A stretch of DNA of 64,000 nt, from positions 372,001 to 436,000 of the forward strand of contig NZ_RKQK01000003.1 in the NCBI RefSeq assembly GCF_003814915.1, given 5' to 3'. Positions 1-64,000 of this stretch are shown one piece after another. A model generated the notes under the pieces. It searched no databases. It worked only from the letters and a program-made list of their open reading frames with translations, and was not told the origin of the DNA. The position numbers and the translations under genes were made by a program. Within the stretch, counting starts at the first letter, position 1. Each line of letters starts with the position of its first letter. This DNA comes from Pacificibacter maritimus (GTDB lineage: Bacteria > Pseudomonadota > Alphaproteobacteria > Rhodobacterales > Rhodobacteraceae).

Positions 1-39
1 GGATTCGACAACCTTTGTGAAGCTGTCGCCAATCAATAA
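1..39 (+). CDS. possible 3' end of an upstream gene (partial)
   Basis: The first frame reads through the window edge for 12 codons (ending DNLCEAVANQ) to a TAA at 37-39. A GC-rich hairpin follows at once, which is what the end of a gene would look like. Only a dozen residues are visible, so neither the family nor even coding status can be settled. The second frame also stays open to a TGA at 44-46. Confidence 0.25.
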   Translation, partial: GFDNLCEAVANQ

Positions 40-49
40 TATGTGACGT

Positions 50-73
50 CGGCGGCCCTCACCCGGGCCGCCG
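50..73 (+). terminator. GC-rich hairpin, possible terminator of the gene left of the window
   Basis: Bases 50-58 pair perfectly with 65-73 (9 bp, core GGCGGCCC/GGGCCGCC) around a 6-nt loop. No T-run follows, so it may act as a weak or Rho-assisted terminator, or only as an mRNA 3' stabiliser. Confidence 0.35.
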
Positions 74-193
74 CATAGGCGGATCCGATCAAGAATATCA
101 GTTGCGAACATCACAGGCAGTGCAGCCAGTTGATGCGCACTGCATGTCCCCCAAAATGCAAACCATGCAGAACAAATCAACGCCGACTATAGC

Positions 194-260
194 GCGTTCG
201 CGACTTTGTTCCTGATCTAAATTTAAAGGGGAATCGCCCTTGAACTTTACAGTCGAACGC
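194..260 (+). promoter_or_regulatory. structured leader upstream of metNIQ, possible riboswitch
   Basis: GCGTTCG (194-200) plus ACT (203-205) can pair with AGTCGAACGC (251-260), giving a 10-bp closing stem with a 2-nt bulge. Inside it, AAGGG (226-230) pairs with CCCTT (237-241) around a 6-nt loop. The element ends about 50 nt before the metN start. Methionine genes in alphaproteobacteria are often under SAM-binding riboswitches, so a SAM-responsive element is a fair guess. I could not match it with certainty to the SAM-II, SAM-V or SAM/SAH consensus. Confidence 0.35.
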
Positions 261-309
261 TATCTACCTGTCGCCGAAAACACGTTCAAATTTGTCGGAT
301 AGAAAAACA

Positions 310-1371
310 ATGTCAGACGCAAAATCGCAAGGTGCCTCAATCGTTTTTCAATCGGTTGAAAAGGCCTTTCACAAACCAGATGGCGGTTATGTTTCCGCTG
401 TCTCAGATGCGTCTTTGACGGTCGATTCTGGTGCAATCACCGGCATCATTGGCCGCTCTGGTGCAGGGAAATCCACGATGCTGCGCATGGTCAACGGCCT
501 TGAGCGCCCGACCTCTGGTCAGGTTTTGGTGGGCGGACAAGACGTAGGTGCAGCGCAGGGTGCCAAGCTGCGCGATATACGCCGCGACGTTGGGATGATC
601 TTTCAGCATTTCAATCTGCTGGCTTCGCGCACCGTTGCGGGCAACATTGCCTTGCCGCTAGAAATCGCGGGCGTCCCTGCCGCAAAAATCAAAACGCGCG
701 TGGCTGATTTGATCGACCGAGTTGGTCTTAACACTCAAAGCAATAATTACCCCGCTGAACTGTCTGGTGGGCAAAAACAACGTGTCGGCATTGCGCGCGC
801 CTTGGCCACAGAACCCAAAGTATTGCTGTCTGATGAAGCGACCTCAGCACTTGACCCTGAGACCACGCAGACTGTTTTGACCTTATTGAAAGACATCAAC
901 CGCGATCTTGGTTTAACCATTTTGTTGATCACCCATGAAATGGCCGTTGTGCGCGATATCGCCAGTCATGTCGCGGTAATCGAAGGTGGTAAAATCGTCG
1001 AATCCGGAAAGACCTATGATGTATTTACTGCCCCCCAACACAAGACAACGCGATCTTTTTTATCGGGCGTCACGGGCGTAACACTGCCTGCGTTCATCAA
1101 AGGCCGCATGCTGAAGTCCCGCCCTTCGGGGGCCGCCAAAGAAGTTATGCGCGTGACTTTCGCTGGCACCCATGCCACCGATCCGATGCTTGCGCTTTTA
1201 ACCCGTGACCTTGGGATCGAGGTAAACATTTTAGCGGGCGCTGTTGAAGAAATCGGCATCAAGCCCTTCGGAAATCTGCTTGTATCCTTGGATGCCGACA
1301 AGGCCAGTGACGCGCGCACCTACCTAGAAAAACACGGACTTTTAACGGAGGTGCTTGGCTATGTCAGCTAA
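310..1371 (+). CDS. metN: methionine ABC transporter, ATP-binding protein MetN
   Basis: MetN powers import of D/L-methionine through the MetNIQ transporter at the inner membrane. The 353-residue protein has Walker A GRSGAGKST at about 48-56, the signature LSGGQ at 151-155 and the Walker B aspartate near 175 (in SDEATSALDP, where DEPT is more usual). Its C-terminal extension from about 275 fits the NIL/ACT-like domain through which methionine inhibits MetN family members. The ATG at 310 is preferred over the in-frame TTG at 292, which would only add six residues. metI begins inside its last codons at 1361, and metQ follows, so the three genes form one operon. The structured leader at 194-260 may regulate it. 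Confidence 0.93.
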   Translation: MSDAKSQGASIVFQSVEKAFHKPDGGYVSAVSDASLTVDSGAITGIIGRSGAGKSTMLRMVNGLERPTSGQVLVGGQDVGAAQGAKLRDIRRDVGMIFQHFNLLASRTVAGNIALPLEIAGVPAAKIKTRVADLIDRVGLNTQSNNYPAELSGGQKQRVGIARALATEPKVLLSDEATSALDPETTQTVLTLLKDINRDLGLTILLITHEMAVVRDIASHVAVIEGGKIVESGKTYDVFTAPQHKTTRSFLSGVTGVTLPAFIKGRMLKSRPSGAAKEVMRVTFAGTHATDPMLALLTRDLGIEVNILAGAVEEIGIKPFGNLLVSLDADKASDARTYLEKHGLLTEVLGYVS

Positions 1372-2035
1372 CTTGATCAGCCTGCTTATGGAAGCCACTT
1401 GGCAGACCTTATACATGGTCGCAATTTCCGCGGTGCTTGGCACCATTTTCGGTTTGCCTCTCGGCGTGTTTTTGGCGACATCCCAACGCGGCGAACTTTT
1501 ATCACGACCCGTGATCAATAAAGTCTTGGGGTTGGTGGTCAACGCTGCGCGTTCGGTGCCTTTTATCATTTTGGTCGTCGCGATCATTCCCTTCACGCGC
1601 ATGATTGCAGGCACATCTATCGGCACGACTGCGGCCATCGTGCCGCTCACCATCGCGGCCGTGCCCTTTATCGCGCGCCTCATCGAAAATGCTATTCGCG
1701 AAGTCGATAGCGGCTTGATAGAAGCCGCAAGAGCCATGGGTGCAACTCCGCTGCAGATCATTCGCAAAGTGCTGATCCCCGAAGCTTTGCCTTCCATCAC
1801 CTTGGGCCTGACGCTCGCTGTCGTGAGTCTGATCGGTTATTCAGCGATGGTCGGCGCTGTCGGCGGAGAGGGGCTTGGCGATCTTGGCATTCGCTACGGC
1901 TACCAACGGTTCATGCCAGATGTGATGGCCATCGTTGTTGTCATTCTCGTTGTCCTTGTACAGCTTGTCCAATCCGTTGGGGAATGGATCGCAGCCAAGG
2001 TCGACAAACGAGCCCCTAAGGGTCGTGGGCAGTAG
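1361..2035 (+). CDS. metI: methionine ABC transporter, permease MetI
   Basis: This 224-residue integral membrane protein forms the homodimeric channel of the methionine importer. It has about five hydrophobic segments and the permease coupling motif (EAARAMGATPLQIIRKV, near residues 125-141) that docks on MetN. The start is the ATG at 1361, preceded by GGAGGT at 1347-1352. An in-frame TTG two codons earlier is less likely. It overlaps the metN stop by 11 nt, which implies translational coupling. Length is typical for MetI. Confidence 0.93.
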   Translation: MSANLISLLMEATWQTLYMVAISAVLGTIFGLPLGVFLATSQRGELLSRPVINKVLGLVVNAARSVPFIILVVAIIPFTRMIAGTSIGTTAAIVPLTIAAVPFIARLIENAIREVDSGLIEAARAMGATPLQIIRKVLIPEALPSITLGLTLAVVSLIGYSAMVGAVGGEGLGDLGIRYGYQRFMPDVMAIVVVILVVLVQLVQSVGEWIAAKVDKRAPKGRGQ

Positions 2036-2074
2036 GCCCTCTTACTTTCTATTCTCACCAAGCAGGATTATAAA

Positions 2075-2851
2075 ATGTTACGCCTTACAACACTCTCATC
2101 CGTTCTCGCACTTGCTGCGACTGCGCTTTTTGCTGACGAAATCAAAGTCGGCGTCTCTCCAGGTGAGCACGCGCAAATCATGGAAGTGGTTGCCAAAGTC
2201 GCCGCGCCCATGGGGCTGGATATCGACATCGTTGAGTTCTCTGATTACGTCATTCCAAACACAGCCTTGGCTGATGGTGATATCGAAGCGAACTCATTTC
2301 AACACGTGCCATATTTGAACAACCAAATGAAAGACCGTGGGTTTGAACTGGTTGTCATCGGCACAACCATCACAACCCCGATGGGCGTTTACTCTGAAAA
2401 AGTGAGTGACATTGCCGAGCTTGAAAAAGGCGCGCGCGTTGCTATCCCGAACGATCCGACCAATGGCGGCCGCGCATTGTTGTTGTTGCAAGATTTGGGT
2501 CTGATCACATTGGCTGATGGCACAGGTTTGGTGCCAAGCCCGCTCGACATTAATGACAACCCCAAAGGTTTGAAGTTCCTTGAGCTTGATGCGGCTCAAC
2601 TGCCGCGCACCTTGGCCGATGCTGAAATTGCTGTCATCAACACCAATTATGCGAGCGCAGCAGGCCTAAACGCGAAAGACGATTCCATCGCGATGGAAAA
2701 AGCTGATGGCCCCTATGTAAACGTCATTGCAGTTCGCGAAGGTGACCAAGATCAAGATTGGGCGAATACCCTTGTAGATGCCTACCAATCCGACGAAGTC
2801 AAAGCATTCATCGAAGAAAATTTTGCAGGCTCTGTCATCACGTCTTGGTAA
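2075..2851 (+). CDS. metQ: methionine-binding periplasmic protein MetQ
   Basis: The 258-residue NlpA/MetQ-type binding protein delivers methionine to MetNI. A signal peptide of about 20 residues ends in ATALFA, followed by mature sequence DEIKVGVSPGEHAQIMEVV, the usual opening of the family. There is no lipobox cysteine at the cleavage site, so unlike E. coli MetQ this one should be a freely diffusing periplasmic protein or cleaved by signal peptidase I. The start follows AGCAGGA with good spacing. It sits 39 nt after metI, and a strong terminator closes the operon at 2891-2923. Confidence 0.93.
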   Translation: MLRLTTLSSVLALAATALFADEIKVGVSPGEHAQIMEVVAKVAAPMGLDIDIVEFSDYVIPNTALADGDIEANSFQHVPYLNNQMKDRGFELVVIGTTITTPMGVYSEKVSDIAELEKGARVAIPNDPTNGGRALLLLQDLGLITLADGTGLVPSPLDINDNPKGLKFLELDAAQLPRTLADAEIAVINTNYASAAGLNAKDDSIAMEKADGPYVNVIAVREGDQDQDWANTLVDAYQSDEVKAFIEENFAGSVITSW

Positions 2852-2890
2852 ACTACGCCCCACAAATGCGGTGTTGAATCTCGATACCTA

Positions 2891-2923
2891 AGGCCCGTCT
2901 AACCTGCGTTAGGCGGGCCTTTT
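2891..2923 (+). terminator. Rho-independent terminator of metNIQ
   Basis: Bases 2891-2903 (AGGCCCGTCTAAC) pair with 2908-2920 in a 13-bp stem containing one G-U pair, with loop CTGC and then a T-tract. It stands 40 nt after the metQ stop and just beyond the end of the convergent phosphatase gene. Confidence 0.85.
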
Positions 2924-2927
2924 GGTT

Positions 2928-3392
2928 TCAAAAATCGCCCGGTGCACATTGCAAGCACACCAGCCCTTCGCCACGCCATGCGTCAACGACCGAACTTCGG
3001 TCATCAATGACGAGCCAAGGGTGGAAACCATCTGCTTGCATCTCTTTCAACGCACGACGCTTTACGACTGGATCTGAGGCTGCGTCCTGATCTTCATCAC
3101 GCAGGTAGATGCCATCAAACGGCAGGTCGTGTTTATGCAGCCAAGCCACCGTGTGTTTTGCCCAACCTTTTGGTCGCCCAGAACAAATCAAAATTGTTTC
3201 ACCGCTTTCTTTCAAGCGGCGCATCAGCTTTGCAATTGGGGCAATCGGAGCGGCTTGTGCCATCGCTAAATGAAACTCTTCCCAGTGTTTTTCAACGCCA
3301 TGAACCAAATAGCCCAGTCGCTCTGCATCGAATTCTGCAAGTGTGCCGTCGACATCAAAAACCACACAGGGCGTTGCTGCTGTTTCGGTCAT
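2928..3392 (-). CDS. HAD-family phosphatase of the polynucleotide-kinase 3'-phosphatase type
   Basis: The 154-residue protein has the whole HAD set: DVDGT at 13-17 (nucleophile D13, acid/base D15), SGR at 71-73, K111 and DD at 130-131. Its layout, and especially the closing CLQCAPGDF after a VVDAWRGEG segment, resembles the 3'-phosphatase domain of T4 polynucleotide kinase, without any kinase domain. That family removes 3'-phosphates or opens 2',3'-cyclic phosphates of nucleotides; the substrate here is unknown. The ATG at 3392 is used because a GGAG lies just upstream, and it overlaps the preceding gene by four bases (ATGA). It is the last gene of the DeoR-linked cassette. Confidence 0.8.
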   Translation of the reverse strand: MTETAATPCVVFDVDGTLAEFDAERLGYLVHGVEKHWEEFHLAMAQAAPIAPIAKLMRRLKESGETILICSGRPKGWAKHTVAWLHKHDLPFDGIYLRDEDQDAASDPVVKRRALKEMQADGFHPWLVIDDRSSVVDAWRGEGLVCLQCAPGDF

Positions 3393-3934
3393 AGAGTTTT
3401 CTCCAGTATTGTATTGCCGTTTCTTTCGAACAAAAGCGGTATTGCATTGGGGGGACGCGGGCCAACATCGCCAGTTGTCCACAGCACACGCGCCGCACGG
3501 ATTATGCCCGAGTGACACACCAAAACAGGCAATGTCCCGTCGGAGGTTGCGCAGATCAACGTAATCGTGTTTTGCACACGCAAAAGCATATCAGGCCAGC
3601 TTTCCCCTTGGTCCGGTGTCGCTGCTCTGGCGGGCTGGGCGCTTAACGGCTGCCCTTCGAACACACCCCAATCCCGTTCGCGCAAGCCATCGTGTATGTC
3701 GAACTCTCGATTTGGAAAAGCGAGTTGCGCGCTGTCTCGCGCCCGAACCAATGGACTGACATGAATCGAAGTCGGCTTTGGCCATGTTTTAACCGCGAGA
3801 GCCCGCGCCTGATCGCGGCCCAAGTGTGTAAGCGAAACATCTGTGACGCCTGCGATGATATCGTCTGCGTTGGCTGTGGTTTCACCATGGCGAACCAAAC
3901 AGAAGCTACAGGATGGTAAAGGCGCTAAGGTCAT
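3389..3934 (-). CDS. histidine phosphatase family protein
   Basis: The 181-residue protein belongs to the phosphoglycerate-mutase-like histidine phosphatases. The RHGET motif at 15-19 supplies the phospho-accepting H16. R64 in SPLVRARDSA, E86 in LRERDWG and H141 in VCHSGIIRA complete the active-site pocket. Such enzymes hydrolyse small phosphoesters such as sugar phosphates or alpha-ribazole phosphate. Substrate cannot be read from sequence. It overlaps both neighbours by four bases, so it is translated together with the HAD phosphatase and the metallo-hydrolase. Confidence 0.85.
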   Translation of the reverse strand: MTLAPLPSCSFCLVRHGETTANADDIIAGVTDVSLTHLGRDQARALAVKTWPKPTSIHVSPLVRARDSAQLAFPNREFDIHDGLRERDWGVFEGQPLSAQPARAATPDQGESWPDMLLRVQNTITLICATSDGTLPVLVCHSGIIRAARVLWTTGDVGPRPPNAIPLLFERNGNTILEKTL

Positions 3935-4998
3935 AGGCGCACCCGATCGTGAAAGAATACCTCAGCAGCAAGCCCTTCGACCAAGTAGTCTTCAGGCTGA
4001 GTGCAAAATGCGGGGGCGAAACGTTTTGCGCCTAAGCGATTGAGCATTTTCACCTGATCTCGGAGTGGTGGATGCACATTCCACCGTTGAAAATACCCGC
4101 CAGGAACGCTGCAAATGCCACGCGCATGGGCCGTCATATGGCCAGTAAAAACCACATGCGCATCGCGTCCCAAACGTCCGCTTTCATGCCACGCGCGTAC
4201 ATAGCCCCAAGCGGCCCCGCCATCAGCATTGGGTGTATCACAGATCAAGAAACGCGCTTGCTCCATAGGGCCGCGATCAAAAAGCGGAGCAATTGTTTGG
4301 GCATCAGCGCTGACGGCACCACTGGTCAATGCTGCGCGCAGCGTGTCTTGGCATTCAGGGTCAAGCATAACGCTGTCGTATCCGTAACGACGGACCAGAT
4401 GCAGCGCCATTTCGCCCGCACGGCCAGAAGGAGGAACAGGCAAAAGCACCTGCCCATCCACCCCATCCAACAAGGCGTTGAGTGCACAAAGCCGATCCGA
4501 TTGCGGAACGTCATCCAGATGATAAGAGCAATCCAAAATCGCTGTGGCCGCTGGAGGCGGCACATCGAAGGTAAACCAATCGGATTCCTCGGACCAATCG
4601 CCCGAATAAAATAGCCCTTCACCCAGATCAAAGTGAAACCAGACACCGCCCATCGCATGGCCGTTGCGCCCTGTGGTTAGGGTGACGCCATGGATCATAG
4701 TTTCGCCCTGTTCAGGCAAAAGATGCACATTGGCTGCAGGGGGCAAAGCTTTGGCCGTTTGAGCGGTCGCATAGATGGGTAACCCCGCCTCAACAGCATA
4801 GGATGCACCGCCGATATGATCGATGTGATCATGGGTGATAAATACCGCATCAGCTCCCTCAAGCCACGCGGGATTGAAATGCGCGTTGGCTTCAGGACCA
4901 AAGCCGCAATCCAACAGCCAAATCTGGTCATCCACCGTCAACTGCATGCAGGCAGGGCCTTTGTCCCCGATGCCTGAAAGTACTCTGATGCTTTGCAT
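3931..4998 (-). CDS. metallo-beta-lactamase-fold hydrolase, beta-CASP-like
   Basis: The 355-residue protein has the binuclear zinc motif HDHIDH at 56-61, a further histidine at H114 (GRNGHAMGG) and the bridging aspartate D134 in YSGDW. Beyond residue 150 there is a segment of the type found in beta-CASP enzymes (a DCSY stretch, then VLLPVPPSGRAGEM), the group of RNase J and CPSF-73 nucleases; this placement is my inference. It is shorter than RNase J and lacks its C-terminal domain. Phosphodiester hydrolysis is the expected chemistry. It abuts the ATPase gene with no gap and overlaps the histidine phosphatase gene by four bases. Confidence 0.75.
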   Translation of the reverse strand: MQSIRVLSGIGDKGPACMQLTVDDQIWLLDCGFGPEANAHFNPAWLEGADAVFITHDHIDHIGGASYAVEAGLPIYATAQTAKALPPAANVHLLPEQGETMIHGVTLTTGRNGHAMGGVWFHFDLGEGLFYSGDWSEESDWFTFDVPPPAATAILDCSYHLDDVPQSDRLCALNALLDGVDGQVLLPVPPSGRAGEMALHLVRRYGYDSVMLDPECQDTLRAALTSGAVSADAQTIAPLFDRGPMEQARFLICDTPNADGGAAWGYVRAWHESGRLGRDAHVVFTGHMTAHARGICSVPGGYFQRWNVHPPLRDQVKMLNRLGAKRFAPAFCTQPEDYLVEGLAAEVFFHDRVRL

Positions 4999-6048
4999 TT
5001 AATCCTCTAAAAAAGCCCACGGTGTTGTGATTGTCAGGCCCAATTGGGCACCAACGTCGAAGCGCGCGCGCGTTTCTGCAAACAGGCGCGCACCGCAATC
5101 CGTCACCGTTTCCAGCAGGTATTTCCCGCCCATATAGGTGACCCGCGCGACCTTGCTACGCAGATCGCCATTCTCGGAGATCGTCAGATTTTCAGGCCGC
5201 AGACAGACATGACTGACCTGCACCTCTTGCTGTGCCGATTGTACCGCAACTTCGGTCCCAAATATGCGCGCGAGATGTGCATCTCCCGCATGCTTGAACT
5301 CTTGCACGGGAACGACAGTCCCACGCCCGACAAATTCGGCAACGAAGCGGTTCTTGGGGCGTTCGTATAGAATTTGCGGCGTGTCGAATTGTTGAATGCG
5401 GCCCTGATCCATCACCGCGATCCTATCGGCCATGGCCATAGCTTCGGCCTGATCATGGGTGACATAGATCATCGTGGCACCCGTGCGTTTGTGGAAGTCT
5501 GTAAAAACGCCCTGCATCGACGCGCGCAGAGCGACATCAAGATTAGCCAAGGGCTCATCCAGCAATACGGCACAGGGATCCGAGACAAGACAACGCGCCA
5601 AAGCCACCCTTTGACGTTGCCCGCCTGAAAGGTCCGAAGGCATACGGTCAGCGTAGTCCTCAAGCCCTGTAGACGCGAGTGCCGCATCTGTCTGCGTGGC
5701 AATAGCGGACTTGGAAAGCCTTCGAATTTCAAGCGGATAAGATACGTTGCGCCGCACCGACATATGCGGCCAAAGCGCGTATGATTGGAATACGAACCCG
5801 ATGTTGCGGTTTTCAGGTGCAATATGTGCCCCTGTTTCGGCATTGGCCATTTCACGGGTGCCGATGCGGATACGTCCACTGCTTGGCTCTTCAAAACCTG
5901 CCAAAATGCGCAAAAGGGTTGTCTTGCCGCATCCAGACGGCCCCAAAAGTGCAACAAATTCGCCATCATCAAAGCGGGTTGTGATGTCCTGTAACGCAGG
6001 CGTGCCTGTAAATGTCTTGCCGACTGAAAATAGGTCTATGTCTGCCAT
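4999..6048 (-). CDS. ABC transporter ATP-binding protein, Fe3+/spermidine/organophosphate (AfuC/FbpC) type
   Basis: This 349-residue ATPase energises the importer encoded just upstream. Walker A GPSGCGKT lies near 36-43, followed by a Q-loop (FVFQSYALWP), signature LSGGQRQR, Walker B LLDEPLANLD and the H-loop in YVTHDQAEAM. A TOBE-like regulatory domain fills the last 110 residues. Family members serve ferric ion, polyamines, 2-aminoethylphosphonate or hexose phosphates. The company of three phosphohydrolases favours a phosphorylated substrate. It overlaps the permease gene by 13 bases. Confidence 0.88.
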   Translation of the reverse strand: MADIDLFSVGKTFTGTPALQDITTRFDDGEFVALLGPSGCGKTTLLRILAGFEEPSSGRIRIGTREMANAETGAHIAPENRNIGFVFQSYALWPHMSVRRNVSYPLEIRRLSKSAIATQTDAALASTGLEDYADRMPSDLSGGQRQRVALARCLVSDPCAVLLDEPLANLDVALRASMQGVFTDFHKRTGATMIYVTHDQAEAMAMADRIAVMDQGRIQQFDTPQILYERPKNRFVAEFVGRGTVVPVQEFKHAGDAHLARIFGTEVAVQSAQQEVQVSHVCLRPENLTISENGDLRSKVARVTYMGGKYLLETVTDCGARLFAETRARFDVGAQLGLTITTPWAFLED

Positions 6049-7739
6049 GGGACAACTCCTTTGGGTAAACGCCCAGACAACAGTTGGATCAGTGCCATAA
6101 GCACCACGACCACAAAGACGATGGTCATAGCCAAGGCGCTGGCCATGCCAGTTTCGCCGCTGTCATCTAGATTGAAAATCACAACGCCCAATGTCTCGGT
6201 GCCTGAGGACCACAAAAGCGCAGAAACCGTGAGCTCATTAAATGCGGTGAGAAAAACAAGGATCGCGCCAGCCGCTGCCGCTGGTGCTGATAGTGGAAAT
6301 ATCACATCGCGCAGCCGCCGATAGAGAGACGCGCCAACCGATTGTGCGGCTTCGTCCATGCTGGGATCAAACTGCTTCAGGCTCGCCTGAACTGGGCGAA
6401 ACATCACCGCAAAGAAACGCGCGAGATAGGCCAGAAATATAATCCAGATAGTTCCGTAGAGCGTGGCCTCGGTGAAGGGCAAATTGATCAGCAGCAAGAT
6501 CATCGCAATAGACAAAACAACACCAGGCAAGGCGTAGGGGAGATCAAGCAGGCTATCGAACAAGCGTGCCAGCCGTGTTTTACGTCGCTCCATCAACCAC
6601 GCCAAAGGCAGGCAGATCATCACCAAAGTGACAGAAGCACCTGCGGCCAAACCAAAGGAATTGGCAAAAGCCCGTGATGTGACCGGTTGGCGGAATAGAA
6701 CTTCGTACCAAGAGGCCAACGTCACCGTGTCAAAGCGCAGCGTCACGCCGTAAGCAGGCACCAAAGATGTCGCCATCAGGCCAAACATGGGCAAGACCAG
6801 AATGGCAACGACAACCGACCAAAGTGCTATCTCGACAGGCAAACGAGCAGCGCCGAGCGGCAAGGCCAATGGGCGAGACGTACTGCCCACAAGGTGTAAT
6901 TTCTGACGTGACTGACACAGGCGTTGCAACAATATGCCTGCCACGGCAACCGCCCCGATCAGCATCGCAAGCACAGAAACTTCAGCCAATACGGTCGTGC
7001 CCATGCCGGCCAGCTTTTGATATACGAGCGTCGGAAGTGTCGCATAACCTGCGGGAATACCCAACATTGCTGGGATGCCAAAATTGCCCAGCGCGGTCAC
7101 AAACGTAATCGCTGTCCCTGCCGCCAGACTGGGCAAGGTCAACGGCATCACAACTTGCCACCATGTGCGCAATCCCTTTGCTCCACTGATGCGCGCGGCC
7201 TCAACCACGTCTTGCGGGATGGAACGCAGCCCAGCGCGCAGAGTCAAAAAAACAATCGACATGTGCTGGATACCCAGCAAAAAAATAATACCTTGCGGCG
7301 AATATAACGGTTGTGGCGCGCCAAGCGGAGGGGCGATGCCAAGTGTTTTCAACAACACAGATGATGGCCCCATGATTTGGGTCCAAGATAGGGCTGTGAT
7401 TTGCGGAGGGATCATCATTGGGATCATGAGGCAAAAAACCAAGGCCGCTTTGGCGCGTAGATCCGTTAGCGCCACAAGGAATGCAAAAGCTGCGCCCAAC
7501 ACTAGCGATACCAAAGTACCGAAACCCGCAGTGATCATCGAGTGTTTTAAAGCGCTCAAGGTAGAGGGCTGCGCCAGTACATCGCGCACGAGGACAAAGC
7601 TCGGACTGCCCTGATAAGTGACGCCCTCAACAAACAGGCGCAAGACAGGGGCCAGCGTCAAACAGATCGCGACCAGCAAAATAGTATTGAACAGCCGAGC
7701 CTCGGACCGGCTGCTTCCATTTTGTTGAATGACATGCAT
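6036..7739 (-). CDS. ABC transporter permease with two fused membrane domains (AfuB/FbpB type)
   Basis: The 567-residue protein carries two copies of the binding-protein-dependent permease domain, one in each half, each with about six membrane spans and an EAA coupling loop (VVEAARISGAKGLRTWWQVVMP in the first half; DEAAQSVGASLYRRLRDVIFP in the second). Fused permeases of this kind occur with ferric-ion, 2-aminoethylphosphonate and sugar-phosphate importers. The start codon overlaps the stop of the binding-protein gene (TGATG), so translation is coupled. Confidence 0.88.
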   Translation of the reverse strand: MHVIQQNGSSRSEARLFNTILLVAICLTLAPVLRLFVEGVTYQGSPSFVLVRDVLAQPSTLSALKHSMITAGFGTLVSLVLGAAFAFLVALTDLRAKAALVFCLMIPMMIPPQITALSWTQIMGPSSVLLKTLGIAPPLGAPQPLYSPQGIIFLLGIQHMSIVFLTLRAGLRSIPQDVVEAARISGAKGLRTWWQVVMPLTLPSLAAGTAITFVTALGNFGIPAMLGIPAGYATLPTLVYQKLAGMGTTVLAEVSVLAMLIGAVAVAGILLQRLCQSRQKLHLVGSTSRPLALPLGAARLPVEIALWSVVVAILVLPMFGLMATSLVPAYGVTLRFDTVTLASWYEVLFRQPVTSRAFANSFGLAAGASVTLVMICLPLAWLMERRKTRLARLFDSLLDLPYALPGVVLSIAMILLLINLPFTEATLYGTIWIIFLAYLARFFAVMFRPVQASLKQFDPSMDEAAQSVGASLYRRLRDVIFPLSAPAAAAGAILVFLTAFNELTVSALLWSSGTETLGVVIFNLDDSGETGMASALAMTIVFVVVVLMALIQLLSGRLPKGVVPWQT

Positions 7740-8707
7740 CAGTCAGCGCCGAAAAGCTCTGCGAACTTGGCCTTATTGGCTTCGGCGTTTTCAAGGGCTT
7801 CGGCGGGGTCAAAGGCCATCAGTTTGATGTTTTCGCGCGCAGGGAATCCTTCAGGAACGCCCATATCGTCACGGGCAGGAATGTAGCCCATATCCAAAAC
7901 CAGCTCTTGACCCTCAGTGCTCAACAAGAAGTCGACAAATTTCTGCGCGCCTTCGACATTCTTCGCAGAGGACATGATTGCCACGGGTTCAGTCACATAA
8001 GACACCCCTTCCTCAGGGAAGATAAAATCAACGGGCGAACCTTCAGCCTTGTTGCGGATCGCAAGGTAGTCGACGACCATGCCATAAGGCTTTTCGCCTG
8101 ACGCCACAGCTTTGAACGTGCCGCCATTGCCGCCCTGCGCGCGGGCATCATTTTCAGCAAGCGTTTCGTAATAATCCCAGCCCAGCGTTTCATCGCCTGT
8201 CAGCGTGGCAAGGTGGATCAGTGCGGCCCCTGAATAAAGCGGTGAAGGCATCGCGATTTGCCCTTTGATGGCGCCTTGAGCAAGGTCATGCCAAGAGGTT
8301 GGCGCAGTTTCAACACCCGTGTTGTAAACGATCCCAGTGGTGATCAACTTGGTCGAATGGTAATAGCCGTCTGCTGAATGTAGCGCCGCGTCATATTCGC
8401 TAGACTCTGGTGATTTGTAAGCAGCCAAAAGACCCTCTTGCGCCATCCCTTCCAACGTTACGGTATCGGCGATCAACAACAGGTCAGGCTGGGGATTGCC
8501 AGCCTCAAGTTCGGCGCGCAGCCGCGCCATGAGTTTGGTTGTGCCATCGCGCACCCAGTCAACTTCTGTATCGGGGTTCGCAGCCATAAAAGCATCTACT
8601 GTGCGCTGCGCATCAGCATTGGGCTGCGACGTATAAAGCGTAATTGTGTCGGCCATGGCCGTGTTGGCCAAGAGCGCGAAAGCGGTGGTGGTGACGAAGG
8701 ACTTCAT
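7739..8707 (-). CDS. periplasmic substrate-binding protein, AfuA/FbpA-like
   Basis: The 322-residue extracellular binding protein starts with a signal peptide (about 19 residues, ending NTAMA). Mature sequence DTITLYTSQPNADAQRTVDAF is typical of the ferric/AfuA group. Ferric-binding FbpA proteins carry adjacent tyrosines in the second lobe; the corresponding stretch here, GMVVDYLAIRN, has a single Tyr, so iron is unlikely. AfuA relatives bind hexose phosphates and others bind aminoethylphosphonate. The start follows a CAGGAG. It is the first gene of the cassette, 171 nt from the divergent DeoR gene. Confidence 0.82.
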   Translation of the reverse strand: MKSFVTTTAFALLANTAMADTITLYTSQPNADAQRTVDAFMAANPDTEVDWVRDGTTKLMARLRAELEAGNPQPDLLLIADTVTLEGMAQEGLLAAYKSPESSEYDAALHSADGYYHSTKLITTGIVYNTGVETAPTSWHDLAQGAIKGQIAMPSPLYSGAALIHLATLTGDETLGWDYYETLAENDARAQGGNGGTFKAVASGEKPYGMVVDYLAIRNKAEGSPVDFIFPEEGVSYVTEPVAIMSSAKNVEGAQKFVDFLLSTEGQELVLDMGYIPARDDMGVPEGFPARENIKLMAFDPAEALENAEANKAKFAELFGAD

Positions 8708-8728
8708 GGGGCTCTCCTGAGATTCTAA

Positions 8729-8742
8729 CTTTCGAACGAAAG
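8729..8742. promoter_or_regulatory. inverted repeat, candidate DeoR operator
   Basis: CTTTCG and CGAAAG form a perfect 6-bp inverted repeat separated by AA, 21 nt upstream of the binding-protein gene. The left half with its spacer recurs as CTTTCGAACA at 8841-8850, close to the deoR start. DeoR-family repressors commonly bind TTTCG-like repeats, so the pair could let one regulator control both divergent promoters. Confidence 0.5.
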
Positions 8743-8840
8743 CAATTCACGAGTCGCCTTATCCCTGAGAAAATTGACAGTTTTGTAACGGTTGAGTGAA
8801 ACTTTTATTTATATTGCGGCACTTAGATCATTTCCCTACC

Positions 8841-8850
8841 CTTTCGAACA
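8841..8850. promoter_or_regulatory. second CTTTCGAAC half-site near the deoR start
   Basis: CTTTCGAACA matches the left half of the 8729-8742 repeat and lies 28 nt before the GTG of deoR. About 110 nt separate the two sites, a distance that would allow looping or independent control of each promoter. A TTGACA at 8774-8779 could be a -35 box for deoR, but I see no convincing -10 at the right spacing. Confidence 0.35.
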
Positions 8851-8878
8851 GTTTGATAATTTTTCAAAGGAATTTACC

Positions 8879-9643
8879 GTGAGACGGGATGTCACCCAGC
8901 GCAGAGATGAAATCATCGCGCTATTGTCTGAAAACGATGCGCTTTCAGCAAGCGGACTTTCGACTGAACTTGCTGTCTCGGTCCAAACGATACGCGCCGA
9001 TCTGCGCGAACTGGATGAAGCTGGGCTTGTTCAACGTCGCAACGGCAATGTGCGGTTGCGCCAACAAAGCGAAAACATCGGATACCTCCCCCGCGAAGGC
9101 ATCGCCCGACAGGAAAAACAGCGCATTGCCTTGGCCGTCAAAAACCTGATTCCGACGAGCGCAAGGCTGGCCTTGGGCACAGGCACAACTGTCGAAAACT
9201 GCGCGCGTTTTTTGGCGTCTCACAAGGACTTGTTTGTCGCTTCCAACAGTATCCACGCGGTGTGCGCCTTACAGCAAGCCCCGAATATCACAATCGAACT
9301 GGCGGGTGGGACAGTCAGGACGCGTGATCTCGATATGATCGGTGCGCCTGCGCTTGAATTCTTTGCACAGCACAGTGTCGATTATGCTGTTTTTAGCTGT
9401 GGTGGCTTATCTCACACAGGATGCTTGATGGATTATAACAGCGACGAAGTCGCCGCACGCAAGGCGATCACAAGCTGCGCAACAACCCGCATTCTGGTCA
9501 TCGACAGCACGAAAAACGGATTGGACTTACCCTGTCAGACTGGGCATGTTTGGGATCTTGATGTCATCGTGACTGGGGCCCAGCTTTCTACCACTCTTGT
9601 CGAAAACTGTGAGCAACATAACTGCCAAGTGATCCAAGTCTGA
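8879..9643 (+). CDS. DeoR-family transcriptional regulator
   Basis: The 254-residue regulator has an N-terminal winged helix (about 5-60, with STELAVSVQTIRADLRELDEAGL) and the C-terminal DeoR sensor domain that binds phosphorylated sugars in this family (GTGTTVENCARFL and the FSCGGLS segment). The GTG at 8879 is chosen because AAAGGA lies eight bases upstream and it gives the usual family length; an upstream TTG at 8792 would add 29 atypical residues. It is divergent from the importer/phosphohydrolase cassette and is its likely repressor, with a phosphorylated metabolite as inducer. Confidence 0.85.
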   Translation: MRRDVTQRRDEIIALLSENDALSASGLSTELAVSVQTIRADLRELDEAGLVQRRNGNVRLRQQSENIGYLPREGIARQEKQRIALAVKNLIPTSARLALGTGTTVENCARFLASHKDLFVASNSIHAVCALQQAPNITIELAGGTVRTRDLDMIGAPALEFFAQHSVDYAVFSCGGLSHTGCLMDYNSDEVAARKAITSCATTRILVIDSTKNGLDLPCQTGHVWDLDVIVTGAQLSTTLVENCEQHNCQVIQV

Positions 9644-9672
9644 TCTGCGACAGTGCAGGCAAAGCGCGAACC

Positions 9673-10146
9673 CTAGCCAATATTATCAGGCACAAACCCT
9701 GTTTCGTTTTTAAAGCATTTCAATGAAAATGAAGATTTCGAATTTTGGATACCCTTTATTTTATACAGTTTGGAACTGAGAAAATCTTGGAACCCACGCG
9801 TTCCATTCACGGCAACTTTAATGAAACAGTCAAATTCGCCCGATGTCAGATGGACCTCCAGAACTTCAGGGATTTTGCTTAATTCTTCGCATAGCGTTGC
9901 GATTTGTGTACCCTCATCACGAGAGGCCGCAATTTCCACCAAAACGATATCAGAATAGCCCAGCATGGCGTGATCAATCACTGCCTTGTATCCTGAGATA
10001 TACCCCTCGCGCTGCAACCGTTGTACCCGCTGCCAACATTGGCTGGTCGATAGGGCGACAATATCTGACAGCTGCGTATTGGAGATATTCCCGTTTTTCT
10101 GCAGTGTTTTAAGAATCCTAATATCTATGGAATCAAGCGTTTTCAA
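9673..10146 (-). CDS. Lrp/AsnC-family transcriptional regulator
   Basis: The 157-residue protein has an N-terminal helix-turn-helix (LDSIDIRILKTLQ onward, with STSQCWQRVQRLQ as recognition region) and a C-terminal RAM effector domain (VLEVHLTSGEFDCFIKV). Members sense amino acids. It is divergent from the amino-acid dehydrogenase at 10337 across a 190-nt intergenic region, an arrangement that usually means the regulator controls the neighbouring catabolic gene and itself. Confidence 0.9.
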   Translation of the reverse strand: MKTLDSIDIRILKTLQKNGNISNTQLSDIVALSTSQCWQRVQRLQREGYISGYKAVIDHAMLGYSDIVLVEIAASRDEGTQIATLCEELSKIPEVLEVHLTSGEFDCFIKVAVNGTRGFQDFLSSKLYKIKGIQNSKSSFSLKCFKNETGFVPDNIG

Positions 10147-10336
10147 AAACTATCCTTTGCAAAAATGAGAATATATAAAATATTATCCTGCATTTTGACT
10201 GTGCAAACCCAATTTCGAACATTCATTCTGACCCAACCAGTTTAGGATCAAAGAGAGGCGTTCTAAAGTTTGTGATCAAGACGGTGCGGCGGCGGAGCAA
10301 ATTCACATCCCGCGACCGACGATAAGGAAGTTCCCT

Positions 10337-11398
10337 ATGATAAATGTTAAGCCCGCAGATATGATCCTGCGCGACCTTGCACCTCGCCAAGGATATCAAC
10401 GACTGGTTGAGGCGAAAGACCACGCAACGGGCTTGCACGCGCTGGTGTCCATTCACTCGCTCCACCGCGGCCCTGCTGCAGGCGGGTGTCGAATGTTCGA
10501 CTACGCCACATTTGACGACGCGGTACAGGATGTGCAGCGACTTTCCTTGGGAATGACCTATAAGAATGCAGCCGCAGATCTGCCGCTGGGCGGCGGGAAA
10601 TCGGTCATCATTGGTGATCCTAAGCGCCATAAAACACCTGAGTTGATGCGTGCGTTCGGACGCTTGATCGACCATCTGGGCGGCAGCTATTACACAGCCG
10701 AAGATGTCGGCATTTCCCCGCAGGACATGGCCTATGTCGCACAAACAACCCCCTATGTCGCAGGGCTCGAAGGCGGAGAATTTGCCAGCGGCGACCCATC
10801 CCCCGTCACAGCACGAGGGGTGTTCTTGTGCTTGAAACAAACGCTATTGCATGCGCTTGGATCAGATGACCTAAACAACAAAACGGTTGCGATTCAGGGC
10901 CTTGGGCATGTTGGTATGCATTTGGCCACCTTACTGCACGGCGCAGGTGCGGATTTGATCGTGAGCGACATCAATAGCGAAGCAACACAGCATGCCGCAC
11001 AAAAGCTTGGCGCTTTGGTTGTGCTTCCACAGGAAATTTTTCATCAGGATGCGGACGTTTTCGCCCCCTGTGCGATGGGCGGAATTTTATCGACAGATGT
11101 GATTGCAGGGTTGAAAGCGCGTTTTGTCGTTGGTGCGGCGAATAACCAGTTGGCCCACGAAACATGCGGCCAAGGCTTGCATGACGCAGGTGTTCTATAT
11201 GCGCCGGACTACATCGTTAACGGTGGCGGTATTATCAATGTCGCGATGGAAATCCTGAAAATCAGCGATCCAGCGTATCGCGAAAATCGCGTGAACGGGC
11301 TGGCCAAAACTCTTGATCAGGTCTTTACAGCCGCAACCAAGGCGGGTGAGCCGCCGCATATCGTCGCTGACCGATTGATTAAACAGCGCCTAGCGTAG
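10337..11398 (+). CDS. Glu/Leu/Phe/Val dehydrogenase (leucine or phenylalanine dehydrogenase type)
   Basis: This 353-residue enzyme oxidatively deaminates a branched-chain or aromatic amino acid to the 2-oxoacid with NAD+. The catalytic region is present: K76 in MTYKNAAADLP and K88 in PLGGGKSVIIGD, followed by EDVGIS. The NAD-binding glycine motif GLGHVG is at 188-193. Length fits leucine/phenylalanine dehydrogenases rather than the larger glutamate dehydrogenases. The start follows AAGGAAG. The divergent Lrp-type gene is the probable regulator. If the substrate is aromatic, its product could feed the indolepyruvate/phenylpyruvate oxidoreductase at 48.5 kb (inference). Confidence 0.85.
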   Translation: MINVKPADMILRDLAPRQGYQRLVEAKDHATGLHALVSIHSLHRGPAAGGCRMFDYATFDDAVQDVQRLSLGMTYKNAAADLPLGGGKSVIIGDPKRHKTPELMRAFGRLIDHLGGSYYTAEDVGISPQDMAYVAQTTPYVAGLEGGEFASGDPSPVTARGVFLCLKQTLLHALGSDDLNNKTVAIQGLGHVGMHLATLLHGAGADLIVSDINSEATQHAAQKLGALVVLPQEIFHQDADVFAPCAMGGILSTDVIAGLKARFVVGAANNQLAHETCGQGLHDAGVLYAPDYIVNGGGIINVAMEILKISDPAYRENRVNGLAKTLDQVFTAATKAGEPPHIVADRLIKQRLA

Positions 11399-11444
11399 AA
11401 AAATCGTCATCGCCCTGTGCTCAAATTGCCCCATGCGCAACCGA

Positions 11445-11471
11445 ACTGTGGCACTCAATAGGCGCCACAGT
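11445..11471. terminator. hairpin between convergent genes
   Basis: ACTGTGGC (11445-11452) pairs with GCCACAGT (11464-11471) between the ends of the dehydrogenase and oppF. Eight pairs and no T-run make it a weak bidirectional terminator candidate. Confidence 0.35.
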
Positions 11472-11476
11472 CATGC

Positions 11477-12460
11477 TTATAATTGACTGCAAAAAACCTG
11501 TGCATCACCAATTTTGCGCGAAGCAGGCCGCTCAATACGGCAGATATTTTGCGCCTTCGGGCAGCGCGTTTCAAACAAGCACCCAATAGGCAGATCAAGC
11601 GGGCTGGGCAAATCACCGTCAAGAATCTGGGGCACCACTTCAACGCGTGGATCAGCGACAGGCACAGCAGAAAGCAAAGCTTGGCTATAGGGGTGGGATG
11701 GCGACTTTACCACGCTCTCAGCGGGCCCATATTCCATCATTCCACCCAGATACATCACCAAAACATCATCCGAAATATGACGGACAATACCAAGGTCATG
11801 CGCCACAAAGATCAGCGTTAGATCCATCTCACGTTGCAATTCGCGCAGCAAATTTACGATCTGCGCCTGAATCGACACATCCAATGCAGACACAGGTTCA
11901 TCGCAGAGCAAAACCCGTGGTTCGGCGGCCAGCGCACGCGCAATTCCGACCCGCTGACATTGACCGCCTGAAAATTCATGCGGATACCTATTGGCGTTTC
12001 TCCTTGGAATGCCAACCCGATCCAGCAGGCTCATGACCCTTTCGCGATGCTCTTGGGCGCTGCGTTTTGGGAAAAAGGCGCGCGATGGTTCTTCGACGAT
12101 TTGAAATACAGTCATGCGCGGATTAAGCGATGCCACGGGATCTTGAAAAATCATCTGAACGGAGCGACGCAAGTTTAAGACATCAGATTTTTTTGCCGTA
12201 TTGACGGTCTTGCCATCAAACTCAATTTGCCCTGCGGCCATCGGCACAAGACCTGCAACGGCACGGATCAGAGTTGATTTTCCGCACCCGCTTTCACCAA
12301 CAACGCCCAAGCATTTGCCCGCGTGAATATCAAAGGACACGCCATTGACGGCATGTACCACATCCGGCTTTTGCCATGGCCACCCTTTAGAATTGGACAT
12401 TTTAAATTCTACGCTTAAATCGCGAACGCGCAGCAATGGAGTGGATGGGTTAGGCATCAT
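11477..12460 (-). CDS. oppF: oligopeptide ABC transporter ATP-binding protein, OppF type
   Basis: The 327-residue ATPase is one of the paired motors of a peptide importer. It has Walker A GESGCGKST, a Q-loop (MIFQDPVASLNPRMTV), signature FSGGQCQRVGIARAL and Walker B CDEPVSALDV. The C-terminal oligopeptide/dipeptide domain carries the cysteine-rich GCLFETRCPKAQNIC stretch thought to bind an iron-sulfur cluster in this family. It is the last gene of the oppABCDF operon and overlaps oppD by four bases. Confidence 0.9.
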   Translation of the reverse strand: MMPNPSTPLLRVRDLSVEFKMSNSKGWPWQKPDVVHAVNGVSFDIHAGKCLGVVGESGCGKSTLIRAVAGLVPMAAGQIEFDGKTVNTAKKSDVLNLRRSVQMIFQDPVASLNPRMTVFQIVEEPSRAFFPKRSAQEHRERVMSLLDRVGIPRRNANRYPHEFSGGQCQRVGIARALAAEPRVLLCDEPVSALDVSIQAQIVNLLRELQREMDLTLIFVAHDLGIVRHISDDVLVMYLGGMMEYGPAESVVKSPSHPYSQALLSAVPVADPRVEVVPQILDGDLPSPLDLPIGCLFETRCPKAQNICRIERPASRKIGDAQVFCSQL

Positions 12461-13422
12461 ACCAACTCCTCTACGGGGCGCCAGCAGGCGCGTTGATGAC
12501 GGATGTCACCGACAAGGGGCGGCAATTCCCTATCGCATTGCTCAGTTCTGTTTTCACAACGCGGCGCAAACGGGCAGCCAGGCGGTGGAACCATTTGATT
12601 TGGCGGCTGCCCTGCAATACTGCGCAAATCCCCCACCGCATCCTGAATGTTTGGGACGGCCCTAAGCAGCCCACGAGTGTATGGGTGTGAAGGTGTTTCA
12701 AACAAATCTAGGGTCCCTGCTTGTTCCATCACACGCCCTGCATAAAGCACCAAGGTCTTTTCACAGGCCCCAGCAACCACGCCCAAATCGTGCGTAATGA
12801 GCAAAACAGACATGTCGCTTTCGCGCTGGATTTCTTTGAGCAATGCCATGATTTGCGCTTGCACGGTCACATCAAGTGCTGTCGTTGGCTCATCCGCGAG
12901 TATCAATTTCGGACTGCACATCAGCGCCATCGCAATAACGATCCTCTGGCGCATTCCACCCGAAAATTCGTGTGGATAGGCCTTTAAGCGGTTCTTTGCA
13001 TCAGGAATACGCACGGCATCCATCGCTTCCAAAACGCGTTTGCGGGCTGCTGCCCCTTTTAGACCCTCATGCTGTTCCAAGCTTTCATTGAGCTGACGTT
13101 CGATGGTCATATAGGGGTTGAGTGACGTCATCGGGTCTTGAAAGATCATCGCGATTTCTTTGGCGCGAATAGAATTCAATTCGTTTTGCTGCATCTCAAG
13201 TAGGTTCTTACCTTGGTAGGTAACAGTGCCAGAGGTACGCGCATTGCCCGCCAAAAGCCCTAAAACCGAGAGGGCGATCTGCGATTTTCCCGAACCGGAT
13301 TCCCCCACCAAAGCAACAGTTTCTCCCGCCCCAATGGAAAAGGATACATCATTGACCGCCTTGACCACCCCATCAGGGGTTTGAAATTCAATCGACAGGT
13401 TTTCAGCTTGAAGCAAAGTCAT
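12457..13422 (-). CDS. oppD: oligopeptide ABC transporter ATP-binding protein, OppD type
   Basis: The 321-residue partner ATPase has Walker A GESGSGKSQ (a glutamine replaces the more common S/T after the Walker lysine-serine), signature FSGGMRQRIVIAMAL and Walker B ADEPTTALDV. A C-terminal cysteine motif (GCPFAPRCENRTEQC) matches OppD/DppD proteins. It overlaps oppC by four bases upstream and oppF by four bases downstream. Confidence 0.9.
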   Translation of the reverse strand: MTLLQAENLSIEFQTPDGVVKAVNDVSFSIGAGETVALVGESGSGKSQIALSVLGLLAGNARTSGTVTYQGKNLLEMQQNELNSIRAKEIAMIFQDPMTSLNPYMTIERQLNESLEQHEGLKGAAARKRVLEAMDAVRIPDAKNRLKAYPHEFSGGMRQRIVIAMALMCSPKLILADEPTTALDVTVQAQIMALLKEIQRESDMSVLLITHDLGVVAGACEKTLVLYAGRVMEQAGTLDLFETPSHPYTRGLLRAVPNIQDAVGDLRSIAGQPPNQMVPPPGCPFAPRCENRTEQCDRELPPLVGDIRHQRACWRPVEELV

Positions 13423-14351
13423 GAGCGCTCCTTTGGATCAAGCGCATCTCGCAGCCCATCCCCGATGTAGTAAAGTGAGATTTGGTTCACCGCAAAGAAG
13501 ACCGCGGGAAAGGCGAGTTGCCACAAAGTGCCATATGTCATGGTCGACGCCCCTTCGGAAATCAGGCCGCCCCAACTGGTTTGTGGTTCTTGGATGCCCA
13601 CACCAAGGAAGGACACCAAGCTTTCGGTCATGATCATATCTGGGATGGTGATAGAGGCGTAGATCACAATGATCCAAAGCATGTTGGGCAACAAATGTTT
13701 GAAAATGATCTTGGTATCAGACAAGCCTAGCATACGCGCTGCTTCGATGAATTCACGGTTTTTCAGCGTCATCACCTGACCACGCGTGATCAAAAGACCC
13801 GCAGTCCAGTTCATGATCACCATCACGATGATCATCTGCTCAACAGAACGACCAAAAAATGCCTGCCAGACCACAAAGAAAATGATGTAAGGAATTGATA
13901 GCGTAATATTGTATGCAGCCATTATCAGCTGATCAATTCGCCCGCCATAATAGCCCGCGATGGCCCCAAAGGTCGCCCCGATGAGCACCGCAGCGATCCC
14001 CGCGATAAAGCCCACCATTAAAGATACACGTGACCCTTGCACAACGCGCGCATAAAGGTCGCGCCCCAGTTCATCGACACCAAACCAATGGCCGTTTTCC
14101 AAGCTAGGACCGCCTTGTTCTTTAACTTGGCCCAGCAAAGACCAGTCAATTTCTTCAATCGAAAACTGTGCCGCAAGGTTGCCAAAGATAGCAAAAAGAA
14201 AAACAAATGCCAAAAACAAAAGCGCAACAACTGCCATACGGTTTTGGAAAAAACGACGCCGCGCATCGGCCCAAAAGGAACGGCTGGACAGCATTTCTTC
14301 TGCTGCGGCCTGCGCGTAGTCTTCGCTGTTCATAGTTCTGCGCGCACTCAT
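13419..14351 (-). CDS. oppC: oligopeptide ABC transporter permease, OppC type
   Basis: The 310-residue permease has an N-terminal OppC leader domain with one membrane span and a GTDELGRD-like segment (WFGVDELGRDLYARVV), then five more spans and the coupling loop EFIEAARMLGLSDTKIIFKHLLPN. It pairs with OppB to form the channel. It overlaps oppB by four bases. Confidence 0.92.
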   Translation of the reverse strand: MSARRTMNSEDYAQAAAEEMLSSRSFWADARRRFFQNRMAVVALLFLAFVFLFAIFGNLAAQFSIEEIDWSLLGQVKEQGGPSLENGHWFGVDELGRDLYARVVQGSRVSLMVGFIAGIAAVLIGATFGAIAGYYGGRIDQLIMAAYNITLSIPYIIFFVVWQAFFGRSVEQMIIVMVIMNWTAGLLITRGQVMTLKNREFIEAARMLGLSDTKIIFKHLLPNMLWIIVIYASITIPDMIMTESLVSFLGVGIQEPQTSWGGLISEGASTMTYGTLWQLAFPAVFFAVNQISLYYIGDGLRDALDPKERS

Positions 14352-15280
14352 TTAAGGCCACTCCGCACTTTGGGATCAATCGCCGCATAGGCAAGATCCA
14401 CAAGAAGATTAAGAACAAAGGTCAGCACGCTGTATAAGATTGCCAGACCCAAAATGACGGAATAGTCACGCGTATATGCCGCATCGATAAACTTTTGACC
14501 GATCCCACCTGTTGAAAAGAATACATCCACGAAGACCGATCCTGTGATCATGTAAACAAAGACGGGGCTCATGTATGAGATCACGGGCAGCAGCGTTGGT
14601 TTCAGCGCATGACGGATCAAGATGGTGCGTTCAGGCAGGCCTTTGGCCCGCGCGGTTCGGATATAGGGGGCCCCCAAAATTTCAAGCAAGGATGAGCGCG
14701 TGATCCGCGCGACATTGGCAAGATAAGACGTGCCCAATGCAACGGCAGGCATGATGATATAGCTCCAGTGGCCACCATTCCAGCCGCCGCCAGGCAACCA
14801 GCCCAACGCAAGCGTAAAGAGCAACACCAATAAAGGTGCCAGCACGAAATTCGGAAAGATCTGCGAGAAAATCGCAAACCCCGTCATAATGTAATCCCAA
14901 AAGCTATTTTGGCGCAGCGCCGCGACAACACCAAGCGGGATGCCAAGAGCCAAGACAAATACAGCGGACCAAAATCCATAAGTCAGCGTCACAGGAAAGC
15001 CCGCCGCGATCAAATCGTTCACCGTGTAGTCGCGCTGCGAAAAACTGGGGCCAAAGTCGAAATGAAAGACAATGTTTTTGATATATGTCCACAGCTGGAT
15101 GTGGAGCGGCTGATCTAGACCATAGCGTTCAAGCACATTGGCCATAATAGCGGGAGGCAAGGGGCGCTCGGATGTAAACGGCCCACCAGGTGCTAGCCGC
15201 ATTAGAAAAAAACATATGATTATGAGCGACAGCAAGGTCGGCACAACAGCAAGGCTGCGTCGCAAAGAGTATTTTAACAT
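14348..15280 (-). CDS. oppB: oligopeptide ABC transporter permease, OppB type
   Basis: The 310-residue permease begins with MLKYSLRRSLAVVPTLLSLI, the usual amphipathic start plus first span of OppB, and has the coupling loop PYIRTARAKGLPERTILIRHALKP. Together with OppC it forms the transmembrane path. It is separated from oppA by 72 nt containing a strong stem-loop. Confidence 0.92.
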   Translation of the reverse strand: MLKYSLRRSLAVVPTLLSLIIICFFLMRLAPGGPFTSERPLPPAIMANVLERYGLDQPLHIQLWTYIKNIVFHFDFGPSFSQRDYTVNDLIAAGFPVTLTYGFWSAVFVLALGIPLGVVAALRQNSFWDYIMTGFAIFSQIFPNFVLAPLLVLLFTLALGWLPGGGWNGGHWSYIIMPAVALGTSYLANVARITRSSLLEILGAPYIRTARAKGLPERTILIRHALKPTLLPVISYMSPVFVYMITGSVFVDVFFSTGGIGQKFIDAAYTRDYSVILGLAILYSVLTFVLNLLVDLAYAAIDPKVRSGLK

Positions 15281-15298
15281 GGGGCACCTAACGCATGT

Positions 15299-15325
15299 CT
15301 TGCCGCCGGATGAACCGGCGGCAAG
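15299..15325. promoter_or_regulatory. intercistronic stem-loop between oppA and oppB
   Basis: CTTGCCGCCGG (15299-15309) pairs perfectly with CCGGCGGCAAG (15315-15325) around a 5-nt loop. Lying between the binding-protein gene and the permease gene, it probably protects the oppA part of the transcript and lowers read-through, so that the binding protein is made in excess. Confidence 0.65.
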
Positions 15326-15352
15326 AGTGGCAGAAGTGAAAGAAGGGGAAAA

Positions 15353-16990
15353 TTATTCAGCGACTTTGTACAAGTCTTTTGAATAGTACTTCTGCATTAC
15401 GTTTTCGATTGGCCAACCTTTGACATCGCTCTTCAAGAGCATATTCGCAGAGTAGTGGTAGATCGGCACAACTGGCATTTCTTGCGAGACGATTTGTTCG
15501 ATCTCGGTGTACAGAGGGCCTGTATCTTTAGATGTTTTGGCTGTCTCAAGCAGTTCATCAACACGCGCATTGTTGAATTTCGCATCATTGTAACCAGAAT
15601 TGGATTGCAACAAATCTAGGAAAGTAGACGCTTCGTTGTAATCCCCACACCAAGCGCCGCGCGCCATGTCGTAGTTTTGATTACCACGGTTTTCCAAAAA
15701 GACTTTCCATTCTTGGTTCTCAAGCGTGACATCGATGCCCAGTTTTTGTTTCCACATTTGCGTGGCTACAATCGCGACCTGCTTGTGGCTTTCAGAGGAA
15801 TTGTACAGGTAATTAAACGCAAGCTTTTCACCATCTTTCCCGTAACCTGCCTCAGCCATCAACTCCATGGCTTTCGCGTCACGCTCTGCTTGGGTCATCT
15901 TTGCATAGTCGATTTCAGGCGCATCGAATCCAGCCGTTGCGGCAGGTGTAAAGTGATACGCTGGGAACTGCCCCCCTTTGAGAACCTGATCCACAATCAC
16001 GTTGCGATCAATCGCCAAAGACAAAGCTTGACGCACACGCACATCTTGGAAAGCCTCAGGCCCGCTAGCAAGGTTGTATGAGAAGTAATAGTTACACAAA
16101 CGCGGCACAGCGATCGCTTCGCCAGGCAACTCTTCGTTCAACGCGGGGTACTGACCCGCTGGGATATCGGTTTTATCCAATTCATCCGCTTTATAACGTG
16201 TCAAAGCTTGGTTCTCGTCCCCGATAACCAAGGCGACCACTTTATCGAGAACTGTGTTGTCATTGTCCCAATACATGGTGTTGCGCTCACGTACGGACCG
16301 TTCTTTTACGACATGTTCGGTTAAGACATAGGCACCGTTGCCCACGAAGTTTTCAGGGCGTGTCCATTCATCACCATGGGCATCGATCACCCATTTTGGC
16401 GATGGGAATGTTGTTGAATGTGACACCATTTCTGCGAAATACGGCAATGGCTTGGACAGGGTGACTTCCAATGTAAAGTCGTCAATGGCTTTGACGCCAA
16501 GCGTGTCAGCATCCGCTTCGCCCGCAATGATTTCCGCTGCGTTTTCCAGCGACATCAGTTCCATATACCATGCGTATGGCGATGCGGTTTCTGGGCTCAC
16601 CGCGCGTTTCCATGCGTAAACGAAATCGCCTGCGGTAACCGCTTTGCCATCAGACCATTTGGCCGTATCGCGCAGGTGGAAAGTGTAAACCAAATTGTCA
16701 TCAGATACATCGTGATGTGTCGCCACACCCGGCACATTCGCGCCATCTGGACCTTGGTTGTACAGACCTTCAAACAGATCGCGTACGATGCCAGATCCGT
16801 CGCTATCTTCTACGATCTGTGGATCGAAACTCGTGGTCTCGTCCAGCAAACTATATGTATAGGTTTGCGTATCCGCCAGTTTGGTGCCCTCTGCAACCGT
16901 CGCAGCATAAGACGCGGTTGCCAGAAAAGTCGTGCCTGCGAGAACACCTGCAAGTGCGGCTTGTGAAATATTTTTATTTAGATTGACCAT
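15353..16990 (-). CDS. oppA: oligopeptide-binding periplasmic protein, OppA type
   Basis: The 545-residue family-5 solute-binding protein has a signal peptide (about 29 residues ending ATASYA). Characteristic stretches are SLDETTSFDPQIVEDSDG-like N-terminal lobe sequence, YTFHLRDTAKWSDGKAVTAGDFVYAWKRAV and FQDVRVRQALSLAIDRNVIV. Length and the YAWKR motif place it with OppA/MppA rather than DppA. It is the first gene of its operon, and its promoter carries the box at 17041-17071 that is shared with dppA. Confidence 0.9.
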   Translation of the reverse strand: MVNLNKNISQAALAGVLAGTTFLATASYAATVAEGTKLADTQTYTYSLLDETTSFDPQIVEDSDGSGIVRDLFEGLYNQGPDGANVPGVATHHDVSDDNLVYTFHLRDTAKWSDGKAVTAGDFVYAWKRAVSPETASPYAWYMELMSLENAAEIIAGEADADTLGVKAIDDFTLEVTLSKPLPYFAEMVSHSTTFPSPKWVIDAHGDEWTRPENFVGNGAYVLTEHVVKERSVRERNTMYWDNDNTVLDKVVALVIGDENQALTRYKADELDKTDIPAGQYPALNEELPGEAIAVPRLCNYYFSYNLASGPEAFQDVRVRQALSLAIDRNVIVDQVLKGGQFPAYHFTPAATAGFDAPEIDYAKMTQAERDAKAMELMAEAGYGKDGEKLAFNYLYNSSESHKQVAIVATQMWKQKLGIDVTLENQEWKVFLENRGNQNYDMARGAWCGDYNEASTFLDLLQSNSGYNDAKFNNARVDELLETAKTSKDTGPLYTEIEQIVSQEMPVVPIYHYSANMLLKSDVKGWPIENVMQKYYSKDLYKVAE

Positions 16991-17040
16991 TGTCGTCTCC
17001 CAGTTGATTGAAGACAGGCTAGCGATTGAGGCTCAGACAA

Positions 17041-17071
17041 GGCCAATGCCAAGTTTGCATAACCTTATGTG
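17041..17071 (-). promoter_or_regulatory. 31-bp box upstream of oppA, shared with dppA
   Basis: Twenty-five of 31 bases match the box at 23792-23822 without gaps, including GGCCAAT, TTTGCATA and TATG. The centre is a near-palindrome (GCATAACCTTATG). It begins 50 nt upstream of the oppA start. The adjacent lysR gene is the obvious candidate to bind it, since LysR proteins recognise interrupted dyads at this distance from the start. Confidence 0.6.
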
Positions 17072-17102
17072 CATAGCGCTAAAGCGTGAAAATGGCCTGA
17101 AA

Positions 17103-18026
17103 TCAGGTTTTTTCGCCATATTTTGCCACAACTTCACTCCATAGCGCCTTTAATTTAGGCTTTTGGTTTTGCCGTGAGCGATAAAGACGGATTTCCAAAG
17201 GCGCTATAAAACTTTCATCACCAGCATGCACCAATGTGTTTTGCTCAATCGCGTCCGCACAGACTTTAGTTGGCAACCACCCAAGACCGAAGCCTTCTTG
17301 GATCAAGGCCATCACGGAATTGGACAAGGCGTTTTGACTCACAAGCAAAGTGGATGCTGTTCCGCTATGAGACGCCAGAATTTCATCGACAACAGGTCGC
17401 AACACCGAGGCTGATCCATAGGAAATCAAAGGTACCCGTGACTTTCCTCCATTGGGCAGGCGAAATAGAGGCGCGCCGTTTTCATCAGGTTTAGAGACAG
17501 GCAGCAAAGACTCTTTCGCGATCGTCACATAGTCGAACTGCCCCTTTGCGATGGAAGACAAAAATCCCATAGAAGGGTGCCAATAGCACAACATCAGATC
17601 ACAATTGCCTTGCTGCATTTTACCAACGAACTTGCCTGCAGGCCAAGACACAGAGTCAAGCTCAACAGTCAAAAGTCCACGTTCGACAAAAGGCTCGATC
17701 AGACTACCGTTGTAACTGGTATACAGTGATTGGCTGGCCGCAATACGCAGCACGTTTTCATCTTCGACTTCGATCAAACGGCACTGTTCAAGCGCATCCT
17801 CCAATGACCGCAGCAAGGTTTCTGAGCGTTCTAAAAACAGTTCCCCCGCTGGCGTCAAACTCAGCGGAAGTGTATCGCGATTGATAAGGCGCGCCCCCAC
17901 AAAAGCTTCAAGCGCCCTAATGCGGCGTGAAAATGCAGGTTGGCTCACATAGCGCAGCTCTGCGGCACGCGAAAAATTCTGCGTCGCAGCCAAGGCTATA
18001 AAGTCTTTCAGCCAATTGATCTCCAA
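17103..18026 (-). CDS. LysR-family transcriptional regulator
   Basis: The 307-residue regulator has the N-terminal LysR helix-turn-helix (FIALAATQNFSRAAELRYVSQ, residues about 9-29, then SRRIRALE) and a periplasmic-binding-like effector domain. It lies 10 nt after dppF in the same direction and just before the oppA promoter, so it probably ends the dpp operon transcript. Since both flanking peptide operons carry the same promoter box, it likely controls both. The inducer is unknown; a peptide-derived amino acid is a reasonable guess. Confidence 0.88.
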   Translation of the reverse strand: MEINWLKDFIALAATQNFSRAAELRYVSQPAFSRRIRALEAFVGARLINRDTLPLSLTPAGELFLERSETLLRSLEDALEQCRLIEVEDENVLRIAASQSLYTSYNGSLIEPFVERGLLTVELDSVSWPAGKFVGKMQQGNCDLMLCYWHPSMGFLSSIAKGQFDYVTIAKESLLPVSKPDENGAPLFRLPNGGKSRVPLISYGSASVLRPVVDEILASHSGTASTLLVSQNALSNSVMALIQEGFGLGWLPTKVCADAIEQNTLVHAGDESFIAPLEIRLYRSRQNQKPKLKALWSEVVAKYGEKT

Positions 18027-18036
18027 AGCGTTTGCC

Positions 18037-19080
18037 CTATACCCAGTTCAACGCATCAACGCGTTCTTCTTCGACAGCATGACAGGCCACAACGGATCCG
18101 TCATCTTTTTGCAAAGGCATCGGTTTTTCACTGGCGCAGCGCGCGTCCGACAAAGGACAACGTGAACGGAACGGACACCCTGATGGTAAGTTGATCGGCG
18201 TCGGGATTTCCCCCTTGAGCCGAATATGGTTCGACCGATCGTCTTTCAGCTGCGGCACCGCCGACAGCAAGGCTTTGGTATAAGGGTGTTTTGGATTCGA
18301 AAACAAGGTTTGCGTGTCGGCAACTTCACAGATTGATCCCAGATACAGCACGATCACTTTGGTCCCAAAGTGTTCAACCACACTTAGGTCATGGGTGATA
18401 AACAGATAGGTCAGACCATGTGCTTCTTGCATTTCCAGCATCAGATTTAAAACCTGTGCTTGAATGGAAACATCCAAAGCTGAAATGGGTTCATCTGCGA
18501 CGATAAATTCAGGGTCCACCGTCAAAGCGCGTGCGATGGCGATCCTTTGGCGTTGCCCGCCTGACAATTCATGGGCAAAGCGCGCCCCCCAAGCGGGGTC
18601 AATCCCAACGGATTTCATCACAGCCGCGGCTTTGTCTTGCAGCGCACCTTTGCTCATGCTTGGATTATGATAGCGGAGTGGTTCGGCCAAGGTTTGCCCG
18701 ATGGTCATCCGTGGGTTCAGCGACGCATATGGGTTTTGAAAAATCATCTGGATTTTCTTGCGCAGGGGCAGCAAATCTTTGCCACGCAGCCCATCAATAC
18801 GCTCACCGTCATAGTGAATTTCGCCACCACTAGGTGCGATCAATCCCGCAACCATACGTGCAACCGTGGATTTGCCACAGCCACTTTCGCCAACAACACA
18901 AATTGCGTCGCCCCGATCTACGTCAAACGAGATATTGTTTACGGCGTGGACAGCACGCGTTTCGCGCGTCAATTTTCCACTCGAGAACTTCAAGCTTTCG
19001 AGAAAACCTTGATCCAAATTAAAACGCTTCTCAAGCCCCTTAACGCGCAGCAAAGGGCCGTTTTCTTTGTCTAAGCTCAT
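18037..19080 (-). CDS. dppF: dipeptide/oligopeptide ABC transporter ATP-binding protein, DppF type
   Basis: The 347-residue ATPase has Walker A GESGCGKST, a Q-loop MIFQNPYASLNPRMTI, signature [15 protein letters not shown], Walker B ADEPISALDV and the C-terminal cysteine motif GCPFRSRCPLSDARC. A short insertion after residue 20 (FLESLKFSSGKLTRET) is common in DppF-type proteins. It overlaps dppD by four bases and is followed after 10 nt by lysR. Confidence 0.9.
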   Translation of the reverse strand: MSLDKENGPLLRVKGLEKRFNLDQGFLESLKFSSGKLTRETRAVHAVNNISFDVDRGDAICVVGESGCGKSTVARMVAGLIAPSGGEIHYDGERIDGLRGKDLLPLRKKIQMIFQNPYASLNPRMTIGQTLAEPLRYHNPSMSKGALQDKAAAVMKSVGIDPAWGARFAHELSGGQRQRIAIARALTVDPEFIVADEPISALDVSIQAQVLNLMLEMQEAHGLTYLFITHDLSVVEHFGTKVIVLYLGSICEVADTQTLFSNPKHPYTKALLSAVPQLKDDRSNHIRLKGEIPTPINLPSGCPFRSRCPLSDARCASEKPMPLQKDDGSVVACHAVEEERVDALNWV

Positions 19081-20069
19081 TGCGCTGCCTCCGAAGCCAG
19101 TTCTTTTTGCAGCCGATGTACCTCATGGCACGCGACAAAGCTTTCTCCCGATTGGCTGATATCAGGGACCTGAGATTTACAGGTTTCAGTGGCATGGTCG
19201 CAGCGCGGATGAAACGGGCAGCCTGACGGCATATCCGACAGGGTCGGCATCACGCCTGGGATTTGTTTTAACCGTTGGCCAGGTTGCGTTTGTTGCGGCA
19301 AGGCGCTGATCAAGCCTTGAGTATATGGATGCTGCGGGTCGTTAATAATCGAACGGGTTGGACCGTTTTCGATGATCCGCCCTGCATACATCACCATCGT
19401 GCGCTCAGTCACCTGAGAGACGACCCCGAGGTCGTGAGTAATCAAGATCAACCCAACTTGGTTGGACTGACACATTTCCAGCAGCAGTTCCATGATATCG
19501 GCCTGAATAGTCACATCAAGCGCTGTCGTCGGTTCATCTGCAATGATCAGTTTGGGATCAAGCAAAAGCGCCATAGCGATAATGATGCGCTGACGCATGC
19601 CACCTGAAAGCTCATGCGGGTATTGCTCAAACCGTTCTACTGGTGAAGGAATGTAGACTTCTTTCAGCTTCACCAATGCGATTTGACGCGCTTCTTCAAA
19701 TGACAGCTTTCGATGCGCACGCAGCGTTTCAACCATTTGCTGACCGATCGTCAAAACGGGATTGAGGGTCACCATCGGATCTTGAAAGATCATCGCCATA
19801 CGGTTGCCGCGCATATCCCGCACTTGCTTTTTCGACATCTGGGTGACGTCTTCACCCTCAAACAGGATTTGTCCACCGTCGATAAAACCCGGTTGGGACA
19901 AGAGATTCATCAACGCAAATCCAGTGATAGATTTACCCGCGCCGGATTCTCCGACGATTCCAAGCCGCTCGCCACGGGCAAGATCAAATGAAATTCCGTT
20001 GAGCGCTGTCAGAGCCCCAGTGCGGTTCGAAAATTTGACCGTAAGATCACGTACAGATAACAAAGACAT
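19077..20069 (-). CDS. dppD: dipeptide/oligopeptide ABC transporter ATP-binding protein, DppD type
   Basis: The 330-residue ATPase has Walker A GESGAGKSI, signature LSGGMRQRIIIAMALL, Walker B ADEPTTALDV and a C-terminal cysteine motif (GCPFHPRCDHATETC). It lies 3 nt after the dppC frame. Both ATPases of this operon look intact although the dppC gene upstream is disrupted. Confidence 0.9.
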   Translation of the reverse strand: MSLLSVRDLTVKFSNRTGALTALNGISFDLARGERLGIVGESGAGKSITGFALMNLLSQPGFIDGGQILFEGEDVTQMSKKQVRDMRGNRMAMIFQDPMVTLNPVLTIGQQMVETLRAHRKLSFEEARQIALVKLKEVYIPSPVERFEQYPHELSGGMRQRIIIAMALLLDPKLIIADEPTTALDVTIQADIMELLLEMCQSNQVGLILITHDLGVVSQVTERTMVMYAGRIIENGPTRSIINDPQHPYTQGLISALPQQTQPGQRLKQIPGVMPTLSDMPSGCPFHPRCDHATETCKSQVPDISQSGESFVACHEVHRLQKELASEAAQ

Positions 20070-20072
20070 GGG

Positions 20073-21070
20073 TTAACCTTTGTATAGTTTCGGGTTCAGA
20101 ACGTCACGCATCCAGTCCCCCAGCAAATTGATAACCAGCACCAGCACCACCAGAACCACACCCGGAATGGCGGTAATCCACCAACTGCCCGAAAAGATAT
20201 AGTCAAACCCCGAAGAAATCAGTGAACCAAGCGAGGGTTGGTTGGGCGGCATGCCCAAACCCAAAAAGCTAAGAGACGCTTCGGAAATGATTGCATTGGC
20301 CACTTGCACTGTCGAAATCACAAAAATCGGTGACAAGGAATTCGGTAAAATGTGGCGCACCATGATCCGTATAGGGCCGAAGCCCATGACCCTAGCTGCA
20401 TCGACATATTCTTTCTTTTTTTCGGCCAAAACCGTGGCGCGCACGGTGCGGGCATATTGCGGCCATTCGGCCACGCCGATCACCCCAACCAAGAACAACA
20501 CAGCATAGCGGCTAAAGACTTCAGAGCCAAAGACAGCCTGCGTGATCGCCAGAAATATGATCGCAACCATCAAGGTTGAGAATGACAATTGAATATCAGC
20601 AAGGCGCATCAAAAGACTGTCAGTTGAATATCAGCAAGGCGCATCAAAAGACTGTCAGTACGCCCACCGACATAGCCTGAAATCAGCCCAATCGAAATCC
20701 CAAGGAATGCCTGCAAAGCCACGGCACAAATCCCGATGATAATTGAAAGACGCGTGCCGTAGAGGATAGTCGAAAGCAAATCGCGCCCTTGATCATCCGT
20801 GCCCAACATAAACTCAGGCAAGGCGCCATCAATCCAAATGGGTGGATATTCACTGTTCATAATGTCGATCTGAGCAGGATCATAGGGGTCATAAGGCGCA
20901 ATCCACGGAGCAAAAAATGCCGCGATGGTGATCGCTAAGAAAACCACCATCGACACAATTGCCACGGGGTTCCTGCGAAAAGAATAACCGATGTTGCTGT
21001 CACGCAGACGTGCCCAGCGCGACGGCGTTGATTTGAGCACAAAGCTCGGAACAGTAGCTGGATCACTCAT
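20073..21070 (-). pseudogene. dppC: dppC permease gene split by a 35-bp tandem duplication
   Basis: Two adjacent frames together make one DppC. The first (21070 to 20609, 153 aa) holds the N-terminal leader, a GTDDQGRDLL segment and the early spans, then goes out of frame as ADIQLTVF-stop. The second (20609/20612 to 20073) starts MRLADIQLSFSTLMV and holds the rest, including the coupling loop EYVDAARVMGFGPIRIMVRHILPN. The break is an exact duplication of 35 bp (20589-20623 and 20624-20658). Removing one copy restores a 320-residue frame, normal for DppC. At the junction the stop and a new ATG overlap as TGATG, so reinitiation making two half-permeases is conceivable, though no good ribosome binding site is seen. 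A sequencing or assembly error is also possible. Confidence 0.85.
20589..20658. repeat. perfect 35-bp tandem direct repeat inside dppC
   Basis: The unit at 20589-20623 (beginning TTGAATATCAGCAAGG, ending GACTGTCAG) is repeated without change at 20624-20658. Thirty-five is not a multiple of three, so the repeat shifts the frame. Identical copies suggest a recent slippage event that could revert. Confidence 0.97.
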
Positions 21071-22047
21071 GCGCCCATCCTCGCGAGGTTAATCGTTGGG
21101 TTAACAAGACCGTAAATCAAATCGACGATGGTGTTTGTCACCACGAAGATAAAACCAACAACGATCAGATAGGCCACGATCAGCGGTGTATCCACGCGGT
21201 TGACCGCTTCTAGAAACATCGCCCCCATGCCAGGCCAACTGAAGACGGTTTCGGTCAAAATTGTATAGGCAACCATCGTCCCGATCTGTACCCCGCCCAC
21301 AGTGATGACGGGCAGCAGGGTATTTTTCAAACCATGCACAAAGTATATCCGCCACGGCGCGATCCCTTTGGCCTGAGCATAGCGTACATATTCACTTTGC
21401 AGAACATCCATCATTTCAGCGCGGATTAATCTAATAAACATCGGAAGCATAATGGATGACAGCGCGATAGACGGCATAATTATGTGCAGCCAACCGTCTT
21501 TGGTAGCAAAATTGGTTTCCCACGAGCCAAGCACATGCACAATTTCACCCCGCCCAAAGGATGGCATCCACCCCAGCTCAACAGAGAAAAAGAAAATCAT
21601 CAAAATGGCAGTCAAGAAAACGGGAATAGACAGACCGACGATGGACAAAGATAGAATGATGCGCGTGATCGCCCCGTTGGGTCGGATCGCGGTATAAACG
21701 CCCAGCGGGATGGACAGCCCGATAATGAGTATCGTTGCACCGAAAACAAGTTCAAGCGTGGCTGGCAATTTCTTCAAGATCACATCAAGCGCGGGTTCTT
21801 TGAAGAAATAGGACGTTCCCAGGTCTCCCTGCAAAGCATTGCCCAAAAAGCGCATATATTGCACGAAAAACGGATCATTGAGACCCAGTTCATCCCGCAG
21901 TTGCTGACGGACCTCTTCTGAGACGGATTGCCCCACAAGTTCTCGTAGCGGATCACCCAAGTTACCTTGGATCGCAAAAGCGATCAACGAGATGACCAGC
22001 ATAACTGCAATGGCCTGAAAAATACGTTTTACAAGATATGCAAACAT
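21067..22047 (-). CDS. dppB: dipeptide/oligopeptide ABC transporter permease, DppB type
   Basis: The 326-residue permease starts MFAYLVKRIFQAIAVMLVIS, the usual DppB opening, at the ATG at 22047 preceded by AGGGGGG. An upstream start would add ten residues without a binding site. It carries the DppB domain hallmarks DPLRELVGQSVSEEVRQQL and DLGTSYFFKEPALDVILKKLP, and the coupling loop SEYVRYAQAKGIAPWRIYFVH. It overlaps the dppC start by four bases. Confidence 0.92.
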   Translation of the reverse strand: MFAYLVKRIFQAIAVMLVISLIAFAIQGNLGDPLRELVGQSVSEEVRQQLRDELGLNDPFFVQYMRFLGNALQGDLGTSYFFKEPALDVILKKLPATLELVFGATILIIGLSIPLGVYTAIRPNGAITRIILSLSIVGLSIPVFLTAILMIFFFSVELGWMPSFGRGEIVHVLGSWETNFATKDGWLHIIMPSIALSSIMLPMFIRLIRAEMMDVLQSEYVRYAQAKGIAPWRIYFVHGLKNTLLPVITVGGVQIGTMVAYTILTETVFSWPGMGAMFLEAVNRVDTPLIVAYLIVVGFIFVVTNTIVDLIYGLVNPTINLARMGA

Positions 22048-22110
22048 CGTCGCCCCCCTGAACGAGCCCTGCCCCACGCAAACGCGTTGACGTAACTATA
22101 GAGAAAATTA

Positions 22111-22136
22111 GCGGGTGCGCATGATGGCGCACCCGC
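22111..22136. promoter_or_regulatory. intercistronic stem-loop between dppA and dppB
   Basis: GCGGGTGCGC (22111-22120) pairs perfectly with GCGCACCCGC (22127-22136), loop of six. On the transcribed strand the stem is followed by TAATTTT, so some transcripts may end here while others continue into dppB. The position matches the stem-loops found after oppA, smoE and dctP. Confidence 0.7.
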
Positions 22137-22173
22137 CTTGGGAATATCTAAGAAACTATAACTCTTAGCTACG

Positions 22174-23733
22174 TTATTCGGAAACCTTTAGGTCGCCAAA
22201 GTATGGGAAATTAAGCGCATTCACGATTTCTCCAGCGTTCATGCCATCTTTTGCACCCCATGCAAGGTTCTGCCAATGCAGCGGCACAAAGGCTGCTTCA
22301 TCAAACAAGATTTGCTCAAGCTGCTGTAGATACTCAGTACGCTTGGCGATATCAGTTTCAGCGTTCGCCATATCCATCAACTTGTCTGCTTCTGGATTAC
22401 AGTAACCGCCAGAGTTGTACTGACCGTTGCCTGTTTCTTCGTCACGACACGCCGTCAAGAATTGATGGAAGTTCGCAGAGTCTTCGGTATCGGCATGCCA
22501 ACCGATCATCATCATATCTGCCGCACGTTCATCAAACGCAGGCCAGTATTGCGCTTTGGGTAAGGTCTGAAGATCGACTGTAATCCCGATTTGCGACAAC
22601 ATTGATGCCACAGCTTGCGCGATTTTATCATCGTTCACGTAGCGGTTATTTGGCGCCATCATAGAGATCGAGAAACCGTCTGCGTATCCCGCTTCTGCCA
22701 TCAATTCTTTGGCTTTTTCAATGTCAAAACGTGGTTCAAGGCTTTCGATGTGACCTAGGTAACCCATTGGGGATGCCTGTGCGCCAACAGTACCGAAACC
22801 GCGCATAATACGATCAACGATGCCAGTGTTGTTCACTGCATAATCAACGGCCATGCGCACTTTTGGATCTTTAAACGCCTCGACGCGATCTTGGTTCATT
22901 TGGAACGTAATGATACGCGTGCCCGGCATAGTAATTAAATTTACGCCATCGGCTTTTTCAACACGGGCCAGATCGGTTGGTGGTACAGGCGCGATGAAAT
23001 CAACATCACCAGATAGCAATGCTGCAACGCGTGTTGGGTCTTCTTTGATCGGTGTCAGGGTGATCTCATCCACATTGCCTTGTGAAGCCGTATCCCAGTA
23101 GTCATCGAAACGGTCAAAGACAACTTTCACGCCTTGCTCACGCTCGGAGACAACGAAGGGACCTGTGCCTGAAATGTTGCGTGATGCAAAGCTGTCGCCG
23201 TGCTTTACGATTTCGGATTTATTTTTGCCATCATCGGTTTCGCCGCTGTAAAACGCGCTGTCCATTGCGAATAAGTATGTCGCAGTGTGCAAAACCAATG
23301 GGAATGGTTCAGATGTTTTCAGATCGATTGTGTAGTCATCAACGACTTCGATGTCTGTGAATGGCGCAAAAATACCCTTGAAGTCTGGGCTTTCTTTTGC
23401 GCGATCAAATGTCCAATCCATGTCCTTGGCCGTGAAGGCATTACCAGAGTGGAATGTGACATCCTTGCGCAGGTTAAAGCGCATGGTTGTTGCATCAATT
23501 TGTTCCCAGCTTTCTGCCAAACGGCTTTCAAACTGCAAATCTTGTGTCCAGCGTACAAGCGGATCAAACACCATGTGGTTCAGTTGTAGCGTGCCACCAG
23601 ACAATTGCTCATACGGATCAAGTGAAACGGGGTCGGCGTCATATGCAACTTTCACGGAGATGTCAGCAAATGCTGTCCCCGCAAGGGCTGCACTCAACGC
23701 GAGGCCCGCGACGCAATCTTTTAATTTCAACAT
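22174..23733 (-). CDS. dppA: dipeptide/peptide-binding periplasmic protein, DppA type
   Basis: The 519-residue family-5 binding protein has a signal peptide (about 23 residues, ending AGTAFA). Typical stretches are DADPVSLDPYEQLSGG, MRFNLRKDVTFHSGNAFTAKDMDWTFDRA and PKVRMAVDYAVNNTGIV. The C-terminal LTACRDEETGNGQYNSGGYCNPEAD contains two cysteines likely to form a disulphide. It is the first gene of the dpp operon, with the shared promoter box 58 nt upstream. Confidence 0.9.
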   Translation of the reverse strand: MLKLKDCVAGLALSAALAGTAFADISVKVAYDADPVSLDPYEQLSGGTLQLNHMVFDPLVRWTQDLQFESRLAESWEQIDATTMRFNLRKDVTFHSGNAFTAKDMDWTFDRAKESPDFKGIFAPFTDIEVVDDYTIDLKTSEPFPLVLHTATYLFAMDSAFYSGETDDGKNKSEIVKHGDSFASRNISGTGPFVVSEREQGVKVVFDRFDDYWDTASQGNVDEITLTPIKEDPTRVAALLSGDVDFIAPVPPTDLARVEKADGVNLITMPGTRIITFQMNQDRVEAFKDPKVRMAVDYAVNNTGIVDRIMRGFGTVGAQASPMGYLGHIESLEPRFDIEKAKELMAEAGYADGFSISMMAPNNRYVNDDKIAQAVASMLSQIGITVDLQTLPKAQYWPAFDERAADMMMIGWHADTEDSANFHQFLTACRDEETGNGQYNSGGYCNPEADKLMDMANAETDIAKRTEYLQQLEQILFDEAAFVPLHWQNLAWGAKDGMNAGEIVNALNFPYFGDLKVSE

Positions 23734-23791
23734 AGGAATCTCCCTGATTTTATTTTTTATTGCGACAACACTCGCTCAAGCAGGCGAATTG

Positions 23792-23822
23792 GGCCAATAC
23801 CTATTTTGCATAGCCCTATGCG
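23792..23822 (-). promoter_or_regulatory. 31-bp box upstream of dppA, shared with oppA
   Basis: This box contains a perfect dyad GCATAG-CC-CTATGC (23808-23821) and matches the oppA box at 17041-17071 in 25 of 31 positions, in the same orientation and at almost the same distance from the start codon. It is the likely binding site of the LysR protein encoded between the two operons. Confidence 0.6.
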
Positions 23823-23966
23823 TGCATTTTCACGATATAAATCAATGAGATGTATTTATGCGATACGTTTTGGACAACTTTTAAGCGCCGTGCCAATTTG
23901 AAAATCGCGCCACTTATTCGCAGATGTAAGCGCCTAGGCAGGCGACAGACCGAAGGATAAGACGGC
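23823..23966. other. gene-free upstream part of the dppA intergenic region
   Basis: Together with the box and terminator on either side, this belongs to a 372-nt interval (23734-24105) between the dppA start and the mtlK end. Apart from those elements I see no open frame with a ribosome binding site and no further repeat. Confidence 0.5.
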
Positions 23967-24004
23967 AAAATACCCCGCTCCATAATTCATGGGCGGGGTA
24001 TTTG
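23967..24004 (-). terminator. terminator downstream of mtlK
   Basis: AAATACCCCGC (23968-23978) pairs with GCGGGGTATTT (23993-24003), an 11-bp stem. Read on the minus strand it ends in TATTTTG, about 100 nt after the mtlK stop. It would end the smo/mtl transcript before it enters the dpp promoter region. Confidence 0.7.
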
Positions 24005-24105
24005 CATTGTAGGCGGGTATGACGGTGAAAATCTGCAAGCTATCTTAGACTAGGTAACAGAAGACCCAACACATTGGAGCATCGGCGACTAAACTATAAA
24101 AGCAC

Positions 24106-25614
24106 CTAGCGGTCTAAGTAGTCTTGCAAGGTCGCTGCAACACCACGATCCCAAATGGTTTTGAGCGATGCCGTAAACAGCGCTGAAAACTGGTCATTCT
24201 CGGCAAGATCACCATAAATCTGGCGCATATCGATCCAAACTTTAGGATCGCTTTTCGCGGCCAAGGCTGTGGTTTGCAGTTTAGCCCAAAACGGATCATT
24301 GGCTTCGATCTGGCTGCCGTCTTCTCTTGTGCCAGCACACATCCGCGCCCACATCGCTTGCACCAAAACGAGCCCATCAATTGGCGTGCCTGCACGCAAC
24401 CCGTCCCGAATTGAGGGCACAATAAATCCTGGCTGGCGTGATGAGCCATCAAAGGCAACGCGCCGCGTTGTGTCGATAATTTTGGGGTTAGAAAAACGCG
24501 ACTGGATCAGTTCAACATAGGTCTCGGGAGCCATGTTTGGCACCGCTTCGACATGCGGCGCGATTTCTGTGCTGGCAACCTTTGTGAAAAACGGACCGAT
24601 CAGGTCGTGTTCCATACAGCCTGCAATCGTCTCGACTGAAAGAATTTCACCAGGAACAGCAATGACTTGGTGACCACCATTCAGGATGCGAATTTTCATA
24701 GCCTCATAGCTGTGAACATCATCCGTAAAGGTCGCACCAGAGCAATCCCAATCGGGACGTCCTGCGCAAAACGCATCCTCAATGACCCATTGGCGAAAGT
24801 TTTCGTGCGTGACAGGCGCTTGATCATCGATCCCGAAACCCTGCACCAAAGCCAATTCGTTTGGCCCCGTCGCAGGGACAATGCAATCCACCATAGAGTT
24901 GGGGAAAGTGCATTCCGTATTGATCCAATCAGCGAGCGCAGGATCTGTTAATCGCGCAAGCGATACGACCGTTTGCCGCATGATATCGCCATTTCCCAAA
25001 AGATTATCGCAACACATGCAGGTGAAAGGCCCCCTCCCCTCATCGCGGCGAACACGCAGCGCGGCAACAATAGCACCAAACGCAGTCTTGGGCGTCGCAG
25101 GGTTTTCGACGTCGTGTAGAATATCAGGGTGCGCCCCATCAAACCCCTTAGTTGCAGGATCAATGAAATAACCGCCCTCGGTGACCGTCGTTGCGACAAT
25201 GCGGATTTCGGGCTTCGTCATTTGCGCGATGAGGGCTGCATTGCCTTCTTCAATCGGCAGATAATCGATCATGGACCCCACGACCTCAGCCGAACTGCCC
25301 GAGGGATCCAACTCAATCAATGTCGTCAGACAATCTTGTGCCAACAATTTGTCGCGCATCGCCGCATCATACTGGCGCACCCCAGCCCCTATGATGGCCC
25401 AATCAAGGGCTAAGCCGTCTTGCATCAAGCGGTGCAAATACCATGCTTGATGCCCACGATGGAAATTGCCTAGGCCGATATGCACAATGCCAGGCGTCAA
25501 AGCGTTGCGATCATACTGCGGGCGCGACACCTCAGCGGGCAGTTGGGTCAAATGCGCGTTGCTGAGTGTGAGGGGGGGGTGTTTTGTTACATACGCGTTC
25601 ATAAGCTTATCCAT
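24106..25614 (-). CDS. mtlK: mannitol 2-dehydrogenase (long-chain polyol dehydrogenase)
   Basis: This enzyme oxidises D-mannitol (and often D-arabitol) to the ketose with NAD+. The N-terminal Rossmann region contains GIVHIGLGNFHRGHQAWYLH, and the C-terminal catalytic domain has KIRILNGGHQVIAVPGEIL with the catalytic-type lysine and following N/H residues. From the ATG at 25614 the protein has 502 residues, near the family norm of about 490. The ATG at 25602 (MNAYV) is an equally possible start. It follows smoK by 111 nt and completes a polyol uptake and oxidation operon like that of Rhodobacter. Confidence 0.9.
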   Translation of the reverse strand: MDKLMNAYVTKHPPLTLSNAHLTQLPAEVSRPQYDRNALTPGIVHIGLGNFHRGHQAWYLHRLMQDGLALDWAIIGAGVRQYDAAMRDKLLAQDCLTTLIELDPSGSSAEVVGSMIDYLPIEEGNAALIAQMTKPEIRIVATTVTEGGYFIDPATKGFDGAHPDILHDVENPATPKTAFGAIVAALRVRRDEGRGPFTCMCCDNLLGNGDIMRQTVVSLARLTDPALADWINTECTFPNSMVDCIVPATGPNELALVQGFGIDDQAPVTHENFRQWVIEDAFCAGRPDWDCSGATFTDDVHSYEAMKIRILNGGHQVIAVPGEILSVETIAGCMEHDLIGPFFTKVASTEIAPHVEAVPNMAPETYVELIQSRFSNPKIIDTTRRVAFDGSSRQPGFIVPSIRDGLRAGTPIDGLVLVQAMWARMCAGTREDGSQIEANDPFWAKLQTTALAAKSDPKVWIDMRQIYGDLAENDQFSALFTASLKTIWDRGVAATLQDYLDR

Positions 25615-25725
25615 TGTTCGCCGTCCACATGTTAGAAGTCCACCGCACTTTGCGCGGGTGATGCGGGTCTCAAGAGGCGGCGGACCAAACCTGTGCACGC
25701 CACCCCAAAATTTGTGCAGATTAGA

Positions 25726-26730
25726 TCACTCGATCCGCATACCCTGAGCGTCAAAGCGATGCATACGCCCCTCATGTGGAGTCAGATAAATCGTGTCCCC
25801 GTGTGTCACAGCGATGTCGCCACTAATCCGAACAGTAAACATGTCACCCAAACCCGTGTCGTGAACATGGATAAAGGTGTCAGAGCCCAAGTGCTCGGCC
25901 ACACCAACAGTGCCCTTCCAGATGCCACCTTCTGTACTGACATCAAGGTGCTCAGGGCGAATGCCGACTGAATGCGCATCGAATTTCGCAGCTTCTTCGC
26001 CAGAGAAAATGTTCATTTTTGGCGAACCAATAAACCCAGCCACAAAGATGTTACGCGGCTTGTGGTACAGATCCAGCGGCGAACCAACCTGTTCGATAAC
26101 GCCGGCCTGCAAAACAACAATCTTATCCGCCATGGTCATCGCTTCGACCTGATCATGTGTCACATAGATCATTGTGGTTTTCATGCGTTGGTGCATTTCG
26201 CTGATTTCCAACCGCATTCCCACACGCAATGCCGCATCAAGGTTCGACAAGGGTTCATCAAACAAAAAGGCTGATGGATCGCGAACGATAGCGCGCCCAA
26301 TAGCAACACGTTGACGTTGCCCACCCGATAACTGACCTGGTTTGCGATCAAGATAATCCACAAGGTTCAACGACTTCGCTGCGGCATCTACCTTTGCGTC
26401 GATTTCAGACTGGCTCATCTTTTCCATACGCAGCGGGAAACCGATATTTTTGCGGACAGTCATATGCGGATAGAGCGCGTAGGATTGAAACACCATGGCC
26501 AAGCCACGCTGGGCAGGCGGCACTTCGGTCACGTCTTTATCGTCAATCACAATCTTACCTGATGTGAGATCCTCAAGACCCGCAATCATACGCAACAAGG
26601 TCGATTTACCACACCCTGATGGACCAACAAAAACCGCGAATTCCCCGTCTTCGATCGTCAAATTGAGCGGCGGAATAACCTGTACGTCACCAAAGCTCTT
26701 AGTTGTATTTTCTAGTACAATGCGTCCCAT
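25726..26730 (-). CDS. smoK: sorbitol/mannitol ABC transporter ATP-binding protein
   Basis: The 334-residue ATPase belongs to the MalK/UgpC group. It has Walker [10 protein letters not shown], a Q-loop [15 protein letters not shown], signature [15 protein letters not shown], Walker [15 protein letters not shown] and a TOBE domain ([10 protein letters not shown]) from about 235. It lies 8 nt after smoG. The polyol assignment rests on the neighbouring mannitol dehydrogenase and on the same order as the Rhodobacter smo operon. Confidence 0.88.
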
Positions 26731-26738
26731 GATATTTC

Positions 26739-27572
26739 CTATTTCACAGCGCCAAAGGTCAAACCTTGGACCAATTGTTTTTGACAGAACCAGCCCAGCA
26801 CAACGATGGGCGCGATGGCGGCAGTCGATACAGCTGACAAGCGACCAAAGAACAGGCCTTCAGGTGCGCGGTTGCCTTCGATAAGTTTAGACAGTGTTGC
26901 GGCATCAATCGTGGTCAAGCGCACCGTCCAGTAGGCTTCGTTCCAGCAAAAAATGAAGCACAGCAATGCAGTCGATGCGATCCCACCCCATGCAAGCGGG
27001 ATAAGAATTTCGCGGATTTCACCCCAAGTATTCACGCCATCCATTTTACCGGCTTCAATGATGTCCTTTGGGATTTCCTTGAAGTAGGTGAACAACATCC
27101 AAACGACGATTGGCAGGTTGATCAGACTAAGCACGAGAACGATCAGAAAGTGCGTATCAAATAACCCTAGGCTTTTGGCCAAAAACGTCATTGGGTAAAG
27201 CACCGCCGCCGCAGGCAGCATTTTGGTGGAGAGCATCCACATCAAGATGTCCTTTGTCGCCCGTGTTGGGTTAAAGGCCATCGCATATGCGGATGGAATG
27301 CCCACTGCCAGCGTAAACACCGTCGCCAAAACAGATGTAATCACCGAGTTTTGGGCAAAGCGCCAGTAGTCGTAATTATCCGTCATGTTCAGGTAGTTTT
27401 CCAAGGTTGGTGTGAACCAAATCAGAAATTCTGGCTTGACCGCATCCGCATCGGTTTTGAAGCTTGTGAGAACCAGCCAAAAAATCGGGAAGAAGAATAA
27501 AAGTCCAACGATCCATGCCAAAACAGGCCGGCCAAATCGTGAGGATTTTGAAGTATGTGCAACGATAGCCAT
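26739..27572 (-). CDS. smoG: sorbitol/mannitol ABC transporter permease, SmoG (MalG type)
   Basis: The 277-residue permease has about six spans and the MalG-type coupling loop [25 protein letters not shown]. The first span is preceded by a short cytoplasmic tail ([12 protein letters not shown]). It follows smoF by 10 nt and precedes smoK by 8 nt. Confidence 0.88.
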
Positions 27573-27582
27573 GGGTCTGTTC

Positions 27583-28521
27583 TCACTCCATCAATGTCTT
27601 GCCGACCATACGCAGCAAGAAAATTGCTACGATATTGGCCAGAATGACTGCAAAGATTCCGGTAGCGCTGGCTGCGCCAATGTTATTGTTCGCAAATTCG
27701 CCAATCAGGTAAGGCAGGTTTTTGTTACCATTTCCGCGGCTGACAATTTCGATTTCGGCGTAGAGCGACAGGTGAAAAATCGCTTGGATCATCACAACAA
27801 TCGCAATCGGGCGACCGAGGTGTGGCAAAGTTAGAAACCTAAACTGCGACCATGTGCTTGCACCATCCAAGATAGCTGCTTCTTTTTGTTGCTGATCTTC
27901 GGATTGCAAAGAGGTCATGAAAATCAACACCGCAAACGGCGTCCACTGCCACGTCACCATGATGATCACAGCCCAAGCCGAGGTCTGGGTGGCGCGAAAC
28001 GAGATAGGCTGCAACTCAGGCCACATGCCAAAGAAGTTCCCGATCACAGGCGTCATGCGCAAAGCGTCCAGCAAACCGTTGATACCTTCGACTGCAACGC
28101 CTTGAAGGCCAAGTACTGGATCAAGGATCATGTTGATCCAAAGCACGGCATTCACCGCAGGCATCACGAAAAAGGGCGAAATCAGCAAGACACGCACAAT
28201 GCCTTGGCCTGGAAAGGCTTTGTTGATCAACACGGCAATCAGCACGCCAAGGATCACGGTCAAAAACAAGATAGAGCAAACAATGAGCAAACTGTTTTGA
28301 ATCGCCAAAAGAAAATCTTTGCTGTTCAAAACAAACTCGTAGTTGCCGAACCCACGCCAATTTTCAATGCTGGGCTTTGTCCATTCGGGACGGCGCAGGC
28401 TGTTTAAAACGTAGCGAATGAATGAAAAATATAGGGTCATGCTGAGGGGCACGAGCATCCAAATCAAAAGCAGAACAACTGCGGGTGTTTGGAGAAGCCG
28501 AGGGATGCGTCTGTCAGACAT
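27583..28521 (-). CDS. smoF: sorbitol/mannitol ABC transporter permease, SmoF (MalF type)
   Basis: The 312-residue permease has about six spans and the coupling loop QQQKEAAILDGASTWSQFRFLTLP. Length and the N-terminal RRIPRLLQTPAVVLLLIWML segment fit UgpA/MalF-type permeases of polyol importers. It is separated from smoE by 147 nt that include a strong stem-loop. Confidence 0.88.
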   Translation of the reverse strand: MSDRRIPRLLQTPAVVLLLIWMLVPLSMTLYFSFIRYVLNSLRRPEWTKPSIENWRGFGNYEFVLNSKDFLLAIQNSLLIVCSILFLTVILGVLIAVLINKAFPGQGIVRVLLISPFFVMPAVNAVLWINMILDPVLGLQGVAVEGINGLLDALRMTPVIGNFFGMWPELQPISFRATQTSAWAVIIMVTWQWTPFAVLIFMTSLQSEDQQQKEAAILDGASTWSQFRFLTLPHLGRPIAIVVMIQAIFHLSLYAEIEIVSRGNGNKNLPYLIGEFANNNIGAASATGIFAVILANIVAIFLLRMVGKTLME

Positions 28522-28629
28522 ACCTTATCCTTCTGTCCAGCCATTGGGCGGACCTGTTAAGAATCTGAATTTCAAGAATTGTGGCACAAAGTATCGACGG
28601 ACACACGATCACTGAGCCGTTTTGGATAT

Positions 28630-28654
28630 AGAAGGGCCACGCTGTGGCCCTTCT
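28630..28654. promoter_or_regulatory. intercistronic stem-loop between smoE and smoF
   Basis: AGAAGGGCCAC (28630-28640) pairs perfectly with GTGGCCCTTCT (28644-28654) with a 3-nt loop, directly after the smoE stop. It could act as a partial terminator and stabiliser that raises binding-protein levels over permease levels. Confidence 0.7.
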
Positions 28655-28668
28655 AAAAACACTGTAAC

Positions 28669-29964
28669 TTAGTAGTAGCCAGCTTCACGCATGATCGCAT
28701 CAGCTGCAGATTGCGCATCTTCAAGAGCTTCTTCTACTGTTTTCGCGCCAGAAAGAGCCGCGGCCATTTCTTGTGCAACAGCAGACCCCACTTCTGGGAA
28801 CTCAGGGATCGAAGCAAACTGAACACCTACGTATGGCTTGATGTCTGTTGCTTGTGGAGCAGCAGATTCAATTGCCTTCATTTCAGCGTCTGCAAAGGCT
28901 GCAACGGCTTGGAATTCAGGGATCGCGTAGGTGGATGCCCGTGTACCTGTTGGTACAGAACCCCAACCAAAGTCTGGGTGGTTGCCGACAGCTTGAATGT
29001 ACTCTTTCGATGTTGCCCATTCAATGAAGTCCATTGACGCTTCTGCGTGCGGAGCACCCGCAGGCACAGCCATCGCCCATGCCCACAACCAGTTTGCACC
29101 GACTGGGTTCCCAGCATTTGGCGACTGAGCGTATGCAACACCGTCTACTTCCAAGAAGGACGCTGCGATTGTGGCATCAATCCACATGCCGCATTTGCCT
29201 TCGTTGTAAAGCGCTAGGATTTCGTTGAATGAGTTGCCTTCAGAACCTGGAGGTCCGTATGAACCGAGCAAGTCGACATACATGTTGATCGCTGCATTCC
29301 ATTCATCTGAATCCAGCACAGGCTTCATTTCCGCGTCGAACCATGCGCCGCCGTATGAATTCACAACAGTTGTGATAAATGCCATGTTGTCGCCCCAACC
29401 TGGCTTGCCGCGCAAACATGCGCCGTAAACGCCAGCATCTGGGTTGTGCATCGCAGCCGCAGCTGCCGTGATGTTTTCCCAGCTGTCATTGTCTGTAATC
29501 GCAACACCAGCAGCATCCGCGAGGTCTTTGCGGTACATAACCATTGAAGATTCACCGTAGAAAGGTGCGGCATATAGGGTGCCGTCAGCGGACAGGCCGC
29601 CACGCATCGCGGGCAAAATGTCTTCTACATCATAGTCATCGCTAAAGTTGAGGGGCTCGATCCAGCCAGCCTGACCCCAAATTGGAGCTTCTTGCATACC
29701 GATGTTGATGATGTCGTATTGGCCGCCACCAGTGGCTGTGTCGGATGTGACCTGCTCGCGCAGAACGCCTTCTTCCAAAGATACCCAGTTAAGCTTTACG
29801 CCAGTTTCTTCTGTGTAAGCTTCAGCAACGGTTTGCATGTTGATCATGTGGCCGTTGTTAACGATTGCGATGGTCAGTTCACTTACGTGCCCATCAGCAA
29901 ATGCGCCGCCAGCTGCAACGAACGTAAGCGCTGTAGCGCCAAGCATTGTGTGTTTCAAAGACAT
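28669..29964 (-). CDS. smoE: sorbitol/mannitol-binding periplasmic protein
   Basis: The 431-residue extracellular solute-binding protein (family 1) has a signal peptide of about 23 residues ending GGAFA. Mature sequence begins DGHVSELTIAIVNNGHMINM. Sequences such as YDIINIGMQEAPIWGQAGWIEPL and GKCGMWIDATIAASFLE match polyol-binding proteins. It is the first gene of the operon and lies 113 nt from the lacI-type gene. Confidence 0.88.
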   Translation of the reverse strand: MSLKHTMLGATALTFVAAGGAFADGHVSELTIAIVNNGHMINMQTVAEAYTEETGVKLNWVSLEEGVLREQVTSDTATGGGQYDIINIGMQEAPIWGQAGWIEPLNFSDDYDVEDILPAMRGGLSADGTLYAAPFYGESSMVMYRKDLADAAGVAITDNDSWENITAAAAAMHNPDAGVYGACLRGKPGWGDNMAFITTVVNSYGGAWFDAEMKPVLDSDEWNAAINMYVDLLGSYGPPGSEGNSFNEILALYNEGKCGMWIDATIAASFLEVDGVAYAQSPNAGNPVGANWLWAWAMAVPAGAPHAEASMDFIEWATSKEYIQAVGNHPDFGWGSVPTGTRASTYAIPEFQAVAAFADAEMKAIESAAPQATDIKPYVGVQFASIPEFPEVGSAVAQEMAAALSGAKTVEEALEDAQSAADAIMREAGYY

Positions 29965-30031
29965 CCTGTCCTCCCTAGATCAGATGATGCTCCAACCTAA
30001 GGCGGGTATTCATTTGGGGTCAATCAAAAAC

Positions 30032-30045
30032 TTTACGCGCGCAAA
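30032..30045. promoter_or_regulatory. near-palindrome upstream of smoE, candidate LacI-type operator
   Basis: TTTACGC and GCGCAAA abut as TTTACGCGCGCAAA, symmetric in six of seven positions per half, with a central CG step as in LacI/GalR operators. It lies 67 nt upstream of the smoE start. The regulator gene ends just beyond it. Confidence 0.45.
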
Positions 30046-30077
30046 ATTATTTTACTTTTTTCTATATATTCAGAAAC

Positions 30078-31118
30078 TTAAGCGGACCCTCTTTTCACAA
30101 GATGTCCTTTGAATAAGGCAATCTCACGATCCCCCTTGCGCTCTTCCGTCTCGATTAAGCCAAGAATCGCATCCACGCTGCGCGCGGAAATCGCGCTGTA
30201 ATCCTGCGAGACTGTTGTCAGGCTTGGGGATGTGTAACGCGAGAACGGATGGTCATCGTGACCTGCAATACGCAAAGCGCTATCCCCCCCCCGCCCGACT
30301 TGAATGCCCCCCTCATAGGCCGCAGATAACAAACCAATCGCAAGACGATCATTGGAACAGAGCACCGTATTTGTAGGTAGGTCCCGCTGCGCAATCATCT
30401 TGGACCCTTCGCGAAATCCTATTTCTTCAAAGTCCCAACCTTCCCCAGCCACTTGGATAAGGTTTGGCTCTTCCCCCCGCCGCGCCATCGCTGAAAGATA
30501 TGCACTGCGACGTTTATAGGCATTGGGGTTCACGGGGGTTTTCATTTCAAAAAAGACAGGGGGCTCACCTGTCTCGCAAAGATAATCAACGATAACTCCG
30601 ATGCTTTGCTCACTGTCTGACCCAAAGAATGCTTCGCCCACATCATCAAGGTTGTTATCAAACAATACCGTTGGGATTTCTTTCGAAAAGGCAGATAGCA
30701 TATCCGCATTGGACGCGCGCCCCAAGGGGGCCAACAATACGCCCGCAGGTTTAATCGCCCGCAAGCTGTTAAGATTGGCGATTTCTTGATCAGGCCCGCC
30801 ATGGGAACTGAGCAATAGTGGGTTATATCCCGCGTCGATGATGAGGCTTTCGATCGTGCGCGCAATCGCTGCAAAAAACGGGTCTATCAGGTTGGGAACC
30901 ACCAAGCCTATATTTTTGGTCTGACGACGGTTTTGGTTCACGGCGTAAATGTTGGGCTGATATTCATATCGATCCAAAGCCGCTTCAATCTGCGCGCGCG
31001 TCGATTTGCGCACACTCGCAGGATCGTTAAAATATTTGGACACCGTGGGGCGCGAGATTCCGCAAACCCGTGCGAAGTCTTCCATGTTTTTAATTTTCTC
31101 AGCGGCCATACGCAGCAT
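30078..31118 (-). CDS. LacI-family transcriptional regulator of the polyol operon
   Basis: The regulator has the LacI helix-turn-helix (MEDFARVCGISRPTVSKYFND) and hinge (YQPNIYAVNQNRRQTKNIGLVVP), followed by a ribose-binding-like effector domain. The ATG at 31118 is preferred because GAGTGG lies five bases upstream; ATGs at 31109 and 31085 are also in frame, and 31154 would add twelve residues. It is upstream of smoE in the same direction and is the likely repressor, with a polyol as inducer. Confidence 0.85.
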   Translation of the reverse strand: MLRMAAEKIKNMEDFARVCGISRPTVSKYFNDPASVRKSTRAQIEAALDRYEYQPNIYAVNQNRRQTKNIGLVVPNLIDPFFAAIARTIESLIIDAGYNPLLLSSHGGPDQEIANLNSLRAIKPAGVLLAPLGRASNADMLSAFSKEIPTVLFDNNLDDVGEAFFGSDSEQSIGVIVDYLCETGEPPVFFEMKTPVNPNAYKRRSAYLSAMARRGEEPNLIQVAGEGWDFEEIGFREGSKMIAQRDLPTNTVLCSNDRLAIGLLSAAYEGGIQVGRGGDSALRIAGHDDHPFSRYTSPSLTTVSQDYSAISARSVDAILGLIETEERKGDREIALFKGHLVKRGSA

Positions 31119-31550
31119 TTTCCACTCAATTTTCGCGCTTGCCCTTTCAGGCAATAGATTGTTCGCAATACGTTAACTCAGCCTCTAGCCACTTAAAAGC
31201 GTATTCAATTTAAACTTAATTTCAATGGGTTAAAATATGAACGCAATTTTTCGGAAACATTCGGACAAAACAGGACCACCAGAAAGGCGCGTCAGGCAAG
31301 GAATTGCGATCAATATTTTAGGGGCAATACTGGTGTCACGACAGGTTCAGTTTTCAGCGACACGATAGGATAACACGCCGCCAGATTATTGACGTAATGC
31401 CCTAGACGCATGATAATTCGCCAACATTGTTAAATATTTTGGTTGAATATCTTAGTTCAAACCGATCTATTGAGCAGCACATTCCGAAAGAACTAAAAAA
31501 TCGTCAGAATGCCCCCAAAATGGCGTAGATTTCAGTGAGACAAAATTAAA
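31119..31550. other. 432-nt intergenic region between divergent lacI and XRE-cupin genes
   Basis: This AT-rich interval separates two divergent regulator genes and must hold both promoters. It contains an AATTTAAACTTAATTT stretch near 31207. I see no supported reading frame, RNA or terminator in it. Confidence 0.5.
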
Positions 31551-32135
31551 ATGACAGACTTTGATGTTGGCGCTCGCCTAAAAGCCATTCGCAAGGCGCG
31601 CAAAATCTCGCAACGCGAGCTTGCCACGCAATCGGGTGTCACCAACGGGCTGATTTCTTTGATTGAAGGCAACAAGTCGAGCCCTTCGATTTCATCCCTA
31701 AAAAAGATCCTCAGCGTTTTCAGCATGTCTTTGTCAGACTTCTTTGACGCAAGTCCCACAGACAACAGAAAATTTGCTTTCCGATTTGACGAAATGGTCG
31801 AAATCAACCCCGAACGGGTTTTCGAAGGCGGCACAGAAGAAGGCTTAAAGGCCGTATCCTTGCGTCGCGTTGGGTCAAGTTTTGAGCGCACTTTGCTCAT
31901 GCTTTACGAAATCTATGAACCTGGTGCAGATACGGGGCCAGAATTATACGCACATGAAGGCGAAGAAGGCGGATTTGTCATCGAGGGTGAAATCTTACTG
32001 CAGGTGGGCGAGTCCACAGAGACACTAAAGGCAGGCGATGCCTATCAATTTGAAAGCACCCTGCCGCACAGGTTTCGCAATATCGGTGACAAAAGGTGCG
32101 TCTTAGTCAGCGCCTGCACACCTCCAACATTCTAA
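31551..32135 (+). CDS. XRE-family regulator with C-terminal cupin domain
   Basis: The 194-residue protein has an N-terminal XRE helix-turn-helix (about 6-60: LKAIRKARKISQRELATQSG, then NGLISLIEGNKSSPS) and a C-terminal cupin (about 115-190: YAHEGEEGGFVIEGEILLQVG, ending LPHRFRNIGDKRCVLVSA). PuuR-type regulators of this architecture control amine and polyamine catabolism. It is convergent with the TRAP operon and close to gabT-gabD, so control of these genes by an amino compound is plausible. No strong ribosome binding site precedes the ATG. Confidence 0.88.
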   Translation: MTDFDVGARLKAIRKARKISQRELATQSGVTNGLISLIEGNKSSPSISSLKKILSVFSMSLSDFFDASPTDNRKFAFRFDEMVEINPERVFEGGTEEGLKAVSLRRVGSSFERTLLMLYEIYEPGADTGPELYAHEGEEGGFVIEGEILLQVGESTETLKAGDAYQFESTLPHRFRNIGDKRCVLVSACTPPTF

Positions 32136-32159
32136 AGCGATCAAGACCCCGCGATTAGG

Positions 32160-32208
32160 CCCTATTTCTCCCCCGCAACACTTACGCGCATTGCAGGGGA
32201 AAACAGGG
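32160..32208. terminator. imperfect inverted repeat between convergent genes
   Basis: CCCTATTT and CCCCCGCAA on the left can pair with TTGCAGGGG and AAACAGGG on the right, giving about sixteen pairs with small bulges around a 12-nt loop. Its place between the XRE gene and the end of the TRAP operon suggests a two-way terminator, but no T-run is present. Confidence 0.35.
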
Positions 32209-32303
32209 TCGCCTTCTGTATGAGAGATAGACCTCACGACGCAGGGCATCGAAGCCCCGCGACGATCAAAATGGTCATATGTTTATCATATTTTCAGTGG
32301 CAT

Positions 32304-33608
32304 CTATTGAATGCCCATGAGCAACTTTGGCAACCAAAGCGACAGTTCAGGAATGAAGGTCACGATCAAAACCATAGGCAAGTGACCAAATGCCAAGAAT
32401 TTTAGCGTGGGCCAGATATACTGATCCATGGTCAACTTCGCGACACCGCCCGCCATATACAGCATGGGTGCGCAGGGTGGGGACACGTTGCCAAGACCAA
32501 GGTTGGTGCCAACAATGGCTGCGAAATGGATCGGATGGATGCCCAATTCATTTGTGACCGGTAAAAAGATGATCGCCGCCAAAACACTGCCTGAAATATC
32601 GTCAACGATCATGCCGATAAACAACAGCACAAGGTTGATGAGCAACATGATCACGATCTTATTGTCAGACAAAGACACCAGCAATTGCGCAACTTCTTTT
32701 GGAACTTGCTGCAAAATCATTGCGCGGCTCATCATGAACAAGAAGAACAAAACAGTCATGATTGACCCTGTTGTGATCGCAGCCCGCACAATCGAGGTGG
32801 TAAAAGTTTTCAGCGTTAAGCCTTTGTAGATGAAGAACCCTACAGGGATCGCATAGACTAAAGCGATAGAGGCGGCTTCAGTTGGTGTTGCAACGCCCGA
32901 ATAGATCACACCCAAGATAATCACAGGCATCAACAAGGCCCAGAATGCGCGGATGCCACTTTTATATACGTGCTTAGCAACTTCTGCGGGTGGCAGTTTA
33001 TCTTCGACTTGGATGCTGTCGACGTTGCGCAAGAAAACAAAGTTCAACACGATATACACGACACCCAACATGATGCCCGGAATGATGGTCGACAAGAACG
33101 CCGCCCCAACAGACAGGCCACCCGTGATTGCGAAAACAATCATCGGAATAGACGGCGGGATCATCAAAGCCAAAACAGACGAACAAGCAACCAAAGCCGT
33201 GGCGTGGCCAGCTGGGTAACCTTCTTTCACCATACGCGGAATCATGATTTGGCCAATGGCAGCAATCGCCGCCGAGGACGATCCAGAAATCGCGCCGAAC
33301 AATGCGCAGGTGATAACGGTCACAGCGCCAAGGCCGCCCTTGATCCTGCCGACAAAGGAATTGACGAAGTCCAAAAGGCGCTCAGAAATGCCCCCTTCGG
33401 CCATCAGGGTTCCCGCCAGAACAAAGAGCGGCAAAGCCAAGAGCGCAAAGCCCGATGTTGTTTGGTAAGCGTATGGAATTAAAAACGAAATGTCAGATCC
33501 CGTTGAAAGTCCGAACACCAATGCGCCTGTACCAAAGGCAAGTGCGATCGGCATTTCGGCCAAAAGCAGAACCACAACCAAAGCCATAGAAATAAAGAAT
33601 AAGGTCAT
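32304..33608 (-). CDS. TRAP transporter large permease, DctM type
   Basis: The 434-residue protein is the ion-coupled transport subunit of a tripartite ATP-independent periplasmic transporter. It has about twelve to thirteen spans and the DctM signatures GTGALVFGLSTG, ALFGAISGSSSAAIAAIGQIM and VMIPPSIPMIV-like sequence (LALMIPPSIPMIVFAITGG). It overlaps the small permease gene by four bases and ends the operon dctP-dctQ-dctM. Substrate is unknown; the neighbouring gabT-gabD suggests an amino or dicarboxylic acid. Confidence 0.92.
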   Translation of the reverse strand: MTLFFISMALVVVLLLAEMPIALAFGTGALVFGLSTGSDISFLIPYAYQTTSGFALLALPLFVLAGTLMAEGGISERLLDFVNSFVGRIKGGLGAVTVITCALFGAISGSSSAAIAAIGQIMIPRMVKEGYPAGHATALVACSSVLALMIPPSIPMIVFAITGGLSVGAAFLSTIIPGIMLGVVYIVLNFVFLRNVDSIQVEDKLPPAEVAKHVYKSGIRAFWALLMPVIILGVIYSGVATPTEAASIALVYAIPVGFFIYKGLTLKTFTTSIVRAAITTGSIMTVLFFLFMMSRAMILQQVPKEVAQLLVSLSDNKIVIMLLINLVLLFIGMIVDDISGSVLAAIIFLPVTNELGIHPIHFAAIVGTNLGLGNVSPPCAPMLYMAGGVAKLTMDQYIWPTLKFLAFGHLPMVLIVTFIPELSLWLPKLLMGIQ

Positions 33609-34252
33609 GATTTTTCCTCACCTTGAGGTGCCGTTGATTTCAAATCAAGAAACTGATTTGTGATTTGCAGAATGAAGTAAAAGACCATGCCGCCAAACCC
33701 GATGATGAGCGATGAAGACCACCACCATTTCGGCCAACGCATGTAAGAGCTCACGCGACCTTTTTCGATTTCGAAAATGGCATAACGAATGGCATAAAAG
33801 GCAAAAATAGACGCGGCGATGATACTTAGAAGAGTCAAAACAAAGCGTACCTTGCGTACAGTATGCGGGTTTTTGACAACAAGCGTTAGAATGCCACCGT
33901 GAATATGTTCGCCGTTGCGGGTGACATAGGCCATGCCCAGAAAGTAAAACCAAACGCCGAACAGCAGGCCGATTTCTTCGATGCCAACGAAAGGCGATAA
34001 AAAGACGTAGCGCAACAGGACCTGCGTAAACATCAATGCAGCGAGAGCGAGTCCGAAAAATACGAGGGCCCAGTAGATGATTTTTGCAAAGACCTGTTCA
34101 AAGGCCAGTACTTTTCCGTGAAACCCGTCGACGTCATGTTCGGGCACGGCCGTGATGTATTCTGGTGGCTCAGGATTTTCATTTTCGGCCGTATAGATAT
34201 ACGAATCCGACTGTACCGGTGATCGCGGATGTTGTTTGGATTCTCGAACCAT
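33605..34252 (-). CDS. TRAP transporter small permease, DctQ type
   Basis: The 215-residue membrane protein has four spans beginning near residue 50 (IIYWALVFFGLALAALMFTQ) and the DctQ segment GIEEIGLLFGVWFYFLGMAY. An N-terminal hydrophilic extension of about 45 residues is longer than usual; the true start could be a later in-frame codon, but none has a clearly better binding site. Confidence 0.88.
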   Translation of the reverse strand: MVRESKQHPRSPVQSDSYIYTAENENPEPPEYITAVPEHDVDGFHGKVLAFEQVFAKIIYWALVFFGLALAALMFTQVLLRYVFLSPFVGIEEIGLLFGVWFYFLGMAYVTRNGEHIHGGILTLVVKNPHTVRKVRFVLTLLSIIAASIFAFYAIRYAIFEIEKGRVSSYMRWPKWWWSSSLIIGFGGMVFYFILQITNQFLDLKSTAPQGEEKS

Positions 34253-34288
34253 GATTTTCCCCTATCAGTTCAAAGTAAGTTTCAAAAC

Positions 34289-34317
34289 GTGACGCCGACC
34301 CAAAGGGCCGACGCCAC
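34289..34317. promoter_or_regulatory. intercistronic stem-loop between dctP and dctQ
   Basis: Bases 34289-34301 pair with 34305-34317 in a 13-bp stem (three G-U pairs on the transcribed strand) with a 3-nt loop, immediately after dctP. It fits the same role as the other loops that follow binding-protein genes in this window. Confidence 0.65.
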
Positions 34318-34332
34318 AGTCGAGTAGGGGAA

Positions 34333-35337
34333 TTACTCGATACCAGCAGCCACTCGCAATTTGCCCATGATTTCAGGGCCTACGAGTTTTTCCATTTCAG
34401 GCCATTCAGTTTCATAAATAATCGCTTTTGCAGCTTCCATTTCAGCGTCAGACAAATTCACGATGTTCACACCAGCTTCTTCTGCTTTTGCCAAAAATTC
34501 GTTGCTTTTTGCTTCAGCTTCTTCCCATGAAGCTTCGATCACTTCGTCAGCAACAGATTGGATTTTCGCTGCATCTTCTTCAGCGAGATCATCCCACCAG
34601 TCTTTGCTTACAAGCCAGAACGCTGTCTCGAAATAGTCGTTGGTTAGGATGTTTGTTTCCAACACGTCGCGCATATTGTATGTTTCAACAGCTGTTGAAA
34701 ATGAACGTGCGTCAACAGTACCGAGCTGCAAAGCCGTGTAGACTTCAGACAATGGGATTGGCACAGCGGAGAAACCGAGGTTTGTAAAACGGTCGACCGC
34801 AATTGCAACACCAGGAACGCGGATTTTGATGCCGCTGCCGTCAGCTGGCAATGTTGTTGGAACTTTTCCAACGCCTTTGCGGATCACAACAGACCCAAAA
34901 TCAGTTGGGATAAGGCCAATCGCGTGTAGGTCTAGATCATGAAGAATGTCATTGTAGATGCCGAGCATGTCAGAACCAGGGCCGTAGACTTTTTTCGCAT
35001 CTTCCCAGTTGGAAACCACGTAACCGAGCCAAGACAAGTCAAGACGCTGATCGAAATCAGACGCGCCCCATGTCAATGACATTGGCACAACACCTTGCAT
35101 GGATTGCTCGAACAATGATGTCCAGTCACCCAAATCACCAGCAGGGTGGTAGTCAACTTCAAGACCAGAATCATCACCAAGCTTTTCCATGAATGACTCA
35201 GAAATTGAGTGGAACACGTGATCTGTGTTCATTCCATGTGCCAAAATGAATGACTCATCAGCGGTTGCTGAAGTCGCGCCAGCTATAAGCGCCGCACCAG
35301 AGACAGCCGAAAGGACTAAGTTTTTAAAAGCGTTCAT
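34333..35337 (-). CDS. TRAP transporter substrate-binding protein, DctP type
   Basis: The 334-residue periplasmic protein begins MNAFKNLVLSAVSGAALIAG with a signal peptide of about 25 residues ending in SATA. DctP hallmarks are FILAHGMNTDHVFHSISESFMEKL, the substrate arginine region GIKIRVPGVAIAVDRFTNLG and PIPLSEVYTALQLGTVDARS. The ATG at 35337 is chosen for its upstream GGGAG; the ATG at 35358 would precede an untypical hydrophilic stretch. It starts the TRAP operon, divergent from gabT. Confidence 0.9.
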   Translation of the reverse strand: MNAFKNLVLSAVSGAALIAGATSATADESFILAHGMNTDHVFHSISESFMEKLGDDSGLEVDYHPAGDLGDWTSLFEQSMQGVVPMSLTWGASDFDQRLDLSWLGYVVSNWEDAKKVYGPGSDMLGIYNDILHDLDLHAIGLIPTDFGSVVIRKGVGKVPTTLPADGSGIKIRVPGVAIAVDRFTNLGFSAVPIPLSEVYTALQLGTVDARSFSTAVETYNMRDVLETNILTNDYFETAFWLVSKDWWDDLAEEDAAKIQSVADEVIEASWEEAEAKSNEFLAKAEEAGVNIVNLSDAEMEAAKAIIYETEWPEMEKLVGPEIMGKLRVAAGIE

Positions 35338-35756
35338 TTGAAACTCCCAGATTTTCATTTTTTTGTTGTTCGCACAGCCAAATTGAACAGGTAATTAAAA
35401 ATAATCAACATCTTTTTGCTTTCACACATCTCAGCTACGCAAAATCTGGTATTTTTCGTTAAATTCTTCACTCTTGGCTTCTTTTAGCATCACACGCTGA
35501 AAACCAGAGTCTAAAAAATTGTCAGCTGACAAATCGCCACAATCGGTAAAAGGCGCGCAAACCGACCTGATTCCATCACTTAAACGCACAATATCCGCTT
35601 AAAATTACCGCAGATGCCCCAAAAAAGGCCACAACCACTGCGCCCGAGTCGCGACAATCGTCACCTCAAGTTATGATCAAAATAATAAACAATATTGTTG
35701 TTATAATAGACAAGCCACGCTAGCCTGAGTGCAAATCGAACAGCAAAGGCTTCACC
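35338..35756. promoter_or_regulatory. divergent promoter region of TRAP operon and gabT with two palindromes
   Basis: The 419-nt interval is AT-rich and gene-free. It contains a perfect 14-bp palindrome TTGTCAGCTGACAA (35519-35532) and a perfect 12-bp palindrome AACAATATTGTT (35688-35699). A TATAAT at 35702-35707 is a likely -10 box for gabT, so the second palindrome overlaps the spacer region of that promoter, a position suited to repression. Either palindrome could be the site of the XRE-cupin regulator. Confidence 0.55.
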
Positions 35757-37046
35757 ATGAACAATGCACAAATCTCTGCCCGCAAAGACAACGCCATCGC
35801 CAAAGGCATTGGAATGCAAACACAAATCTACGCTGACAAAGCGTTGAACTCCGAAGTTTGGGATGTCGAAGGCAACCGCTACATCGACTTTGCCGCGGGA
35901 ATCGCCGTGGTCAACACGGGGCATTGCCATCCAGCCATTATCAAAGCCGTACAAGATCAAGCAGCGCGGTTCACCCACACCTGCCATCAAGTTTTGCCCT
36001 ATGAAAACTATGTGCATCTTGCTGAACGCCTAAATGAACTCACACCTGGCGACTTTGAGAAAAAGACAGCCTTTGTCACAACGGGCGCCGAAGCAGTAGA
36101 AAACGCCGTTAAAATCGCGCGCGCGCACACAGGCCGCTCCGCCGTGATCGCATTTGGCGGTGGCTTTCACGGCCGCACGTTTATGGGCATGGCGCTTACA
36201 GGTAAAGTCGTTCCCTATAAGCAAGGCTTTGGCGCAATGATGCCAGACGTGTACCATGTGCCATTTCCAATCGAGTTGCACGGCACATCAACACAAGATT
36301 CACTGGATGCGCTGAACAAGTTGTTCAAAGCTGACCTTGATCCTAGTCGTGTCGCTGCAATGATCTTTGAACCCGTGCAGGGCGAAGGCGGCTTCTACCC
36401 CGCCCCTGCTGACTTCGTTCGTGAAGTCCGCGCATTGTGCGATGAACATGGGATCGTGATGATTGCTGACGAAATTCAAACTGGATTTGCCCGCACAGGA
36501 ACTGTCTTTGCAATGAATGGCTATGACGTTGCCCCAGACCTGACCACGATGGCCAAAGGTTTGGCAGGCGGACTGCCTTTGGCTGCCGTTTGCGGCAAAG
36601 CGTCGATCATGGATGCAGCCCAACCGGGCGGTCTTGGCGGCACCTACGGTGGAAACCCATTGGGCATCGCAGCCTCTCATGCAGTTTTAGATGTCATCAA
36701 AGACGAAGACCTGTGCGCGCGCGCAACTGAGCTGGGGTCACGTTTAAAACAGCGCCTCGAATCCATTCGCGCCCGCACACCAGAGATCGCTGATGTACGT
36801 GGGCCTGGCTTTATGGTCGCAGCAGAGTTCAATACAGCCGACGGATCAGCACCAAACCCCGAAATGACAGCGGCAGTCCGCGCAGAAGCCCTGTCACGGG
36901 GACTTATCTTATTGACCTGTGGCGTCTACGGTAACGTCGTTCGCTTCCTTGCGCCTTTGACCATTCCCGACGACATCATGGCAGAGGCACTTGATATTCT
37001 TGAAGCTTCAATTGACGCAGTGAAAGGAAAGCAAAATGCCAGCTAA
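35757..37046 (+). CDS. gabT: 4-aminobutyrate aminotransferase (class III, PLP)
   Basis: GabT transfers the amino group of 4-aminobutyrate to 2-oxoglutarate and gives succinate semialdehyde. The 429-residue protein has the class III features TGAEAVENAVKIARAHTG, the PLP aspartate in IADEIQTGFARTG and the Schiff-base lysine in TMAKGLAGGLPLAAV (about residue 268). It overlaps gabD by 11 bases. Related omega-amino acids such as 5-aminovalerate could also be substrates. The divergent TRAP importer may supply the substrate (inference). Confidence 0.92.
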   Translation: MNNAQISARKDNAIAKGIGMQTQIYADKALNSEVWDVEGNRYIDFAAGIAVVNTGHCHPAIIKAVQDQAARFTHTCHQVLPYENYVHLAERLNELTPGDFEKKTAFVTTGAEAVENAVKIARAHTGRSAVIAFGGGFHGRTFMGMALTGKVVPYKQGFGAMMPDVYHVPFPIELHGTSTQDSLDALNKLFKADLDPSRVAAMIFEPVQGEGGFYPAPADFVREVRALCDEHGIVMIADEIQTGFARTGTVFAMNGYDVAPDLTTMAKGLAGGLPLAAVCGKASIMDAAQPGGLGGTYGGNPLGIAASHAVLDVIKDEDLCARATELGSRLKQRLESIRARTPEIADVRGPGFMVAAEFNTADGSAPNPEMTAAVRAEALSRGLILLTCGVYGNVVRFLAPLTIPDDIMAEALDILEASIDAVKGKQNAS

Positions 37047-38508
37047 AGCGAAGATCCTATCCCTGAATGATCCCAGCCTTTTAGAAACACGCGCCTATGT
37101 CGATGGCGCTTGGGTTACCGCCTCAAAGACCTTTGACGTGCGCAACCCTTCCACGGGCGATGTGATTGCACAGGTGAGTGATTTAACAGCCGCCGACACA
37201 GCCAAGGCGATTGATGCGGCTTATGCAGCAAAAGCGGATTGGGCAGCGCAGACAGGCAAAGAACGCTCAGCTATCTTGCGCAAGTGGTTTGATTTGATTG
37301 TCGAAAATGCTGACGATTTGGCCACGATTTTGACCAGTGAAATGGGCAAACCATGGGCCGAGGCGCGCGGTGAAATCATGTATGGCGCAGGCTACATCGA
37401 ATGGTTCGCAGAAGAAGCAAAACGCATTTACGGCGATACCATTCCAGGCCACCAGCGCGACAAACGCATTGTTGTGCTCAAGCAACCTGTTGGTGTTGTA
37501 GGCTCGATCACGCCTTGGAATTTTCCAAACGCGATGATTGCACGCAAGGTCGCCCCAGCTTTGGCTGTGGGCTGTACTTTCGTGGCACGTCCAGCAGAAC
37601 TGACGCCGCTTTCAGCGCTGGCCATGGCGGTATTGGCGGAACGTGCGGGCATTCCCGCTGGCGTGTTCAATGTTATCCCATCAACAGATAGTGCAGGCGT
37701 GGGGCAAGAACTTTGCGCCAATGAAAAAGTCGCCAAGATCACCTTCACAGGTTCGACACGTGTTGGCAAAATCTTGATGAAACAGTGTTCCGACACGATC
37801 AAAAAGATGTCTTTGGAGCTAGGCGGCAATGCTCCGTTTATTGTATTCGATGATGCAGATATAGATGCGGCTGTCGAAGGCGCTATGATCGCTAAATTCC
37901 GCAACAATGGCCAAACCTGCGTCTGCGCCAACCGTATTTACGTGCAGTCTGGCGTATACGATACCTTTGCTGAAAAACTGAAAGCCAAAACCGCAAGTCT
38001 GGCGATTGGCGATGGGTTTGCAGATGGCATCACCACAGGCCCGCTGATCAACACAGCGGCCAAAGAAAAAGTCGAAGATCACATTCAAGATGCGGTGTCC
38101 AAGGGCGCGAATGTCATCTTGGGTGGCAAGCCATCCAACCTTGGCGGAACGTTCTTTGAACCCACCGTCTTGACGGGCGTGACCCCCGACATGAAAGTGT
38201 CTGTCGAAGAAACTTTTGGCCCTGTCGCACCCTTGTTTAAATTCGAAGATGAAGCCGATGTGATCAACATGGCCAATGACAGCGAATTTGGCTTAGCCGC
38301 CTATTTCTACAGCCGCGACTTGGCCCGTGTTTGGCGTGTATCTGAAGCATTGGAAACAGGTATGGTCGGCGTGAATACAGGGTTGATTTCCACAGAAGTC
38401 GCCCCATTCGGTGGCATCAAGCAATCAGGCTTGGGCCGCGAAGGATCAAAATACGGGACCGAAGATTTCTTAGAAATTAAATACGTGTGCATGGGTGAAA
38501 TCGCCTAG
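37036..38508 (+). CDS. gabD: succinate-semialdehyde dehydrogenase, NAD(P)+
   Basis: GabD oxidises succinate semialdehyde to succinate, finishing 4-aminobutyrate breakdown. The 490-residue aldehyde dehydrogenase has PWNFPNAMIARKVAPALAVGC, the catalytic glutamate in LELGGNAPFIVFDDAD (about 260-275) and the nucleophilic cysteine in NNGQTCVCANR (about 295). An unusual point is FVARPAELTPLSALAM, where most relatives have K(P)A in the cofactor-binding position: R replaces the lysine. The start is the ATG inside the end of gabT, preceded by AAAGGA. Confidence 0.92.
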   Translation: MPAKAKILSLNDPSLLETRAYVDGAWVTASKTFDVRNPSTGDVIAQVSDLTAADTAKAIDAAYAAKADWAAQTGKERSAILRKWFDLIVENADDLATILTSEMGKPWAEARGEIMYGAGYIEWFAEEAKRIYGDTIPGHQRDKRIVVLKQPVGVVGSITPWNFPNAMIARKVAPALAVGCTFVARPAELTPLSALAMAVLAERAGIPAGVFNVIPSTDSAGVGQELCANEKVAKITFTGSTRVGKILMKQCSDTIKKMSLELGGNAPFIVFDDADIDAAVEGAMIAKFRNNGQTCVCANRIYVQSGVYDTFAEKLKAKTASLAIGDGFADGITTGPLINTAAKEKVEDHIQDAVSKGANVILGGKPSNLGGTFFEPTVLTGVTPDMKVSVEETFGPVAPLFKFEDEADVINMANDSEFGLAAYFYSRDLARVWRVSEALETGMVGVNTGLISTEVAPFGGIKQSGLGREGSKYGTEDFLEIKYVCMGEIA

Positions 38509-38513
38509 CAAGC

Positions 38514-38540
38514 GGCGCGGCCTACCACCATGGCCGCGCC
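38514..38540 (+). terminator. hairpin after gabD
   Basis: GGCGCGGCC (38514-38522) pairs perfectly with GGCCGCGCC (38532-38540) around a 9-nt loop, six bases after the gabD stop. No T-run follows. Confidence 0.5.
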
Positions 38541-39074
38541 CTCTCACTCTGCCGATCCGAATGACTGGCGGTGCATAGCTGTAAGATACCAACGCCCCAA
38601 ACAAAAAGCATACGCATAAGGTCACGCTCATGGTTCTATGTCGAACCAATGCCGTGCAACGGGCCTCATTGAAAAAGCGCACTCTATAATTGTGTGAACA
38701 TACCAGTGCTTTTTGATAGTCTTGGAAAAGGCGTCAACTGCGCATTCAGGATGCACCTTAAACTCGCAGCACTTGCCTGTGCACCTGCCCCCAATCAGCA
38801 TCCACCCGAAGATGGCGGAGACACCCGCGATAAGGTCGGTGATCTGATTTCGCAACTTCAACAGACCGATCACATGCTGGAGGCAAAGGACGCCCTGCGT
38901 GGGCTGGTGGATATCACTGTAGGGATTGAACCTACGACCCCGAGTACATGTTTAAATGCATGGGGCATTGCCTTGGCACTGTTCAGTTATCAAGGGGATC
39001 CTTTTCACAAACCATAGAGCCGCGCGCAACACCAATGACGCGCCACGCTCAATAACCAAAACGGCATTGCATTC
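38541..39074. other. gene-free stretch between gabD and a thioesterase gene
   Basis: Short open frames exist on both strands, but none has a convincing ribosome binding site, codon pattern or family resemblance. The only recognisable item is the tRNA-like 3' end at 38905-38945. The stretch has the look of a scar left by an excised or decayed insert. Confidence 0.5.
38905..38945 (-). other. orphan tRNA 3' end (T-arm, acceptor strand and CCA)
   Basis: On the minus strand a T-arm is complete: stem GTAGG/CCTAC with loop TTCAATC (38919-38935). It is followed by eight bases and CCA, as in the 3' end of a tRNA, and preceded by GGGTC as a variable loop. A matching 5' acceptor strand (TATCACT) and D-arm are not found upstream, so it is not a whole tRNA. 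Integrative elements that insert in tRNA genes leave such 3' copies, so this may be an attachment-site relic. It could also be chance. Confidence 0.4.
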
Positions 39075-39491
39075 CTATGCAAGCTCGGGATGCAAATACC
39101 GCTCCAAACCTGCGCGACAGTCATCTGGCCATGGATGCGACTTATGATCTTTGGTTGATGTCATCACAATGAGCTGCTCGATTGTCCAAATGATCTCCCC
39201 ATCCACCGTCACAACGGTATAAAGGTCCAAAGATGACTTCCCAATGCGACGGACATGAACGGCGAAATCTAAAGTATCGCCATAAACGGCCGGCTTTTTG
39301 AATTCGATGTTCATTTTCACGCTGGGCAGGCCGAGGTGACGTTCAAACATAAGCTCTTTCCAAGTCACGCCAAAGGACGCGAACATGGCCTCGTTCACAT
39401 CAACAAGGTAGGATAAATACGCGGGATGGTAGGCGATTCCTGTGAGGTCACAATCGCCAAAACGCATAGGCTTGGAAATGTTGAACGGCAT
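39075..39491 (-). CDS. hotdog-fold acyl-CoA thioesterase (4-hydroxybenzoyl-CoA thioesterase family)
   Basis: The 138-residue protein has the 4HBT pattern: RFGDCDLTGIAYHPAYLSYL with the catalytic-type aspartate (about D13-D15), followed by SVKMNIEFKKPAVYGDTLDF. Such enzymes hydrolyse aromatic or short acyl-CoA thioesters. It is divergent from the aminobenzoyl-CoA monooxygenase gene across 307 nt, which suggests a role in rescuing CoA from blocked aromatic thioesters. The ATG follows AAAGGA. Confidence 0.88.
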   Translation of the reverse strand: MPFNISKPMRFGDCDLTGIAYHPAYLSYLVDVNEAMFASFGVTWKELMFERHLGLPSVKMNIEFKKPAVYGDTLDFAVHVRRIGKSSLDLYTVVTVDGEIIWTIEQLIVMTSTKDHKSHPWPDDCRAGLERYLHPELA

Positions 39492-39798
39492 CTGATGTCC
39501 TTTAAACTTGAGGGGCGCGGGCCAGATCGACCCTTCTTTATAATTTATGTTTAAAATTTATTTAGTTGTCAAATAGCTTATAATCTCTTGGTTCAAGCAT
39601 ATAGAAAACTGTGCGTAAAATGCTTACTTTTGACCCAAAAAATTCGGATAATACGCAGGGATACACGGAAAGCCGCGCAGCCTTGGGAAATCTCATTGAC
39701 ATGCAAGGCGGTAGAATTTAACTTTAAGATTAAAGTAAATTGACTTTGAGACAGCCTGCCCAAGCCAGACAGGCGCGACATCTATAAAGGACTTAGCC
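39492..39798. promoter_or_regulatory. divergent promoter region with strong AT-rich palindrome
   Basis: ACTTTAA and TTAAAGT form a perfect 7-bp inverted repeat around GA (39721-39736). It extends to an almost symmetric 27-nt element at 39715-39741, about 60 nt upstream of the monooxygenase gene. Another AT-rich dyad-like stretch (ATGTTTAAAATTTAT) lies near 39547. A regulator of the catabolic operon may bind here; the MarR gene at 44157 is one candidate although its own promoter carries a different repeat. Confidence 0.45.
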
Positions 39799-42084
39799 AT
39801 GAAGACAGCGATTCTCGGCGGCGGGCCAGCGGGCCTATACTTTGCGATTTCTATGATGTTGCGTGACACCACCCACGACATCACGGTCTTCGAGCGCAAC
39901 AAACCAGATGACACATTCGGTTGGGGCGTGGTGCTGTCTGATGAAACGATGTCAAATTTCGAAGACAACGATCCAGTTTCTGAAAAAATGATCCGCGACA
40001 GTTTTGCCTATTGGGACGATGTCAAAACCGTGCGGGGCGACGAGGAAATGGTATCCAGCGGTCACGGGTTTTGCGGCATTGGACGCAAAAAACTGCTGCT
40101 GTTGCTGCAAGAACGCGCGCGCGAGCTCGGCGTTAAGCTGGAATTTGAAACCAACATTTCAGCCGAAAACATTCATCAGCTAAAGGATCAATACGATGTT
40201 GTCGTCGCAGCAGACGGGCTAAATTCCGCTACGCGCACAACATTCGAAGACAAGTTTCAGCCGCAGATCGATATGCGTCGCAATCACTTTGTGTGGCTCG
40301 GCACCCACCAAAAATTCGACGACGCCTTTACGTTTATTTTTGAAGACACAGAGCACGGTTGGATTTGGGCGCACGCCTATCAATTCGACGACGACACAGC
40401 GACCTTTATCGTTGAATGTGGGCCTGAGACCTACAAGGCCTTTGGCTTTGACACCCTGTCGCAGCAAGGCAGCATTGCCTTATGCGAAAAGATTTTTGCC
40501 AAACATCTGGGCGGCCACTCATTGATGACCAACGCCAATCACATCCGCGGCTCAGCTTGGATCAAATTCCCGCGTGTGACCTGCGAAAACTGGTACTTCG
40601 ACAATGTCGTGCTGCTTGGCGACGCGTCAGCGACAGCGCATTTTTCCATCGGATCGGGGTCCAAGCTTGGCATGGAAAGCGCCATCATGCTGGCCGAAGA
40701 GTTGAACGCGAACAAGACGCTGCCAGATGCGCTGAAAACCTATCAAGACGAGCGCAAACTCCAAGTGTTGCGCGTGACATCCGCAGCACGCAATTCGACA
40801 GAGTGGTTCGAAGATGTCGAACGTTACCTTACCCTCGACATGATGCAGCTCACCTACGGGATGCTGACGCGATCCCAGCGGATCAGCCACGAAAACTTGC
40901 GGATGCGCGACCCTAAATGGCTGGCGTCCGCAGAAGAATGGTTCCAAAAACAAGCAGGCAGCACTTCCAAACGCAGTCCGATGTTTGCCCCGTTTAAACT
41001 GGGCGATATGGAGCTTGAAAACCGTGTCGTCGTCTCTCCAATGGCGCAATATAAGGCGACAGACGGCATGCCGAACGACTGGCATTTTGTGCACTACGCA
41101 GAACGCGCCAAAGGTGGTGCCGCGCTGGTGTTTACTGAGATGCTTTGTGTCAGCATGCAAGGGCGCATCACACCAGGCTGCCCATGCCTGACCCCTGAAC
41201 AGGTGCCCGCTTGGAGGCGCCTGACAGATTTCGCGCATAACGAAACCAAAGCGAAAATCTGTGCGCAGATCGGTCATGCTGGCCGCAAAGGATCGACCCG
41301 CTTGGCGTGGGATGGCATCGACAAGCCCCTGCCCGAGGGCGAAAACTGGGATCTTTTGTCTGCCTCGGCACTGCCATTGATGGAGGGCAATGTTGTGCCC
41401 AAAGAAATGGATCGCGCCGATATGGATTTGGTCACAGAGCAGTTTGTTGCATCAGTCAAAGCCGCTGATGCTGCGGGCTTTGATATGATCGAAATGCACG
41501 CGGCCCACGGGTATCTGTTGGCCTCCTTTATCTCGCCCGTGACGAACAAACGCAGCGATGAGTATGGCGGCAGCTTAGAAAACCGCATGCGCTATCCGCT
41601 TGAAGTCTTTCATGCGATGCGCGCCGCTTGGCCTGCTGAAAAACCGATGACGGTGCGTATTTCTGCCCATGACTGGATTGAAGAAGGCGGCATCACGCCA
41701 CAAGACGCCGTTGCCATCGCGCAGATGTTTAAGGACGCAGGCGTCACCGCAATGAACGTGTCATCTGGCCAAACAGACAAGGCCGAAAAGCCAATTTACG
41801 GTCGGATGTTCCAAGTGCCATTCTCAGATCGCGTGCGCAATGAAGTGGGCATTCCAACCTTGGTTGCGGGCAATATCTATGAACCGGATCACGTCAATTC
41901 CACACTGATGGCTGGTCGTGCAGATCTGGTGCTTTTGGCACGCCCGCATTTGGCCGACCCCTATTGGACGCTGCATGCGGCTGTTGAATTGGGCGACACA
42001 GAGCAAGAGTGGCCCGCACCATATGAGGGCGGCAAACGCCAAGCCAACACTTTGGCCGAACGCGCGAAAGCGATGGCAACATGA
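39799..42084 (+). CDS. bifunctional aminobenzoyl-CoA/salicylyl-CoA-type monooxygenase-reductase
   Basis: The 761-residue protein fuses two flavoenzymes. The N-terminal half is an FAD aromatic hydroxylase (GGGPAG at 7-12, then the GDASATAHFSIGSGSKLGMESA flavin motif near 274-295). From about residue 394 it is an old-yellow-enzyme-type NADH:flavin oxidoreductase (MFAPFKLGDMELENR; HAAHGYLLASFISPVTNKR near 566). This architecture is known in 2-aminobenzoyl-CoA monooxygenase/reductase, which hydroxylates and then reduces the ring of anthraniloyl-CoA, and in salicylyl-CoA 5-hydroxylase-like proteins. The isatin hydrolase and RidA nearby favour the aminobenzoyl substrate. It heads a five-gene operon. 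Confidence 0.88.
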   Translation: MKTAILGGGPAGLYFAISMMLRDTTHDITVFERNKPDDTFGWGVVLSDETMSNFEDNDPVSEKMIRDSFAYWDDVKTVRGDEEMVSSGHGFCGIGRKKLLLLLQERARELGVKLEFETNISAENIHQLKDQYDVVVAADGLNSATRTTFEDKFQPQIDMRRNHFVWLGTHQKFDDAFTFIFEDTEHGWIWAHAYQFDDDTATFIVECGPETYKAFGFDTLSQQGSIALCEKIFAKHLGGHSLMTNANHIRGSAWIKFPRVTCENWYFDNVVLLGDASATAHFSIGSGSKLGMESAIMLAEELNANKTLPDALKTYQDERKLQVLRVTSAARNSTEWFEDVERYLTLDMMQLTYGMLTRSQRISHENLRMRDPKWLASAEEWFQKQAGSTSKRSPMFAPFKLGDMELENRVVVSPMAQYKATDGMPNDWHFVHYAERAKGGAALVFTEMLCVSMQGRITPGCPCLTPEQVPAWRRLTDFAHNETKAKICAQIGHAGRKGSTRLAWDGIDKPLPEGENWDLLSASALPLMEGNVVPKEMDRADMDLVTEQFVASVKAADAAGFDMIEMHAAHGYLLASFISPVTNKRSDEYGGSLENRMRYPLEVFHAMRAAWPAEKPMTVRISAHDWIEEGGITPQDAVAIAQMFKDAGVTAMNVSSGQTDKAEKPIYGRMFQVPFSDRVRNEVGIPTLVAGNIYEPDHVNSTLMAGRADLVLLARPHLADPYWTLHAAVELGDTEQEWPAPYEGGKRQANTLAERAKAMAT

Positions 42085-42824
42085 GTCTGCACGGCAAAAC
42101 CGCTTTTGTGACCGGGGGCGGCTCAGGCGTGGGCGCGGTGATCGCGGTCATGCTGGCCGAGGCTGGCGCCTCCGTCACGATCTGTGGGCGCAGAATTGCA
42201 CCTTTGCAAAGCATCGCGGTAAAACATGACAACATCACAGCCGTCGTCTGCGACATCACAGATGAAGCCGCCATATCTCAAGCCATTGCCACGGCGGAAC
42301 CCGATATCGTCGTCGCCAATGCAGGTGCCTCTGAAAGCGCGCCGTTTGTACGCACGGAACTGGCAGCGTTTGAGCGCATGATGTCTGTGAATGTCACAGG
42401 TACGTTTTTGACGCTGCGCGAAGGTGCGAAGGCCATGAATGGCAAACCATGGGGGCGGCTGATCGCGATCGCCTCCACTGCTGGCCTCAAAGGTTATCCT
42501 TATGTGGCCCCCTACGCGGCTGCCAAACATGCTGTGGTTGGTATGGTGAAATCTGTCGCTTTGGAGCTGGCGCGCAAAGACATCACAGTCAACGCAATCT
42601 GCCCAGGCTTTTTGGATACCGAAATGACCGAGCGTTCCATCGCCAATATCGTCGAGAAAACGGGTCGCAGCTATGAAGACGCGCGCGGCAGCTTAGAGGC
42701 GACAAACCCCATGCACAAATTGGTGCCGCCAGAAGACGTGGCCCATGCGGTTTTATGGCTGTGCGCGCAAGGGTCGGATATGATCACAGGTCAGTGCATA
42801 TCAGTCTCAGGGGGCGAAACGTGA
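42081..42824 (+). CDS. SDR-family oxidoreductase (3-hydroxyacyl-CoA dehydrogenase-like)
   Basis: The 247-residue short-chain dehydrogenase has the cofactor motif TGGGSGVG (11-18), the NAG motif (VVANAGAS) and the catalytic Tyr-Lys of YAAAKHAVVGMVKS. It overlaps the monooxygenase gene by four bases and the following thioesterase gene by three or four. It probably oxidises or reduces a hydroxylated cyclic CoA intermediate made by the monooxygenase-reductase; the exact step is not known. Confidence 0.88.
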   Translation: MSLHGKTAFVTGGGSGVGAVIAVMLAEAGASVTICGRRIAPLQSIAVKHDNITAVVCDITDEAAISQAIATAEPDIVVANAGASESAPFVRTELAAFERMMSVNVTGTFLTLREGAKAMNGKPWGRLIAIASTAGLKGYPYVAPYAAAKHAVVGMVKSVALELARKDITVNAICPGFLDTEMTERSIANIVEKTGRSYEDARGSLEATNPMHKLVPPEDVAHAVLWLCAQGSDMITGQCISVSGGET

Positions 42825-43243
42825 CGCAGGCCTTTACACTCTCACGGCAAGTGGAATTCAATCATTGCGATCCCGCTGGGATTGTCTTTTACCCAAGATA
42901 CTTCGAAATGATTTCGTCCACCGTGGAACGCTTTTTTGCCGACGCCATAGGCCACAGCTGGCAGGATATGCTGGTGAACGACATGGGAACACCGACTGGC
43001 AGCATTGATGTGCGCTTTCGGGCGCCATCGCGTTTGGGGGATTGGATCGACATCACCCTCACCGTCTCACGCATCGGCACGTCTTCGGCTGTTTTGCAGT
43101 TTGAATGCACCAGCGCGGGCGAGACCCGCTTTACAGGCTCGATCACCATCGTCCACGCCAACACCACCACCGCGAAATCCGCGCCTTGGCCAGATGCTAT
43201 CCGTCAAAAAATGGCGGCCTATCTAAGCCCACCTAACACTTAA
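42821..43243 (+). CDS. second hotdog acyl-CoA thioesterase (4HBT family)
   Basis: The 140-residue protein carries the 4HBT motif VEFNHCDPAGIVFYPRYFEM with the catalytic-type aspartate and is related to the protein at 39075. The GTG at 42821 is chosen since it overlaps the SDR stop as GTGA and gives the normal family length; an earlier codon would add 22 residues reading through the SDR end. Role inferred from the operon: hydrolysis of an aromatic or ring-derived CoA thioester. Confidence 0.85.
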   Translation: MTQAFTLSRQVEFNHCDPAGIVFYPRYFEMISSTVERFFADAIGHSWQDMLVNDMGTPTGSIDVRFRAPSRLGDWIDITLTVSRIGTSSAVLQFECTSAGETRFTGSITIVHANTTTAKSAPWPDAIRQKMAAYLSPPNT

Positions 43244-43258
43244 TCAGGAAAACGCTTT

Positions 43259-43675
43259 ATGACCTCTCTTTCACCGCACATGTTCTTACAACCTGATGGA
43301 TGGGCGCCTGCCAAAGGCTATGCCAACGGCATGATGGCCGAAGGCAAAATGGTGTTCACTGGTGGACTTGTGGGCTGGAACGCTCAGCAAGAATGGGAAC
43401 ACACCGATATGGTTTCGCAGTTCCGCCAGACGCTGGAAAACATCGTCGCAGTCCTTGCCCAAGCCGGCGCCAAGCCTGAACACCTTGTGCGGCTGACGTG
43501 GTACATTACTGACAAAAAAGAATATAACGACAACTTGCGCGGCTTTGGCGCTGCTTACCGTGACGTGATTGGGCGCCACTTCCCAACGATGGCAGTGGTA
43601 CAGGTTGCAGGCCTTATGGAAGACGAAGCGCGTGTTGAGATCGAAGCCACTGCTGTGATCCCGCATGACGACTGA
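43259..43675 (+). CDS. RidA-family enamine/imine deaminase
   Basis: The 138-residue Rid protein has the typical PDGWAPAKGYANGMMAEGKMVFTGG opening split over residues 13-37 and the closing arginine-glutamate segment RVEIEATAVIP. Rid proteins hydrolyse enamines and imines to carbonyls plus ammonia. In this operon the expected product of the aminobenzoyl-CoA monooxygenase-reductase is an amino-oxo-cyclohexene carbonyl-CoA, which is an enamine; a dedicated RidA may remove its nitrogen (inference). It overlaps the next gene by 11 bases. Confidence 0.85.
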   Translation: MTSLSPHMFLQPDGWAPAKGYANGMMAEGKMVFTGGLVGWNAQQEWEHTDMVSQFRQTLENIVAVLAQAGAKPEHLVRLTWYITDKKEYNDNLRGFGAAYRDVIGRHFPTMAVVQVAGLMEDEARVEIEATAVIPHDD

Positions 43676-44051
43676 CGCGCTTACACCCGCAACATTAATC
43701 ACGGTCGCCCCTTATAGCGAGGCAACGCCAAGCGGCGCGATCTTTGGCGGCTGGATCATGTCGCAATTGGATCACGCGGCAGGGCTCGCAGGGCGCACCA
43801 TATCTGGCGGCCCCGTTGTGATCGCCAGCATCCGAGAACTGAACTTTCTCGCAGCGCTCTTTGCGGGTGAGGCCCTCAGCGTCCACGTCAAACTCACGTG
43901 CAAAGGTAGCAGTTCGTTTAATGTTGCGGTGAATGCTTTTGCCAAAACAGGCCCCGAAGATCGGGGCATTTTTAGGGCAGATGTGTTGCTTGTGGCAGTT
44001 GATGGCGATGGAAAGTCGCGCAAATTTGAGCTTAGCGACGCCTCCGCTTGA
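43665..44051 (+). CDS. third hotdog acyl-CoA thioesterase (YciA-like)
   Basis: The 128-residue protein has the acyl-CoA hydrolase pattern TPSGAIFGGWIMSQLDHAAGLAG, where the aspartate is the catalytic type residue, and a VIASIRELNFLAALFAGEAL strand pair. It belongs to a different hotdog subfamily from the two 4HBT proteins. The ATG lies within the end of the RidA gene. It is the last enzyme gene before the marR promoter. Confidence 0.82.
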   Translation: MTTDALTPATLITVAPYSEATPSGAIFGGWIMSQLDHAAGLAGRTISGGPVVIASIRELNFLAALFAGEALSVHVKLTCKGSSSFNVAVNAFAKTGPEDRGIFRADVLLVAVDGDGKSRKFELSDASA

Positions 44052-44120
44052 AAAAGCGTGGCTTTCAACGTGATCAAAGCTGCTTTCACTTTGCCCTAAA
44101 TCCCTCAGGCTGATATGTAG

Positions 44121-44139
44121 ACGTGTCTGTCTGACACGT
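44121..44139. promoter_or_regulatory. perfect inverted repeat upstream of marR, candidate operator
   Basis: ACGTGTC (44121-44127) and GACACGT (44133-44139) form a perfect 7-bp repeat with a 5-nt spacer, 18 nt before the marR start. Size and symmetry are those of MarR-family operators, which suggests autoregulation. Confidence 0.6.
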
Positions 44140-44156
44140 ATTAATTTGGACGCTAT

Positions 44157-44621
44157 ATGAACACGCAATCTGATCACAAAATCAAAGACGCAGGCCTTGC
44201 GCGCCAACGCTTGCGGCTATGGCTGCAAATGCTGAAAGCCGTGCGTCACGTGGAAAGCGATTTGCGTGAAAAACTGCGCTCGGGCTATGACACCACTTTG
44301 CCACGCTTTGACGTATTGGCCGCTCTCTATGCGGAACCAAACGGCATGCGCATGAGCGAGTTGTCACAGCATTTGGTTGTGTCCAATGGGAATGTCACAG
44401 GCGTTGTTGAGCGCTTGGTGTCTGATGGCCTTGCAGAGCGCAAAAATATGGCCACAGATCGACGCGCCTTTTTGGTTAAAATTACCGATGAAGGGCGCGC
44501 GCTAATGGATGACATGACGGCTCAACACCTGAACTGGATCGATGACATGTTTGAGCAAGTGACCGAAGCGGATGCGGCGCGCGGCATTTCGATCATGTTG
44601 GACGTGCGCAACAAAGACTAA
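44157..44621 (+). CDS. MarR-family transcriptional regulator
   Basis: The 154-residue protein has the MarR winged helix (RFDVLAALYAEPNGMRMSELSQHLVVSNGNVTGVVERLVSDGL and the wing RKNMATDRRAFLVKIT). Members near aromatic-degradation genes usually respond to an aryl-CoA or free aromatic acid. It follows the thioesterase by 105 nt and has its own candidate operator. It is convergent with the SDR gene at 44655. Confidence 0.88.
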   Translation: MNTQSDHKIKDAGLARQRLRLWLQMLKAVRHVESDLREKLRSGYDTTLPRFDVLAALYAEPNGMRMSELSQHLVVSNGNVTGVVERLVSDGLAERKNMATDRRAFLVKITDEGRALMDDMTAQHLNWIDDMFEQVTEADAARGISIMLDVRNKD

Positions 44622-44654
44622 ACGCCCCCGCCCGCAATTGGACGAGGGCAAATT

Positions 44655-45464
44655 TTAAAAGATGCCAGTCTCTTGGGCGACGCGTCGATAGCCTGCGCCA
44701 GCCGTGAACCCGCCATCAATCACAAAGTCTTCGCCCGTGATATAGGCCGATCCTTTTGACGCCAAAAACAGCACCAATTGCGCCACCTCATCGGCCTCGC
44801 CCGAGCGCTGCATCGGGGTCATATTGATCATCGGTTCCAAATGGGGGGATCCGCGATTGAGATCGGTCACAATCAACCCCGGACAAATCGCATTCACACG
44901 CACACCGTCGCGAGCATATTCCATCGCCGCGGACCGCGTAAGACCGCGCAACGCCCATTTGGACGAGGTGTAAGCAGGATCGTAATGCCCAGAAAAGCCG
45001 CTATTTGACGAAATATTGATGATACTGCCACCACCGCTCTCGATCATCATGGGCGCACAGAGTTTGATGCCCATAAAGGCCCCCGTTGCGTTGACATCCA
45101 TGACTTTGCGCCATTCATCAACCGACATATCGCGGATGATTTTGCGATTGATGATCCCTGCATTGTTGACCAGAATATCCAGTCGCCCAGTCCATGATGT
45201 CACGGCATCAAGTGCCGCGACCCAAGCTGTTTCAGACGTCACATCAAGGGGTTGAAACCGAACATCGTAACCCGCATCCGTCAGGCGGCTTGCCAGTGCA
45301 ACACCTTCGTCATTCAAAACATCGCAGATCAAAACGCTTGCGCCAGCACAGGCCAGAAGTTCGACCTCGACCGCGCCTTGGCCACGCGCTCCGCCCGTGA
45401 CGATCGCCGTTTGGCCAGACAAATCTGACAATGCATTTTTGGCCTTTTCGAAGTCTACACTCAT
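44655..45464 (-). CDS. SDR-family oxidoreductase
   Basis: The 269-residue short-chain dehydrogenase has TGGARGQGAVEVELL as cofactor motif, NNAG (VNNAGIINRK) and the catalytic Tyr/Lys in YTSSKWALRGLTRSAAM. The start is the ATG at 45464, overlapping the stop of the FAH-family gene as ATGA; an earlier ATG would extend into that gene. It is the last gene of a three-gene operon cupin-FAH-SDR. Its substrate is probably a ring-derived hydroxy acid, not defined here. Confidence 0.85.
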   Translation of the reverse strand: MSVDFEKAKNALSDLSGQTAIVTGGARGQGAVEVELLACAGASVLICDVLNDEGVALASRLTDAGYDVRFQPLDVTSETAWVAALDAVTSWTGRLDILVNNAGIINRKIIRDMSVDEWRKVMDVNATGAFMGIKLCAPMMIESGGGSIINISSNSGFSGHYDPAYTSSKWALRGLTRSAAMEYARDGVRVNAICPGLIVTDLNRGSPHLEPMINMTPMQRSGEADEVAQLVLFLASKGSAYITGEDFVIDGGFTAGAGYRRVAQETGIF

Positions 45465-46303
45465 GCTTGCACCATCAACTGGCATTGTTCACCAAGACCT
45501 GAAGCGCCCAAAGTCACAACTTGCCCAGCGCGCAAAAACGTCGGTGGCTTCATGCCCAGACCGACACCAGGCGGCGTGCCCGTTGCGATGATATCGCCCG
45601 CTTCCAAAGTCATGAACTGAGAGATGTAATGCACAATGAACGCCACATCGAAAATCATTGTTTTGGTATTACCTGTCTGACGGCGTTCGCCATCCACATC
45701 CAACCACAAATCGATATTTTGGATATCGTCAAATTCGTCTTTCGTGACCATCCACGGACCAACGGGGCCAAAGGTATCGTGGCTCTTACCCTTGATCCAT
45801 TGCCCGCCGCGCTCGGATTGAAAGCGCCGCTCTGACACATCATTGACCAAAGCATAGCCCGCGACATGATCCAAAGCACTTGCTTCATCAACGTATTTTG
45901 CACGGCTTCCGATCACGATCCCCAATTCGACTTCCCAGTCTGTCCGGTCCGAACCGCGCGGGATTTCCACATCATCGTTCGGGCCACAAAGAGAGGTCGG
46001 CGCTTTTGAAAACAACACTGGCTCTTCTGGAATATCTTTGCCAGTTTCGCGCGCGTGATCCGCGTAGTTCAAGCCAACACACAAGAATTTTCCGGGCCGC
46101 GCAATCGCGGACCCAATGCGTGGCTTGCCGTCGACAAGCGGCAGCGACGACAGATCAGCGGCGGCAATTTTTGCCAAACCCTCAGGTGAAAAGGCGCTGC
46201 CATCGATGTCAGTCACCACATCGCTCAAATCGCGCAGCTTACCATCGGCATCAAGAATTGCGGGGCGTTCGGCACCTATCGGCCCGTAGCGGAGAAGCTT
46301 CAT
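45461..46303 (-). CDS. fumarylacetoacetate hydrolase family protein
   Basis: The 280-residue protein has the FAH fold: GLNYADHARETGKDIPEEPVLF, the metal-binding acid residues of DWEVELGIVIG, GYALVNDVSERRFQ and the closing GDIIATGTPPGVG. Family members hydrolyse C-C bonds of 2,4-dioxo acids or act as hydratases and decarboxylases in aromatic routes. The ATG at 46303 follows GAAAGGA; the upstream ATG at 46351 has no such site. It probably acts late in the ring-degradation pathway. Confidence 0.88.
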   Translation of the reverse strand: MKLLRYGPIGAERPAILDADGKLRDLSDVVTDIDGSAFSPEGLAKIAAADLSSLPLVDGKPRIGSAIARPGKFLCVGLNYADHARETGKDIPEEPVLFSKAPTSLCGPNDDVEIPRGSDRTDWEVELGIVIGSRAKYVDEASALDHVAGYALVNDVSERRFQSERGGQWIKGKSHDTFGPVGPWMVTKDEFDDIQNIDLWLDVDGERRQTGNTKTMIFDVAFIVHYISQFMTLEAGDIIATGTPPGVGLGMKPPTFLRAGQVVTLGASGLGEQCQLMVQA

Positions 46304-46372
46304 AAAAAGTCCTTTCAAAGCGCGGCACTTGTCAGGAACAGTCCGTTCCAACGTGGCACGCTGATAATGTGA

Positions 46373-46798
46373 TCAAGAACGGCGATAGCCTTCGAGGGCA
46401 TCATCCGGCACCTCTGGCAGGTTGGTCACCAAGTTGTCAGGCGTGCGACAGGTCAACCAAACAAGTTCTTCTGTCGTGCTCATATTCACTTCGACGTGCG
46501 GCATGTAGGGCGGCACAAATACGAAGTCGCCTTCATGTAAGTCGGTGTATTCTTTGTAGTCATCACCAAAGTAAATCCGACCATGCCCCTTTAGAACGTA
46601 ACCGCCCGTTTCACATTCTTCGTGATGATGTGGCGGGGAACGGTGACCCGGCTCATTGGTGACGCGTCCAAACCAGATTTTGGTTGCTGGTGTGTGCTGC
46701 GGGCTCACGCCAGATTTGCGAACACAATCGCCGGACTGCGAGGTGCCACCATCTAGCTCTGTCGCGCGCGTGACGACGGGAACAACTTTTTCGGTCAT
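46373..46798 (-). CDS. single-domain cupin protein
   Basis: The 141-residue cupin has the metal-binding motif in SPPHHHEECETGGYVLKG (about residues 53-70) and the second histidine in VPPYMPHVEVN (about 97-107). It could be a small metal-dependent dioxygenase or a binding/isomerase protein. As first gene of the cupin-FAH-SDR operon and divergent from isatin hydrolase, a role in indole or aminobenzoate breakdown is likely. The start is preceded by CAGGAGG. Confidence 0.82.
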   Translation of the reverse strand: MTEKVVPVVTRATELDGGTSQSGDCVRKSGVSPQHTPATKIWFGRVTNEPGHRSPPHHHEECETGGYVLKGHGRIYFGDDYKEYTDLHEGDFVFVPPYMPHVEVNMSTTEELVWLTCRTPDNLVTNLPEVPDDALEGYRRS

Positions 46799-47140
46799 TG
46801 GAAATGCCTCCTGAATTTATTCACAGCAGCTCAGCTGCACTTGGCAAAATGTGGCACCATTTATTTTAAACTTCAAGCATTTTATGAAAGACAACGCATT
46901 CACACGCAAACAGCCCCATCGGTGAGTCGCCTGACTTCACCATGAGATTCTGCACTATTTTTCAGCTATATTGCGACTTTAAGCTCCGCGTGGTGACATT
47001 TTGTTGAGCGTAGAGCTCTCAATTCATGGGAAATTCCAAGAAAATTGCTCAAAAATAAATTTTGTTCTTGAAGAAAAATATTACATGCATTTGCATATAC
47101 CTAAAGAAAATTAGAAAAGTCCCAACGGAGAATCATACCC
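46799..47140. promoter_or_regulatory. divergent promoter region between cupin and isatin hydrolase genes
   Basis: This 342-nt AT-rich interval must hold both promoters. It contains GCAGCT-C-AGCTGC (46826-46838), a perfect 6-bp repeat just upstream of the cupin gene, an ATTTTAAACTTCAAG stretch near 46860 and ATGCATTTGCAT near 47085 just before the isatin hydrolase gene. No reading frame is supported. Confidence 0.45.
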
Positions 47141-47935
47141 ATGACATCGCAAAATACGCTCGCAGAGGTCGCCACTGGTCTGCTCGATGGCTCGATCAAA
47201 GTGGTGGACTGCACCGCCCCCCTCGGCCCTGATACGCCCCTTTTGAAACTGCCTGAAGATTTCGCCGACAATACCCCTAAGATCGAGATCCATAAGATTT
47301 CTGAGTACGGGGATCGCGGCCCATGGTGGGCGTGGAACTGGCTGAAAATTGGCGAACACTCCGGCACACACTATGATGCGCCGCACCATTGGATCACTGG
47401 CAAAGACTTTCCTGACGGCTCTGTCGACACCATCGCGCCTCAAAACTTTGTTGCTCCAGCGAATGTCATCGATTGCTCAAAAGAAGCAGCAGAAGACAAT
47501 GATTTCTTGCTGACTGTTGAGCACATCAAAGCTTGGGAAGCCGAACACGGCGACATCAAAGAAGGCGAATGGGTGCTGATGCGCACAGATTGGGATCAGT
47601 ACAACACGGACGAAGACAAATACCTCAACGCAGATGAGAATGGCCCCCACACACCTGGCCCGACGGCTGAGGCGATCATCTACCTGATGGAAGATCGCAA
47701 AGCACTTGGATGGGGCACGCAGTGCATCGGCACCGACGCAGGGGCAGCGGGTGGATTTGAAATCCCGTTTCCGGCTCACAACCTTTTGCACAAGCATAAC
47801 AAATACGGCCTCGCTTCTTTGGCCAACCTCAGCGAACTGCCCGCCAAAGGCGCAATTTTGATCGCAGCCCCGTTGAAAATCGTCAAGGGCACAGGGTCTC
47901 CGATCCGCGCGCTTGCCCTTGTGCCAACAACATAA
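47141..47935 (+). CDS. isatin hydrolase (metal-dependent cyclase family)
   Basis: The enzyme hydrolyses the lactam of isatin to isatinate, a step in indole-3-acetate breakdown. The 264-residue protein has the HxGTHxDxPxH manganese/zinc motif at H73-G75-T76-H77-D79-P81-H83. Its overall sequence, for example DNTPKIEIHKISEYGDRGP, the stretch GEHSGTHYDAPHHWITGKD and PAKGAILIAAPLKI, closely resembles the isatin hydrolases described from the marine genus Labrenzia, as far as I recall them. Kynurenine formamidase is the main alternative in this fold. It leads the gene row marR-iorA-iorB. Confidence 0.82.
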   Translation: MTSQNTLAEVATGLLDGSIKVVDCTAPLGPDTPLLKLPEDFADNTPKIEIHKISEYGDRGPWWAWNWLKIGEHSGTHYDAPHHWITGKDFPDGSVDTIAPQNFVAPANVIDCSKEAAEDNDFLLTVEHIKAWEAEHGDIKEGEWVLMRTDWDQYNTDEDKYLNADENGPHTPGPTAEAIIYLMEDRKALGWGTQCIGTDAGAAGGFEIPFPAHNLLHKHNKYGLASLANLSELPAKGAILIAAPLKIVKGTGSPIRALALVPTT

Positions 47936-48082
47936 GTGAGCCACGACATCGCCACATCAACCGACATCGCCATCATGGGTTCGGGCATCAAAGGCCCGTA
48001 TCCCATCGGTGCATCCACCCACCCTAGATCTGGCCTTTCAGGCGGATCAGGGGTCTTAACCGCGAAAGAGCTGGGCGCATGA
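47936..48082 (+). pseudogene. C-terminal remnant of an NAD(P)/FAD-dependent oxidoreductase
   Basis: A frame of 48 codons starting GTG directly after the isatin hydrolase stop ends GPYPIGASTHPRSGLSGGSGV..KELGA, which matches the carboxyl end of phytoene-desaturase-like FAD oxidoreductases (usually GASTHPGGGVSG plus a short helix). The N-terminal hundreds of residues are missing. It ends in an ATGA overlap with marR, the spacing expected if a full gene once stood here. A functional micro-protein is less likely. Confidence 0.55.
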
Positions 48083-48525
48083 CGGATTACACAGATCACC
48101 TAGAACAGTTCACCCCCTATTTGATGAACCGCATTACTGCGCGCTACAACAAAGGGGTCGAAGCGGCTCTCAAAGAGGCTGGAATATCTGTCGCGCAAAT
48201 GCGGGCTTTGGCCTCTTTGGTCGAAGCGGGCCCCTGCACGATCACTGAGCTGTCCGTACTCACCGTCATCAAGCAATCAACCCTATCGCGCACTTTGGAC
48301 ACGATGGAGGCGGCAGGGCTGATTTTACGTATAGCGCAAGACAGCGACAGTCGCTTTCGCCAGATCAGCCTCACAGACGCAGGCCGCACAGCGTACGAGG
48401 CCGCTTGGCCGTCCATGCTGTCAATGAGCGACGTCATGCTGAATTCACTGAACGCCGACGAACGCGAGACATTCAACACTTTGCTTTTGCGGATCCTCTA
48501 CGACATCCGCCACCACGACTTTTAA
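48079..48525 (+). CDS. MarR-family transcriptional regulator next to iorAB
   Basis: The 148-residue MarR protein has the winged helix (ISVAQMRALASLVEAGPCTITELS, then KQSTLSRTLDTMEAAGL, wing RIAQDSDSRFRQISLT). It lies 11 nt before iorA and is probably cotranscribed with it. MarR-type regulators are known in indole-3-acetate degradation loci of other bacteria, so sensing of an indole or aryl-CoA is a fair guess. Confidence 0.88.
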   Translation: MTDYTDHLEQFTPYLMNRITARYNKGVEAALKEAGISVAQMRALASLVEAGPCTITELSVLTVIKQSTLSRTLDTMEAAGLILRIAQDSDSRFRQISLTDAGRTAYEAAWPSMLSMSDVMLNSLNADERETFNTLLLRILYDIRHHDF

Positions 48526-48536
48526 AGGAGCCAGAC

Positions 48537-50681
48537 ATGGCAGAACGTTCTTTCGCCAAGGAAGTCCAGAAACTGAAGATGGGCGCAGGCGAGACCTTCA
48601 CTGGTGAAGGCATCTTGGCCATCACCAAGGCCCTGTTAGAAAACGGCGTGGGCTATGTGGGCGGCTACCAAGGTTCGCCGATTTCGCATTTGATGGATGT
48701 CTTGGCAGATTCCCAAGAGATTTTAAGCGAATTGGGTGTGCACTTTGAAGCCTCGGCCTCAGAGGCCACGGCCACGGCCATGTTGGCGGCCAGTGTGCAC
48801 TATCCCATTCGCGGCGCTGTGACCTATAAGTCCGTCGTCGGCACGAATGTTGCCTCTGATGCCTTGTCGAACCTCGCCTCTGGCGGTGTGACGGGCGGCG
48901 CATTGATCATCATCGGCGAAGACTACGGCGAAGGGTCGTCGATCATGCAAGAGCGCACCTATGCTTTTGCGATGAAGTCTCAGGTCTGGATGCTAGACCC
49001 ACGCCCCAATTTGCCCTCTATCGTGCAAGCGGTCAGCGACGGGTTTGAGATGTCGGAGATTTCGAACACGCCTGTGATGTTGCAAATGGGCATTCGGTCT
49101 TGCCACGTTCACGGGCACTTCGAAGCCCAAGACAACCAACGCCCAGACATGACGGTAAGTGACGCGCTGGAAAATCCCAAACGCGATTTGGAACGCATCG
49201 TCTTGCCGCCCGCGACCTACATTCATGAAGCGGAAAAGCTGAGCAAACGCCTGCCTGCTGCGCAAAAGTTTATCATCGACAAAGAGATCAACGAACGCTT
49301 TGGCTCCCCCAAAGGCAAAGTCGGGATCATCGTTCAAGGCGGCACCTACAATACGGTGATCCGCGCATTGAACCGCCTTGGTTTGGCCAATCTATATGGC
49401 GACACCGACGTCGACATGCTGGTGCTCAACTGTGTTTATCCTTTGGTACCGGATCAAATATTGGAGTTCTGCGAAGGCAAAGATGCCATTCTGGTCGTTG
49501 AGGAAGGTCACCCTAATTACATCGAACAACAAATCGGCCATATGCTTTTCCAGTCTGGAAAATCCGTCAAACTGGAGGGTAAAGGCACGTTGCCGATGGG
49601 CGGCGAATACACGGGCCAAGTGATGGTCGATGGCTTAGGCGAATTCTTTTCCACATATGCGCCAAAGATGCTGCCCGTGGCGAAGGTCACCACCAACGAA
49701 GAACCCATTCAGATCCCCGATTTGACCAACTCTTTGCCTGCGCGCCCACCAGGGTTTTGCACGGGCTGCCCTGAACGGCCTATTTTTGCTGCCACGAAAC
49801 TGGTCGAAGAAGAGCTTGGCGAACACCACATCGCGTCTGATATCGGCTGCCACCTGTTTTCGATCATGCCGCCTTTTGACATCGGCGCGACCACAATGGG
49901 CTACGGTCTTGGACCTGCCTCTGCCTCGGCCTTTCACAACGCTGACAAAGAAGGGCGTCGGTCGATCTCATTCGTCGGTGATGGCGGATTTTGGCACAAT
50001 GGCCTTACATCGTCAGTTGGCAACGCAGTGTTCAACAAAAATGACAATGTCATCGTGATCGTCGACAACTATTACTCTGCCGCGACAGGCGGCCAAGACA
50101 TCCTGTCTTCGCGTGCGACCAACAAAACCAAGCAGACCCAAAATTCTATTGTCACCGCATGTAAAGGCATGGGCGTCAAATGGATTCGCCAGATCGATCA
50201 CACCTATGACGTGACCAAAATGCGCGACACATTGAAAGAGGCTCTGACAACCCAAGTCGAAGGCCCGAAAGTCATCGTGGCGTCCTCAGAATGCATGCTC
50301 AACAAACAACGGCGCGTGAAACCGCAACTGGCCAAAGCCGCTAAAGACGGCAAACGCGTGGTCCGCCCACGCTTTGGTGTCGACGAAGATATATGCACCG
50401 GTGATCACGCCTGTATGCGCCTGTCTGGGTGCCCATCTTTGTCGGTGAAAGACACAGGCGATCCCTTGCGTGACGATCCGGTGGCCGCCATCGACCAGAC
50501 CTGCGTCGGCTGTGGCAACTGTGGCGAAGTGGCTGATGCGGCTGTGCTTTGCCCATCATTCTATCAAGCTGAAATCGTGTCGAACCCCAGCGATTTTGAA
50601 AAAAGACGCGCCTCTCGCACAGGCAAAATCATCGGATGGTTGCAAAATCGTCGTGACGCCAAACGTGTGGCTTTTGCCTAA
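48537..50681 (+). CDS. iorA: indolepyruvate ferredoxin oxidoreductase, alpha-type subunit
   Basis: The enzyme oxidatively decarboxylates aromatic 2-oxoacids such as indolepyruvate to the acyl-CoA. The 714-residue protein has the pyrimidine-binding domain (VGGYQGSPISHLMDVL), an SGCP-like cysteine pair (GFCTGCPERPIF), the thiamine-diphosphate motif GDGGFWHNGL near 480 and a C-terminal iron-sulfur region from C620 (CTGDHACMRLSGC and CVGCGNCGEVADAAVLC). The ATG at 48537 follows AAAGGAG; an upstream in-frame codon would run back through marR. It is followed 11 nt later by iorB. Confidence 0.9.
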   Translation: MAERSFAKEVQKLKMGAGETFTGEGILAITKALLENGVGYVGGYQGSPISHLMDVLADSQEILSELGVHFEASASEATATAMLAASVHYPIRGAVTYKSVVGTNVASDALSNLASGGVTGGALIIIGEDYGEGSSIMQERTYAFAMKSQVWMLDPRPNLPSIVQAVSDGFEMSEISNTPVMLQMGIRSCHVHGHFEAQDNQRPDMTVSDALENPKRDLERIVLPPATYIHEAEKLSKRLPAAQKFIIDKEINERFGSPKGKVGIIVQGGTYNTVIRALNRLGLANLYGDTDVDMLVLNCVYPLVPDQILEFCEGKDAILVVEEGHPNYIEQQIGHMLFQSGKSVKLEGKGTLPMGGEYTGQVMVDGLGEFFSTYAPKMLPVAKVTTNEEPIQIPDLTNSLPARPPGFCTGCPERPIFAATKLVEEELGEHHIASDIGCHLFSIMPPFDIGATTMGYGLGPASASAFHNADKEGRRSISFVGDGGFWHNGLTSSVGNAVFNKNDNVIVIVDNYYSAATGGQDILSSRATNKTKQTQNSIVTACKGMGVKWIRQIDHTYDVTKMRDTLKEALTTQVEGPKVIVASSECMLNKQRRVKPQLAKAAKDGKRVVRPRFGVDEDICTGDHACMRLSGCPSLSVKDTGDPLRDDPVAAIDQTCVGCGNCGEVADAAVLCPSFYQAEIVSNPSDFEKRRASRTGKIIGWLQNRRDAKRVAFA

Positions 50682-50692
50682 GGATCCTGCCC

Positions 50693-52243
50693 ATGAATAT
50701 CGCAACAAAACCCATCATCGCGCGCAGATCCCCCGGCCCTGACGGCGAGAAAATCATCACTTTGGCGGCCCTTGCTGTGGGCGGCCAAGGCGGCGGCGTT
50801 TTGACAAATTGGATCGTCGCCGTGGCCGAGGCCAATGGGTATCGCGCGCAATCCACCTCAGTCGCGGGCGTCGCACAGCGCACAGGGGCGACGATTTATT
50901 ACATCGAAATGTGCCGCGACACAGGCCGCATGCCTGTATTTTCCTTGTCGCCCTCGATTGGCGACGTAGATATTTTGGTGGCCTCAGAACTCATGGAAGG
51001 TGGCCGCGCGATCATGCGCGGGTTTGTGACACCGGGGCGCACGACCTTGATCACATCGACACACCGCATCGCCGCCGTTTCTGAGAAAACCGCCCCAGGT
51101 GACGGGCGCATGGACGAAACGGATGTCTATGAGGCCATGGGTGTTGCCGCCGATCAACTGGTGGCCTTCGATATGGAAACCGTTGCCAAGCAAGCTGGAT
51201 CGGTCATCTCGTCCTCACTTTTGGGCGCCCTCGCAGGATCAGGCGCCCTGCCATTTGATCGCGCAAGTTTCGAAGACATTATTCGCGCCTCAGGGCGTGG
51301 CGTCGACGCCTCATTGCGCGCCTTTGGCGAGGCCTATGACATCGCACGCGGCGACAAACCCGCGCCTGAAGCACCAACCGCCGAAGAACGCCCGCTGCCC
51401 GTTTTGAACGTGCCAGAGGGCCTCAAGGCATCATGGAGCGCACTTGAAAAACGCTTGACCGCTATGCCGCAAGACATCCACGAGATGACCGGACTTGGTG
51501 TGAAAAAAGTTGTCGACTATCAGGATGTCGATTACGGGCATCAGTATCTGGACATGGTTGAAAAAGCCGTCGCATTGGATGCCGCCCCCTATGAAATGAG
51601 CATCGCCGCTGCAAAATATTGTGCGCGGGCCTTGTGCTATGACGATCTCATTCGTGTGGCTGACATCAAAACCCGCGCGTCACGGTTTGAGCGCGTCAAA
51701 GACGAAGTTGTGGTCAAAGATGATCAGCTTTTGCGTCTAACCGAGTATTTTCATCCGCGCTACGAAGAATTCACCACAACGCTGCCACGGGCTTTGGGCC
51801 GCTTCATGCAAAATCGCAAAAGCATCGAAGCGTTTTACACAAAGTATCTCGACAAAGGCAGACGGATCCGCACCGACAGTCTGTCAGGGTATCTTGCGCT
51901 TTGGACCGTGTCGTCTTTGCGCCCTCTTCGACGCAAATTGCTGCGACATGACAGCGAAATGACCCACGCAAACACGTGGTTTTCCAAAACTCTAGAGATC
52001 GCGCAAACGGACAAAGCCTTGGCGACCGAAATGCTGACGAACTATCGCCTGATCAAGGGATATTCCGACACCCATACGCGCGGCATGTCCAAATTCGCGC
52101 GGGTCATGGGCGCGGTGGACTTGCTCAAAGGGCGCGCAGATGCCGCCGACTGGATGCGCCGATTGCGTACTGCCGCCCTTGATGACGTCGAAGGCGACAA
52201 ACTGGATGGCGCTTTGCAAACCGTCAAAAGCTTTGCCGAGTAA
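50693..52243 (+). CDS. iorB: indolepyruvate oxidoreductase beta-type subunit with C-terminal extension
   Basis: The first 190 residues form the gamma-type domain of 2-oxoacid oxidoreductases (VGGQGGGVLTNWIVAVAEANG near 29-49, then VAQRTGATIYYIEM). The remaining 310 residues are an extension of the DUF6537 kind found in aerobic proteobacterial IorB proteins, about 2.5 times the length of archaeal IorB; its function is not established. With IorA it would make indoleacetyl-CoA or phenylacetyl-CoA. It is the last intact gene of the row; a decayed FAD oxidoreductase follows after 5 nt. Confidence 0.87.
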   Translation: MNIATKPIIARRSPGPDGEKIITLAALAVGGQGGGVLTNWIVAVAEANGYRAQSTSVAGVAQRTGATIYYIEMCRDTGRMPVFSLSPSIGDVDILVASELMEGGRAIMRGFVTPGRTTLITSTHRIAAVSEKTAPGDGRMDETDVYEAMGVAADQLVAFDMETVAKQAGSVISSSLLGALAGSGALPFDRASFEDIIRASGRGVDASLRAFGEAYDIARGDKPAPEAPTAEERPLPVLNVPEGLKASWSALEKRLTAMPQDIHEMTGLGVKKVVDYQDVDYGHQYLDMVEKAVALDAAPYEMSIAAAKYCARALCYDDLIRVADIKTRASRFERVKDEVVVKDDQLLRLTEYFHPRYEEFTTTLPRALGRFMQNRKSIEAFYTKYLDKGRRIRTDSLSGYLALWTVSSLRPLRRKLLRHDSEMTHANTWFSKTLEIAQTDKALATEMLTNYRLIKGYSDTHTRGMSKFARVMGAVDLLKGRADAADWMRRLRTAALDDVEGDKLDGALQTVKSFAE

Positions 52244-52248
52244 GAGAC

Positions 52249-52634
52249 ATGACAAAGCCCATCGTGATCATCGGCGCAGGTATCAATGGGCTTGTGGCCG
52301 CAGCCGTTCTGGCAGCGCGTGGCAAGTCAGTTTAAGTCTTTGAACGGGACTCCAAGGCGGGCGGCTCGGTGCACACTGAAGCCTAAGCCTTGGGTCGGTT
52401 TTACCATGACGTGGCAGCGATGAACCTGTCGATTTTTCTGGCTCAGCTTTCGTGGCCAAGTACGGCGCGAAACTGGCCCAGCATGGTTTGGAATTTGCAC
52501 CGATTTCAGGTCCCTTGGCGCAAGCTTTGGAAGCGGGGATTAGGTCGGCGTTTCAACGATTTTGGACGAGACGCTCCCTGCCTTTGTCAGAGTTAAAGGC
52601 ATTGCACCCACTTTGGGACGCATCTGGCCTGTAA
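52249..52634 (+). pseudogene. decayed N-terminal part of a phytoene-desaturase-like FAD oxidoreductase
   Basis: From the ATG at 52249 the frame reads MTKPIVIIGAGINGLVAAAV, a clear FAD-binding Rossmann start. It then meets in-frame stops at codons 29 (TAA in SV-stop-VFERD) and 46 (EA-stop-ALGRFYHDVAAMNLS). Near 52445 the homologous sequence shifts frame and continues as AKYGAKLAQHGLEFAPISGP. Two stops, a frameshift and loss of the last two thirds mark it as a pseudogene. Its position right after iorB suggests a former partner in the pathway. Confidence 0.85.
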
Positions 52635-52881
52635 AAGGTCAAGCAAAAGTGGCTCCAGTCAAATAGGCATTTACTTTAGAAGTAAAGATGTTGAGGGCAA
52701 TCAAAAGAGACCATCTTTGATGGTATTCGCCAAAAATCAAGCGCAAATGCCCTATTTAAGCGTATTTTGCAGACATGTTTGGAAGATCCACGCTTCATAC
52801 GTGTTACTTTGGTCTAGTTTTATTTTAAGCTTGAATTAAAAATTCGCACAGCTATCGTAATTCCAAAAGGACGGACATCAG
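52635..52881. promoter_or_regulatory. promoter region of the second TRAP operon
   Basis: This AT-rich interval after the pseudogene contains TTTTAAGCTTGAATTAAAA (52823-52841), rich in nested dyads, including GAATT-AAA-AATTC (52833-52845). It lies 40-60 nt before the TRAP start. A similar ATTTTAGACTTAAAAT occurs upstream of the dpp-type operon at 63955. No gene is seen. Confidence 0.4.
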
Positions 52882-53361
52882 ATGTTTATAAGGAATTCGA
52901 TGAATTGGACTATGCGCTGTTTTGGAGCAGCTGCCGCAGTCGGCTTTGCCGCAATAGCGATCGTTGTGAGTGCGGATGTCGTGATCCGCAACCTCGCGAT
53001 AGCACGGATCCCATGGATAAGTGAGTTCACTGAGTATCTACTGATGGTCTCGACGTTTCTAGGGGCCCCATGGCTGTTGCATGCGCATGGCCACGTGCAG
53101 GTCGATATTTTGCCGCGCGCACTCTCTCAGAGCAATGCGCGCCGTTTGGCGGTGGTTGCCAACGTCGCAGGACTTGCGATCACGGGGCTTTTGTTTTGGC
53201 GGGCCTGCTTGGTCACATTCGACACATGGCAACTTGGCTCTTTGGTGTTCAAAAACCTTGTTTTCCCTGAATGGTATTTACTAGCGCCAATTCTGATCTG
53301 TCTTGGGATGTGCTTTCTAGAATTTGCTTTGCGCCTGACTTTGAAGGATTACAATCAATGA
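52882..53361 (+). CDS. TRAP transporter small permease, DctQ type
   Basis: The 159-residue protein has four spans, with the DctQ pattern WISEFTEYLLMVSTFLGAPWLLHAHGHVQVDIL between spans two and three. It overlaps the large permease gene by four bases. Gene order here is small permease, large permease, binding protein, the reverse placement of the binding protein compared with the TRAP operon at 32-35 kb. Confidence 0.88.
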   Translation: MFIRNSMNWTMRCFGAAAAVGFAAIAIVVSADVVIRNLAIARIPWISEFTEYLLMVSTFLGAPWLLHAHGHVQVDILPRALSQSNARRLAVVANVAGLAITGLLFWRACLVTFDTWQLGSLVFKNLVFPEWYLLAPILICLGMCFLEFALRLTLKDYNQ

Positions 53362-54671
53362 TTTGGTGGATTACATTGTCGATCCTTGGGGCAGTATTAG
53401 CCGGTCTTTTTGCGACAGGCCTGCCCGTAGCACTGGCATTTTTGGGAACAAATATAGTTGGAGCATGGATATTTCTAGGAGGGACATCGGGACTGGATCA
53501 GCTTGTGCGCAACGCTTCTGGTGCAGTCAGTTCATTTTCCTTAGTGCCCATTCCCTTGTTCATTTTGATGGGCGAACTGTTGTTCCACTGCGGACTGGCG
53601 TTCAAAGCCATTGAAGCTGTCGAACGGATGTTGAACCGTTTGCCAGCACGTTTGGCCTGTGTCACGGTGGTTGGCGGCACAGCATTTTCAGCTCTGTCAG
53701 GCTCATCTATTGCAAACACGGCGCTTCTCGGCAGCACTCTGTCGCAAGACATGATGAAACGCGGCTACTCAACCACGCTGTCGCTGGGCCCCGCGATGGC
53801 AACGGGCGGAATCGCGGTTCTGGTCCCCCCCTCTACCTTAGCAGTGATGCTAGGGTCACTCTCGGGCATTTCCATCACGCAACTGCTGATCGGCGGGATC
53901 GTTCCAGGTTTCCTGATGGCGGCTGGTTTCCTGTTATATGTCATCTTAGTAGGCGTCTTTGACCCAAACTCTGCGCCGCGCCAAGATACTGTACGGGTCT
54001 ATACATTTCGCGAACGTTACGTGCCATTTTTGCGCGATGTTGTGCCGTTGTTTGGCATATTTGTCGCTGTAATTGGTGGGATGCTGTCAGGGATAGCAAC
54101 GCCGACCGAGGCCGCCGCCCTAGGCGCTATGGCCGCATTTGTGGCGACTATCTGCTACGGAAAACTTTCATGGGATGCGTTGCGGGCCTCTTTGGCTGAG
54201 ACTGCAAAAGTGTCGATTTCGATCTTGTTCATCATCGTCGCTTCCACCACGTTTTCTCAGATACTTTCATTCTCAGGGGCGACAACGGGGATGCTGTCAC
54301 TCGTAACGGCCGTCGACCCAACGCCCATGACATTGATCTTGTCGATGCTGCTGATTTTGCTCTTGATGGGCTGCTTTATTGATCAAGTTTCGATGATGAT
54401 GATCACAGTGCCGTTGTTTATTCCGCTCGCGCAGAGCGCGGGGATCGACCTCGTTTGGCTTGGCTTGATGATGCTCGTCGTTATCGAACTGGGCTTACTC
54501 ACGCCCCCTTTCGGCATCTTGCTTATGGTGATGCAAGGCGCTGTCAAATCGGTTCCGCTGGTTCAAATCTACAAAGCGGCGCTGCCCTTCATACTGATCG
54601 AGATTCTGGTCCTAGGCTTGATGATTTTCTGGCCGGAACTCACAACGTTCCTTCCGTCACTCACCCGCTAG
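53358..54671 (+). CDS. TRAP transporter large permease, DctM type
   Basis: The 437-residue protein has about twelve spans and the DctM signatures GTAFSALSGSSIANTALLGSTL and VLVPPSTLAVMLGSLSGISI. The ATG at 53358 overlaps the small permease stop (ATGA). An earlier codon would add 29 residues from inside the upstream gene. It transports an unknown organic acid together with the binding protein encoded next. Confidence 0.92.
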   Translation: MIWWITLSILGAVLAGLFATGLPVALAFLGTNIVGAWIFLGGTSGLDQLVRNASGAVSSFSLVPIPLFILMGELLFHCGLAFKAIEAVERMLNRLPARLACVTVVGGTAFSALSGSSIANTALLGSTLSQDMMKRGYSTTLSLGPAMATGGIAVLVPPSTLAVMLGSLSGISITQLLIGGIVPGFLMAAGFLLYVILVGVFDPNSAPRQDTVRVYTFRERYVPFLRDVVPLFGIFVAVIGGMLSGIATPTEAAALGAMAAFVATICYGKLSWDALRASLAETAKVSISILFIIVASTTFSQILSFSGATTGMLSLVTAVDPTPMTLILSMLLILLLMGCFIDQVSMMMITVPLFIPLAQSAGIDLVWLGLMMLVVIELGLLTPPFGILLMVMQGAVKSVPLVQIYKAALPFILIEILVLGLMIFWPELTTFLPSLTR

Positions 54672-54728
54672 CCCAACCTTCACTCGCACTACAAGAACGC
54701 GAGGATGCTAACCAACAGGAGACTTCCA

Positions 54729-55700
54729 TTGACCAAATCATTTCGCTCTCTAACCCTTGTGTCAGCGCTGACTTTGAGCGCATTCACCACTGCGACCCAG
54801 GCCGACGAAATTACATTGCGAGCCATTTCGGCCTTTCAGCCCAACACAGTATTCTCCGAACCGTTCGAAGTATTTGCCGATCGCGTGAATGAAAATGGTG
54901 CCGGAATCGTACAGATCGATGTGATCGGCGGACCCGACGCGATGCCTCCGTTTGAGATCGGCAATGCGCTACGCAACGGGGTGGTAGACATGGCCAACAC
55001 GACGGCAGTGTATCACGCCAATCTGGTGCCTGAAGGCTTGGCCATGACGTTGACCAGTTTGTCGATGTCAGAACTACGTGCGAATGGCGGTTATGACCTG
55101 TTAGACGGAATCCACCGCGAGAAAGCCGGTATCCATTGGCTGGGTCGCCTTACCGAAAACGTCCCCTATCACATCTATCTGTCCGATGCGCCTGAGAACC
55201 TCGAATTCGAAGGTCTAAAGATTCGTTCGGTACCAATCTATCAAGCCTTTTTCAAAGGCCTTGGGATCAATACGATGCAAACCTCACCTGGAGAAGTTTA
55301 CACAGCTCTAGAACGCGGCACGATTGACGGATACGCTTGGCCCGCAACTGGTGTGTTCGATCTCGGATGGCAAGAGAAAACAAAAGCCCGCGTTGATCCA
55401 GGCTTCTACCAAGTTGAAACAGGCGTCTATTTCAGTGAGAAAACTTGGGAAAAGCTAAACGATGAGCAACGCGTTTTCCTAGAATCACAGATGCTTCAGA
55501 TCGAGTCAGAATCTGATCGCCTTATACCTTTGGCGGCCGCCGATATCGCGCGCCAAACCGAAGAAGGTATCGCGCCCTTGTCACTCCCTGAGGCGGAAGC
55601 CGCAGCATTTATCGAAATGTCAGTGGAAGAGGGCTGGAAGCCTGTCCTCGCAGCAAATCCCGAAGCAGGCCCTAAGCTGCGTGAGATGTTCTCTAAGTAA
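54729..55700 (+). CDS. TRAP transporter substrate-binding protein, DctP type
   Basis: The periplasmic protein has a signal peptide ending TTATQA and mature sequence DEITLRAISAFQPNTVFSEPF. DctP features include LEFEGLKIRSVPIYQAFFKGLG, with the substrate-binding arginine, and SPGEVYTALERGTIDGYAWP. I prefer the TTG at 54729, which has AGGAG seven bases upstream and gives 323 residues; the ATG at 54705 is in frame and would add eight residues. A strong terminator follows. Confidence 0.88.
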   Translation: MTKSFRSLTLVSALTLSAFTTATQADEITLRAISAFQPNTVFSEPFEVFADRVNENGAGIVQIDVIGGPDAMPPFEIGNALRNGVVDMANTTAVYHANLVPEGLAMTLTSLSMSELRANGGYDLLDGIHREKAGIHWLGRLTENVPYHIYLSDAPENLEFEGLKIRSVPIYQAFFKGLGINTMQTSPGEVYTALERGTIDGYAWPATGVFDLGWQEKTKARVDPGFYQVETGVYFSEKTWEKLNDEQRVFLESQMLQIESESDRLIPLAAADIARQTEEGIAPLSLPEAEAAAFIEMSVEEGWKPVLAANPEAGPKLREMFSK

Positions 55701-55731
55701 GCGGTGTTGCACCTTTACGATAAAAAACGAG

Positions 55732-55759
55732 GACGGCTGAACCATTCGGCCGTCTTTTT
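55732..55759 (+). terminator. Rho-independent terminator of the second TRAP operon
   Basis: GACGGCTGAA (55732-55741) pairs with TTCGGCCGTC (55745-55754), loop CCA, with one G-U pair, followed by five T residues. Confidence 0.88.
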
Positions 55760-56319
55760 CTATGGACTTGTCGCGGATTATTCCCGTCTTTTTCGAGCAA
55801 CGTTTGGACCTGTGCCCAGCGTAGATATACCGTTACTCGCGAGACATTTCCTTTAACCGCTCAGGCTTGGGAAGACGGAGATTTTCCTGAGCAAGGATCC
55901 CCGCGAGTTTCAACGCAAGCTGCGAATTCTGCGCCGCAGAAGATATTGGTCACCTTGCAAAGGCTTGCCGCTCTTTTGGGGTTGGCCGCGCCAGCTTTGA
56001 CCTGTGTCGCAAGGCCTAAGCGGAGCGCGGCGAAGCAGGCCTGATTTACGCGCCGCCCATCTCAAAAGCACCCTCGGATTGGAACAATTGCGATCACTTG
56101 GATAGAGCGACGCAAAGAGATAGGAAGGACTGGCTTTAACGCGAACGTGTCGATGTTTACTTTGGTAAATGTCATGCTTTTTACAGGCTTGATCTAGTGA
56201 CGCGACCGCCCGCTCTTGGCTTTGCGCTGATCGTTTCCTGTCAGAAAATTAGCACAATGTATTTTGAACCCTACCCTATTCACCCTGCGATCTTGTAACT
56301 TGCGCCCTTTCAACGGAAA
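55760..56319. other. 560-nt stretch without a recognisable gene before gntR
   Basis: Frames are broken by many stops on both strands, and I see no ribosome binding site with an adequate frame. The base composition is more coding-like than promoter-like, so it may be a worn-down gene, but no family can be named. Its last part must contain the gntR promoter. Confidence 0.4.
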
Positions 56320-57030
56320 ATGAACTGCGAAGCACAGGATATAAATAGCGTGAGCACAACACATTCGTTAAACTTCACACCCGTTCGGCACGAAACGATC
56401 CAAGGCAGTGTGTATGAAGAACTGCGCACTATGCTGATGACAGGAAAGTTTTTGCCGGGCCAAGCGCTTAAGATCGCAGACCTCGCACACACCTTTGGCA
56501 CGTCCGCCCAACCCGTGCGTGAATCTATTCGGCAACTGGTCGCAGAACATGCGCTGGATGCCTCGGCCAACAGATCCGCGCGGGTGCCAAAACTGAGCAA
56601 CGTGCAACTTGAAGACCTGCGCCGCACGCGTCTTGCGCTTGAAAGCTTGGCCGCCGAACTTGCGGCCACGCAGGTCACACCAGACCAGATCGCACATCTT
56701 GAAAAGATTTTGGATGATGAATTATCGTCAGACGAAAACCGCGACATCATTTCTTCAATTTCGCGCAACCTTGATTTTCACTTTTCGTTGTACCGTTATT
56801 CCAAATCAGAGGTTTTGCCACCGCTGATCGAAAGCCTATGGATGCGCATTGGCCCCAACATTCGTACCGCTGCCGAATACTTTGACGCCCGCGAGGGGCG
56901 TGGCGCGGAAATGCACATTCAACTGATTGCAGCCCTGAAAGCCAAGGACGGCGCAGGGGCTAGACTGGCGATTGAAAATGACATCAACCGCTTTTTCGAT
57001 TTGATCGCTGAAATCAGTCAACAAGACTGA
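56320..57030 (+). CDS. GntR-family regulator, FCD (FadR/VanR) subfamily
   Basis: The 236-residue protein has an N-terminal winged helix (SVYEELRTMLMTGKFLPGQALKIADLAHTFGTSAQPVRESIRQL) and a C-terminal all-helical FCD effector domain (FHFSLYRYSKSEVLPPLIESLWMRIGP, then HIQLIAALKAKDGAGARLAIENDI). Such regulators respond to organic acids. It lies between the TRAP operon and the second dpp-type operon and could regulate either. A bidirectional terminator separates it from the aldo/keto reductase gene. Confidence 0.9.
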   Translation: MNCEAQDINSVSTTHSLNFTPVRHETIQGSVYEELRTMLMTGKFLPGQALKIADLAHTFGTSAQPVRESIRQLVAEHALDASANRSARVPKLSNVQLEDLRRTRLALESLAAELAATQVTPDQIAHLEKILDDELSSDENRDIISSISRNLDFHFSLYRYSKSEVLPPLIESLWMRIGPNIRTAAEYFDAREGRGAEMHIQLIAALKAKDGAGARLAIENDINRFFDLIAEISQQD

Positions 57031-57039
57031 CCGCACAAG

Positions 57040-57077
57040 ACAAAAGGCCAACCGACGACATTGGGCTGGCCTTTTGT
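57040..57077. terminator. bidirectional terminator between gntR and the aldo/keto reductase gene
   Basis: ACAAAAGGCCA (57040-57050) pairs perfectly with TGGCCTTTTGT (57067-57077), with further C-G pairs possible inside. Both strands read into a T-rich stretch, so it can serve both convergent transcripts. Confidence 0.88.
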
Positions 57078-57104
57078 TCGATACGACACTTGGTGTTGCG
57101 TGAA

Positions 57105-58157
57105 TTAGTGTTCGCTGAGATTATATTTCATGATCCGACCATGGCGCCCATTGCGGTCACGTTCGACATCATAGCAATCACCATCCACAATCGAATTCCC
57201 ATCAATGGCCGCCTGAATTTGTGCCATGTCATCGCTGTCGAGTTGCAGGTCGAACAAGGCAGCATGTTTGCCCAGATGCCCTCCATGGCGCACACCGACA
57301 ATGATGCCAGCCACTTGCGGTTCGGCCAACATCGCACGCATCGCAACCGAGGCAATATCAACACCATGTTTGTCAGCGATCCGACGCAACAATCGCAACA
57401 AAGACTGAAACGCATCCCAGCCGCCAATGTCATCAATGATCAGTTTGTACTTGGTCAAAGACCGATTTTCCATCTCGCCAACGGGCTCGGCCACGCCCAA
57501 CCATTTGTCGCTTAAAAAACCACCTGCAACGGTGCCATAGCACAGAATTTTGATGTTATTTGCCGCACAGAAATCGACCATCTTTTTGGTCGGGCGACGA
57601 TCGATCAGTGAAAACTGGGTTTGGATGGTCGAGACATGAAAGCCAGAGGCCACAAAATCCTGCATCTGATCCGTGTTAAAGTTGGTTGTGCCAAGCTTGT
57701 CGATTTTGCCCTCTTTTTGGAAATCGCTAAGCCAGCTTGCCACCTCAAGATGACGCGGCACATCCATGTCCCACCAGTTGAACTGCACGAGGTCCAAACG
57801 ATCCGCGTTCAAACGGCGCAGCGATCTGTCTATGGTCGCTTGCAAGTCACTTTTCTGGATCGTCGCGAGTTTATCAAGATCAGGCACGCATTTGGTATGA
57901 ACCTTCAATAGGTCCAATAAATCATTGCGCCCCTTGGCTTTGCAATCGGCACGAAATGCCCCGATCAATTCCTCAACACCTGTATAAATATCAGCGCAAT
58001 CAAAGGCAGTGATGCCCGCATCCATATAGGCATACATCTCTGCAATCGCTGTATCGCGGTCTACAGCGCCATGTCCGCCCGCAAGATGCCAGCTGCCTTT
58101 GAGAATACGGCTGATCTCATATCCGGGAGCCAAATTGGCGCGTTCTACTTTACTCAT
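57105..58157 (-). CDS. aldo/keto reductase family protein
   Basis: The 350-residue NAD(P)-dependent oxidoreductase of the (beta/alpha)8 AKR fold has the catalytic Asp53 and Tyr58 in FDCADIYTG and Lys89 in KVHTKCVPD. At the usual fourth catalytic position the histidine is replaced: the segment reads DLVQFNWWD with Asn127. Length and DRSLRRLNADRLDLV resemble bacterial AKRs active on sugars or small aldehydes. The ATG at 58157 follows AGGAG. It ends the dpp-type operon, so its substrate may derive from the imported compound. Confidence 0.85.
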   Translation of the reverse strand: MSKVERANLAPGYEISRILKGSWHLAGGHGAVDRDTAIAEMYAYMDAGITAFDCADIYTGVEELIGAFRADCKAKGRNDLLDLLKVHTKCVPDLDKLATIQKSDLQATIDRSLRRLNADRLDLVQFNWWDMDVPRHLEVASWLSDFQKEGKIDKLGTTNFNTDQMQDFVASGFHVSTIQTQFSLIDRRPTKKMVDFCAANNIKILCYGTVAGGFLSDKWLGVAEPVGEMENRSLTKYKLIIDDIGGWDAFQSLLRLLRRIADKHGVDIASVAMRAMLAEPQVAGIIVGVRHGGHLGKHAALFDLQLDSDDMAQIQAAIDGNSIVDGDCYDVERDRNGRHGRIMKYNLSEH

Positions 58158-58175
58158 GGTGTCTCCTGCGGTCAT

Positions 58176-58529
58176 TTATCCTTGCCCCTCCAAGGGCACG
58201 GCGGTTGTATCTGCATGGTCGAAACGGCGCGTGCCAATCCGTGTAATTCGCAACTGTGTGGGACAATTGGGATCGGGGCATGCACAATTCGCATCTGTGC
58301 TCATCCAGTCATTTGGGTGACAGGGGCGTTGTTTGGCGGCCAAAAGCGGCAAGACTGCGGACAAAGAATAGATCGAGAATCCCTGCCCCTGTGGCAAATG
58401 CAGCATTTCCCCACGCAACTCGAAATAATCGCCCTCCGCGCCGCAGTAAATTTTACCCGGGCCGCTGCGAACGACTTCAACCCTGAGGTCGTAAAGCTCG
58501 AAACTTCCGTCAGTATCGCTCTTAATCAT
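58176..58529 (-). CDS. TIGR04076-type protein of unknown function
   Basis: The 117-residue protein resembles the small uncharacterised TIGR04076 family (opening YDLRVEVVRSGPGKIYCGAEGDYFEL). It has five cysteines (C29, C70, C82, C84, C89), the last three in NCACPDPNC, which would suit metal binding or a redox centre. The ATG follows AAAGGA with eight-base spacing. It lies 18 nt after the DppDF gene and 18 nt before the aldo/keto reductase start, so all three are in one transcript. I cannot assign a reaction. Confidence 0.72.
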   Translation of the reverse strand: MIKSDTDGSFELYDLRVEVVRSGPGKIYCGAEGDYFELRGEMLHLPQGQGFSIYSLSAVLPLLAAKQRPCHPNDWMSTDANCACPDPNCPTQLRITRIGTRRFDHADTTAVPLEGQG

Positions 58530-58547
58530 GATGTACGTCCTTTGGCT

Positions 58548-60527
58548 TTAGGTTGGAAAATGACACGCGGCCGACTGCGGTCCGGCTTTCGTCAACCGCG
58601 GATCATCGATAGCGCACTTGGCCTGCGCACGCGGACAGCGCCCCGCGAAACTACACCCCTGCGGGGGCTTGAGCGGGTTTGGAAAGTCCACAGCTTTGCG
58701 TGGTTCCTCACCTTGACCAAGCTTGCCCAAAAGCAATTCGGTGTAAGGATGCTTTGGTGCGTGAAACAGGTCTTTACCCCGCCCAGCTTCGACAATGCGG
58801 CCAAAGTACATCACCGCCACACGATCCGACATCGCACGAATGACGTTAAGGTCATGAGAAATCATCACAAAAGTCAGTTGAAATTCTGCCCGCAAATCTT
58901 TGAGCAAATTCAAAATCTGCGCTTGAACGGAGACATCCAAGGCCGATGTTGGTTCATCACAAATCAAAATTTCAGGACGCAAAATCAACGCGGAAGCAAT
59001 CGCAACACGTTGACGTTGCCCGCCTGACATTTGCGCAGGGAAATTCGCGGCCGTGCGCGCAGGCAGGCCACAAAGATCCATCATGCGTTTGACGTCGACC
59101 CTGCGCTCATCGGGCGTACCGATCTCATGAATATCAAGTGACAAGCGAATGGTTTCTTCGACCGTGCGACGCGGATTGAGCGATGAGTACGGGTCTTGAA
59201 AGACAGGTTGGACCAAACGGGCACGGCGTTTGCGATCAACCTTGGAAATCGGCGTGCCGTTGATCAACACCTCACCAGAGGCGGGTGCCTCAACGCCCAG
59301 CAAGGCCCTCGCCAGAGTGGACTTGCCAGACCCGCTTTCACCAACAAGACCAAGCACCTCGCCCTTGCGCACACCCAAATCAATACCGCGCAGCGCATGA
59401 ACTTGCCCCTTGGTTCCAAACAACCCCTTGCGGACCTCATAGGTTTGCACAACACCTTTCACCTCAAGGGCAGGCATGGCCTGTGTGTCGTCAGAGACCT
59501 CTGCTTTGACAGCGGCAGGCGGCACAGGGTCGCGGTAGCGATTGTTGATATCTTCCATACTCAACGTACAGCGGATTGTCTGGCGGTCTGCCTCAGTTGA
59601 CACAGGGACTGGCTGTGCGCAGCCATCATGCGCCAGCGAACAGCGCGCACGAAACTGACACCCATCATCTGAGTTGATCAAGGATGGAACAACGCCGGGC
59701 AAAAACCCTAAACGCGTGTTTGCATCCGCATCAGAATTCGGCACACAGCTGAGCAAAGCACGTGTATAGGGGTGCGCAGGTTGGCCCAAAACTTGGGCGC
59801 GTGTCCCAGATTCAACCACCTGCCCTGCGTAGACCACACAGATGCGATCGGCCACATCGCGCACCACGTCAAAATCATGGGTCACCAAGATGATCGCCAA
59901 GTTCAACCGTTTTTGCAGGTCTTTGAGCAGGGCAAGAATTTGTGCTGAAATCGTGCGGTCCAACGCCGTTGTCGGTTCATCCGCAATGAGCAAATCTGGC
60001 TCTGTCATAAGCGCCATCGCAATCATGACGCGCTGACGCAATCCGCCAGACAATTGATGCGGATATTGTGACAGGCGTGGTTCTGGATCGGCAATACCAC
60101 AGGCATCCAACAACTCGATTGCACGCGCCGTGGCTTGTGCACGTGACAAAGATGGCTTGTGATGCATCAGCCCCTCGACCATTTGTTCGCCGATGGACCA
60201 CGCAGGGTTAAGCGCCGTCATGGGTTCTTGAAAAATCATCGCGATACGATCACCGCGCAGCTTTTCAATCGCATGCCTCCCGCCCGCTGTCAGGTCGTGA
60301 TCGCCAAACCGCAAATGCGTGGCTTTGGGTGTGGCTGCGGGGGGCAAAAGCCCCATCAAAGCCAGAGAAGTCATGGATTTTCCAGATCCCGATTCCCCAA
60401 CGATACAGAGTGTTTCGCCCGCATTCACGTTCAAGCTGACATCGCGCACGGCAGCCAGTGGACCAAGCGGAGTGTGAATTGTCACGTTGAGATCGCGCAC
60501 ATCAAGTGTTGAAGATGAGATATTCAT
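58548..60527 (-). CDS. peptide/nickel-type ABC transporter, fused double ATPase (DppD-DppF)
   Basis: The 659-residue protein joins two complete ATP-binding proteins in one chain. The first half has GESGSGKSM, LSGGLRQRVMIAMAL and ADEPTTALDR plus a C-terminal GCQFRARCSLAHDGC motif. After a linker near 330-350 the second half has [34 protein letters not shown] and GCSFAGRCPRAQAKC. It serves the permeases upstream, whose gene overlaps it by four bases. Fused ATPases of this kind occur in importers of dipeptides, glutathione and opine-like compounds. Confidence 0.9.
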   Translation of the reverse strand: MNISSSTLDVRDLNVTIHTPLGPLAAVRDVSLNVNAGETLCIVGESGSGKSMTSLALMGLLPPAATPKATHLRFGDHDLTAGGRHAIEKLRGDRIAMIFQEPMTALNPAWSIGEQMVEGLMHHKPSLSRAQATARAIELLDACGIADPEPRLSQYPHQLSGGLRQRVMIAMALMTEPDLLIADEPTTALDRTISAQILALLKDLQKRLNLAIILVTHDFDVVRDVADRICVVYAGQVVESGTRAQVLGQPAHPYTRALLSCVPNSDADANTRLGFLPGVVPSLINSDDGCQFRARCSLAHDGCAQPVPVSTEADRQTIRCTLSMEDINNRYRDPVPPAAVKAEVSDDTQAMPALEVKGVVQTYEVRKGLFGTKGQVHALRGIDLGVRKGEVLGLVGESGSGKSTLARALLGVEAPASGEVLINGTPISKVDRKRRARLVQPVFQDPYSSLNPRRTVEETIRLSLDIHEIGTPDERRVDVKRMMDLCGLPARTAANFPAQMSGGQRQRVAIASALILRPEILICDEPTSALDVSVQAQILNLLKDLRAEFQLTFVMISHDLNVIRAMSDRVAVMYFGRIVEAGRGKDLFHAPKHPYTELLLGKLGQGEEPRKAVDFPNPLKPPQGCSFAGRCPRAQAKCAIDDPRLTKAGPQSAACHFPT

Positions 60528-61408
60528 GAACGCCCCTTTGGAACAATAAGGTCACGCAGCCCGTCCCCCACGAGGTTGACAGCCAGAACCAGCAACATAA
60601 TGGCAAGGCCAGCAATGGTGATGAGCCAAGGGTTGATCACCAAAAAGGCGCGCCCTTCGGACATCATTAGCCCCCAAGACGGCTCAGGTGCTTGAATACC
60701 CAAACCAAGGAAAGACAAAGCAGCTGCGGCTAAAATGCACTGCGCCATTTCGAATGTGAAAATAATGACGATATGGTTCAGAACATTGGGAAAAATTTCG
60801 CTGCGTAAGATACGCATTTCGCTGGCGCCCATGGCACGCGCGCGGATCACGTAATCTTGCGATGCGACCTGACGACTAGCTGTGCGCAAGACCACGGCAA
60901 AACGATCCCAATGCGTCACTGCAAGAACCACCACGACCACAAACACGCCTGAGCCCGCTATCTGCAAAATGGCCAAAGCCAACAAAAGGGATGGCAGCGC
61001 AAGGCGGATCGCGATGATGAAAGACACCGCACGATTTGCATAGCCTCCCATGACTCCGGCGACGACGCCAAGTGTTGTGCCAATCACTGTGGCCAGTGCA
61101 GCAGCCCCTAGCCCGACGATCAAAGAAATGCGCGTGCCGTAGATCAGACGCGACAGATAATCACGCCCGTACCCATCGGTACCAAAGGGATATTCCCATG
61201 TACCGCCCGCCCAGACGGGGGGCTTTAGTCGCGCCATAAGGCTTTGGGTATAGGGGTCATGCGGCGCGATAAATGGCGCGAACACAGCGATAAAGATAAA
61301 GCCTGTAAGCAGCACAAGCCCGATGCAAAACCCAGTACGCCCAGCCAGACGCGCAGGCAAAAGACGCGGAATTTTGCCGCGTGAAGAAGATGTGGAACTC
61401 AAGGTCAT
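60524..61408 (-). CDS. peptide-type ABC transporter permease, DppC type
   Basis: The 294-residue permease has an N-terminal leader span, the GTDGYGRDYLSRLIYGTRIS motif and the coupling loop DYVIRARAMGASEMRILRSEIFPN. It is intact, in contrast to the dppC at 20-21 kb. It overlaps the neighbouring genes by four bases on each side. Confidence 0.92.
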   Translation of the reverse strand: MTLSSTSSSRGKIPRLLPARLAGRTGFCIGLVLLTGFIFIAVFAPFIAPHDPYTQSLMARLKPPVWAGGTWEYPFGTDGYGRDYLSRLIYGTRISLIVGLGAAALATVIGTTLGVVAGVMGGYANRAVSFIIAIRLALPSLLLALAILQIAGSGVFVVVVVLAVTHWDRFAVVLRTASRQVASQDYVIRARAMGASEMRILRSEIFPNVLNHIVIIFTFEMAQCILAAAALSFLGLGIQAPEPSWGLMMSEGRAFLVINPWLITIAGLAIMLLVLAVNLVGDGLRDLIVPKGRS

Positions 61409-62325
61409 TGTTCGCTCGTCAATCTTGGGTCAAGGGCAGCATTCAATAGGTCAGAGACCACATTGAGCAGCACGAAAATAATGGCAACAATCAAGACAAC
61501 AGCCTGCACAACGGGGTAATCCGAGCGCTGGATAGCGCTCCATGCCAGCAGGCCGATACCATTGAGCGAAAAGACACTTTCGACGACAATCGACCCGCCC
61601 AGCAAGAACCCGAACTGAACAGTCGCCACAGACACCACGGGCAAAATCGCGTTGCGCAGGGCATGTTTGAACAAGACTGTGCGCTCTGATAATCCTTTGG
61701 CGCGTGCCGTACGGATGTAATCTGACGATAAGACATCGATCATACCCGCACGCGAAAGCCGCAAAAAGACAGGAAAAACAAACCACGCCAGCGTCAAGGA
61801 TGGCATCACATAACTTGCCGCCGATTGTGTGCCTGAGATTGGCAAAATACGGAAGGTGACGCCGAACAGTAAGATCAACAACAATCCCACCCAGTAAGAT
61901 GGCATCGCTTGGCCCAAAACGGACAGGCCAAGACAAGATCGATCGAACCAACCATCCGGTTTCATCGCGCAATAAACGCCCGCAGGAATAGAAATCAGCA
62001 GGCCAAGCAACAGCGAGGCAACTGACAAGGTGGCGGTGACTGGCAGGCGTTCGAGAATAAGTGTCAGAACGTCCTCTTGCGAGAAATAGGATTGACCTAA
62101 GTCGCCGTGCAAAACACGCCCTGCCCAACTGAGATATTGCTGAACAAAGCTTTGATCGAGACCATAGACTTCGCGCAATCGTGCTGTGTCTTCGGCTGAG
62201 GCGTCGAGACCGCCCATAGCAACCGCAAGATCCCCTGTCGATTGCACCAATAAAAAGGCGATGATTGAAACCGCAACGCAGACCGCTGCGGCTTCAATAA
62301 GTTTTCTGACAAAATACGCGCCCAC
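61405..62325 (-). CDS. peptide-type ABC transporter permease, DppB type
   Basis: The 306-residue permease begins MGAYFVRKLIEAAAVCVAVS and has the DppB segments DLGQSYFSQEDVLTLILERLP and the coupling loop SDYIRTARAKGLSERTVLFKHAL. It follows the binding-protein gene by 11 nt, so here there is no intercistronic stem-loop, unlike the other binding-protein operons in the window. Confidence 0.92.
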   Translation of the reverse strand: MGAYFVRKLIEAAAVCVAVSIIAFLLVQSTGDLAVAMGGLDASAEDTARLREVYGLDQSFVQQYLSWAGRVLHGDLGQSYFSQEDVLTLILERLPVTATLSVASLLLGLLISIPAGVYCAMKPDGWFDRSCLGLSVLGQAMPSYWVGLLLILLFGVTFRILPISGTQSAASYVMPSLTLAWFVFPVFLRLSRAGMIDVLSSDYIRTARAKGLSERTVLFKHALRNAILPVVSVATVQFGFLLGGSIVVESVFSLNGIGLLAWSAIQRSDYPVVQAVVLIVAIIFVLLNVVSDLLNAALDPRLTSEQ

Positions 62326-62336
62326 TGGTTCCGTCC

Positions 62337-63842
62337 TTATTTCCAGCCAGCCATGTAGATCAACGGATAACCGTCAGCAGCGGGTGTGAAATCAAGCCCT
62401 GAACGGTAGGCGTAGTTCGTCACTTTCGTCACCATCGGGATGTTCAAAACTTCATCGGCCATTTTGCCGAACCCAAGCGCGTAAAGACGCAGGCGTTCTT
62501 CTTCGTCGATGATTGATCCCGCTTCGGCGAACCACGCGTTGATTTCAGCGTCACCGATATAGTCGCCTTGCCCCTCTTCAAAGAAAAACGGCGTGATGGA
62601 GGACACATCGTAGACGCCATTTGACGGCCAAGGCACAATACCAACAGGGATTTCACCCGCAAAGTAGTCTTTGACCCAAGCTGTGGTTTCACGTTGATCC
62701 ACCGTTGCCTCGATACCGATTTTGCGCAGATATCCAGTCACAGCTTCGGCAATACGTGCGTTTTCGGTAAAGGCTGCGATTTTCATCTCGAACCCGTCTG
62801 GGTATGCCGAGGCCGCCATGTATTCTTTGGCTTTTTCAACATTATACTCGTAGCCTGCAACATCTTGGATACAGCCGAATTGTTTCGGGTGGCACGAGGA
62901 TTCAAGCGCGATACTGGCCGCACCTTGCATTACTTGCCCCACAACCGCGCGATCAATCGCGTGGATCATCGCCAGACGCACATTTTTGTCTTGTGTTGGA
63001 TTGTCACCAGTGCGCGCATTTGGATCGAGCGACAAGAACGTGACAGTCGTGGAATCGCCAGACACTGTTTCGATGTCTGGGGACATGGTCAGCTGCATCA
63101 TGTCATCGGGGGACAAACCCCAGACGAAATCAACCCGACCTGACGTCAATTCTGCCAAGCGCGTCTGCGGATCGGGCAAAGTCAAAACGGTGAGTTTGTC
63201 GAATTGAGGCTGGCCCCACTCCGCGTCGTAATAGGCTTCGTTGCGTTCGAATTCGACCATCTGGCCTGCTTCAAACCCAGTGACTTTGTAAGGACCTGTG
63301 CCGACTGGAGCGCGCCCGAATTCAGCGGCATCCATGGCTTCGTAGGTTTCGTTTGGCAAGATAAACAGGGTTTGGCTAAGGCGATCAATTGCAGATGGCG
63401 TTGGTTTGGACAGTTTCATACGGATAGAATACTGACCCGTCTTTTCAACGCTCTCGATAAATTTGTAATCCCCTTGAGCCGAGATCTTTGCATCTGGATT
63501 CTTGATCTGCGCCACGGTGTACACAACGTCATCTGCGTCAAAGGCTTCACCGTTGTGGAAGGTCACGCCTTCGCGCAGGGTGAAATCAATCGTTGTGGCA
63601 TCGACCCAAGTCCATGATGTTGCAAGTGCAGGTTTGGCTTGGCCATCTGCAGTACGATACAACAGATGTTCAAGCACATTGCGCATGACCAGCTGCGCTT
63701 TGCCTTTGTTGGTTGCGTAAGGGTTCATCGACTCAAGTTGCGTATCATAGCCCCAAACAAGCGAGTTGTCGGCTTGGCCCGCGCAAAGACTGGCAGGGGC
63801 CAGTGTCATCATTGAGAGTGCAAATATTTTTAAATTTTTCAT
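62337..63842 (-). CDS. peptide-type ABC transporter substrate-binding protein, DppA type
   Basis: The 501-residue family-5 binding protein has a signal peptide of about 22 residues ending SLCAGQA. Typical parts are LESMNPYATNKGKAQL, IDFTLREGVTFHNGEAFDADDVVYTVAQI and NVRLAMIHAIDRAVVG. It is the first gene of the operon with the fused ATPase, the TIGR04076 protein and the aldo/keto reductase. The ligand is unknown; the two trailing enzymes suggest a modified sugar, opine or amino-sugar compound rather than a plain peptide (inference). Confidence 0.88.
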   Translation of the reverse strand: MKNLKIFALSMMTLAPASLCAGQADNSLVWGYDTQLESMNPYATNKGKAQLVMRNVLEHLLYRTADGQAKPALATSWTWVDATTIDFTLREGVTFHNGEAFDADDVVYTVAQIKNPDAKISAQGDYKFIESVEKTGQYSIRMKLSKPTPSAIDRLSQTLFILPNETYEAMDAAEFGRAPVGTGPYKVTGFEAGQMVEFERNEAYYDAEWGQPQFDKLTVLTLPDPQTRLAELTSGRVDFVWGLSPDDMMQLTMSPDIETVSGDSTTVTFLSLDPNARTGDNPTQDKNVRLAMIHAIDRAVVGQVMQGAASIALESSCHPKQFGCIQDVAGYEYNVEKAKEYMAASAYPDGFEMKIAAFTENARIAEAVTGYLRKIGIEATVDQRETTAWVKDYFAGEIPVGIVPWPSNGVYDVSSITPFFFEEGQGDYIGDAEINAWFAEAGSIIDEEERLRLYALGFGKMADEVLNIPMVTKVTNYAYRSGLDFTPAADGYPLIYMAGWK

Positions 63843-64000
63843 GTTGGTTCCTGATGGACATTAAAGGGAGTGCCGTAGGCCAGCATCTGATTGTTTGATC
63901 TTTGATCACAAATCAATCCTGTCCCCAAAATACCACCTGCGTCAATACAGTTTAATTTTAGACTTAAAATAGTTGGCTCGACTTTTGAAAAAGCTGATAA
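63843..64000 (-). promoter_or_regulatory. promoter region of the second dpp-type operon
   Basis: The interval to the window edge is AT-rich and gene-free. It holds an inverted repeat ATTTTA-GACT-TAAAAT (63955-63970), resembling the element upstream of the second TRAP operon, and TTGATC/GATCAC-rich partial dyads near 63895-63915. Confidence 0.4.

Follow-up and report, generated by a model that had tools for sequence, protein, structure and literature searches.

DppC, as represented by PDB entry 8z1v (chain B, which we take to be the E. coli protein) and related entries, belongs to the same permease family as the gene described here. The intact homologue of Amylibacter marinus (locus L016) matches it over residues 29-317 at 2.2e-60, whereas the gene considered here is split and its intact relatives score only 226.6 (L016) and 226.0 bits (locus L046) against the cut-off of 483 bits of the NCBIfam DppC equivalog NF008160. 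Short tandem duplications within open reading frames have been described for pneumococcal capsule genes, where they inactivate the gene and can slip back. One account (PMC4022640) reports a capsule gene carrying a short tandem duplication in a single invasive isolate, refers to Waite et al. (2001, 2003) for acapsular strains that arose in culture via such a duplication, and gives reversion at no more than ~1e-5 for its own insertions, which are nine bases long at most. Translationally coupled genes are known to have stop/start overlaps of the ATGA and TGATG kinds; in PMC6728339, 13 of the 14 overlapping pairs tested were strictly coupled, and removal of the Shine-Dalgarno sequence substantially lowered reinitiation in four of five E. 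coli pairs. The locus analysed here resembles both systems in part. Like the capsule genes, it has an open reading frame disrupted by a short tandem duplication, although in another gene and another phylum, and while phase variation is reported for the capsule genes, a single assembly, known from its sequence alone, represents the present case. As in the coupled pairs, a one-base TGATG overlap occurs within an operon, but it has arisen inside one gene by mutation, it is devoid of Shine-Dalgarno pairing and the gene is split in none of the 94 other loci.

The window, i.e. the whole 64-kb stretch of DNA that was analysed, forms part of contig 3 of a marine Rhodobacteraceae-type genome assembled in 8 contigs (3.08 Mb, 99.94% complete). 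The operon of interest is encoded on the minus strand in the order binding protein, DppB, split DppC-type gene, DppD and DppF, followed by a LysR gene, with the following features:

22174-23733, minus strand: family-5 solute-binding protein, intact, 519 aa (Pfam and alignment to L016)
21067-22047, minus strand: DppB-type permease, intact, 326 aa from the ATG at 22047; its stop and the dppC-like start overlap (ATGA)
20609-21070, minus strand: N-terminal piece (N-piece) of the split permease, 153 aa including four C-terminal residues from the shifted frame, with an OppC_N domain
20624-20658, no strand: second copy of the 35-bp unit, exact tandem (35/35)
20589-20623, no strand: first copy of the 35-bp unit, exact tandem (35/35)
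20607-20611, minus strand: TGATG, a one-base overlap between the stop of the N-piece and a native ATG within the gene, without Shine-Dalgarno pairing
20579-20588, no strand: flank resembling the 10-base end of the unit (7/10 identical), likely the imperfect homology used by slippage
20073-20609, minus strand: C-terminal piece (C-piece) of the split permease, BPD_transp_1 domain, 178 aa from the ATG at 20609 or 179 from the TTG at 20612
19077-20069, minus strand: DppD-type ATPase, intact, 330 aa (Pfam and alignment to L016)
18037-19080, minus strand: DppF-type ATPase, intact, 347 aa (Pfam and alignment to L016)
17103-18026, minus strand: downstream LysR-type regulator, gapless over 304 (L016) and 302 (L018) of 307 residues

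The two 35-mers, numbered in plus-strand order, lie head to tail, and the match between them extends one base further, to position 20659. Tandem Repeats Finder reports the same array (20589-20659, period 35, 2.0 copies, 100% match, no indels), so that the exact duplication described in the initial annotation is both directly visible and independently recovered. It is the sole exact tandem repeat in the window in a scan of periods 10 to 300 from which units composed of shorter repeats of up to nine bases were excluded, and its occurrence by chance is essentially impossible. The duplication lies inside the coding sequence of the minus-strand gene and, since 35 bp is no whole number of codons, shifts the reading frame. 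After native Q149 the N-piece gains L-T-V-F, the L coinciding with the native residue, and then terminates at TGA (20611-20609). The last base of this stop is the first base of an ATG (20609-20607), the codon for native M143 in the other frame; this bears out the TGATG junction reported initially. The C-piece is counted from this ATG as 178 residues, its mechanical start being the TTG at 20612. Combined, the two pieces cover all native residues, with residues 143-149 present twice. The whole split region (20073-21070) measures 998 bases, and removal of one copy leaves 963, that is 320 codons and a stop. This agrees with the 320-residue permease that was predicted for the restored gene and with the intact gene of A. 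marinus (L016:5578-6537), which also has 320 codons.

Both pieces retain recognisable domains, the N-piece matching PF12911 (OppC_N) at 53.0 bits (Pfam cut-off 23.9) and the C-piece PF00528 (BPD_transp_1) at 91.6 bits (cut-off 26.4), and by its domain content the split gene is an OppC/DppC-type ABC permease. Against NF008160 the pieces score 120 and 109.8 bits and, with the intact relatives also falling far below the cut-off, the name dppC used in the initial annotation is a little too specific, while the split of a DppC-type permease stands. The remaining genes of the operon are intact as first proposed, aligning without gaps to A. marinus over 519/519 (binding protein), 326/326 (DppB), 330/330 (DppD), 347/347 (DppF) and 304/307 (LysR) residues. 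ATGA overlaps are native to this operon and occur at both the dppB/dppC and dppD/dppF boundaries. The fructuronate-reductase-like gene located upstream (24106-25698) has no match in the three loci compared and is thus no common component of the operon in those loci. Two further complete operons of the same class are encoded in the window (11477-16990 and 58548-63842), each comprising a binding protein, two permeases and ATPase domains according to Pfam. Matches to OppC_N occur at eight places in the genome, the split gene included, and six of the seven others score above the curated cut-off, two of the seven being part of these complete operons. The presence of other Opp/Dpp-type operons suggests that loss of the split importer could be tolerated. 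By Pfam, three separate importer operons of this type (11477-16990, 18037-23733 and 58548-63842) are clustered within ~52 kb, and another OppC_N match is located just outside the window (contig 3:437605-437751).

The ancestral state was examined by mapping the two pieces to 95 loci, comprising the window's own, 80 named records (the best 80 of 532 relatives, i.e. the nearest homologues) and 14 from further genomes. As the L002 sequence equals that of L046 over the 2.5 kb compared, the 94 other rows represent 93 distinct loci, of which 13 rows are more distant homologues with C-piece identities of 26-56%. The genome collections used hold one genome per species, and in a DNA-level search 46 of the 61 genomes gave no match. 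The extra 35 bp were found in 0/94 other loci and a split gene likewise in 0/94, while length differences among them are multiples of three throughout. The frame was scored as open by script in 93 of the 94; the exception, L010, was flagged since its alignment ran across its own stop, and its frame is open for 328 codons. A single copy is thus supported as the ancestral state by this comparison, as the initial annotation had assumed. Among the columns conserved in at least 95% of the 80 named relatives, the window keeps 51 of 52 in the N-piece and all 116 in the C-piece, and the sole miss, at position 151, is the residue made by the frameshift itself. The lack of decay in the pieces and the identity of the copies indicate that the event is very recent, in line with the earlier proposal, or else that it is an assembly error and not biological; identical copies in an undamaged gene are equally expected from an assembly slip.

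The locus is probably best explained as a fresh and ordinary tandem-duplication frameshift, produced by recent replication slippage, that would disable the importer and from which passive reversion is possible. During replication the nascent strand would have misaligned by 35 bases, generating the 35-bp duplication, with the imperfect 10-bp repeat at both break points probably aiding the slip. Exact homology at the junction amounts to a single base. The 7/10 match at the ancestral break points fits replication slippage; identity of this degree at an offset of 35 is attained by 0.5% of window positions, a figure that serves as a guide as the ten-base comparison was picked after seeing the sequence. 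With 35 not divisible by three, translation would leave the native frame and meet a stop four codons on, in the stretch separating transmembrane helices 2 and 3. This would most likely cause loss or near loss of one importer, while the paralogous Opp/Dpp-type operons remain. Function may not be wholly lost, given that TGATG can support reinitiation and that the dppD start is itself weak (-2.1 kcal/mol). The allele may return to one copy passively by the same slippage, and reversion of an exact 35-bp tandem might be expected to be no less frequent than that of the shorter insertions in PMC4022640. Reversibility of the two-copy allele is on this analogy plausible and a passive on/off allele possible, which does not amount to an evolved switch. 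The event is an ordinary one, with no sign of a new mechanism, and carries little biological weight beyond providing a clean case of an in-gene tandem duplication caught before decay. It also serves as a reminder that one assembly cannot separate mutation, a mixed population and an assembly slip.

It is unlikely, though it deserves consideration, that the genome carries one copy and that the second was introduced during assembly or sequencing, by the joining of contig ends overlapping by ~36 bases or by a mis-resolved cluster of reads. The exactness of the copies, the otherwise undecayed state of a conserved gene and the assembly in 8 contigs would all suit such an artefact. Common short reads are, however, longer than the 71-bp array, which single reads should therefore span, and the 7/10 match at the break points is more in keeping with a biological slip than with a contig end at a random place. 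Exact tandem repeats are also rare, with 10 identified in 1,797,165 bases (the window, 941,165 bases in the 80 named loci and a further 792,000 from this genome), distributed as one in the window, two in contig 3 (392 kb), three in contig 1 (400 kb) and four in the named loci (941 kb). The 35-mer has the longest period among the 10, the next being 18. The genome sample consisted of the window and 40 stretches from contigs 1 and 3, or 856 kb of 3.08 Mb (28%), and no second exact tandem of similar period was found in it, units of up to nine bases being excluded; exact repeats with periods of at least 10 in the 792 kb outside the window occur in L111 (10), L116 (11), L135 (15 and 18) and L142 (17). 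No systematic fault of this kind is thus visible in the sample, while one isolated fault remains compatible with it.

Synthesis of the permease in two pieces, as raised in the initial annotation, is very unlikely. Ribosomes would here stop at the TGA and restart at the ATG, and the half-permeases TM1-2 and TM3-6 would form a working DppC-type subunit. In favour of this, the predicted structure of the intact A. marinus protein (30 sequences, mean pLDDT 80.7, pTM 0.75) has helices at 98-133, 137-151 and 154-176, the break at 143-151 falling within the middle one. The EAA coupling segment near residues 209-216 is cytoplasmic in this permease family, and tracing the helices from it suggests that helix 137-151, which links TM2 to TM3, faces the cytoplasm, such that neither piece would have to invert in the membrane. 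The pieces also encode every native residue between them, the operon has its own ATGA overlaps, and TGATG is a known coupling geometry (PMC6728339).

The restart site itself argues against reinitiation. The best duplex with the anti-Shine-Dalgarno sequence is +0.7 kcal/mol for the restart ATG (22 bases before ATG) and +0.6 for the TTG, as compared to -7.1 for the binding protein, -9.3 for DppB, -6.1 for the DppC-type gene, -2.1 for DppD and -8.8 for DppF. The dppD value indicates that starts in this operon can do without strong pairing, and a Shine-Dalgarno motif at the restart is common but not obligatory in coupled pairs; its removal nevertheless lowered reinitiation in most of the E. coli pairs cited above. 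The overlap is also cheaply obtained. TGATG is present in each copy of the unit and hence stood out of frame in the gene before the duplication. When frameshifting duplications of 10-60 bp were simulated in eight intact relatives, a stop/ATG overlap (TGATG or ATGA) resulted in 30517 of 226057 (13%), and among 35-bp duplications in 1789 of 6941 (26%). For this simulation each frame was extended back to the preceding stop, 90 bases at its beginning and about 60 at its end were omitted, and the denominator excludes 10073 duplications (10-60 bp) after which no stop was encountered. TGATG was accordingly rejected as a special feature and selection need not be invoked. With no Shine-Dalgarno pairing at the ATG and the overlap common in simulation, and with no relative among the 94 other loci having a split gene, the suggestion that the overlapping stop and start permit two-piece synthesis found no support, and loss or near loss of the importer would be expected. 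Were it true, a split membrane subunit could arise in one mutational step. The fullest form of the idea, a one-step natural conversion of a single-chain ABC permease to a working two-chain permease, split between TM2 and TM3, reinitiating at TGATG and reversible by slippage, is the most improbable proposition considered here. Programmed -1 frameshifting was rejected under the codon rules for -1 slippage, as relative to the N-piece the C-piece does occupy the -1 frame, but in GTC TTT TGA a one-base backward slip would place TTT on CTT, and no slippery heptamer was seen on reading the sequence before the N-piece stop; transcriptional slippage was likewise rejected, the longest aid seen on reading being a run of four T.

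That the duplication is a maintained contingency switch toggling the importer on and off is extremely unlikely, as contingency loci usually retain a repeat whereas the extra copy occurs in 0/94 other loci, the species is represented by a single strain, and it is in our opinion not obvious why an importer of this kind should switch at random. Recurrence of the duplication in relatives, which would mark a phase-variable locus, was thus not observed in these loci. The precedent for such a switch is the association of in-gene tandem duplications with capsule phase variation in pneumococci (PMC4022640). Neither two-piece synthesis nor a maintained switch has direct support at this locus, and both are retained at low probability beside a recent slippage event as the preferred reading.

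When the match threshold was relaxed to 80% and periods of 20-100 were scanned, with only the top position kept for each period and stretch, 856 kb yielded 19 rows, among them the duplication site. The notion that the genome is prone to such events was rejected, as inspection of the open frames around ten places, using open reading frame lists only, revealed no other conserved gene interrupted by a repeat; L136 and L143 were judged by reading the sequence only. On contig 1 (~153900; L131:13886 onward), 21 exact copies of a 9-bp unit, hidden by the unit filter, lie in frame within a 906-codon minus-strand open frame and are possibly length-variable. At contig 1 ~301100-301500 (L139:1122-1500) a unit of 93-99 bp recurs in approximately four diverged direct copies, apparently mostly between open frames and each with a terminator-like GC-rich stretch. 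A 20-bp tandem (19/20) on contig 1 (L140:19711-19750) falls outside open frames of at least 60 codons except at its edge, and the exact 17-bp tandem of contig 1 (L142:16535-16569) lies within possibly non-coding open frames, 92 and 89 codons long.
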